A stretch of DNA of 36,172 nt. Origin: a virus. The DNA lies in IMG/VR virus record IMGVR_UViG_3300024518_004941, positions 1 to 36,172 of that record; one strand, written 5' to 3'. Positions 1 through 36,172 of the stretch are shown one piece after another. The notes beneath the pieces are model-generated. The model saw only the letters and a list, made by a program, of their open reading frames with translations, was not told the DNA's origin and did not search any database. The translations under genes were made by a program, and so were the position numbers. Positions within the stretch are counted from its first letter, which is position 1, and every line of letters starts with the position of its first letter.

Positions 1-27
1 AAAAAGGCCTCTTCGGAGGCCTTTTTT
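1..27. terminator. Bidirectional intrinsic terminator with UUCG loop
   Basis: Stem GGCCTC (6-11) and GAGGCC (16-21) closes a TTCG tetraloop (12-15). It is extended by A1-5 pairing with T22-26 and followed by a T run, so it can work in both directions. It separates whatever lies left of the window from the transcription unit starting at the late box at 73. Confidence 0.93.
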
Positions 28-72
28 ATGCCTGACGTTACCCTCAAAATTATGTCCTCTTTGGGAATATAA

Positions 73-80
73 GATAAATA
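73..80 (+). promoter_or_regulatory. T4-type late promoter (GATAAATA)
   Basis: Seven of eight bases match the T4 late consensus TATAAATA. The box ends 27 bases before the start codon at 108 and follows a terminator, which is where a new transcription unit should begin. Confidence 0.75.
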
Positions 81-107
81 TTTAAAACCCCTTTAGAGAT
101 TCATTTA

Positions 108-443
108 ATGGCTGACAAATTAACATTCAAAGACTACGTATCGTCGAAAGATCAATTACGTTCAGCTATCTCTAATACTCCCCAGCGCATTGCCGAATAT
201 GAAGTGCGTACATACTGCAAATTACCTGTCGGTGAGACCAAAGAAGAAAAAGAACATGTAAATCTTCGACCAAAACACAAAATAATTGTTGAATGGTTGT
301 ACGAAGATGTGGATAATCCCACCCCTCTTAACCTGAGATTTGAAGGTCCAGTTGATTCTGATCCTTCAGAAGAACGCGCAGCACTCTGGAAAGGCGAACG
401 TCTTTTGAAGTGGTTGTTGCGTAATACTCACGAAAATACTTAG
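108..443 (+). CDS. Unidentified 111-aa protein
   Basis: I do not recognise this protein. It is small, charged and soluble-looking, with no membrane segment. Residues 5-11 (LTFKDYV) resemble the start of the 56-aa product at 4219 (LSFKEYL) and, more loosely, the T4 capsid-targeting leader MKTYQEFIAE found on internal head proteins. It is the first gene after a terminator and a late promoter, so it is probably expressed late and may be virion-associated, which is inference. The upstream TAGAGA is a weak ribosome site. The gene ends 10 bases before the next gene, consistent with one operon. Confidence 0.7.
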   Translation: MADKLTFKDYVSSKDQLRSAISNTPQRIAEYEVRTYCKLPVGETKEEKEHVNLRPKHKIIVEWLYEDVDNPTPLNLRFEGPVDSDPSEERAALWKGERLLKWLLRNTHENT

Positions 444-453
444 AGGCATATGT

Positions 454-1026
454 ATGAAGGCACGCACCCATTTTCCCGTTAGACGCTTTCGGGAATTGTT
501 TACCTTGTTGTTCCGTAGCAAAACTGCTGAGACAAACAGCAACGAAATATCTGAATATGATTTAATTGAAGCCCTCCTTCTTGTCGAATCTATTTGCATC
601 CATCGTCTCATCGGAGATCCTCAAGAATGGAAAGGCGACAAAAAACGAAAATATAAAAACCTATTCAAAAGCATTCAAATTGAATGCAAAGAAACTATTC
701 GTGAATACTTCACTTGTGAAGGTATTCCCGCTCGAGGCGTAACGATAACTAAATTTAACACCCTCATTCTCGAATCAATATTCAACATTCTTCAGTTAGC
801 AGGACCAGAAAGATCGTTGAAACTCATCACCACTCTCCGCAAAGCAATCGAACGAGATTTGCAAAATATGCGAGATATACACTATGATGATGCAGTGATT
901 GCTCGAATGATTCTCGATAATCATAGCAAAAAGCGTGCAGAAAATCGACGTAACCCAAAGAAAATGACTACAACCGCCCGATTAGAAATGATTGAAATGG
1001 TTGTGGAGAATATACAACCAGCATAA
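454..1026 (+). CDS. Unidentified 190-aa helical, basic protein
   Basis: I do not recognise a family. The N-terminal 25 residues are basic (RTHFPVRRFRELF). The rest looks mostly alpha-helical with many charged residues and no beta-rich structural repeats. A second basic patch, KKRAENRRNPKK, lies at about residues 158-170. AGAGG just upstream of the ATG is a reasonable ribosome site. It sits between the first late gene and the gp13-like neck gene, so a role in head or neck assembly is possible. Composition does not suggest tail terminator gp3, which would be expected to be more beta-rich. Function is open. Confidence 0.7.
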   Translation: MKARTHFPVRRFRELFTLLFRSKTAETNSNEISEYDLIEALLLVESICIHRLIGDPQEWKGDKKRKYKNLFKSIQIECKETIREYFTCEGIPARGVTITKFNTLILESIFNILQLAGPERSLKLITTLRKAIERDLQNMRDIHYDDAVIARMILDNHSKKRAENRRNPKKMTTTARLEMIEMVVENIQPA

Positions 1027-1073
1027 TTATATCAGGTAAGGCCGTGTAAAGCAGCCTTGTCGATTCCCACCGT

Positions 1074-1081
1074 CATAAATA
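1074..1081 (+). promoter_or_regulatory. T4-type late promoter (CATAAATA)
   Basis: The box lies in the 85-base gap before the neck gene and ends 30 bases before the preferred ATG at 1112. Only the first base departs from TATAAATA. Confidence 0.82.
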
Positions 1082-1111
1082 CCCAGACACATTCTAGGAG
1101 TGTATGATAAT

Positions 1112-4100
1112 ATGGGTACATTTGACCAATTCAGTGACATAACAGGCCAACTCCAACGAGAAGGCGAGACTATAACTTTAACATTTGCACAGGGATTACC
1201 TGTCACGGGGCAAGGTACCGTTACGTGGAATATTCCGGCACCATCAGCAGGTTGTGAAGCTGGAAGTGATGGATTTTATTGTGGAATGGTTGTGTTGCTC
1301 AGTAGAGTGCCTTTAGCAGAACAACATATCCCAGTAGCTGGCAAATTTTATACTGGTGATCCGACAGCCAATTTTGACACGCACACAGGAGACACAATTG
1401 GTGGTACGCTTGTTAGTGGTACGCTTGTTGGTCATGCTCTTGTTATCGGTGCCTTTTATGAAGGCGACAAAAAATCTCGTGGTGAAGAATTAACAACTAC
1501 TTTTATAGTTACAGATCTTGAAGAGAATGTTCCATATTATGTAGCAGGATATGCTGCGGATTGTCAAGCTCGTTACCACTCAGAAGGACAGAGAGCTTAT
1601 TCTGACAATTATGGGAATACTGAAGAAGCTGATTTTGGAAGTCAACAAACAATTCAAATGAACGGTGGCGCTAGCAATGGTGTTAAAACAACCGATGGCA
1701 CAAATCTTATTCCTAGTACAATTTACGAATTTGACGTTGAAGTAAACGAAAATTTTCCAGAACCAGGCCTTCCAAGTGACGTCATTAATGTTAAAGTTGA
1801 TGGGTTGCACGTTCAAACATATGAAGACTTAATAACGGAAATTAATATACAACTTTCTCTAGCGGACAATCCTCCACAACAGCCAGTTCCACCAAACGCC
1901 GGTTCTTATTTGATCGACATTGCTGGAATGGAAGCGTTTCAATTCAATGGACTATCATACGATTCGGTTGACGCCTTATTTGAACCAACCGACCCAGCTG
2001 TTATTGGCATGGGTGATTACTGGTTCGATACAGCAAATGATACTCTTCAAAGATGGAATATTCCATCTCCAACAGGATGGAATCTTGTTAATATAATCAA
2101 ATACTTAGAAGATCCAACATCTCCTCAATGTGATGATTATTGGTTTGATGGAGCTGATGCGTGGCTTTGGAACGGTTCAACGTGGTGTGATCTTATAACT
2201 ATTATATCAGAAAACGATCCAGTTGATTGTCCTGTAATTGACTGTGGCACATTTTGGTATGATGAAACAAGTGCGGTATTAAACGAATGGAGTATAAACG
2301 AAGTTCGGTGGATAGAAACAACAGCTATTTTTTGGCCTGAGGCTCCTAACCAACTTTCCGATGGAACATATTGGTTTGATCTTGATACTAATCTACTGAG
2401 CCTAAGAACAGCAAGTGCTTGGGTAACTACCACAGCCTTAATTCAAGAAGATGAACCAACACCACCACTCGCTGATGGACAATTGTGGTTTAATCCTGAA
2501 AATGAAGAATTAAAAGTATGGGATAACACGTTGATGGTATTCAACGATTTGCCTGTATTGGTTTGGGCAGGAGATCCTACAATTGTAGAATCATGTGATC
2601 TGTGGTGGGACTCCGTATCAGATATTTTATACACATGGGATGTTATAAACAGTGAATGGGATCAGGTTGCCGAATTTATTCAATCACCAAACGACCCTGC
2701 GGTACCACCAGTTATTGCAGTGGATACTGTATGGTATCAACCATCAACAAACGTATTATCACGTTGGGATGGTGGCCAGTGGGTTGTAGTAACAGTTATT
2801 TTATATCCAACAGATCCAACATCACCAGTACTTGGTGACGCTTGGTTGAATACAACAACAGGTGTTTGGAGTATTTGGGATACTCCATCTGCTGGTTGGA
2901 ATGTTATTGATCCTGTTGATCTTGATACAGATCCGAATTCAATTCCACAAGGAACATTATGGTTTGACACAACAACAAATGCATTTTTCCAACGTGTTGG
3001 TTCTGCGTGGGTGTCTATCCCATTCACAACCTCCCCAATATCTCCAACTGAAGGTGATCTTTGGTTCAATAGTGACGAGAAAACATTAAACACATGGAAC
3101 GGTTTTACCTGGGTGGTAACTGGTCCTAGAGTAGCAATCGGTTTGAGTACTTCAGGTAATCTTGTCTTTACAACAAAGAATGGTGGTAGCAACGTCTGTA
3201 CAATGTTAATTGTACCTGGCGCCGCTGGTCAATTTGCAACAGTTAGTACTGGTTTTGCAGATTTTCACTCATTTGGCCACTTTAATTCATTCGTAGAAGC
3301 AACATTCAATGCTCCACCCCTATCCGAAACAAACGTATCAGAAGAAGGATTTTTATTTAACAATCTTCCAGCACAAATTCTTCCACAAATTTATGGTCGA
3401 GACGGTATTCCAGGCGAGCCAATGTATAATGTGGTTGGTATTGGTGATGATGGAACACCAGACGAAAGACGAGAGCTTGCAGGCAGCCTTAGAGCACAAT
3501 TGGGCTATCCAGTTATCGATGTTGAATTAACAAGTTATCAGTTAGATGAAGCAATTCAGGGTGGAATAGAATCCCTTAGAAAGCGTAGTGAAATTGCTTA
3601 TAAGCGTGGTTTCTTTTTTATGGACGTTGAACCACAAATCCAAGCATATCGACTAACAAACAAAAAAGCAGGCTTTCATAAGATTGTTAATATCAGTACA
3701 GCCCATCGTTTCACATCTGCATTTTTGAGTACAGCTCACGGTGCTGGTGTGTATGGACAGGTTGTGTTGCAACATTTATATAACATGGGAACTTACGATC
3801 TAACAAGTTTTCATTTGGTTGCTCAATACATTGAACAACTTGAACACTTATTTGCTACACGACTTACATTCCACTGGGATGAATCGTCTCGTGTATTCAG
3901 TCTTCACCACACGTTTGTATTTCCTGAACGAATCTTACTTGATTGTTCAATTGAACGAACAGAGCAAGAATTGCTCAAGGACAGATGGTGTAAAACTTGG
4001 ATTGAAAAGTATGCGCTCAGTCAATCTCGCTATATGTTAGCTGAGATTAGAGGTAAGTATGCATCATTGCCCGGTGCTGGTGGTGGTGTTTCTCTGAACG

Positions 4101-4219
4101 CAGCAGACTTAATCACAAGAGCAGATCAAGATATGGCAGATCTATATCAACAGTTAGACGATATGGTTCCAAGTCAAATCGAAAACTGGGGCATGGGAAC
4201 TACGTTCGTGATAGGCTAA
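1112..4219 (+). CDS. gp13: Giant gp13-like neck protein with N-terminal WFD repeats
   Basis: The C-terminal ~250 residues (from about 785) read like T4-group neck protein gp13. They contain RAQLGYPVIDVEL, a long helical and beta core, and AEIRGKYASLPGAGGG near the end, a pattern familiar from marine T4-like gp13. That family usually has about 300 residues, while this product has 1035. The extra N-terminal part has a ~260-residue beta-rich region and then about ten repeats of ~39 residues (W positions from residue 304 to 651). Their pattern is G-x-x-W-(F/Y/W)-(D/N) ... L-x-x-W-x-G-x-x-W. Such repeats occur in phage fibres and adhesins. A GTG at 1100 is also open in frame, but the ribosome site TAGGAG (1095-1100) overlaps it and is correctly spaced for ATG 1112. 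The stop overlaps the next ATG (TAATG). The gp13 assignment rests on recalled motifs. Confidence 0.78.
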   Translation: MGTFDQFSDITGQLQREGETITLTFAQGLPVTGQGTVTWNIPAPSAGCEAGSDGFYCGMVVLLSRVPLAEQHIPVAGKFYTGDPTANFDTHTGDTIGGTLVSGTLVGHALVIGAFYEGDKKSRGEELTTTFIVTDLEENVPYYVAGYAADCQARYHSEGQRAYSDNYGNTEEADFGSQQTIQMNGGASNGVKTTDGTNLIPSTIYEFDVEVNENFPEPGLPSDVINVKVDGLHVQTYEDLITEINIQLSLADNPPQQPVPPNAGSYLIDIAGMEAFQFNGLSYDSVDALFEPTDPAVIGMGDYWFDTANDTLQRWNIPSPTGWNLVNIIKYLEDPTSPQCDDYWFDGADAWLWNGSTWCDLITIISENDPVDCPVIDCGTFWYDETSAVLNEWSINEVRWIETTAIFWPEAPNQLSDGTYWFDLDTNLLSLRTASAWVTTTALIQEDEPTPPLADGQLWFNPENEELKVWDNTLMVFNDLPVLVWAGDPTIVESCDLWWDSVSDILYTWDVINSEWDQVAEFIQSPNDPAVPPVIAVDTVWYQPSTNVLSRWDGGQWVVVTVILYPTDPTSPVLGDAWLNTTTGVWSIWDTPSAGWNVIDPVDLDTDPNSIPQGTLWFDTTTNAFFQRVGSAWVSIPFTTSPISPTEGDLWFNSDEKTLNTWNGFTWVVTGPRVAIGLSTSGNLVFTTKNGGSNVCTMLIVPGAAGQFATVSTGFADFHSFGHFNSFVEATFNAPPLSETNVSEEGFLFNNLPAQILPQIYGRDGIPGEPMYNVVGIGDDGTPDERRELAGSLRAQLGYPVIDVELTSYQLDEAIQGGIESLRKRSEIAYKRGFFFMDVEPQIQAYRLTNKKAGFHKIVNISTAHRFTSAFLSTAHGAGVYGQVVLQHLYNMGTYDLTSFHLVAQYIEQLEHLFATRLTFHWDESSRVFSLHHTFVFPERILLDCSIERTEQELLKDRWCKTWIEKYALSQSRYMLAEIRGKYASLPGAGGGVSLNAADLITRADQDMADLYQQLDDMVPSQIENWGMGTTFVIG
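2000..3130 (+). repeat. Ten tandem WFD-type coding repeats in the neck gene
   Basis: Units begin near 2021, 2141, 2255, 2371, 2487, 2603, 2730, 2841, 2959 and 3062, so the period is about 115 bases. The encoded consensus is (G/D)-x-(L/Y)-W-(F/Y)-(D/N) followed by about ten residues, then W-x-G-x-x-W. DNA identity between units is low while the protein pattern is kept, which suggests old duplications under selection. Confidence 0.85.
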
Positions 4220-4389
4220 TGGATACGAAAACCCCACTATCCTTCAAAGAGTATCTAAATTATGAAGGCGAGCATAAAACAAAAGAAGCTCGAAAATTGG
4301 AAAAGAAAACGCCCAAAAATAAGATGTATGGAGGTAGCGGGACATTCTCCGACAAAGAGAAAGAAAACAACCGCGATGAGTCGAAATGA
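4219..4389 (+). CDS. Small 56-aa basic protein between gp13 and gp14
   Basis: The ATG overlaps the stop of the neck gene (TAATG), and its own stop overlaps the next ATG (ATGA), so translation is probably coupled on both sides. The product starts MDTKTPLSFKEYLNYEGE and is rich in Lys, Glu and Asn. No family is recognised. LSFKEYL resembles LTFKDYV in the 111-aa product at 108. A short internal or core protein is one option, which is inference. The seamless overlaps are the main support that it is real. Confidence 0.6.
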   Translation: MDTKTPLSFKEYLNYEGEHKTKEARKLEKKTPKNKMYGGSGTFSDKEKENNRDESK

Positions 4390-4577
4390 AACTCTGTGAA
4401 GTTATAAATTTATCTCCCAATATTGTTAAGTATCCTGAAATCGAATATCCGAATCAATATGATAATAAGAATTGGGGTAAAAATATGAAAGTTAAACTAA
4501 ACGATGTGATAGTACGTGATACCAAAACCGGAACAATTTACAGTCGCAAAACAATAGCACAAAGGAAAGCACAATGA
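4386..4577 (+). CDS. Small 63-aa protein, unknown
   Basis: It shares ATGA overlaps with the genes before and after it. The product begins MKLCEVINLSP and ends in a basic tail (RKTIAQRKAQ). No family is recognised. A second in-frame ATG at 4485 has GGGG seven bases upstream, so a 30-residue form is possible. The position between neck genes suggests a late, possibly structural, role. Confidence 0.5.
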   Translation: MKLCEVINLSPNIVKYPEIEYPNQYDNKNWGKNMKVKLNDVIVRDTKTGTIYSRKTIAQRKAQ

Positions 4578-5002
4578 AAAAGAAAACGTTTTTACAATCG
4601 CTGAAGGAAATGGACGTAGAGTTTAATGTCCCAGGCGCAAACGATGATGAGGCAGCTGGTGGTGAAATGACACCCGATATGACTGCCAACACAGATCGAG
4701 AGTCGGATGACAAACAAGTTGAAGTATCAACTGTTCTCACAATGGATAGTGATTTTTTCACTCACTTGCTTCAATCAGCAAGTGAAATGGAAGAAGATGA
4801 ACTTGCCACAGTTGCAGCTGAACTGATTGAAAAGTCTAAAACCAAAAAAGTTCTCACAATGGACGATATGAACGGTTACGATGATGACGGCATGGATGAT
4901 GAAACTGTAGGTGATGAATTGCCTGACGAAACTGATCCAGTTGGAGTAGTTGATAACGCAGATATGCGTCCAGAAGAAGAATGTGAGACGTCTGGATACT
5001 AA
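4574..5002 (+). CDS. Acidic 142-aa protein, possible internal or core protein
   Basis: The product is strongly acidic, dominated by Asp, Glu and Met, with a C-terminal half rich in D/E runs and no membrane segment. The basic start MKKKTFLQSLKE ends in Leu-Lys-Glu, which matches the (L/I)-x-E cleavage rule of the T4 prohead protease. Together with TF it resembles a T4 capsid-targeting leader. A good ribosome site (AAAGGAAA) precedes the ATG, which overlaps the previous stop. A prohead core or internal protein is a reasonable guess, but no homologue is recognised. A packaging or assembly accessory encoded next to the neck genes is the alternative. Confidence 0.65.
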   Translation: MKKKTFLQSLKEMDVEFNVPGANDDEAAGGEMTPDMTANTDRESDDKQVEVSTVLTMDSDFFTHLLQSASEMEEDELATVAAELIEKSKTKKVLTMDDMNGYDDDGMDDETVGDELPDETDPVGVVDNADMRPEEECETSGY

Positions 5003-5005
5003 AGT

Positions 5006-6676
5006 ATGAGTGCATTTGACGACGGTTGCAAGAACACAGTTGGGCCTAGATTTCCTGATGATGGTTCAACAGTACCACCAGGGTGTATACCAAAACCTTC
5101 TGGGGTAGGCGCGTGCCCAACTCCTAGTAAAGATATTGATTGTAAACCGTGGCAATTAACAAAATCCAAAGATACATGTTTCATTGATGGAGTTGTTGAT
5201 GAAGCTCTTGCAATTGCTGGTGCTGATTTTAATGTATACAAACTTCTAGGTGTCCATGAACAAGGCAAACTCGTTGATGTAACAGGAAAAGGACAAGGAA
5301 TCTCTGGTGGTTCGTTGATTGGATTCCCACCAGAAAATGCGTTTGATATATTTGTGTCACAGTGGCGATCTCTTCAAAAAGGTGAAAGTGCAATATTGGC
5401 CTCGACTTTTATTGGATACGATTTTGGTGCAATCAAAACAAACGATGCTAGTCGAAATAGATATGGAGTGGATACGAGCGTTCGTAAACACATCACTGCC
5501 TTTGCTATTAAACAATCGTCAAATCCTTTACAACGTGTAACACAAGCTCGTCTTGAGCGATCAGAAGATGGAATGAGATGGTATGGTGTTCAAGTGGTTA
5601 ATCTTCCAGATGATGATTGTTTAACTACAGTGCTTTCCAGATCATCTGTTCCAAACCGTTATTGGAGACTTCGTCCGTTATCATTTAACGGAACAGATAC
5701 TGATGTTTGGGCTGTTGTCGCTTTTCAACTGTTTCATAATTATGATCCAACAGCTATTGACAATATCCAAGATAAGATCTTTCTTGAGAATAGAGATCGT
5801 GACTACAATGACGAAGCAATCACTATCAAAGGTTCTTATGATTTGATTGATGTGCAATCTGAACTAACACGATTTGGTATTGAATTACCATCTCAAGCAA
5901 TTTATGCAACGATAAATTTCTCTAGTTGTGTCGCTTTGATTGGACGTCCAGTGGTCATTGGAGACATTATTCAGTTGCCAAGTGAAACACAATTCTCTGG
6001 AGATTTGGAACCAATTGAAAAATGGATGGAAGTAACAGACACAGCTTGGAGTACTGAAGGTTATTCGCCAGGTTGGACACCAACACTGATGAGAATTATT
6101 TTACAACCAGCATTTGCTTCACAAGAAACTCAAAATATTTTTGGTGATCTAAAAGAAAACGAACTGGTTGATCAATTGGGATTACTCGACAAAGGTGACG
6201 GACAACATCCAATCTTTCAAGATTATTCTGATGCAAGTCAAACAGCAACAGCTGATGCTAAGTCAGCTGTTCCAGAAAGAGGTGGTGAATCCTCAAGTAC
6301 AATTAGAGCTTGGGAAGAGGAAGAGGTAGCTGGTGCTCGTGAAGATGGTGTAGATAATCTTCAAAAAATTGGTCAAAATCCAATTGGATTTCATACCGAA
6401 GATGCTATGCCACCTAATGATGCTCCGTTCACAGAAGGTGACGCGTTTCCAGCAAGTCCAGTACAGGCTGACTATCACAGACTTACATATGAGAATATAA
6501 ATTCAGAAGTTCCTGCTCGTTTGTATAGATACAGTGAATCGAAGGGTCGTTGGATTTTCTTAGAAAAGGATCGTCGTGAACAATTCAATTCTACTAAACC
6601 AATACTACAAGAATTTTTAACTTCACCCAATAGAGTGAATCATAATCAAATAAGTAGAGAGGAGGATGACGGTTAA
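5006..6676 (+). CDS. gp14: Enlarged gp14-like neck protein with discoidin-like domain
   Basis: Residues ~270-395 follow the T4 neck protein gp14 pattern. That pattern is a DEAITIKGSYDLIDVQSEL-type strand region, then VVIGDIIQLPS, then a W-rich segment ending in QPAFASQETQNIFGD. T4 gp14 has 256 residues, and this product has 556. Residues ~120-245 look like an F5/8 type C (discoidin) fold: ERSEDGMRWYGVQVV, then RYWRLRPLSFNGTD, then WAVVAFQLF. The first 58 residues contain five cysteines (8, 27, 37, 46, 58), unusual for a cytoplasmic phage protein. The order gp13-gp14-gp15 supports the call. The stop overlaps the next ATG. The gp14 match is moderate and comes from memory of the family. Confidence 0.68.
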   Translation: MSAFDDGCKNTVGPRFPDDGSTVPPGCIPKPSGVGACPTPSKDIDCKPWQLTKSKDTCFIDGVVDEALAIAGADFNVYKLLGVHEQGKLVDVTGKGQGISGGSLIGFPPENAFDIFVSQWRSLQKGESAILASTFIGYDFGAIKTNDASRNRYGVDTSVRKHITAFAIKQSSNPLQRVTQARLERSEDGMRWYGVQVVNLPDDDCLTTVLSRSSVPNRYWRLRPLSFNGTDTDVWAVVAFQLFHNYDPTAIDNIQDKIFLENRDRDYNDEAITIKGSYDLIDVQSELTRFGIELPSQAIYATINFSSCVALIGRPVVIGDIIQLPSETQFSGDLEPIEKWMEVTDTAWSTEGYSPGWTPTLMRIILQPAFASQETQNIFGDLKENELVDQLGLLDKGDGQHPIFQDYSDASQTATADAKSAVPERGGESSSTIRAWEEEEVAGAREDGVDNLQKIGQNPIGFHTEDAMPPNDAPFTEGDAFPASPVQADYHRLTYENINSEVPARLYRYSESKGRWIFLEKDRREQFNSTKPILQEFLTSPNRVNHNQISREEDDG

Positions 6677-7449
6677 TGTCTGAATTTACAGGATATTATT
6701 ATAATCACCAACTGCGTCAATATTTGCTTCAGTTCATGGCCATTTTTGCAAATATGGAGGTGACTGTTGGCAAAACTAACGAGGTTGAAGCTCGCACAAT
6801 TAGAGTTCCAATTAAGAATGCCAGTTCGGATAGAGTTGTAGCAAGCATAAAATCTGATAACACTCAGAATAAACCTGTGCGTCTTCCTTTACTTGCAGCA
6901 GGTTTAACAAATGTTGTACTTGCTCCTCAATTAAGAAAAGGTATTGGTCAAACTCGCCGCCACGCAGAAATGCCAACAGGTGGAGAATTTCCAACTGATA
7001 TCAGAGTTGTTAGACAACGCATGCCTGTTCCTTACGTTGCAACCTTCGATCTCGGAATTTGGGCAAGCAATCAAGATCAACACTATCAAATAATTGAACA
7101 AATATTAATGTTATTCGATCCAATCCTACAAATTCAGACAAGCGATGATGTTAATGATTGGGCTAGAATAACCACAGTTGAACTGGTTGGAATCAATTTC
7201 GAAGAAAATATTCCACCAAGCGTAGACCGCCGTTTAATCCAAACCACATTAAATTTTGAAGTCCCAATTTATATTTCTGCACCGACAGAAGTTCATGATA
7301 AATTTGTGCAAGATATCTTTCTTCGTATCGGCGCAGTTAGCTTGGTAGCGCAAACATCGGAAGACATCATTGCAGATCTTGACGCTCAAGGAATTACTTA
7401 CGATCACGTATTTTCGCTGGGTGATGTCGATCTCGATAGTGATGCGTAG
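6676..7449 (+). CDS. gp15: Tail terminator / sheath stabilizer gp15
   Basis: The protein aligns by eye with T4 gp15 in several places. These are the opening YYYNHQLRQYLLQFMAIFANM, the RVPIKNAS segment, QIIEQILMLFDPIL and RRLIQTTLNFEVPIY. Length (257) is close to T4's 272. gp15 forms the ring that ends tail polymerisation and joins the tail to the neck. The ATG overlaps the gp14 stop, with GAGGAGG upstream. It is followed by an 86-base gap with a late promoter for the sheath gene. Confidence 0.9.
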   Translation: MSEFTGYYYNHQLRQYLLQFMAIFANMEVTVGKTNEVEARTIRVPIKNASSDRVVASIKSDNTQNKPVRLPLLAAGLTNVVLAPQLRKGIGQTRRHAEMPTGGEFPTDIRVVRQRMPVPYVATFDLGIWASNQDQHYQIIEQILMLFDPILQIQTSDDVNDWARITTVELVGINFEENIPPSVDRRLIQTTLNFEVPIYISAPTEVHDKFVQDIFLRIGAVSLVAQTSEDIIADLDAQGITYDHVFSLGDVDLDSDA

Positions 7450-7476
7450 TTTTTGTAAGTATTTCTAGGATCATTC

Positions 7477-7484
7477 TATAAATA
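7477..7484 (+). promoter_or_regulatory. T4-type late promoter (TATAAATA)
   Basis: A full 8/8 match to the T4 late consensus, in the gap between gp15 and gp18. It ends 51 bases before the sheath start codon. Confidence 0.9.
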
Positions 7485-7535
7485 CCCTCAACTACAAAAG
7501 GTAGCACGAATTTCACTCTACAAGGAGAATGACAG

Positions 7536-9593
7536 ATGGTAACTCTAGTTAGCCCAGGCATATCAGTAACAATTACAGATGAAAGTTTTTTCATTCCTGT
7601 ATCGGCTCCTACTGTGCCTTTGCTTTTTATCGCAACTGCTGATGAAAAACTTCAATCCGATGGCGTATCGCCAGCCGAAGGCACATTCGAACATAGCGTC
7701 GTACGTACCATCACTTCACTCAACCAATCTGTTGAGACCTACGGTGTTCCAGCTTTTCAAAACGATGCTGGTACACTAGAAGAACATCACGGCGATGCTC
7801 GTAACGAATATGGTTTGTTTGCACTAAACCAATATCTTGGTATAGGCAACAGAGCTTTTGTTGTCCGTGCAAATGTTAACTTGAACGACGACTTTACTGA
7901 CCTGCAAGACTTGTGGGATACAAAAATGCTTGAATCTAAGGTCATCCTTGAAAACCTTATCAACGAGTTCATTAACGAATTTAATACTGCTAACGGCCTA
8001 CTAATTGGCACAAGCAACCTCATCGCTGGTCAAATTGAAACAGATTTTGACGGTGCTGGTTCAAATGGTTCTTTTATTGGTGGCGACGGTGTTGGTGGTA
8101 CAGCATACGTAATTGGTGATGTAATCACATTATCTAATGGTGGTACAGTTACAGTAAGCGCGATCGATGCAAACGATGATGTAACAGGTTTTAGTGTTAC
8201 AACAATCGGTTCTTTCGTATCTACTGGTGTTGCATTAACACAGACTTCTACTACTGGTGCTGGTACATTATTCACACTTACTCCAGAAGATAACAACGTT
8301 GTTGTATACAAGACAACAGTTTCTGCCGCTGAGTATTTGTCTCTTACAGAAGACGCAACACAATTCATCTTTGATCCAATAGTTGGTTCTTTCTCATTTA
8401 TTCCTTTACATGACGATTTCATGGATGATCAATCAGCTTCTCCATTCCTAGTTTTTGCATCTGGTTTTGATGTGGCATCCACTGGTACATATTCTGGTTT
8501 AGAATTTGTATCTGCTAACATCGGTTCTTTTCCGTTGTTCCCAGGTGGTGGCACAGTTGCAGGTGAATTCACTCCTCAAGAAGGTGGTAATCTTTTGGTT
8601 GCACTTGCTGATGATTTCAAATTTACAAACAATTTTCTAACAAGTTCAAGTCTTGGTGCAAATGATGCAGCTCGTAGAGTTTCCATTGTAACAGCACTTG
8701 CAGCAGCTATTAATTCTAACACAGAAATAAGAGCTGAAGCATTTGATTATAACTTAGTTCTTTGCCCAGGTTATCCTGAGCTAGTTGACGAGTTACTAAA
8801 TCTTGTTGTTGACATCGCTGAAGAAGCATTAGTTATTGCTGATACTCCAGTTGACTTATCACCAGACGGAATTACAAATCCTAGCACTGGTTGGGCAGCT
8901 ACAACTGCTCGTCAGAATAGTACTAACGTATGTTATTATTACGCATGGGCTTTTGCATCTAACCTTGACGGTCGCAACATTCTTGCTGCTCCTTCAGGTA
9001 CCGCTCTTCGCCAATTTGCATTCAGTGATGATATATCATTCCTTTGGTTCGCACCAGCAGGTATTCGACGTGGTATTATTACAGGGATTTCAGACACTGG
9101 TTATGTTACTGGTGCTCTTGGCGGTCCAACAGAATTTGTTCCTCTCGCATTGAATCAAGGACAACTTGATGCACTTTATCAAGATGCTCCAAGCGGTAGA
9201 ATTAATCCTATACTATTCCGTCCAGGGCAGGGTTTCTTGCTTTGGGGTCAAAAGACCTCAGCATCAGCACCAAGCGCTCTCGACCGTATTAACGTATCAC
9301 GTTTGATTAAATACATCAAACGTCAGTTGCGTCGTAACACTCTTAGCTTTGTCTTCGAGCCAAACGATCAACTTACACGTGACAATTTGAAAGCGGTTGT
9401 TGATAACTTCCTTGGTGATCTGATTGTTAAGAGAGGTTTGTTCGACTTTGCTACTATTTGTGACGAGTCAAACAACACACCAGATCGTATTGATCGCAAC
9501 GAAATGTACATTGATGTTGCTCTCAAGCCGGTCAAGGCAGCTGAATTTATCTTCATCCCAATACGGATTGTAGCAACAGGTGCAGAGATTTAA
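7536..9593 (+). CDS. gp18: Contractile tail sheath protein gp18
   Basis: The N-terminus (MVTLVSPGISVTITDESFF) is the classic T4-group sheath start. The C-terminal domain carries RINPILFRPGQGFLLWGQKT, then DRINVSRLIKYIKRQL and FVFEPND. The protein ends in the conserved (K/R)PVKAAEFIFIPIRI segment. Length 685 compares with 659 in T4. A Gly/Thr-rich region at ~170-250 is probably an exposed insert. It polymerises around the tube and contracts at infection. AAGGAG lies nine bases before the ATG and a perfect late box precedes it, as expected for a major virion protein. Confidence 0.97.
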   Translation: MVTLVSPGISVTITDESFFIPVSAPTVPLLFIATADEKLQSDGVSPAEGTFEHSVVRTITSLNQSVETYGVPAFQNDAGTLEEHHGDARNEYGLFALNQYLGIGNRAFVVRANVNLNDDFTDLQDLWDTKMLESKVILENLINEFINEFNTANGLLIGTSNLIAGQIETDFDGAGSNGSFIGGDGVGGTAYVIGDVITLSNGGTVTVSAIDANDDVTGFSVTTIGSFVSTGVALTQTSTTGAGTLFTLTPEDNNVVVYKTTVSAAEYLSLTEDATQFIFDPIVGSFSFIPLHDDFMDDQSASPFLVFASGFDVASTGTYSGLEFVSANIGSFPLFPGGGTVAGEFTPQEGGNLLVALADDFKFTNNFLTSSSLGANDAARRVSIVTALAAAINSNTEIRAEAFDYNLVLCPGYPELVDELLNLVVDIAEEALVIADTPVDLSPDGITNPSTGWAATTARQNSTNVCYYYAWAFASNLDGRNILAAPSGTALRQFAFSDDISFLWFAPAGIRRGIITGISDTGYVTGALGGPTEFVPLALNQGQLDALYQDAPSGRINPILFRPGQGFLLWGQKTSASAPSALDRINVSRLIKYIKRQLRRNTLSFVFEPNDQLTRDNLKAVVDNFLGDLIVKRGLFDFATICDESNNTPDRIDRNEMYIDVALKPVKAAEFIFIPIRIVATGAEI

Positions 9594-9601
9594 ACGAACT
9601 A

Positions 9602-9609
9602 CATAAATA
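9602..9609 (+). promoter_or_regulatory. T4-type late promoter (CATAAATA)
   Basis: The box lies between gp18 and gp19 and ends 20 bases before the tube start codon. It gives the tube gene its own promoter. Confidence 0.82.
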
Positions 9610-9629
9610 ATTTAAAAGGACAGTAAAAC

Positions 9630-10226
9630 ATGGCAACAATAAACGACATAGGTATTCCTGGAATTGGTACAGGTGTTCTTCAACCAAAATTGAAGAACCG
9701 TTGGCGCGTGACTTTTGCTAACATGGGTGCGGGTGCAGACTCACAGCCACTTAGCATGCAAGCAATAAACTTGACTCGCCCAGTTCTTTCATTTGAAGAA
9801 GTTCAACTTGACCGTTACAATTCTCGTGTATGGGTTGCAGGTAAGCACATGTTTGAACCAATGACAATCACTTTTGAAGATGACATATCAGGTACAGCAT
9901 CTGCTGTTATTCAAGCTCAACTTCAAGAACAGCAACACTTGATTGGAGCTGAAGGTCCATTCCTAGCAGCAGGAACTGAAGGTTCTATTTACAAGTTCAC
10001 TACATATCTTGATCTTCTAGATGGTAATGAAACAGTGGTTGAGAAATGGTCAGTAGAGGGTTGCTGGTTACAAAACATTGATTACACTGATCTCGATTAC
10101 GCAGCATCAGAAGCAGTTCAAATCACAGTAAGCATTCGTTACGACCATGCACGTCAAGATGTTCTGGGTGGTTATGACAACGGTGAAGGTGTAGCAACTG
10201 GCGGTGCAGGTGTAGTTACAGGCTAA
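9630..10226 (+). CDS. gp19: Tail tube protein gp19
   Basis: The sequence has the T4-like tail tube pattern: KNRWRVTFANMG, then RPVLSFEEVQLDRYNSRVWVAGKHMFEPMTITFEDD written here as the segments around residues 50-85, then WSVEGCWLQNIDYTDLDY and ITVSIRYDHA. Length 198 compares with 163 in T4. The excess is mainly a Gly-rich tail (GGYDNGEGVATGGAG). Hexameric rings of this protein form the DNA conduit inside the sheath. The gene has its own late promoter and is closed by a terminator, which fits high expression. Confidence 0.93.
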   Translation: MATINDIGIPGIGTGVLQPKLKNRWRVTFANMGAGADSQPLSMQAINLTRPVLSFEEVQLDRYNSRVWVAGKHMFEPMTITFEDDISGTASAVIQAQLQEQQHLIGAEGPFLAAGTEGSIYKFTTYLDLLDGNETVVEKWSVEGCWLQNIDYTDLDYAASEAVQITVSIRYDHARQDVLGGYDNGEGVATGGAGVVTG

Positions 10227-10271
10227 TTAGGCTAAGGAAATTTTCACAGGACGTGAAACAGGGAAGTATTT

Positions 10272-10300
10272 GGGGCGATCTTCGGATCGCCTCTTTTTTT
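10272..10300 (+). terminator. Intrinsic terminator after the tube gene
   Basis: The stem GGCGATC (10274-10280) and GATCGCC (10285-10291) encloses a TTCG loop. It is extended by two weaker pairs and followed by seven T residues at 10294-10300. It uses the same UUCG loop as the terminator at the window start. A smaller hairpin, TTTCAC/GTGAAA, lies just upstream at 10242-10258. Confidence 0.92.
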
Positions 10301-10313
10301 GCGTTTTCCTTTT

Positions 10314-10321
10314 CATAAATA
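10314..10321 (+). promoter_or_regulatory. T4-type late promoter (CATAAATA)
   Basis: The box lies 13 bases after the terminator T run and ends 17 bases before ATG 10339. It restarts transcription for the tube-initiator, gp4 and terminase genes. Confidence 0.85.
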
Positions 10322-10338
10322 GAAGTAAGGAGATTATT

Positions 10339-11694
10339 ATGGCCGACCCAAGAAACTGTCAGAAAATTACAACAAGAAAGAGCAAATTAGGGCAACGCAA
10401 GAAAGGAATTTTCGATGCGGCTAGTACGCTTGGAAATTTAGAATTTCTTAATGACGTAGGGTATGGCCAAGTACGTGAAGGTTTAGAAGTCCTTGGCAGA
10501 GTCTCTGATTCTGTGAGATCTGGTAGGTCTGTTGTTCCAGGCAAAGAAGGAGATGAGATATTTAATACAACGTTGGGATCGATTGTTAATACCGGAATTG
10601 AATCTGTGGAAACTGGCGCAAATGCTGTACTCGATGCAGTTGGACTACCTCGAAATACTCTCGATTCAGTCGCGGAGTTTGATGCTAGTACTGCAAACAT
10701 AGCATTAGGTCAAGCCAAGTCTGTGTTTGAGCGAGTTAAACAAGGCAATTTTAGCCTCGAAGATATCCCTGGCGCGTTTCAAGATTTACAAAATTTAGAA
10801 ATCCTAGTTCGTAGATTATTCGTTCCGTCTCCACTCGACGAGTCTCTTATACAAGGATTAAATGATAGACTTTGTCGTCCATCTCCTTGGGCAATTGACT
10901 TAATTAAATTCGCTCCACGTTATAAATTTATGTATATTGTTGACATTAAATTCTCACCAGCATACAAAGTTTGGAATGAAAAACTTGCTAACGGATTAGC
11001 CTTCATAACAAAAAGCGCTTCACGTCCACAAGTCGACTTTGAATATGATGAAGTAAACATGTACAACTATTGGACACAAGTTATTAAGCGTACTCGTTTC
11101 AATCCAATGACAATGAGATTTATCGATGATAACACAAACAACGCCTTGAATTTCTACGCTGCTTATATGAGAGCAATCAGTCCTATCACAAACAAAAAAT
11201 TCATAGACCAACGAGCAGCCGGTGGTGGTGTTAGTTCTCATCCTGCAGCTGGTACATATGAAAATGATTCAATGAGCTTCACAAATACAAATGATGATCC
11301 AGAATTGTTAGGTATAACCCTTCCAGCATACTCAGCTGGTGTAGGTGCATTAAATGATGATGATAATGGTGTCAACACTAAAGGATTATTATCTAACATT
11401 TCATTATATCACATAGGAAATTATGGTTCCACCATAACGGCCTTTCATATGTTCAATCCAAGAATAACCTCTCTTCAACCAGATGAACTTAGTATGGCTG
11501 ACAATGGTGATGGTAGTGAATTTACTTTTGAATTCAATTATGATAGCTTGTTTGTAGATCCAGGAATTCCAGTAGGAGAATTTGGACTTGATAATATTAC
11601 TAACAAGTCAGGTGAAAGAGTTGGCGCTACTTTCCCTCTAATTATAACGACAGCTGATAACGAAAATCCTGGCGGCGCTAACAAAGGCGTATAA
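10339..11694 (+). CDS. gp19/gp54-like baseplate tail-tube initiator, putative
   Basis: The frame stays open back to about 10270, but that stretch is the terminator and promoter. TAAGGAG (10326-10332) places the start at ATG 10339, giving 451 residues. Residues ~180-430 have the tube-fold pattern seen in T4-like gp54 and gp19: YKFMYIVDIKFS, then RPQVDFEYDEVNMYNYWTQV, then RFNPMTMRFIDD and NALNFYAAYMRAI, ending FTFEFNYDSLFVDPG. The N-terminal ~180 residues are unassigned and look helical. T4 gp54 has 320 residues. gp48 (tube cap) is an alternative. Placement straight after the tube gene supports a tube or baseplate role. The stop overlaps the gp4 ATG. Confidence 0.62.
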   Translation: MADPRNCQKITTRKSKLGQRKKGIFDAASTLGNLEFLNDVGYGQVREGLEVLGRVSDSVRSGRSVVPGKEGDEIFNTTLGSIVNTGIESVETGANAVLDAVGLPRNTLDSVAEFDASTANIALGQAKSVFERVKQGNFSLEDIPGAFQDLQNLEILVRRLFVPSPLDESLIQGLNDRLCRPSPWAIDLIKFAPRYKFMYIVDIKFSPAYKVWNEKLANGLAFITKSASRPQVDFEYDEVNMYNYWTQVIKRTRFNPMTMRFIDDNTNNALNFYAAYMRAISPITNKKFIDQRAAGGGVSSHPAAGTYENDSMSFTNTNDDPELLGITLPAYSAGVGALNDDDNGVNTKGLLSNISLYHIGNYGSTITAFHMFNPRITSLQPDELSMADNGDGSEFTFEFNYDSLFVDPGIPVGEFGLDNITNKSGERVGATFPLIITTADNENPGGANKGV

Positions 11695-12161
11695 TGGGAT
11701 TTCGTAATCGCAATCAAGGCCATTACAGACCTCTACATCCTGAAAAATACGTAAGTGGTAAAAAGGATGCTTCGCTTGGTAAAGCAGGCATTCGCTTCAT
11801 GTCGTCGTGGGAATTACAAACTTGTAAATTTCTTGATATGAATCCAAATGTGCTTCGTTGGTCTTCTGAAGAAATTTCCATTCCATATATCAAACCAACA
11901 ACAGGACGAGTACACAAATACTTTCCTGATTTTTGGGTAGAGTACAAAAATAAAGCTGGAAAAATTATCAGCGAAATATGGGAAGTTAAGCCAGATGCTC
12001 AAACAAAACCACCCAAAACTACAGGAAAAAACAAAACACTTCAACTCAGAGAATCAATTACTTGGGCTATAAATGTCGCTAAGTGGGAAGCCGCGACCCT
12101 TTTTTGTCGTAAATACGGGATAAAGTTCCGTATCGTTAGAGAGATGGACATATTTAAGTAA
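11694..12161 (+). CDS. gp4: Head completion protein gp4, TnsA-like nuclease fold
   Basis: The 155-residue protein matches T4 gp4 (about 150 residues). It has SSWELQTCKFLDMNPNV, WSSEEISIPY, KYFPDFWVEY and IWEVKPD. These give the E ... D ... E-x-K set of the PD-(D/E)xK fold used by TnsA and by phage head-completion nucleases. gp4 acts on filled heads before tail joining, perhaps by trimming or protecting the DNA end. Its ATG overlaps the previous stop and it lies just before the terminase genes. Confidence 0.9.
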   Translation: MGFRNRNQGHYRPLHPEKYVSGKKDASLGKAGIRFMSSWELQTCKFLDMNPNVLRWSSEEISIPYIKPTTGRVHKYFPDFWVEYKNKAGKIISEIWEVKPDAQTKPPKTTGKNKTLQLRESITWAINVAKWEAATLFCRKYGIKFRIVREMDIFK

Positions 12162-12171
12162 GGACAACATT

Positions 12172-12654
12172 ATGACTACAACAACTGAAGAATTTGACAA
12201 GGCTACTTCACACCCGCTTGAAGAGATGTTAGATATTGAAGAAGGAACTACAATGATTCCAACCTCAAAGCGCTCAACTGATATGGTCATTCAAGCTGAG
12301 TATGACGAAAAGGATGACGAGATTGATGAACAGTTTCAAGAAGTTTACGACCTTGCCCTCGATGCGTTTGAAGCACAAGCCCAGGAAGCTGAATTGGTTG
12401 AAGGAAAATATAAAGCTCGTAATGGTGAAATTGCTGCTCAATATTTAAACACCGCATTAGCAGCAGCTAGAGAAAAGAGTGATTTGAAACAAGGAAAGGA
12501 CAAACTCGCAATTGCAGCTAATAAAATAAAGCCAGGGAACGTTGGTGATGGTAAGAAGATCCTTGCTGACTTTAGTGAAATTCTTAGAGCAGTACAAGAC
12601 GAAAAAGAAAAATCCGAACCAATTGATATAACTCCAAAGCACGTTGAAGAATAA
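12172..12654 (+). CDS. gp16: Terminase small subunit gp16
   Basis: The 160-residue acidic, helical protein has the size of T4 gp16 (164) and lies immediately before the large subunit, as in T4. A central helical region of charged heptads (about residues 45-85) is the likely coiled-coil oligomerisation core. A KLAIAANKIKPG segment follows. The protein binds concatemer DNA and regulates the motor. AAGGAC lies upstream of the ATG. Assignment rests on size, composition and position more than on a strict motif. Confidence 0.85.
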   Translation: MTTTTEEFDKATSHPLEEMLDIEEGTTMIPTSKRSTDMVIQAEYDEKDDEIDEQFQEVYDLALDAFEAQAQEAELVEGKYKARNGEIAAQYLNTALAAAREKSDLKQGKDKLAIAANKIKPGNVGDGKKILADFSEILRAVQDEKEKSEPIDITPKHVEE

Positions 12655-12689
12655 ACACCGCACTTCTTGTGGTAACCCTAAAACGTTAA

Positions 12690-12707
12690 CATGTAAATAA
12701 TTACATG
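12690..12707 (+). promoter_or_regulatory. Hairpin covering the terminase start codon
   Basis: CATGTAA (12690-12696), loop ATAA, and TTACATG (12701-12707) form a perfect 7-bp inverted repeat. The terminase ATG (12705-12707) lies inside the 3' arm, and no clear ribosome site precedes it. It could hide the start codon in mRNA or be a DNA operator. The function is inferred. Confidence 0.5.
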
Positions 12708-14264
12708 GCAATTTCAAAAAACAGAAATATTAGAAAAGCTGGTGTCAAGGTCGAGATGACCTATGAGCAATTCGTCGAAATTAAAAAGTGTGCAGCTGAT
12801 CCAATATATTTTTGTCGCAAATATGTTATGATTCAACACCCAAAACGTGGTGCTATTCACTTCGACATGTATGATTATCAAGAAGATATGATTCACATGT
12901 ATATGGATAGTACATTCAGCATGGTTCTTTCAGCAAGACAAACAGGAAAGTCAATTACCTCAGCAGCATACCTACTGTGGGTTGCAATGTTCCAGTTTGA
13001 CAAAACACTTCTAATCGCTTCAAACAAAAACTCCAACGCAATGGAAATGATATATCGAATTAGATATGCATATGAAAACTTGCCTTTGTGGTTGAAGCCA
13101 GGCGTGTTGGAAGATGGTTGGAACAAACACAACGTTGGTTTTGATAACGGTTCACGTATTATATCTACTGCAACATCTGATGATTCAGGTCGTGGTGGTT
13201 CTTTCTCTCTCGTATTTTTAGACGAATTTGCATTCGTTGCTCCAGCTGTTCAAGATGAATTCTGGACATCAATTGCTCCTACATTATCAACTGGTGGGTC
13301 CTGTATTATCACATCTACTCCAAACGGTGACTCTGATATCTTTGCAGAATTGTGGCGTGGTGCAGAACTTGGAAATAATGGTTTCGCTCACCAATATGTT
13401 CCGTGGGATGCTCCTCCAGGCAGAGGTGAGGAATTCAAGAAAGCTGAAATTGGAAAAATTGGTGAACGTAAGTGGAAGCAGGAATATGAATGTGTGTTCT
13501 TAAGTTCAGATGCCCTCCTAATCGACTCACAATTTTTAATTAACTTAACAGCAGAATTAAATGACGTTCGACCAGTTAACGCTAAGAACGATGTTATATT
13601 TTGGGATAGTATTAAAAAAGGACTCACTTACTTGGTTGGTGTTGACCCAGCAACAGGTAGTGGTGAAGATTATAGTGTCATCACTGTATTTGAATTTCCA
13701 TCTATGGTGCAAGTTGCAGAGTATAGATCCAACACAATGTCAACAAACGATTTATATGGAGTGTTAAAGAATTTGCTGCTATACTTAGAAGCTATGGATT
13801 CGATGGTATATTTTTCTGTTGAGAATAATGGTGTTGGTGAAGGTGTTATCGCATTATACGAAGCGGACGAAACACCACCAGATAATTCTGAATTTGTTTC
13901 TGAGGAAGGAGCAAAACGAAGAGGCATGACAACCACATCTCGTACAAAGATGCGTGCTTGTGTTAACTTCAGAGAAATGCTTCAAAAACGAAATCTACAC
14001 ATTAGATCTCCCATCTTATTGAAGGAACTGAAATCATATGTGAGACAACGAGGATCTTATTCTGCTCAACGCGGAGCAACGGATGATTGTATTTCTGCTT
14101 GCCTTATTATTACAAGACTGATCGAAGAGATAGCTCAGTTCGAACAGGCAGCGTTTGACAAGCTGTACTCGGGACAATTTGATGAGTGGGGCACTGATAC
14201 TTGGGACGGCTATGAAGGCGGATATAGCGAAACTGATGAGGCCGATCCTTTCATACTGGTGTAG
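12705..14264 (+). CDS. gp17: Terminase large subunit gp17, packaging ATPase/nuclease
   Basis: The ATPase domain has Walker A ARQTGKS (77-83), Walker B SLVFLDE (168-174) and the coupling motif TSTPNG (203-208). The RNase H-like nuclease domain has GVDPATG (Asp314), VENNG (Glu373) and ATDD (Asp460/461). Length 519 is shorter than T4's 610. The protein pumps DNA into the prohead and cuts the concatemer. The ATG sits in a hairpin without an obvious ribosome site. An internal ATG at 12756 with AAGG five bases upstream is an alternative start that would remove 17 residues and keep every motif. This is the last gene of the plus-strand late run before the early-type unit. Confidence 0.97.
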   Translation: MAISKNRNIRKAGVKVEMTYEQFVEIKKCAADPIYFCRKYVMIQHPKRGAIHFDMYDYQEDMIHMYMDSTFSMVLSARQTGKSITSAAYLLWVAMFQFDKTLLIASNKNSNAMEMIYRIRYAYENLPLWLKPGVLEDGWNKHNVGFDNGSRIISTATSDDSGRGGSFSLVFLDEFAFVAPAVQDEFWTSIAPTLSTGGSCIITSTPNGDSDIFAELWRGAELGNNGFAHQYVPWDAPPGRGEEFKKAEIGKIGERKWKQEYECVFLSSDALLIDSQFLINLTAELNDVRPVNAKNDVIFWDSIKKGLTYLVGVDPATGSGEDYSVITVFEFPSMVQVAEYRSNTMSTNDLYGVLKNLLLYLEAMDSMVYFSVENNGVGEGVIALYEADETPPDNSEFVSEEGAKRRGMTTTSRTKMRACVNFREMLQKRNLHIRSPILLKELKSYVRQRGSYSAQRGATDDCISACLIITRLIEEIAQFEQAAFDKLYSGQFDEWGTDTWDGYEGGYSETDEADPFILV

Positions 14265-14284
14265 CAATTTATTCGATTTTGCTG

Positions 14285-14313
14285 TTGTCTTTTGGGTCAA
14301 ATCCCCATATAAT
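14285..14313 (+). promoter_or_regulatory. Sigma70-type (early) promoter
   Basis: TTGTCT (14285-14290, 4/6 to TTGACA) is followed after 17 bases by a perfect TATAAT (14308-14313), 30 bases before ATG 14344. The 79-base gap contains no ATAAATA late box. This suggests host-polymerase expression of the next three genes, unlike the virion genes on either side. Confidence 0.75.
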
Positions 14314-14343
14314 AGGGTCACTTAATTAGAGAGATCTGAACAA

Positions 14344-15615
14344 ATGCCCGAACCCACAGAAAACGCAGTTTACATCCCACAATCAAATATGATTCGTCTC
14401 GACAATGAGATCGAAAAATTGAATCGCCGTGCAGATAAAATCGGTTGTCCTCGCGTTGAATATTACGTTCACGATGTTGTCACTGTTCCCGATCCTACCA
14501 CTGCTTCAAACATGAAAAATTACCTTCGTCGTGAATTGACTGAAGAAGAACTGTCTGGAATCAAGATGGTTGATCTTTGCCTAATTGAGATTGTTGGTAA
14601 AGGTCCTAAAGTTGATGGATATAGATTCGTTGGTACTTTAGACCACTACACAATCCCTGGTTCAGTAATTGTTAACACCGTTCCTGGTGAAACAGTCCCA
14701 GCCCAATTTTTTGAAAGTGATGCAATCTGCAATCACTGCAATGCAAAACGCAACCGAATTGAAACATTCATCGTTGAAAAAGAAGATGATAATACGTATT
14801 TGCAAATCGGTCGTAATTGTCTTAGAGACTTCTTCGGCCATGATCCACAATATATCGCTCGTTTCTTAACTCGTGTTATGAATTTGGTTAAAAACCTTAA
14901 AGAAGATGATGAGTGGCGGGGAACTAGTGAACGCACCACATACTACTATAATTCTGTTAAAGTTCTAACAAACACAGTAGCTGCGATCCGCTCATTCGGA
15001 TGGGTGCCTAAGTCAGCAGCCTCTGAGGAAAGAGCAGCGACATCTTCGGAAGTGGGTTATATGATGTCAAGTCCTTGTAACACTCTAGCACGTCAAGCGT
15101 TAGATCGGTATTTGCAAAGAGTTCAATTTAATCTCGAAGAAGATTTGAAAGAAGCAGAAGCCGCTATTGAATGGCTAAAAGTTCAAGAAGGTAATAACGA
15201 GTACATGCATAATTTAAAACTTCTTGAAGATGCAGATGCGATTCCATCAAAGATGTTTGGATATTGGTGTTCGTTGATCGCTGCTTACCAGCGCGTTCAG
15301 GCTCGTCTCGAAAAAGCTAAGAAAGAGAACAGGTTAAATGAACATCTTGGTGAAATAAAAGATAGGGTTGAAGTTGTTGTTAAATGCACCAAATTGAGGT
15401 ATATTGATGGGTACTACGGTACTGTATGTATACACAACATGCGTGACAGCGAAGGCCGTACGATCATCTGGTTTGCTAATGCAGATGCTAAGATGAAAAA
15501 GGGAAACAGTTATAGCATTCGTGCCACGATTAAAAAGCATGATGAATATAGAAATTGGAAACAGACGCACGTTAGTCGTTTAACAGTAATTGAGGAAGTA
15601 AAGAATGACAGTTAA
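14344..15615 (+). CDS. Zinc-ribbon / OB-like conserved phage protein
   Basis: The 423-residue protein resembles a family of uncharacterised phage proteins with a C-x-x-C centre. CNHC (129-132) is followed by TFIVEKE, then QIGRNCLRDFFG with Cys159, and Cys35 may contribute. Residues ~350-420 have an OB-like strand pattern (EGRTIIWFANADAKM, then YSIRATIKKHDEYRNWKQTHV), so nucleic-acid binding is plausible. A helical middle (about 170-330) is unassigned. It follows a sigma70-type promoter, and its 3' end overlaps the HD-Pnk gene by 11 bases, so the two are co-expressed. The likely role is DNA or RNA handling early in infection. The biochemical activity is unknown. Confidence 0.7.
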   Translation: MPEPTENAVYIPQSNMIRLDNEIEKLNRRADKIGCPRVEYYVHDVVTVPDPTTASNMKNYLRRELTEEELSGIKMVDLCLIEIVGKGPKVDGYRFVGTLDHYTIPGSVIVNTVPGETVPAQFFESDAICNHCNAKRNRIETFIVEKEDDNTYLQIGRNCLRDFFGHDPQYIARFLTRVMNLVKNLKEDDEWRGTSERTTYYYNSVKVLTNTVAAIRSFGWVPKSAASEERAATSSEVGYMMSSPCNTLARQALDRYLQRVQFNLEEDLKEAEAAIEWLKVQEGNNEYMHNLKLLEDADAIPSKMFGYWCSLIAAYQRVQARLEKAKKENRLNEHLGEIKDRVEVVVKCTKLRYIDGYYGTVCIHNMRDSEGRTIIWFANADAKMKKGNSYSIRATIKKHDEYRNWKQTHVSRLTVIEEVKNDS

Positions 15616-16714
15616 ATCAAATTTTATTGCTTGGTATTTTAACGAGTTCAAATTCGATCCACTATTTGAGGTAATGGATGGAATGGCTGAGGGTTCTCCT
15701 CATCACCGCGAATCAAGTATTGGCATCCACACAAACATGGTTGTAACAGAATATATTGGCAACTGTACTGGTTCGTGGGATCTGATCCATTACCGTGTGT
15801 TGGGAGCATTTGCAGCAACATTTCATGATGTTGGGAAGCCGGGTGCGTGTCAGTTCAAGTGGAAAGAAGAGCGTGGCGATTACAACTCGTTCAACGGTCA
15901 TGAAATTCTATCTGCCCGTTTATGGGAAGATTGGGCTGTTAAGAACTGGGAATTGTTAACAGATCGTTTCGATTTTGTTCCAGACGACATTTATCGTGTT
16001 GGTTGGTTGATCGAACATCACAAGCCTTGGGATATCAAGAAAACTGAAAAGCGAACTAATATGGCACTCACAGCTATCGAACTGGAATTAGAGGATGTTT
16101 TTACATGTCTACTTCGAGCAGATACATGGGGTCGTTTATCTGATGATGCAACTGAAAAACGTGAAAAGGTTAGTACATGGTTGAATGATTTTCAGTACCG
16201 AGTAGATCGACTTGGTTCAGTGCCAAGCGATCCTAATAACACAGATGATAAGCCTGTGCTTACTATGCCAATTGGTCCATCTGGTTGCGGAAAGTCAACA
16301 TATCGAAACAGTTTACCGGAAGACGTTGAGTCATATTCTTGGGACGATCTTCGTGTTGAGTGGTACAGCAAAGACTACGATGAAGCGTATAAATTGGCTT
16401 GTGAAGACAAGAAATTCATTCGAAAAGCACATTCTCGATTTAACTGGATGGTAAAAACAGGCAAAGACATTTATGTTGACAACACCAACACGTCTGCGAG
16501 ACGTCGTCGATTTTTTATTACAGAAGCACGTCGTCATGGGTATCATATTGTTGGGGTTTTATTTCCAATCAGCATAGATACATTAATGAGTCGTCAACAA
16601 ACACGAACCGATAAAACGGTTCCAACTCAGGCCGTTAGTCAGCAGTTTCATAACATACAACTGCCACAATATGGAGAATTTGATAGTGTGTTGATTTGCG
16701 ACGGAAACCTATAG
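15605..16714 (+). CDS. HD phosphoesterase - polynucleotide kinase fusion (HD-Pnk type)
   Basis: Two domains are visible. Residues ~35-185 have HD-domain metal ligands: His42, His74-Asp75 in FHDVGK, GHE (His99), EHHK (138-139) and RADTW (Asp173). Residues ~217-365 are a P-loop kinase with GPSGCGKS (224-231), a WDDLR acceptor/base motif (246-250), VDNTNT (291-296) and a lid with R330/R334, as in T4-type 5'-OH polynucleotide kinases. An HD plus kinase enzyme that heals RNA/DNA ends (2',3'-phosphoesterase plus 5' kinase) is known from Runella as HD-Pnk. The order and size (369) agree. In T4 Pnkp the phosphatase is a HAD domain instead. The likely role is repair of host-cleaved tRNA or nicked nucleic acid. 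No ligase is visible in this window. Confidence 0.85.
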   Translation: MTVKSNFIAWYFNEFKFDPLFEVMDGMAEGSPHHRESSIGIHTNMVVTEYIGNCTGSWDLIHYRVLGAFAATFHDVGKPGACQFKWKEERGDYNSFNGHEILSARLWEDWAVKNWELLTDRFDFVPDDIYRVGWLIEHHKPWDIKKTEKRTNMALTAIELELEDVFTCLLRADTWGRLSDDATEKREKVSTWLNDFQYRVDRLGSVPSDPNNTDDKPVLTMPIGPSGCGKSTYRNSLPEDVESYSWDDLRVEWYSKDYDEAYKLACEDKKFIRKAHSRFNWMVKTGKDIYVDNTNTSARRRRFFITEARRHGYHIVGVLFPISIDTLMSRQQTRTDKTVPTQAVSQQFHNIQLPQYGEFDSVLICDGNL

Positions 16715-16724
16715 AGGATTATAA

Positions 16725-17831
16725 ATGAATAGATTCAAAATTTTAATGATTAGCGTGGTGTTACTTGTAGCACCACTTGCCGGAAATGCTCAATCGACAA
16801 CCGAAAGTCAATTTATTGATATAATTAAAACAAATAAAGCATCGATTGTAGTTGTCACAGTAGAACAATCGGCTCCCGATCTGACAGAGAATATGGCTGA
16901 TGTCTTAGAGGACTTAGAGGACTTAGAGGATTTTGGATTTCCAAAAAATTTCTTGGACGGTTTAGTTCCTAATAAAAAAGAGGAAGTAGTACCCCGTAAA
17001 AACTATTCCTTTGGAACAGGCTTTTTCATAGAGGACTATATCGTTACCAATTATCACGTCATCGACGGCGGTGAAACAATAGTTATTAATTTTGAAAGTG
17101 ACCCAACTCGATATGAAGTTGAAGTGGTAAATTCAGATGAGATATCTGACATAGCAATATTAAGATTAAAAACCCCTCTCCCTTTTGATGTTGTTCCTTT
17201 AGAGTGGGGTAATGCACAGTTATACTCAGGTCAAGACGTTTGGGCTGTTGGTCATCCACGAGGGTTGGTATATTCAGTATCAAAAGGAATAGTTAGTCAT
17301 ACACACCGCGCTGCAAGCAATAACTGGCAGAAATCAATTCAAACTGATGTTGCGATTAACTCAGGTAATTCAGGCGGACCATTGTTTGATATGGCTGGTA
17401 ATGTTGTTGCAATCAACACCATCATAGTTACCTCTAGCGGTGGAAGTGATGGAATTAGTGTGAGCATTGAAAGCAGATACGCACAAAACATAATTGAAAA
17501 ATTATTAGCTGGTGGAGATATTGATCGTCCACTTATGGGACTTCAAATCGCCGATAACATTATGACTGGCAAAGTCTTTGTAGCAGTTGCGAAAGAAGGA
17601 AATCCTGGCGCCGAAGCAGGTGTTGAAAGTAAAGATATTTTCTATACACTAGACGGTGATCGTATTCTTGCTGCTCAAGACATCTTTGACGTTTTACGTA
17701 GACACGCCCCTGGTGATATTATACCAGCAACATTTATTCGTGGTGACGATAGTGAACATATCACTGTGGAAATTACATTGATGTCGTTGATACAAGCATT
17801 CGAAGAATATGAAGCTGAAGCAGAAGAGTAA
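16725..17831 (+). CDS. Exported HtrA/DegP-like serine protease with PDZ domain
   Basis: A signal peptide (basic start, hydrophobic 6-19, GNA|Q cleavage near 22/23) points to the periplasm. The trypsin-like domain has all three catalytic residues: His111 in TNYHV, Asp142 in SDIAILRL and Ser216 in NSGNSGGPL. A single PDZ-like region (~250-355, with PLMGLQIAD, GNPGAEAGV and GDRI) follows. Length 368 suits a one-PDZ DegS/DegQ type. The gene lies 10 bases after HD-Pnk and so belongs to the early-type unit. A triple LED repeat (residues 61-69) sits where DegP has its flexible loop. It may act on envelope or secreted host proteins, or aid lysis or superinfection control. A host origin for the gene is likely but not shown. 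Confidence 0.93.
   Translation: MNRFKILMISVVLLVAPLAGNAQSTTESQFIDIIKTNKASIVVVTVEQSAPDLTENMADVLEDLEDLEDFGFPKNFLDGLVPNKKEEVVPRKNYSFGTGFFIEDYIVTNYHVIDGGETIVINFESDPTRYEVEVVNSDEISDIAILRLKTPLPFDVVPLEWGNAQLYSGQDVWAVGHPRGLVYSVSKGIVSHTHRAASNNWQKSIQTDVAINSGNSGGPLFDMAGNVVAINTIIVTSSGGSDGISVSIESRYAQNIIEKLLAGGDIDRPLMGLQIADNIMTGKVFVAVAKEGNPGAEAGVESKDIFYTLDGDRILAAQDIFDVLRRHAPGDIIPATFIRGDDSEHITVEITLMSLIQAFEEYEAEAEE
16904..16930 (+). repeat. Triple 9-base tandem repeat in the protease gene
   Basis: CTTAGAGGA occurs three times head to tail (16904-16912, 16913-16921, 16922-16930), encoding a Leu-Glu-Asp repeat. The unit is a multiple of three, so copy changes keep the frame. Confidence 0.95.
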
Positions 17832-17832
17832 C

Positions 17833-18402
17833 TTATTGAGTAAGTAAACCAGCTTCTTTTAACGCTATAACTTCTTTCATTAAGTGTTTACAAACACCAG
17901 GAGTTCGCTTGGTGTTCACAGGGGGTCTATCAGTTTTCTTTTGATATGGCCCAGGCGGATCTCCTAATAAACTTCCATCGTTGTTATTCCAAATAGAAAA
18001 TCTCCAACGAAAATCCAAACAAGTGCAACGAACCTTCACAGTGTTGCGTCCAAGCGATATTGGCATGATATGGTATTCTTCTTTATCAGAACCGATGAAA
18101 GAAACGTTATCATTCTGATCAGAATCTTCATATATGACATCACTAAAAGATATTGAAGGCTGATACTTTTTACCATCACTGGTAGCGGTAGCATGAGCTT
18201 CTAATGTTTGACTCTCGCGAAATGGAACAAGTTTCATTTTAGTTATCTGGATAGGATTAACAGCAAATTGTCTCTTTTTCGTCGCGGGCAGAAACTGCAA
18301 CGTCTTTTGTTCCAAATCTTTATAGGAACTTTCCTCATTCAGTTGCTCTGTCATTTGTTCGAGGATTCTTTCACCTCGAATTAACATTAGATTACTGGTC
18401 AT
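17833..18402 (-). CDS. SWIM-type zinc-finger protein
   Basis: The C-terminal third has Cys126-x-Cys128 (VRCTCLDFRWRF) and Cys171-x-His173 (PGVCKHL), the CxC ... CxH set of a SWIM zinc finger. A P/G-rich stretch (GDPPGPYQKKTDRPPVN) lies between them. Residues 1-110 have no known domain. SWIM fingers bind DNA or protein. The first ATG is six bases after the stop of the upstream lysine-rich gene and lacks its own ribosome site, so translation is probably coupled. The 3' end is one base from the end of the convergent protease gene. It is probably expressed late with the minus-strand block. Function is unknown. Confidence 0.75.
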   Translation of the reverse strand: MTSNLMLIRGERILEQMTEQLNEESSYKDLEQKTLQFLPATKKRQFAVNPIQITKMKLVPFRESQTLEAHATATSDGKKYQPSISFSDVIYEDSDQNDNVSFIGSDKEEYHIMPISLGRNTVKVRCTCLDFRWRFSIWNNNDGSLLGDPPGPYQKKTDRPPVNTKRTPGVCKHLMKEVIALKEAGLLTQ

Positions 18403-18408
18403 GACTTA

Positions 18409-19719
18409 TTAATGAATCTCTTTTTTGATGAATGAAACTTTAACTGACTTTGTCGCACCATCAGGCTTAACACCCAAATCTTCGAGTATTGCCATTACTG
18501 CTTCATTCTTTTGTGTTTCAGGAGCATTTGATTCTTCAATCTTTTTTACAGCCTTCACTTTTTCAGCAGTTAACTTTTTGTCAACGTTTTTAGGATCGAG
18601 GTTAGCTCTCTCCATTAATTCTTGAGCAATCTTATCAATGTCAACTATTACATCACTACCAGTTATAGTTTTAACAGGCCCACTGCGTTTCGCTTCGGTA
18701 TGAACTTTCACATTAGATTTACCTTTAGAGTCTGTTAGTTTAATACCAATCTCTTCGAGTATATCTTTAATTGCGCTATCCTTTTTTGTATCAATTGGCT
18801 TTACAGGTTTATCTGGTGTTCCTAATTTCTTAGATAACTGAGCAGGTGGAATTGTTGTATCTTTTCGAGCAGCTTTCTTCTTAGGGGTTAAGTTTTCAAC
18901 GATCTTTTTAACATTAACTTTCTTCTTTTCAGCTACCTTTTTAACATCCTTTAGGATATCTTTATCAATTTCTTCCTGAATTATGGACGGTTTGTTCTGT
19001 GCAGCTTTACCCATATCAACCTTTTCAGCTACCTTTTTAGTAATAGGTTTCTCAACTTTCTTAACTGTTGCTTTCTTCTTATTTGTAGCTATCTTCTTAA
19101 CTGTTTCGTCAATCTTTTTAGACTTCGCCGCTTTGATTTTAGCAGCCTTTTCGGTTGCCTCTTCCTTCAAAATTTTCTTAGCCTTGGCGCGTTGAGTAGC
19201 CTTTACAGTTGCGGGCTTTTTCTTTGCTGCTGCATCTTCTTTTTTCTTGGTCAGTTCTTCAGCAATTTGTTCAATGCTCTTTTCCTTTGACTTTGTCTTA
19301 TTCTTCGAAGGCGGCTCAAGTTTTATGACGTTAGACTTCTTCTCGTCTTTCTTTTCATCTTCCTTCGGCTTGTCAGCTTGACGGTTGGCAGGCTTGACAG
19401 TAACATTTTCGGGCTTGGTTGAGTAAATTTCTGCATTACCAACCACATTGAGTGTACCATTAAAAGGTTCAAAATAATAACCATCACCAACAACTTGAAG
19501 AGAACAAGGATAAGCAGTGCGATCAATAAAAGGAAGTGGAGGTACTTTACAGATCCATTTATCACCAGATCCTTCTCTCTCACAAGCAAAACAAATGTCC
19601 ATACCGTTCGCAGAAATAGTGAACCACACGCGAATGTCGGGTGTACTAAGACCTTGAACTGATACATTCAATTCGAATGTATTTTCTTTCGTATTATTAA
19701 TTGTTACTATATTGTCCAT
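18409..19719 (-). CDS. Lysine-rich low-complexity protein with N-terminal beta domain
   Basis: The first ~100 residues form a beta-rich domain (TPDIRVWFTISANGMD, then YYFEPFNGTLNVVG). The next ~330 residues are dominated by Lys, Ala, Glu and Val, in long helical, histone-H1-like or scaffold-like stretches. A segment near residue 300 (KKDSAIKDILEEIGIKL) is repeated near the C-terminus (KNEAVMAILEDLGVKP). AAGGA at 19726-19730 overlaps a first ATG (19725) and is correctly spaced for the second ATG (19719), which I chose (436 aa). A late box lies 22 bases upstream. It could be a DNA-condensing internal protein, a scaffold or a tether. I recognise no family with certainty. Confidence 0.75.
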   Translation of the reverse strand: MDNIVTINNTKENTFELNVSVQGLSTPDIRVWFTISANGMDICFACEREGSGDKWICKVPPLPFIDRTAYPCSLQVVGDGYYFEPFNGTLNVVGNAEIYSTKPENVTVKPANRQADKPKEDEKKDEKKSNVIKLEPPSKNKTKSKEKSIEQIAEELTKKKEDAAAKKKPATVKATQRAKAKKILKEEATEKAAKIKAAKSKKIDETVKKIATNKKKATVKKVEKPITKKVAEKVDMGKAAQNKPSIIQEEIDKDILKDVKKVAEKKKVNVKKIVENLTPKKKAARKDTTIPPAQLSKKLGTPDKPVKPIDTKKDSAIKDILEEIGIKLTDSKGKSNVKVHTEAKRSGPVKTITGSDVIVDIDKIAQELMERANLDPKNVDKKLTAEKVKAVKKIEESNAPETQKNEAVMAILEDLGVKPDGATKSVKVSFIKKEIH

Positions 19720-19741
19720 TGACATTCCTTCAATTATCCAG

Positions 19742-19749
19742 TATTTATC
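19742..19749 (-). promoter_or_regulatory. T4-type late promoter, minus strand (GATAAATA)
   Basis: The reverse complement of 19742-19749 is GATAAATA. It overlaps the stop codon of the upstream minus gene and ends 22 bases before the chosen start at 19719. Confidence 0.75.
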
Positions 19750-20245
19750 GCTTAGGTTTGCGCAGTCTAAAATTCGTTACCTTCACAATTGCTTGAGTAG
19801 TTATACGTTTCATACCTGACATCATCACCTTCATTCTGTCCTTCGTTGCGTTTACTACTTCTACGATATTAAATAGCACCCGAGCTTTATCCTGAGGAAC
19901 CATGTATTGCTTTTCAATCGTCTTCTTACCAATCTTTATTTCAATTCGAACAGGTAGGAAACGTCGAAGATATTCCGCTTCCTGTTCTCTTGGAACAATA
20001 TAAAATTGTTCTTTGTCTGGTACGGGCTGATACAGATGCTGAATTTCTCCAGGCTGTAATGGTCGTGTAACGGTTTTCGGATAATATCCACCACCGCCAC
20101 CAGCTCCTCCTGCAACAACAGGATTAACACAGAACAATGTGAATGGCCCAGCAGTAAGCATAGTACCATTTTCACATGCTGTGGTCTTTCCGCAACTTAA
20201 CCCTTTGGTTATAATTGCTTGAGCTGCATCACCTAATCCAGCCAC
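19745..20245 (-). CDS. Probable virion protein, 166 aa, GTG start
   Basis: No known domain. The N-terminal third is Gly/Ala-rich with cysteines (LSCGKTTACENG) and a glycine run (GGAGGGGGYY). The C-terminal half is basic with predicted strands and ends LRKPKR. GTG is the only reasonable start. AAGGTG just upstream overlaps the stop region of the preceding gene (9-base gap), so the pair is coupled. It probably belongs with the adjacent 246-aa structural-type protein. Function is unknown. Confidence 0.65.
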   Translation of the reverse strand: MAGLGDAAQAIITKGLSCGKTTACENGTMLTAGPFTLFCVNPVVAGGAGGGGGYYPKTVTRPLQPGEIQHLYQPVPDKEQFYIVPREQEAEYLRRFLPVRIEIKIGKKTIEKQYMVPQDKARVLFNIVEVVNATKDRMKVMMSGMKRITTQAIVKVTNFRLRKPKR

Positions 20246-20254
20246 AATATCACC

Positions 20255-20995
20255 TTACACGCAAGTCGGCTTGCCGTCTGACGTTCCCACAGCAGTTGGT
20301 GTTCTCTCACAAACATCTGTTACACTTGGTGTTCCTGATCCATCACGCAATGAGAACGTGCGCAATGGGGTAATACAATCATCATCATAGATAATCATAG
20401 TTTTAGCCGTCGCGTCAATTCTAGTTCTGTTTGTTTCAAATTTAAGAAGAAGGGTGACCAATGTTTCAACATCTGCAAGATCAAGCACCAATGAAGTAAG
20501 GTCAGTCCGGTCCTGATTAAAAGATTCACCAAACGAACCAGCGACTAAATGATCAAGTCGAGGCTCATCGTAAATTAAATCAACCATCGCATCAGCACTA
20601 TTGGTCGGATCAAATTCACCAGCTTGATATCGTTCGTTTGTTGGTTGAGCAACACCACCATCAACTCGGAACACATAAGCCTTGGTTGCATCGTAGCCGT
20701 TTACGGTATCGAATACATATCGATAAAATCCATCCTGCGATCCACCCAACGGCAACCCACCAGAGCCCGAAGCACCAGCTGTCTTATCATGCATTTCCAA
20801 CATTGTACCGTCTGTGCCTATAGCGCCCGCAGGTGCCCCACCACCAACAGGGCCAGCGCCGTTTAAACCTTCAATCGCACCAATCAAAAGTGTTTGGTCA
20901 GCACTATCGACTTCCCAAATTCGGATCGTTGGTGTTAATCCGATTATAGGTACTCCACCGGATGTGAAAAATGATGTGATAATGATCTCAGCCAT
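20255..20995 (-). CDS. Probable phage structural protein, 246 aa
   Basis: The start (ITSFFTSGGVPIIGLTPTIRIWEVD) and the end (TNRTRIDATAKTMIIYDDDCITPLRTFSLRDGSG) follow patterns common in virion or fibre-associated proteins of marine phages. The middle has a Gly-rich loop (about residues 45-85) and YRYVFDT. The pattern ATAKTMIIYDDD...PLRTFSL occurs in many tail-fibre-like proteins. AAAGGAGA lies nine bases before the ATG and a CATAAATA late box 32 bases upstream. Attachment to the baseplate or a fibre is inferred. Confidence 0.75.
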   Translation of the reverse strand: MAEIIITSFFTSGGVPIIGLTPTIRIWEVDSADQTLLIGAIEGLNGAGPVGGGAPAGAIGTDGTMLEMHDKTAGASGSGGLPLGGSQDGFYRYVFDTVNGYDATKAYVFRVDGGVAQPTNERYQAGEFDPTNSADAMVDLIYDEPRLDHLVAGSFGESFNQDRTDLTSLVLDLADVETLVTLLLKFETNRTRIDATAKTMIIYDDDCITPLRTFSLRDGSGTPSVTDVCERTPTAVGTSDGKPTCV

Positions 20996-21027
20996 CAGCG
21001 ACTGTCTCCTTTATTCTCGTGTTTAAC

Positions 21028-21035
21028 TATTTATG
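21028..21035 (-). promoter_or_regulatory. T4-type late promoter, minus strand (CATAAATA)
   Basis: The reverse complement reads CATAAATA and ends 32 bases before the start codon at 20995. It lies in the short gap after the HNH gene. Confidence 0.82.
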
Positions 21036-21057
21036 GGCCACACTTCTGTGATTACTA

Positions 21058-21636
21058 TTATTGCACAGTTGACCACGGTTTGTAAAATTCATATATTAAA
21101 CGATGCTCTTCGGGTGTTCCGTTATTTTTAATACGGTTTGCTCTCCACGAAACAACAACTATGTTGCCTTTCATATATCCTTTGTTTGGATCAATTCTAT
21201 CAACAGAAGGAGTGTTGTCAGCCTGTTGGTTATCGGAAAAGAACAACGAGATGCCTAAAACAGGACAACGATCTAGCATTGCGACATCATCAACAGTCAA
21301 ATCACAAGGTAAATTTAATTTTCTCGCATTACTTTTTGCTCTACGTAACAAATAGTGCTCTGGTGATTCTACTTTCTGTGTTTTATTTAAAAAAGCTGTT
21401 GGATTATCGTATAATACTCCTGTTTCAGATAATATCTCATCTCTCTTTTTTATCCACCACGTGTCTGAATTCTTCTTTTGTTTTTCTGTTGTGTACCATT
21501 CTCGTTGAGCAATTGACATACACTGCTTACAATAACTCTGTAAGTTATCTTTCGTGTTTGGGTGTTTGCTGAACTCAGATGTTGGTCTGCTTCTTTCACC
21601 TTGATGATGTTTTGATTTACATTCTTTGTTTTTCAC
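21058..21636 (-). CDS. HNH-family endonuclease with N-terminal zinc finger
   Basis: Residues ~95-180 match a phage HNH subfamily. Features are RAKSNARKLNLPCDLT, Cys124 in DRCPVLG, SVDRIDPNKGYMKGN (Asp146, Asp149, Asn158) and WRANRIKNN (Asn167). The N-terminus has a finger with Cys6-x3-His10 and Cys36-x2-Cys39, typical of such free-standing mobile endonucleases. The only start that keeps the finger is GTG 21636, which lacks a ribosome site. An in-frame TGA lies just upstream. Such genes spread by cutting phage DNA. Both neighbouring genes look intact, so no intron is implied. It may be a recent insertion between divergent late genes. Confidence 0.82.
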   Translation of the reverse strand: MKNKECKSKHHQGERSRPTSEFSKHPNTKDNLQSYCKQCMSIAQREWYTTEKQKKNSDTWWIKKRDEILSETGVLYDNPTAFLNKTQKVESPEHYLLRRAKSNARKLNLPCDLTVDDVAMLDRCPVLGISLFFSDNQQADNTPSVDRIDPNKGYMKGNIVVVSWRANRIKNNGTPEEHRLIYEFYKPWSTVQ

Positions 21637-21641
21637 AAAGG

Positions 21642-21649
21642 TATTTATA
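21642..21649 (-). promoter_or_regulatory. T4-type late promoter, minus strand (TATAAATA)
   Basis: The reverse complement is a perfect TATAAATA. It ends only five bases before the GTG of the HNH gene, so transcription would start at or next to the start codon. Confidence 0.65.
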
Positions 21650-21665
21650 GTTCATTTACATGAAC
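21650..21665. repeat. Inverted repeat between divergent late promoters
   Basis: GTTCAT (21650-21655), spacer TTAC, ATGAAC (21660-21665). It lies between the minus-strand box at 21642-21649 and the plus-strand box at 21671-21678. It could be an operator, or chance. Confidence 0.45.
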
Positions 21666-21670
21666 GCTCC

Positions 21671-21678
21671 TATAAATA
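21671..21678 (+). promoter_or_regulatory. T4-type late promoter, distal (TATAAATA)
   Basis: A perfect consensus box 68 bases before ATG 21747, and the first of two tandem late boxes ahead of this gene. Confidence 0.75.
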
Positions 21679-21712
21679 ATCACACAAAATGTGACACCAC
21701 GAAATGCCACAC

Positions 21713-21720
21713 CATAAATA
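21713..21720 (+). promoter_or_regulatory. T4-type late promoter, proximal (CATAAATA)
   Basis: The second tandem box, 42 bases downstream of the first, ending 26 bases before ATG 21747. Confidence 0.8.
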
Positions 21721-21746
21721 GATTCATATTTGAGGAACGTTACCAC

Positions 21747-21992
21747 ATGTCAAAATTTTCACTAATCAAGCAGTTGCAAATAGCCCCTATACAGGAGAAA
21801 TCCTTGTTGCCTGAGGGTATTAAATATCAAGAGTATGTTGTTCAACCCAAAGATGGTAATATGACTGTATTTATACCACTAAGAGAGACAGAAGCATTTG
21901 AAACCGCAGTGGGCAAAATTGATATTCTTTTAAGAGCTGATGTTCGTACTTTGTTGAGAGATCATCGAGGTATCATTGGTGGTACAAAATAA
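21747..21992 (+). CDS. Small 81-aa protein, unknown
   Basis: The frame is open back to an ATG at 21660, but that start would lie upstream of both late boxes. ATG 21747 has GAGGAA nine bases upstream and lies 26 bases after a late box, so it is preferred. The product (starts MSKFSLIKQLQIAP) has a helical C-terminal half (about residues 55-75) and no known domain. It leads the fibre gene series and is 23 bases from the next gene, so it may be a small virion protein or a fibre assembly factor. This is inference from position only. Confidence 0.65.
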   Translation: MSKFSLIKQLQIAPIQEKSLLPEGIKYQEYVVQPKDGNMTVFIPLRETEAFETAVGKIDILLRADVRTLLRDHRGIIGGTK

Positions 21993-22015
21993 CACATCCA
22001 ACATAGGGTAATAAA

Positions 22016-22645
22016 ATGGTTGCTGATGCTGTCATATTAACAAAACCAATTTCCGGCGGAGCCGGTGGTTCTAATCTAGAAGTAGAAGACGAAGGGTTAA
22101 GTCTATCAACTGCCGTAACGAAATTTAATTTTGTTGGTACTGGTGTAACTGCGACCGAACCAGTTGCCGATGAAATAACTGTTACAATTCCTGGCACTGG
22201 TATTACAGGACTCGCGCTTACAGTAATCAACGGTCAGCCAATGCTGACAGTAGAAGATTCTACAAGGGCTAATAAAATTTTAAGTGTTGGTGAGCAAGAA
22301 ATTACTTGGGCTGAAAATAGACTAAATGATCAAGATTGGATTGAAATTGGTAGAGCAACCGATGCTGAGACTGGTTACATTGCAGACTTTGATGGTACGA
22401 TTGTATACGGAACTGCACACTGTGAAAATACAGGAGCAAATTCTAAAAATATAAGAATATACATCGATGGTGTTGATACAGCACTCCTCGGAAATCTTTC
22501 TGGTGGTGTGAACGCCGAAATTAATAACACAACATTAGACATTGATTTTTCTCAAGGACAAAAGATTAGACTACGTGCCATAAATGGTGGTGGTGGTAAT
22601 ATCCAAGACACTGTAGTAAAACTAACAGTGAAGTGGAGAGGATAA
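22016..22645 (+). CDS. Short fibre-like protein, C-terminal type alpha domain
   Basis: The 209-residue product has a short Gly-rich start, a beta-rich segment (AVTKFNFVGTGVTATEP) common in phage fibres, and a ~130-residue C-terminal domain (from about residue 80). That domain is paralogous to the end of the 828-aa protein at 22708. Shared features are (R)A(N/S)K(I/V)LSV, then W-x-(D/E), WI-(E/D)-IG, a DGT or NGT turn, (I/L)YID, G-Q-(K/R)-(I/L)-RLR, and a final V-KWR. It probably forms a trimeric tip or decoration. It has no promoter of its own and is read with the 81-aa gene. Confidence 0.75.
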   Translation: MVADAVILTKPISGGAGGSNLEVEDEGLSLSTAVTKFNFVGTGVTATEPVADEITVTIPGTGITGLALTVINGQPMLTVEDSTRANKILSVGEQEITWAENRLNDQDWIEIGRATDAETGYIADFDGTIVYGTAHCENTGANSKNIRIYIDGVDTALLGNLSGGVNAEINNTTLDIDFSQGQKIRLRAINGGGGNIQDTVVKLTVKWRG

Positions 22646-22647
22646 TC

Positions 22648-22655
22648 ATAAATAA
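22648..22655 (+). promoter_or_regulatory. T4-type late promoter (CATAAATA)
   Basis: The box starts three bases after the previous stop and ends 52 bases before ATG 22708. The leader holds a small hairpin, GGTCT/AGACC, at 22662-22676. Confidence 0.8.
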
Positions 22656-22707
22656 TGTTACCGGTCTTCAAGAGACCCCTAAACCATCACATTAAGGAAG
22701 ATATAAC

Positions 22708-25194
22708 ATGTCATTTGTAGTAAGAAAGCCAGGCGCAGGCGCCGTAGCATTAGACGATCTAGGTATTACAGTCACAGGTATTGCCACAACAGAAAGAGAC
22801 CTTCGTGATCATGCACCAGCAGACATCGCAGCATCAGCTGATTTAGCTGCTTCGATCGCAGGTGGTACATTAGTTGTACTTGATCCAAGAGACGATTCAA
22901 CAGCTCTCTCAATTGCAAACGGTGAACTGGCAAGAGCAACCGCAAACGATACTCACTACGGTGTTAATGGTGGTCGTTTCGCAACGCTTGATGCTCCAGG
23001 CACAGTTATTACTGATAACTTTATTGTTCAATATAATCTTGCTGGTGATGCATATGAATCAATTAATCCAGCAACTTTAATTACTGATCAAACAGAAACA
23101 ATCGAAGACATCATTGGTGCAATGGGTGTCAACGGTACTGATACTACATTTACATACAACGACGGTGCTGGAACTCTTGAATGGAGTGTCGATGACGTAT
23201 TCCTTCGCAATACAGGTGACACACTTGACTCTGGAACATTATCAATCGCAGCGGCCGCATCGATTGCAGTTTTAACTGGTGCCGACCTTACACTCGCTGA
23301 TCTTCCAGTTAACCCAACTGACGCAGCTAACAAACAATATGTTGACTCTGTAGCTTCTGGTCTTGATCCAAAAGAATCTGTCCGCGTTGCAACAACTGTT
23401 GCTCTGACAATGGGCATTGGTGCTGGTGAATGGGTATATGCCAACAATGGCGGTGTTGGTGACACACTAACAAATAACACAGCAAGCCTGACAACAATTG
23501 ATACAATTCAGCTTGTTGATGGCGATCGAGTTGTTGTTAAAAACCAAGTCGACGCTAAACAAAACGGTATATATACAGCATCCGCAGTTGGTGCTGGTTC
23601 AGCAACGATTCTTACTCGTGCAACTGATCAGGATGGTTCTCCAACAAATGAAGTATCAGCTGGCAACTTTACTTTTGTTGAGCAAGGCTCACAAGCAAAT
23701 ACAGGTTGGGTTGTAACTGGTGATGGCATTCTTACACTCAACACTGATGATATTAACTGGGTTCAATTCTCTGCTTCAGCCGCACTAACAGCTGGTATTG
23801 GTTTAACACAAGTTGGTAATGAATTCAGATTGCACATTGAAAACTTGGTAGTTGATACTATCACATCTGCTGATGAAATCGCATTTAACGACACAACCGA
23901 GCCAGATGTAACAAACAAAACTACAGTTGCTAACTTCCTCACCGATCTGAACATTGTTAGCCACAGTGGTGGTAACGGTATTCTCGTTCAAACTGCAGCT
24001 AACACATACACTAACCGTTCTATTGCAGTTGATGGTGCTGGTGCATTAGACGGTCTTGTTGTAGCAAACGGTGACGGTGTTGCCGGTAACCCAACTGTTG
24101 GTTTAGATATCCAAAACTTACCACTGCGTGCAGCAATTGATGCCGCATTAGACAGAGTCGCTGTTTGGGACTCTTCTGTTGGTGCAAACGTTTACTATAC
24201 AGTTTCAGATATCTCAACTGCGTTAGCGACAGTTAACTCTTTCGAAACTTGGGCTGCAGCAGGCAACTCAACCGGTGATGCATCAGTCGTTGCTGACAGT
24301 GCAACTGATACAGTAACAATGACTGGTGGTATTGGTATAAACATCAACATGGTGGCGCTGACCGATACCCTAACATTCACATTCTCGCGTGCAGGCATGG
24401 CAGATACTCCTACCGTTGCTGCTGATACTGTTCCATTCTTTGATGCATCAAACTTTAATGAGCCTGAGTACAGATCTTGGACAAATATCATTTCAGACTT
24501 AGGTCTTATTTCAGGACTTTCAGCTTCAGCAAACGAAGACTTGCTTGGCATTGACGTTACTGGTTCTGTAGTTGGTTTTGATATTCTTGGATTAACAAAT
24601 CCTGTAGAGGATATGGCAGCAACTGACGAATTCGCAGTTCACAACAAGAGTGAAGGAACAGCTGGTGCAAACCGCAAGATGACTGGTCAAGAAATTGCAG
24701 ATGGTACAGCAACACTTCTTGGTATTTCAGCACTTGGTTTCTCAACATTTGTATCTGTAAACACTCCAACAGAAGATCAAACACTTCTTTCATATGTTGA
24801 TGCAACTCGTGCTAGTAAAGTACTATCGGTCGAATCACACACTTTCCTATGGTCCGATACTCAAGTTGATGACAATGATTGGATCGACATAGGCAAAACA
24901 GGTGATGCTAATATCGGTTGGATTATGCCAATGAACGGAACAGTTGTTGGTGCATCTGCATACACAGTAGATGCAAACAGTAACACATATGCAATCGATC
25001 TCTATATTGACGCTGTTGACAGTGGTCCTGTCGTAACACTAACCGGTGTCGGTGCAGATTCTGATTCAGATCCTTCACTTAACTTAAACTTTACTGCAGG
25101 TCAAAGACTACGACTCCGTGGTGATCAAACAGCTGGCACTAGTGATATGGATGACACAACTGTAGCAATAATGGTTAAATGGAGAGTGTTATAA
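22708..25194 (+). CDS. Tail fibre/adhesin 1: N-type A, C-type alpha, 828 aa
   Basis: The N-terminal ~100 residues (LGITVTGIATTERDL, PADIA, NDTHYGV) match the start of the next large protein and define module A, a probable attachment domain. Residues ~200-355 hold a widespread phage fibre domain. It has PTDAANKQYVDSVASGLD, then DGDRVVVKNQ, then ENGIY-like KQNGIYTAS, then TRATDQDG, AGNFTFVEQG, TGWVVTGD and WVQFS. The middle (355-680) is made of Thr/Ala/Asp-rich beta repeats. The C-terminal ~130 residues are the type alpha module shared with the 209-aa protein. AAGGAAG precedes the ATG. Its role is probably host recognition. Confidence 0.85.
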   Translation: MSFVVRKPGAGAVALDDLGITVTGIATTERDLRDHAPADIAASADLAASIAGGTLVVLDPRDDSTALSIANGELARATANDTHYGVNGGRFATLDAPGTVITDNFIVQYNLAGDAYESINPATLITDQTETIEDIIGAMGVNGTDTTFTYNDGAGTLEWSVDDVFLRNTGDTLDSGTLSIAAAASIAVLTGADLTLADLPVNPTDAANKQYVDSVASGLDPKESVRVATTVALTMGIGAGEWVYANNGGVGDTLTNNTASLTTIDTIQLVDGDRVVVKNQVDAKQNGIYTASAVGAGSATILTRATDQDGSPTNEVSAGNFTFVEQGSQANTGWVVTGDGILTLNTDDINWVQFSASAALTAGIGLTQVGNEFRLHIENLVVDTITSADEIAFNDTTEPDVTNKTTVANFLTDLNIVSHSGGNGILVQTAANTYTNRSIAVDGAGALDGLVVANGDGVAGNPTVGLDIQNLPLRAAIDAALDRVAVWDSSVGANVYYTVSDISTALATVNSFETWAAAGNSTGDASVVADSATDTVTMTGGIGININMVALTDTLTFTFSRAGMADTPTVAADTVPFFDASNFNEPEYRSWTNIISDLGLISGLSASANEDLLGIDVTGSVVGFDILGLTNPVEDMAATDEFAVHNKSEGTAGANRKMTGQEIADGTATLLGISALGFSTFVSVNTPTEDQTLLSYVDATRASKVLSVESHTFLWSDTQVDDNDWIDIGKTGDANIGWIMPMNGTVVGASAYTVDANSNTYAIDLYIDAVDSGPVVTLTGVGADSDSDPSLNLNFTAGQRLRLRGDQTAGTSDMDDTTVAIMVKWRVL

Positions 25195-25197
25195 ATA
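25190..25197 (+). promoter_or_regulatory. T4-type late promoter (TATAAATA)
   Basis: A perfect box overlapping the stop of the previous fibre gene, 94 bases before ATG 25292. The long leader contains an AATCTG/CAGATT inverted repeat at 25205-25218. Confidence 0.78.
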
Positions 25198-25291
25198 TAA
25201 CACGAATCTGTTCAGATTAACCCAAGGAAAGTCATTGGTACAATAATAATTATATAATGGATTTGTAAACATAATAATATTAGGAATCTAA

Positions 25292-27955
25292 ATGACATTT
25301 ATTGTTGAAAATGGATCAGGAAGCAATCTCGATATTGCTTTCCTTGGAATCACACTGCTCACTGGTGCGACAACAAATCTCGCCGGACGAAGTGATCCTG
25401 AAGATATTGCTGAGCACTCCCAGGTTGGTGAAGAACTTCATACACTTATTCTCGCCGGCAACTTAATAATCAAAGACCCGATCGACGGTGTAACTGATTT
25501 AAGTGCTGCGGATGGTGTTGTTTGTGCTCAATCGATTAACGATCCTCACTACCGTGTTGGTCCGGGCGCCCGAATCGGAGACGTATCTGATATTGGCTTA
25601 ACAAGTCCGGTTGTTGATGATCTACTTCAATTCAATGGAACTACCTGGGTCAATATTCCTGCATCAACAATAGGTGGAGGAGGATCGTTTCAACTTGAGT
25701 GGAGATTTAGCACATCACTAGTCGCCGCCGATCCAGGCAATGGCAGATTCCGTTATAACAACGCAACATTAGCATCTGTTACTAATATCTATTTTGACGA
25801 TTCTGCCGACTCGGGATTTGATGTCGGCACGATCTTTAGCACTCTCTCGACTGGCGATAAAATATACATACAACAAAACAATGATGCCACTAAGGCGGCA
25901 TTGTTTACTCTAACAGGTGCACCGACTGATAATATAGGATGGTGGACTGTTCCTGTTACCGTTGATGGTAGTGGAACGCTTCACGACAATAACACAAAGT
26001 GCGCTGCAGTGTTCTTCCAATCAGGTGCAGGCGGCGGAACCATTAATAATGCTATTGCAACAATAAACGCCGATACTGGAGTATTCGCAGCAACAGGTGA
26101 AGACTCTTTTAACATCGTCGGCGGAACGGGAATCTCAACATCGATCACTGGTGATATTCTTACTATTACAAACGACTCACCGAACGTTGACCAAAACTTA
26201 TTCCTTAATGTATTAAGCGATAGTGGTACAGCCATAGCTGATACAACAACAGATACCCTTTCAATCCTTGGTGGAACTGGAATTAGCACAGCAGTCGTTG
26301 CTGATGCGTTAACAATTACAAATAATTCGCCAAACGCAACACATACTGGGCAAGTAACAGGTGCAACAGCATTAGCATTAGATGTTACGGCAATTACGGC
26401 TCAACCAGCCTCAGGTGCCGTTATTGGCACAGACACATTATTAATAAATGATGGTGGTGTATTGTCAGAAGTAACAATTACTCAACTTGACACTTTCTTT
26501 ACCGGAGCGCCAGATCAAAATTTGTGGGAAACGATTGTATCTGATTTAGGATCCGCAGTCGCAAACATAACAACTGATTCATTATCGATTTTGGGCGGCG
26601 CTGGAATTAGTACAGCCATCGTTGGTGACGTTCTTACTATCGTCAACGACTCACCAAACATTGTTCAGAGTTTGTGGGAAACAATTTCATCAGACGTTGG
26701 ATCGGTCGCCGCAAACATTGCAACTGACACACTAACGATTGCTGGTGGCACAGGAATTAGTACAGCGGTGTTGGGTGACACTCTAACGATCACAAACGAC
26801 TCACCGAACATTGTTCAAAATTTGTGGGAAACGATTGTATCTGATTTAGGATCCGCAGTCGCAAACATTGCAACAGATTCATTATCAATTGTTGGTGGTA
26901 CAGGAATTAGTACAGCCATCGTTGGTGACGTTCTTACAATCACGGCAACGGGCGGTGGTGGTGGTGGAGACTTGGCGTCGGTGTTGGTTTCGAACACGAT
27001 ATCAGTTGCCATTCCACTTGTATACTCAAACGTAACGTGGAATACGACACGACTCGAAAACGATGCTGCCGTTATTGAGCACGATAATATCAACACAGCT
27101 CGAATTCTAATTAAAGAAACAGGATTGTATTTTATAAACTTCAATATGTCGTTTGACGCCGACGCACTTGAGGAACAAATTTCAGCACGTGTGATGATTA
27201 ACGACATAACAGAAGTGCCAGGTAGTGAACGAATAGTTAGTGAAGATGATGAAATTAATGACCTTAGTAACGCGTTCACTGCTGAACTTACTGCTGGAAC
27301 GTTTTTAACATTCCAACACCTCGCAGCCGGCACCGGTAACCTGAATCACTTCTCATCAAACTTTTCTGTTACACGAGCTCGTGGATCGGCAGGCGCCGAT
27401 GGTGCACAAGGCATCCCAGGGTCAGGAACAACTCTGACTCTCGAAGAAGGTGGCGTTGCAGTTACAAATACACCTCACAACACTCTCGACTTCGCCGCTG
27501 CGGATTTTGACGTAACAGATAATGGAGATGGATCAGCAACAGTCACGCTTACTGCAATATTTGGTTCAGAGTTCCAGATCGCAGAGAGTGCTGGTATCAG
27601 TACAACTACAAGTCAAACATTTCAAAATAAGGTTTCGATGACGACCACCAGCCTACCAGCAGGAACGTACCGAGTCCAATTTAGCTATGGTTGGAATCAT
27701 AATAATAATCAATCTGATTTTGAAGGCCAATTAGAAGAAGATGCGTTGCAGTTGGGCGAATTGCACAAACAAGAGCCTAAGGACAACGGCGGCGCCGATG
27801 CCACTGGATCAACTCAACGATACTACGCATCGAGAACTTTCTACCGAACGCTAACAGCAGGCGTACATACATATGATGTTAATTTTAGAACAGACGATAG
27901 TGATTTTGAATCATCCATATGGGAAGCCGTGATTGAATTATGGAGGGTTAGCTAA
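25292..27955 (+). CDS. Tail fibre/adhesin 2: N-type A, repeats, C-type beta, 887 aa
   Basis: Module A opens the protein (LGITLLTGATTNLAGR, PEDIAEH, NDPHYRV). An LLQFNGTTWV motif follows near residue 110. Residues ~270-555 hold about five ~47-50 residue repeats (GGTGISTA, then V-x-D-x-LTI-x-NDSPN, then LWETI-x-SD). A jelly-roll, C1q/TNF-like region lies at ~570-695, then a short collagen-like G-x-y run (GSAGADGAQGIPG). The C-terminal type beta domain (AESAGISTTTSQTFQNK ... IELWRV) is shared with the next protein. TAGGAA lies six bases before the ATG. The stop overlaps the next ATG (TAATG). Confidence 0.85.
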   Translation: MTFIVENGSGSNLDIAFLGITLLTGATTNLAGRSDPEDIAEHSQVGEELHTLILAGNLIIKDPIDGVTDLSAADGVVCAQSINDPHYRVGPGARIGDVSDIGLTSPVVDDLLQFNGTTWVNIPASTIGGGGSFQLEWRFSTSLVAADPGNGRFRYNNATLASVTNIYFDDSADSGFDVGTIFSTLSTGDKIYIQQNNDATKAALFTLTGAPTDNIGWWTVPVTVDGSGTLHDNNTKCAAVFFQSGAGGGTINNAIATINADTGVFAATGEDSFNIVGGTGISTSITGDILTITNDSPNVDQNLFLNVLSDSGTAIADTTTDTLSILGGTGISTAVVADALTITNNSPNATHTGQVTGATALALDVTAITAQPASGAVIGTDTLLINDGGVLSEVTITQLDTFFTGAPDQNLWETIVSDLGSAVANITTDSLSILGGAGISTAIVGDVLTIVNDSPNIVQSLWETISSDVGSVAANIATDTLTIAGGTGISTAVLGDTLTITNDSPNIVQNLWETIVSDLGSAVANIATDSLSIVGGTGISTAIVGDVLTITATGGGGGGDLASVLVSNTISVAIPLVYSNVTWNTTRLENDAAVIEHDNINTARILIKETGLYFINFNMSFDADALEEQISARVMINDITEVPGSERIVSEDDEINDLSNAFTAELTAGTFLTFQHLAAGTGNLNHFSSNFSVTRARGSAGADGAQGIPGSGTTLTLEEGGVAVTNTPHNTLDFAAADFDVTDNGDGSATVTLTAIFGSEFQIAESAGISTTTSQTFQNKVSMTTTSLPAGTYRVQFSYGWNHNNNQSDFEGQLEEDALQLGELHKQEPKDNGGADATGSTQRYYASRTFYRTLTAGVHTYDVNFRTDDSDFESSIWEAVIELWRVS
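26100..26955 (+). repeat. Fibre repeats with near-identical copies 300 bp apart
   Basis: The regular units begin near 26521, 26671 and 26821 (period 150 bases, 50 residues), with two looser units before them. The units at 26521 and 26821 share an identical stretch of nearly 50 bases and remain very similar to the end of the unit. The middle unit is more diverged. This points to duplication or gene conversion at a 300-base spacing. Confidence 0.88.
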
Positions 27956-29109
27956 TGTCTTTTGACGTAGTAAAAACGAGCACTATTAATTGTTTGGCAG
28001 AACTGCAAACAGCAATTAACGCTGATGTTGCAATCGTAACTGTTTGTGAGGCAGTCCGACTTGACTTGCCTAATTCAATGACAATCGGTTTTGCAGGTGC
28101 AGGTCCGTTATCTGGTGCAGAAGATATAGCACTTGATTCGCTACTTGGATCTTTTGCGTGCACGCCTAGCGTGGACAACGTAGGTCCCAATGAAGTTGAT
28201 CCAGCCACCATCACCGTTGGAGATATTTTAGTATTCAACGGAACTAACTGGATTCCAGAACCACAAATTGTTGTTGGAACACCTCGCTTCTTCGATGTTT
28301 ATGATAACACAGGTGGTCAAGTCTTTAGTGATCTTGCGTCTATCATTGTTAATCTTGATGCTGTTCGGGCAGATAGCGGCAGCAGTGCTTTCACGTTAGC
28401 GACTGACGAAGTAACAATTAATAACACAGGCACATACGAAATCGAATTCAGGGTTGCCGCGACACAATCCGTCGCAACCCGTCTAACGATTCGTGCTTGG
28501 CTGGAATTAAACAGCGTAGAAGTAGACGGAAGTCAAAGCAGAGGGTATCTTAGAAACCTTGTACAGGGATCAACTGTTACTACCACTGTGATTATGAACT
28601 TGACGGCAGGTGATGTTCTTCGTATTGGTGCTGAATCTGATACCGCTGGCGGATCAGGAATTACTGTTGTTGATGGTTCAAGCCTAACAATTTCTACCAT
28701 CGGAGCAAACGGTACCCCTGGTATTGATGGTGCTGGTGGTACAATGCCCGAATTTAATAGCATTGAAAGTTTAGCTCAATCAACCACAACCTCATCTATA
28801 CTACAACAGAAACTAAGATTATCTGTAAATGTTCCGAATGGAACGTACATCTTATTCTGGTCAGCGACTGGTGGTAACTCTGGTCAAGAAAGAGGATTCA
28901 GATTCCAAGTGCAACTGGACGACACGACCGATCTGACGGACGGTACTGCTAGACAAACAGAAGGAAATTCTGGTGAGTGGTTAGAACCGAAGGGTGGCCA
29001 TGCTGTGTTAGCTTTGAATGGTGCACACAACATCGATATGGATTTTGCAGCTGCTGGCGGAACTGCTCGCATACGAGATGCAAGACTCACATTATGGAGA
29101 GTCACATAA
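27955..29109 (+). CDS. Tail fibre/adhesin 3: N-type B, C-type beta, 384 aa
   Basis: The N-terminal ~70 residues (LAELQTAINADVAIVTVCEAV, then LSGAEDIALDSLL) resemble the start of the 316-aa protein at 29134 and define module B. ILVFNGTNWIP follows near residue 100. A jelly-roll, C1q/TNF-like region spans ~110-245, then a collagen-like run (GANGTPGIDGAGG). The C-terminal domain ends RDARLTLWRV, the type beta ending shared with the preceding protein. The start overlaps the preceding stop by one base, so the two proteins are translationally coupled and may assemble together. Confidence 0.82.
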   Translation: MSFDVVKTSTINCLAELQTAINADVAIVTVCEAVRLDLPNSMTIGFAGAGPLSGAEDIALDSLLGSFACTPSVDNVGPNEVDPATITVGDILVFNGTNWIPEPQIVVGTPRFFDVYDNTGGQVFSDLASIIVNLDAVRADSGSSAFTLATDEVTINNTGTYEIEFRVAATQSVATRLTIRAWLELNSVEVDGSQSRGYLRNLVQGSTVTTTVIMNLTAGDVLRIGAESDTAGGSGITVVDGSSLTISTIGANGTPGIDGAGGTMPEFNSIESLAQSTTTSSILQQKLRLSVNVPNGTYILFWSATGGNSGQERGFRFQVQLDDTTDLTDGTARQTEGNSGEWLEPKGGHAVLALNGAHNIDMDFAAAGGTARIRDARLTLWRVT

Positions 29110-29112
29110 ATA
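29105..29112 (+). promoter_or_regulatory. T4-type late promoter (CATAAATA)
   Basis: The box overlaps the stop codon of the previous gene and ends 21 bases before ATG 29134. Confidence 0.8.
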
Positions 29113-29133
29113 TTTGTGAGAGAGGAGGATTAA

Positions 29134-30084
29134 ATGACAACTTACAACAAATCAAAATCTGGCGGAATTACAGCGCACAAGCTTCAGGCGGAAATCAACG
29201 AAGATGTTACGATCGTACCATCATGTAATTCTATCTCTACTATTAGCGACAACATCACGTTGGAGTTCGCGGCTGCATTATCTGCTGGAGAAGAAACAAC
29301 ACTCGACGCATTGATTGTTGCTCACGATCCAATCGAGGAGAGCATTCCCGTAGCGCAACTTCCCTTTTCGGACATTGGTAATAAGAAAGAAAAGCTTGCC
29401 GTTCATACTTCCTACAAACCAGTCGGACTTACTGATTCTACAATATATGCTGTATGGACTGGTGCCGGCGACGACATGACCAACGGTAATGTTGGTGAGG
29501 GTAATAGGCTTGAGTTTCACATGACACCCGGCAATCCTGAAGAGACTGTCTTAATGGGGTTTCATCCAGACAATGGTAGAATTTGGATCCACGAAGGATA
29601 TATTCAATTTACTGGCGCTGGGTTTGGTGATTACTGTACAGCAGAAATTCGATCGCTTGCTACTAATGTTCAAACGGCTGCCAATCTTGATTTAGTGCTC
29701 GCTGGTTCAGGTAACTGGGTTCTTCCAGCTCCTGGAGGTCCCGGAACTGGAACACACGGTTTTGCAGATGCTAACATTGCATTAATTCCTCGAACATTTA
29801 CAAAAGACGGCGAGTGGGATTTTGACCCAATAACTGGACTATCGCCAAATCTTGGTCTAACTGGTGATTATAGAATTGCCACTAGCAAGAAGACTGTACA
29901 TAAATTTATCAATCAAATTCCATTATTTGGAACAACGTCATACGTCGAATTTTCGTCAGACGAAACAACAGAGCTTCCAGCAAACTACGAGATTCGCTTA
30001 CGGGTGTTCAATATTTCCAACACAGATTGGCATCTGGCCGCATTTATCGAGTGTTACAGAGAGCGCACAGCCAAGCAACAATAA
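29134..30084 (+). CDS. Fibre-like protein 4: N-type B, 316 aa
   Basis: The start (KLQAEINEDVTIVPSCNSI, then EFAAALSAGEETTLDALI) is module B. The rest is beta-rich: FHMTPGNPEETVLMGFHPDN, then IWIHEGYIQFTGAG. The C-terminal stretch LPANYEIRLRVFNISN ... AAFIECYRE is a different ending from types alpha and beta. A Pro/Gly-rich linker (about residues 190-210) may be a hinge. GAGGAGG precedes the ATG, and the gene has its own late box. A host-binding or decoration role is inferred from the neighbours. Confidence 0.78.
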   Translation: MTTYNKSKSGGITAHKLQAEINEDVTIVPSCNSISTISDNITLEFAAALSAGEETTLDALIVAHDPIEESIPVAQLPFSDIGNKKEKLAVHTSYKPVGLTDSTIYAVWTGAGDDMTNGNVGEGNRLEFHMTPGNPEETVLMGFHPDNGRIWIHEGYIQFTGAGFGDYCTAEIRSLATNVQTAANLDLVLAGSGNWVLPAPGGPGTGTHGFADANIALIPRTFTKDGEWDFDPITGLSPNLGLTGDYRIATSKKTVHKFINQIPLFGTTSYVEFSSDETTELPANYEIRLRVFNISNTDWHLAAFIECYRERTAKQQ

Positions 30085-30117
30085 GTTTTCAAACTCGCGT
30101 TGATGCAAACGCCCCTC

Positions 30118-30125
30118 CATAAATA
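30118..30125 (+). promoter_or_regulatory. T4-type late promoter (CATAAATA)
   Basis: The box lies in the 72-base gap before the 856-aa fibre gene and ends 31 bases before ATG 30157. Confidence 0.82.
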
Positions 30126-30156
30126 CGTCAACAACGTATACTAGGGATAAAACCAC

Positions 30157-32727
30157 ATGAGACTCAATTTTCGTCAGGGCATCGTAAATCACCAAGCTGG
30201 TGGATTCTTGCTACTAAACGCAGGTGATATAGATTTGCTGGCAGATAATGTTTCTGTCACATTAACTATCGCCGACCAAGATAGTAATTACACACATGCT
30301 GAAGATGTTACAGTTACTGGCGCATTTGCTGGTCCATTTGTACCTGCTACAGACTATTGGTTATTTTGGGACTTTGATACATTAAATTTCACACGTACGT
30401 TTGGTGTAACAACTCTTGAGCCATTAGAACAACCAACAATCCCACCTGTCATCGCAAATGGCCAAATGTGGTTTGATACAACCAACAATGAAATGTTTAT
30501 TAAAACTATTGGTGGATTTACTAAAGTATTTCGTGTAATTGCAGCTCGACTCAACTCTGGTGTATTCTTTAGTCACAGCCAAGATGCACCTCTGTTCACA
30601 GGTACACAAATTGGTAACACAACTTCAATACGTTCAGGTCGAATCTTATTCACAGAATTTGGAAATACAATTCGCCGCGACGATGGAACATTCTTTACAA
30701 CAGAAGATGAATTCTTTACCAACCAATCACAAGTAGCAGCTATACGACTAGAAGCAAACGTGTCACGTGCTAAGTGTGTTGAACCAGCTCTTGCTGCATT
30801 TTCAATTGTTGCATATACTGGTGATGGAGAAATTGGAACAGCTCAATATGATGATACAGGTAGCACAGTTATCGCTATACTTACCGAAGATCTTATTGAT
30901 CAGCAGGTCGGATCAGTTCTAATACAAGGCACACTTATAGATCCAGCAGCAGATTATTCAGCACTTGGTGTTGGTACACCTCTATTTGTTAGCAATGGTG
31001 GATTAACTTCAACCGATCCTCACGTCTCAGATTCAATAACGTTTCCAACTGCTCAGGTTCCTGTTGCAAGAGTATTATCTCGCGACACTATTATATTTGA
31101 ACAAGGTTTAGGTGGTGTTGGACCTAGAGGTCCAGTCGGTTTCTTCACAGACGTTCCTCCAGCAGGTTTATCGTTTGTTGGTGGTGTAACTCTTTCATCT
31201 CCTTCAGCAACTCCATTAGCACCAGTTGTCGTTGAAACAAGTGATCCTCGTTTAGCGGGTAGTCCATTCGCTTCTCTTTCTCACGTTCACCCTGGAACAG
31301 ATATATCATTCATACCATCTGGCGGTCTTGTTGCTACAAATGCCCAAGATGCACTAACCGAATTAGAAGTTGAAAAACTTCCAATCGCTGGTGGAACAAT
31401 GACAGGCACATTGGTGCTAAATTCTGATCCAACAGTCGCACTTGAAGCAGCAACGAAATCATATGTCGACGCTAGAGTTTTCGGACTTACATGGTTAGGA
31501 CCAATATCTTTTGCAAATCTAATTGATGATACGATAAATGATCCACCTGCTGCTGCAGTATCTGATGTTTATATTGTTGGACCTGCACCTACAGGTGTTT
31601 GGGTTGGTTTGGCAGGGCGCGTTGTTCAATGGAACGGCTTAACGTGGAATGATCTTGGATTACTTTCATCTTACGCTGCAGGCACACGATTCGGTATCTC
31701 TATGGAATCAGGTACAGCTGCAGGTGGAACATTTGTAGGTAAGGAAGATTTCATTTTTGAATTGTTAGCACCTGGTGTTCCAACTTGGGATGCTGGTACT
31801 GCTCCAGTTCATCAAACTGCAGCCCTTGTTAATAATTCTGCATCTTTGCATGCTTTTCACACTTACGTGTATGATGGTGTTACAAATTTTGCTTGGGTAG
31901 AAATTGGTGGAGCTCAACCAATAACAGTTGATGGAACAACCATTATTCAAGTTGGTAATATTATAAGCACTAAAACTTTTGCAGCAGGTGGTGTCGTTGA
32001 TGCAACGACATATCGAGGACTGGATCTTGACCTCGTATATTCTGCTATCGGTCACGGCCACGCAGGATCAGCAATTACCATAACAACTCCTTTCATTGGA
32101 ACAGATTTTGGAACAACAGCAATAGTCAATGACGATCGTTTGGTTGCTGGTACAATTGATGTTGCGGTTCAAGAGTTGTTTAATAAGAAGGCTAACAAAG
32201 AACCGCGATACACAAACTTTGCAGATCTACCAACAGCATCAAACGTTGAGGGTATGGTGGCTGAGGTAACTACTGATGGGGTATTGTATGTATCACGTGG
32301 TGGTTCGTGGGTTGCAATCTCAGTTAATGATGGGACAACTCAAAATCATGATCACACCATACCTTACGATCTTGCTTTCTTCTCTGGTGGTACTGCAGGT
32401 TCAACAACTGATGTTGTTGTAGGAATGGTATCTATTTCGAGAACTATGTCTATTGCTACTGGTGTAACAAATGGGTTTGGTCGAGCGCTTGTCGCTCCTT
32501 TGGTTGCAACAACATTTTTCCTTCACAAGAATGGTGTCCAAGTTGGAACCGTAGTATTCGATCCAACCGTTTCTGGTGGTTTAATTCCAACTATCACTAT
32601 CCCAGGGTTGATCAGTTTGGTTGCTGGAGATTATATGCAGCTAGTGGCACCAACCATTGCTGAGACTACAATACAAGATATTTCTGTCACAATTATTGCT
32701 TGTTCAAGTATTGGAACGTGCCCTTAA
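30157..32727 (+). CDS. Large tail fibre protein, 856 aa
   Basis: After a ~100-residue N-terminal domain comes a WFD unit (GQMWFDTTNNEMF) like those in the neck protein. A peptidase-free beta region follows with GVGPRGPVG. Residues ~410-430 carry the widespread fibre motif MTGTLVLNSDPTVALEAATK followed by SYVD. Two W-x-W style motifs (VVQWNGLTWND; YVSRGGSWVAI) occur later. Three His pairs (SHVHPG, GHGHAG, NHDHTI) recall the HxH metal sites that hold trimeric fibre tips in T4 gp37-type proteins. It is probably a main host-recognition fibre. TAGGGA precedes the ATG. The next gene follows after 12 bases. Confidence 0.83.
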   Translation: MRLNFRQGIVNHQAGGFLLLNAGDIDLLADNVSVTLTIADQDSNYTHAEDVTVTGAFAGPFVPATDYWLFWDFDTLNFTRTFGVTTLEPLEQPTIPPVIANGQMWFDTTNNEMFIKTIGGFTKVFRVIAARLNSGVFFSHSQDAPLFTGTQIGNTTSIRSGRILFTEFGNTIRRDDGTFFTTEDEFFTNQSQVAAIRLEANVSRAKCVEPALAAFSIVAYTGDGEIGTAQYDDTGSTVIAILTEDLIDQQVGSVLIQGTLIDPAADYSALGVGTPLFVSNGGLTSTDPHVSDSITFPTAQVPVARVLSRDTIIFEQGLGGVGPRGPVGFFTDVPPAGLSFVGGVTLSSPSATPLAPVVVETSDPRLAGSPFASLSHVHPGTDISFIPSGGLVATNAQDALTELEVEKLPIAGGTMTGTLVLNSDPTVALEAATKSYVDARVFGLTWLGPISFANLIDDTINDPPAAAVSDVYIVGPAPTGVWVGLAGRVVQWNGLTWNDLGLLSSYAAGTRFGISMESGTAAGGTFVGKEDFIFELLAPGVPTWDAGTAPVHQTAALVNNSASLHAFHTYVYDGVTNFAWVEIGGAQPITVDGTTIIQVGNIISTKTFAAGGVVDATTYRGLDLDLVYSAIGHGHAGSAITITTPFIGTDFGTTAIVNDDRLVAGTIDVAVQELFNKKANKEPRYTNFADLPTASNVEGMVAEVTTDGVLYVSRGGSWVAISVNDGTTQNHDHTIPYDLAFFSGGTAGSTTDVVVGMVSISRTMSIATGVTNGFGRALVAPLVATTFFLHKNGVQVGTVVFDPTVSGGLIPTITIPGLISLVAGDYMQLVAPTIAETTIQDISVTIIACSSIGTCP

Positions 32728-32739
32728 TGGAGTAGACTA

Positions 32740-33780
32740 ATGCCTTTTCAGGTATCATTTAGTACAAAAACTACACCTCAAGGAATCATCACCTCCTTCA
32801 CCGCTGGTGAAGATCAGGTTGTAGTTTGTGACACAGCAGTAAACCTAGAAGCGACCGTAGTTGGTGATCTTACGGGTCATACTATCATATGGGAACAAAT
32901 ATCTGGTGTTGCAGTTACCTTTACAACACCTCTTGATCAATTTGCTATATCGTACACAACAGCAAATTTCCAAGACAAAACATTCCGCTTCACAATTGAC
33001 AAAGGAACTGGCAATGAACAATTTGATGACGTTATCATGTTTTCAACTCCAACGTATCCTTATTTTGGTGGCGCTCCTGATCAAAACTGTTTGATCAATT
33101 TTGGTGCAACGTTGCGTGGTGATGCACCCTTCCTAGAAATTCGTGTCAAGATACCAACCATATTCAGTGACACAATAGCTCACGAATGTGGCACGAACAC
33201 AAAACCGGAATTGTTTTGGTCTGAACCTGATAATGCAGAATTTCTTGTTCAATACGTAGTCCAGCAAAGATCTGTCGCAGGACCGTTTACTGATGAAGCC
33301 ATAATTCCCGCTTCGTCAGCTCGAACACATGTGCCGCTAGTGGTTGGTGCAACATATAGAGTTGTTGCAGTTTTCTTAGAAGGTAATAGTTCATTCAATA
33401 GCGTACCTTCAAATACAATATTTCAAGATGGATTGTTTGGCGATACAGTATCGACAAATGGATCCGGAATAGTGCTCGATCAAGCTATCCAATTTTTCGC
33501 ATCACGAAATAAACTTAATTCACAGAAAATTTTAACATATAACATAAATTTGATTACGTTATTGAATTGTGCTCCAGACGCACCAGATGATTTTACTCTT
33601 GGACAAACAATAAAACCAAAACACATTAGTATAACTTTCAACTTTAATCCATTAACTTTGGAAACATGTCCACCCGACGCACCAGATGATTTTACTCTTG
33701 GACAATCGGAACTAATATCGCACATTAGAATTCCAACCTATACTGTTTTAGATCTTCACGGTGGCGACATTGGTGGGTAA
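32740..33780 (+). CDS. Probable virion protein with Ig/FnIII-like domains, 346 aa
   Basis: Residues ~25-105 have a PKD/Ig-like pattern (CDTAVNLEATVVGDLTG, HTIIWEQISG, YTTANFQDKTFRFTI). Residues ~150-225 have an FnIII-like one (PELFWSEPDNAEFLVQYVVQ, YRVVAVFLEGNS). The C-terminal ~65 residues hold two 33-residue repeats with C-x-PDAPDDFTLGQ at their core, backed by a perfect 30-base DNA repeat. It follows the 856-aa fibre by 12 bases, with TGGAG as ribosome site and no separate promoter. It may be a fibre partner or connector. No specific family is assigned. Confidence 0.72.
   Translation: MPFQVSFSTKTTPQGIITSFTAGEDQVVVCDTAVNLEATVVGDLTGHTIIWEQISGVAVTFTTPLDQFAISYTTANFQDKTFRFTIDKGTGNEQFDDVIMFSTPTYPYFGGAPDQNCLINFGATLRGDAPFLEIRVKIPTIFSDTIAHECGTNTKPELFWSEPDNAEFLVQYVVQQRSVAGPFTDEAIIPASSARTHVPLVVGATYRVVAVFLEGNSSFNSVPSNTIFQDGLFGDTVSTNGSGIVLDQAIQFFASRNKLNSQKILTYNINLITLLNCAPDAPDDFTLGQTIKPKHISITFNFNPLTLETCPPDAPDDFTLGQSELISHIRIPTYTVLDLHGGDIGG
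33577..33705 (+). repeat. Perfect 30-base repeat, two copies 99 bp apart
   Basis: Positions 33577-33606 and 33676-33705 are identical over 30 bases, encoding the DAPDDFTLGQ core twice. The 99-base spacing equals 33 codons. Confidence 0.95.
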
Positions 33781-33781
33781 T

Positions 33782-33789
33782 GATAAATA
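33782..33789 (+). promoter_or_regulatory. T4-type late promoter (GATAAATA)
   Basis: The box begins one base after the previous stop and ends 28 bases before ATG 33818. Confidence 0.75.
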
Positions 33790-33817
33790 GAATATTAGAC
33801 AACAGGAATATAAAATC

Positions 33818-36172
33818 ATGACACTATCGATGCAATATCCATCTCTTGAAGGTGAAGTAACACTTACACTTCGTGACAAAGATACTTTGAAAGTTAAACA
33901 AGTAATTAAGCAAAAGAATGCTATAACAAAATGGGGCATTGACTCTATAATGTCTGTAACTCCAAACTCGTGGCTCGGTGGGACGGAGCAGGGTAAATTT
34001 ATTCAGATTAGTGAACGTGTTACCAGCACAGGATATATTGCCGGATCTGGTGTGAAGGGACAACAATTTAATTCAGACGACGACGCCGAAGACTCTGAAG
34101 AATCTCCGTGGACATTTACAGAAGGATCTCCTGATTTTGCACAAAAAACGGGGCGATTTCTAGCACCAGCAACAGATAGAACAATCAATACAATTTATCT
34201 AACGGGTGCAATTCAGCTATTGTCTAATCCAAACACTTTCTCCATAGCTTCGTTGTCAACACCGTGTATTCAAACAACTACTGAAGTGCTTGATATTACG
34301 TACCGAATTCAATTCTTTTATCAAGCCGCATTAGTAGGAGCAATTCCTGTAGCATTCGATTTCGGTGAAATGGTCGCTAGAAAGCTGACGGGTCAGGTGC
34401 CTGCCAATGAGCAACTAGGTGGATTCCCTTATTTACAGTTTGCTATGGCGTGTTCTGGACCACCCGATGGTGACTTGTATCAAGGAATGACTACTCAACG
34501 AAACAACATAAACGGCGGCGCTGCGTCTGATGGTGGTGGTACACTGATAAAATCTCATGGTAAAGTAGCATTTAACCAATCTCATACAATCTCTGAGAAC
34601 ATCGGCCGTGTTTTCAAAACTATAGGATATGGTACCACTGATAACTTCGGTAACGACTATATGGATTCGACTTTCGCGGGCCTAGCATCACAGATTAATG
34701 GTAGTGGTAATCGTTCAACCGTATGGGCACCAATTGCACCAGATTCATTTGTAAACAAACCAGTTCAAACAATTCACAATCATTCAGCTGCGGCTACTAG
34801 TTGGGGACTGGATGTTGATAATTTAGCAACAAGTCAAGGAACACTAACGGTTGATGGTTCATCATGGACTGATAGCGGTTTCCCAGAATTTTATAGAATT
34901 GATCACACGTTAACAGGACAAACTGGTATATCACGTTATGCTTTCAGAAAACGTCATACTTTAGGACTTAACGGTAACGAATATTCTCCACAACAACTCC
35001 AATCACAGATTCACCAACTGTGGGAAATGAAAGCTGCTGCTCCAGACGGAATTTTATATCAAACTGTTGTTGATGGTCACGGACTCAAACAACGATATAA
35101 AATAGCAGAGTATGATGAAACAACTTTTATGAACTGGGATTATACCGGTGTAACTCTCTGCAATATAAACTCAAGCGTAGTTGTGAATTTTGATTCAACC
35201 ACTACACCAGCTCTTCCAGTTACCGACGTTCGTCAATTAGCAGCAGATAGTGCAGGTAATCTTTGGGTAGCTTGTGGTGCGACGGGGTTATATCGTATTT
35301 CAGATCCATTTGGATCACCAGTTGTTACAAAGATGACAGTTGCAACAAACACAATTGTTGCTGGTGGTGAAGATAATGCATATGCTGTTGCTGTTGGCTT
35401 CGGTGGCGATGTTTTTGCCTTAGTTAACAATGGACTGATTTCAACTGCAAATCCAACTGCTGCGACACCATTATTCTCAACTGAAACGTTTACTTTTACA
35501 GGCATTTCAGATGCGAATTGGTCTCGTGTTATATACATGCGAATTGATGCGGATCACCCAGATTTCCAATTAGGATTAGCTGCAAACCTAACAGACATAC
35601 TAGACACAGTAACAGTGGTGTGGTGGGACAACACAGCAGGACCAGGCATCACCGGTCCAGTACAGTCGGGAGCAACGGGCGAGAACTTGGGCGATCTGAC
35701 AGGCGGCCTATTCGAGTGTTCAGCTAGAGGTGGATACTGGACTCGTGTGGGACCAAATTATACTGGTGATCACATACAAAATCTAACTTGGGGCACAGCG
35801 ACCGTTACCGATATTGGTGCCGACACATATGGTCGTGGTCGTCCTGCATTCTTCTACGATTATTATGATACTCCATATACAATTGCAGGTGGTAACGATG
35901 CACCGTCTGTTTACAGTCATAGAGATAAAAAATACAGTTTCCAACCCGCAGATCCGTTTTGGCAGCCAAGCTCATCGCGTCGAGGTTTTGGTCCGTCTCT
36001 TCAAACAGGCCGTGGTAAAGGATTCATGATGGAATGCGCCAATCAGCAGTCTGTAACTGGTACAATGGCAAGTACAGCTCATCCTAATCGAATATGGCCT
36101 GTCTGTCCTACTAATTATTTAGATACGCTTAACGGTCAACATTCTCCATTGGAAGAAATAGTTTGGGATCGT
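33818..36172 (+). CDS. Large structural protein, cut by the window end (785 codons seen)
   Basis: The frame opens at ATG 33818 (AGGAA nine bases upstream, late box before that) and has no stop through the last base, so at least 785 residues are encoded. The N-terminus (MTLSMQYPSLEGEVTLTLRD) looks like a small beta domain. An acidic loop (NSDDDAEDSEES) lies near residue 90. Residues ~465-550 have a propeller-like rhythm (DSAGNLWVACGATGLYRIS, AGGEDNAYAVAVGFGGDVFAL). The region after ~570 is Gly/Trp/Tyr-rich and beta-like. I recognise no family. Its position after the fibre genes, with a dedicated late promoter, suggests a large virion or tail-tip protein. Confidence 0.82.
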   Translation, partial: MTLSMQYPSLEGEVTLTLRDKDTLKVKQVIKQKNAITKWGIDSIMSVTPNSWLGGTEQGKFIQISERVTSTGYIAGSGVKGQQFNSDDDAEDSEESPWTFTEGSPDFAQKTGRFLAPATDRTINTIYLTGAIQLLSNPNTFSIASLSTPCIQTTTEVLDITYRIQFFYQAALVGAIPVAFDFGEMVARKLTGQVPANEQLGGFPYLQFAMACSGPPDGDLYQGMTTQRNNINGGAASDGGGTLIKSHGKVAFNQSHTISENIGRVFKTIGYGTTDNFGNDYMDSTFAGLASQINGSGNRSTVWAPIAPDSFVNKPVQTIHNHSAAATSWGLDVDNLATSQGTLTVDGSSWTDSGFPEFYRIDHTLTGQTGISRYAFRKRHTLGLNGNEYSPQQLQSQIHQLWEMKAAAPDGILYQTVVDGHGLKQRYKIAEYDETTFMNWDYTGVTLCNINSSVVVNFDSTTTPALPVTDVRQLAADSAGNLWVACGATGLYRISDPFGSPVVTKMTVATNTIVAGGEDNAYAVAVGFGGDVFALVNNGLISTANPTAATPLFSTETFTFTGISDANWSRVIYMRIDADHPDFQLGLAANLTDILDTVTVVWWDNTAGPGITGPVQSGATGENLGDLTGGLFECSARGGYWTRVGPNYTGDHIQNLTWGTATVTDIGADTYGRGRPAFFYDYYDTPYTIAGGNDAPSVYSHRDKKYSFQPADPFWQPSSSRRGFGPSLQTGRGKGFMMECANQQSVTGTMASTAHPNRIWPVCPTNYLDTLNGQHSPLEEIVWDR

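Follow-up and report, generated by a model that had tools for sequence, protein, structure and literature searches.

The polynucleotide kinase/phosphatase (PNKP) of the thermophilic bacteriophage RM378 was by 2007 the only such enzyme for which the 3'-phosphatase had been shown to lie in an HD domain, according to PMC1997131, and it had been purified and assayed in a study cited there (Blondal 2005, J Biol Chem 280:5188). The Deinococcus radiodurans protein DRB0098 has 5'-OH kinase activity, which is lowered by mutation of a lid arginine, and phosphorylates a DNA oligonucleotide; the 3'-phosphatase seen for it in 2007 was not assignable to its HD domain (PMC1997131). By the title of a study cited in PMC9146567, the D. 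radiodurans HD-type polynucleotide kinase-phosphatase (HD-Pnk) aids resistance to ionizing radiation and mitomycin C. The Pnkp (PseT) of bacteriophage T4 is built differently, with the kinase first and a HAD phosphatase second. We take the HD-Pnk of Runella slithyformis to be a cellular HD-Pnk with the domain order, HD ligands and kinase motifs described below, and work from the Shuman laboratory reportedly found that cellular HD-Pnk acts on 2',3'-cyclic phosphate, with RNA and DNA alike as substrates.

The locus presented here lies in a 36-kb virus fragment (the window, that is, the whole stretch of 36,172 nucleotides that was analysed), and its main features are collected in Table 1. A first-pass annotation, made from the letters alone, had read one ORF as an HD phosphoesterase fused to a polynucleotide kinase. 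The stated coordinates proved exact, the ORF encodes 369 aa, and the call is backed by sequence, by profile matches, by the fold of a structure model and by a characterised full-length homologue.

Table 1. Positions in the window of the HD-Pnk gene, its domains and catalytic residues, and the two genes upstream of it.
Feature	Position	Strand	Evidence or remark
Large terminase, T4 gp17 type, conserved upstream neighbour	12705..14264	+	Pfam Terminase_6N/6C
phrog_2319 protein, unknown function	14344..15615	+	E 9.4e-72; overlaps the HD-Pnk start by 11 bases
HD-type polynucleotide kinase-phosphatase gene	15605..16714	+	369 aa; ATG at 15605, stop at 16714
N-terminal HD phosphohydrolase domain, residues 1-205	15605..16219	+	Pfam HD; model match 3wfo
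HD metal ligand H42	15728..15730	+	invariant, 79/79
HD doublet H74-D75	15824..15829	+	invariant, 79/79
HD metal ligand H99	15899..15901	+	invariant, 79/79
HD metal ligand H139	16019..16021	+	invariant, 79/79
HD metal ligand D173	16121..16123	+	invariant, 79/79
C-terminal polynucleotide kinase domain, residues 213-369	16241..16711	+	AAA_33, 3.3e-12; model matches 4jt2 and 1ltq
P-loop GPSGCGKS, residues 224-231	16274..16297	+	G229 and K230 invariant
D247 (general-base equivalent of T4 D35) to R250 (T4 R38)	16343..16354	+	D247 80/80, R250 70/80; T4 alignment
Lid arginines R330 and R334 (T4 R122 and R126)	16592..16606	+	R330 75/80, R334 79/80; T4 alignment

Pfam AAA_33 covers residues 219-349 (E 3.3e-12) and the Pfam HD domain residues 69-150 (E 2.8e-4), the latter at 21.6 bits and hence just below the cut-off of 22, while phrog_6931, annotated as 'unknown function', matches the whole protein (E 8.6e-37). 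No HAD phosphatase was matched in the protein by the domain scan at E up to 0.1. The bacterial Pnkp model TIGR04075 (bacter_Pnkp) reaches 31.9 bits against a curated score of 750 and covers the kinase part only, and the PADLOC matches were all weak ones to Cas3-HD, which mirror the HD fold.

Conservation was assessed in an alignment of 80 non-redundant family members, whose pairwise identities have a median of 35% and reach down to 17%. Each of the six HD ligands (H42, H74, D75, H99, H139 and D173) is identical in the 79 of 79 homologues covering those columns, and so are M45, K78 and R177; the first-pass annotation had placed four of the six ligands correctly and missed H99 and H139. The kinase half has G229, K230, D247 and R334 as invariant residues, the sole gaps being truncated rows. 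The P-loop, the WDDLR motif (residues 246-250) and the lid arginines are present as first described, and a phmmer alignment with T4 Pnkp sets D247 on D35, R250 on R38 and R330/R334 on R122/R126. A chance match is excluded because the ligands and catalytic residues are conserved across the family in this way.

The structure model, for which the window protein and 15 relatives served as input, is confident (mean pLDDT 89.7, pTM 0.90). The best fold match for the kinase half (residues 213-369) is the kinase of C. thermocellum Pnkp (4jt2; Z 16.8, rmsd 2.5 over 152 residues, VIA-align), although that enzyme has a calcineurin-type phosphatase and an adenylyltransferase module and the window protein has neither. 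The comparison with T4 Pnkp proposed earlier also gave a matching kinase fold (1ltq; Z 14.6, rmsd 2.2 over 134 residues, VIA-align). The two proteins thus resemble each other in kinase fold, active-site residues and presumed healing role, but the window protein has its HD domain first. In model and alignment both the HD metal site and the kinase active site are complete on the expected folds. Within the viral structure library there were just three near full-length matches to the model. The first, A0A248SJY5 (TM 0.88), has at 374 aa the length of the Salicola phage SCTP-2 homologue; the second is a 'polyA polymerase' of a Campylobacter phage (TM 0.72) and the third an AAA protein of a myovirus (TM 0.64).

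The label of the second of these matches leads to one alternative, that the protein is a poly(A) polymerase, the label given in many records of Campylobacter phages. Residues 2-205 do match the A. aeolicus A-adding enzyme (3wfo; Z 16.9, rmsd 3.1 over 173 residues, VIA-align), the HD part of a 16-member family profile finds poly A polymerase and Cas3-HD among PDB sequences, and the RM378 homologue RM378p110 is itself recorded as 'probable poly A polymerase'. The matched part of 3wfo is however confined to its C-terminal HD-containing region (its residues 229-448), whose fold is shared, and the nucleotidyltransferase head is absent from the window protein, in which Pfam finds no nucleotidyltransferase domain and the remainder is a kinase. 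A poly(A) polymerase is refuted by this domain content, and we give it practically no weight. A protein consisting of a kinase for a small molecule or a tRNA-linked group (like seryl-tRNA kinase or zeta toxin) and an HD nucleotidase, acting without end healing, is a very improbable alternative. With the same 16-member profile against PDB sequences, seryl-tRNA(Sec) kinase (PSTK) equals C. thermocellum Pnkp on the kinase side (both 1.5e-15), followed by Pnkp1 (1.9e-14) and T4 Pnkp (4.6e-13), and the modelled kinase half matches seryl-tRNA(Sec) kinase (Z 14.5, VIA-align) and zeta toxins (Z 12.8). Against it stand the NCBIfam PSTK score of 20.4, where the cut-off is 290.5, the conserved residues of T4 type (D35/R122/R126), the full-length homology to RM378p110 and DRB0098, and the RNA ligase neighbours seen in relatives.

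RM378p110 is the single ORF of the RM378 genome that matches the family profile (2.7e-49), and we take it to be the enzyme of Blondal 2005 because no other HD-Pnk-like ORF was found in that genome. Its BLASTP alignment with the window protein spans both from end to end (24% identity over 372 columns, E 1e-11), and it belongs to phrog_6931 too (E 3.9e-127). Its residues H38, H66, D67, H86, H122 and D156 fall on the six HD ligands of the window protein, and it retains all ligands and catalytic residues save R250, which is M218. The likeness extends to the order of HD domain then kinase, to the P-loop, general-base Asp and lid Arg, and to the phage itself, searches of the RM378 genome having found T4-like terminase, sheath and tube proteins akin to the window's own. 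Unlike in the window clade, the RM378 HD-Pnk gene lies far from the terminase gene (98 kb vs 53 kb); an Rnl1-type RNA ligase gene is found at 90293-91609. The assignment of the window to a T4-like phage is supported. The first-pass annotation had, though, overstated the novelty of the arrangement, since an HD-type phage kinase/3'-phosphatase was purified from RM378 (Blondal 2005, cited in PMC1997131), and the RM378 homologue falls in the same PHROG. In view of this homologue and the T4-like genes of RM378, the HD solution in a T4-like phage has been known for two decades; the catalytic design is not new and the window protein is a further member of a known family. DRB0098 matches the family profile over its full length (E 1.3e-35) with 18% identity to the window protein, and its H51, H81, D82, H107, H139 and D173 align with the HD ligands, the doublet H81-D82 falling on H74-D75. 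Cellular HD-Pnk, represented by DRB0098, thus shares domain order, HD ligands and kinase motifs with the window protein, but its gene usually adjoins an RNA ligase gene and it occupies a separate branch of the tree.

Family membership, domain order, the complete set of catalytic residues and the fold are established. By analogy with the characterised RM378 homologue, the protein is expected to have 3'-phosphatase and 5'-kinase activities, and very probably it heals the chemical ends at strand breaks in nucleic acid, making them fit for rejoining by a ligase. The HD di-metal site, predicted to be formed by the six ligands, would strip a 3'-phosphate to leave a 3'-OH, and the domain probably also removes 2',3'-cyclic phosphate, as in cellular HD-Pnk. 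The kinase would phosphorylate a 5'-OH with the gamma-phosphate of ATP, D247 being the putative general base and R330/R334 the lid, and the outcome would be a break with 5'-P and 3'-OH ends, sealable by an ATP-dependent ligase. Judging from gene association, the ordinary substrate may be RNA that a metal-independent ribonuclease has cut, for instance an anticodon nuclease of the host, and the partner may be an Rnl1/Rnl2-type ligase encoded elsewhere in the genome. We consider it quite probable that this is an HD-type Pnk of the RM378 type that heals ends for an ATP-dependent ligase, with RNA as the usual substrate, and RNA repair against host tRNA-cleaving nucleases, as in T4, is likely.

The first-pass annotation had left the partner ligase unnamed and suggested a search for one. 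The window itself has no match to PF09414, PF09511, PF01068, PF01653 or RtcB, and no ligase was found within about 8-10 kb of HD-Pnk in any locus of the window clade; RtcB had no match in eleven records. A 147-kb close relative likewise gave no ligase with five family profiles or with phmmer using 12 phage ligases, while it has polymerase, helicase and RNR genes and may be incomplete. A tRNA with a CTA anticodon at 19716-19791 of this relative, possibly an amber suppressor, hints at TAG recoding. Among the window-clade contigs of at least 180 kb, PF09414 RNA ligase is above the cut-off in nine of nine and the Rnl1 type is also found in seven, compared with a ligase above the cut-off in only two of eight contigs of 100-175 kb. 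Large phages often carry RNA ligases (PMC7824862), and mere co-occurrence is for this reason a weak argument.

Adjacency to an RNA ligase gene in unrelated lineages is a stronger argument than co-occurrence. The two genes adjoin in a Bacilli MAG, a near-identical Erysipelotrichaceae MAG, a Cytophagaceae MAG and the jumbo phage LR756500, whose ligase has an HNH-like N-terminal part. The same arrangement was seen in six of the eight plasmid-collection records inspected (Sphaerospermopsis, Variovorax, Pseudomonas, Bosea, Deinococcus QL22 and a Proteus record) and not in the Miltoncostaea and Vibrio records. Campylobacter phage F355 has an Rnl1-type ligase some 1.1 kb downstream of HD-Pnk. Relatives elsewhere pair with RNA ligases, and the window is without one. 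The surroundings of the pair in LR756500 form an RNA-repair-type neighbourhood, with a cRec-like protein (1105-1422 of its locus) and a macro-like protein (15855-16634 of its locus) within 10 kb of the pair.

The window HD-Pnk has a different address, in a virion and packaging module whose order is conserved. Upstream of it are genes for a head-tail adaptor, tail sheath stabiliser, sheath, two tube-like proteins, head closure, and small and large terminase. The second tail-tube-like protein (10270-11694), of 474 aa, stands next to the normal 198-aa tube protein, and the clade keeps both. Among 65 non-redundant window-clade loci, 58 have room for this neighbour, and in 55 of them a large terminase on the same strand precedes HD-Pnk (within 200 bases in 29); a 189-aa-type protein with a CxC...CxH pattern lies downstream in 46 of 56 (within 200 bases in 40). 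The phrog_2319 protein (14344-15615), which carries a CxxC zinc-finger-like motif, is present in 19 of 108 loci and is upstream in a minority of clade members. An HtrA/DegP-like protease with trypsin and PDZ domains and an N-terminal signal-like stretch (16725-17831) begins 10 bases past the end of HD-Pnk and separates it from the 189-aa gene in the window, which was not seen in the other clade loci. The 189-aa gene itself (17833-18402), on the minus strand here and on the plus strand in relatives, has no Pfam or PHROG match, and CxC...CxH, a SWIM-like zinc-binding pattern, is found in 44 of its 46 members. In one relative the terminase gene is in three pieces (1047-6767 of its locus), which looks like two split inteins with ends CVSGDT... 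/ ...FTNGMLSHN and CVSINT... / ...VSNGVLSHN, and separate homing-endonuclease-like ORFs lie between the pieces.

These neighbours speak against the early-type operon first suggested for the gene, which is rejected, as HD-Pnk follows the large terminase in a module of sheath, tube, head closure and terminase genes. The T4-type late motif TATAAATA occurs in five copies against 1.8 expected, a weak excess reached in 2 of 100 shuffles, and one copy is 52 bases upstream of the sheath gene, the first of the plus-strand run. No tRNA genes were found in the window. The fixed place of HD-Pnk beside the terminase and not beside repair genes counts against the reading favoured here, and the main rival to RNA repair is the same chemistry on DNA, in which a DNA ligase of host or phage would be the partner and 3'-phosphate/5'-OH nicks and breaks in the phage genome would be healed ahead of replication, recombination or packaging. 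The reading is also in line with the phosphorylation of a DNA oligonucleotide by DRB0098 (PMC1997131) and with the radiation and mitomycin C resistance named in the title cited in PMC9146567, and it is because of the packaging-module address and this Deinococcus phenotype that we keep it in consideration. We hold it to be rather unlikely, the neighbours in other lineages being RNA ligases and not DNA ligases, and a position in the module can stem from descent and expression time alone. A still less probable proposal, which we regard as doubtful, is that HD-Pnk is a core gene of the packaging module in a large T4-like clade of uncultured phages and heals DNA ends late or repairs RNA late.

Relatives of the window-type protein are encoded by at least 170 uncultured phage stretches in IMG/VR, the best 80 of which were examined, and the named phages with relatives are about 50 Campylobacter phages and Salicola phage SCTP-2. 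The labels in the Campylobacter phages vary between poly(A) polymerase, AAA ATPase, and polynucleotide 5' kinase and 3' phosphatase. In the tree, cellular HD-Pnk and jumbo phage LR756500 stand apart from the window clade and the Campylobacter phages form a long branch near the cellular side, the exact order being unsure with such long branches. The HD-Pnk gene of one relative (6595-8327 of its locus) is split by an HNH-endonuclease-like ORF that resembles the window gene at 21058-21636, as if by homing-endonuclease invasion.

Overall, for a phage enzyme that is known biochemically but seldom named (PHROG 6931 still reads 'unknown function' and public records say poly(A) polymerase), our data widen the range to a very large number of environmental phages. 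The use of tRNA repair in T4 is early. If HD-Pnk were indeed a core gene of the packaging module, it would be fixed between the large terminase and the small CxC...CxH (SWIM-like) protein and might have a late use, either on DNA ends in replication and packaging or on RNA at the end of infection. HD-Pnk is found next to RNA ligase genes across several bacterial phyla and in jumbo phages, and RNA repair can thus readily be tested against DNA repair.
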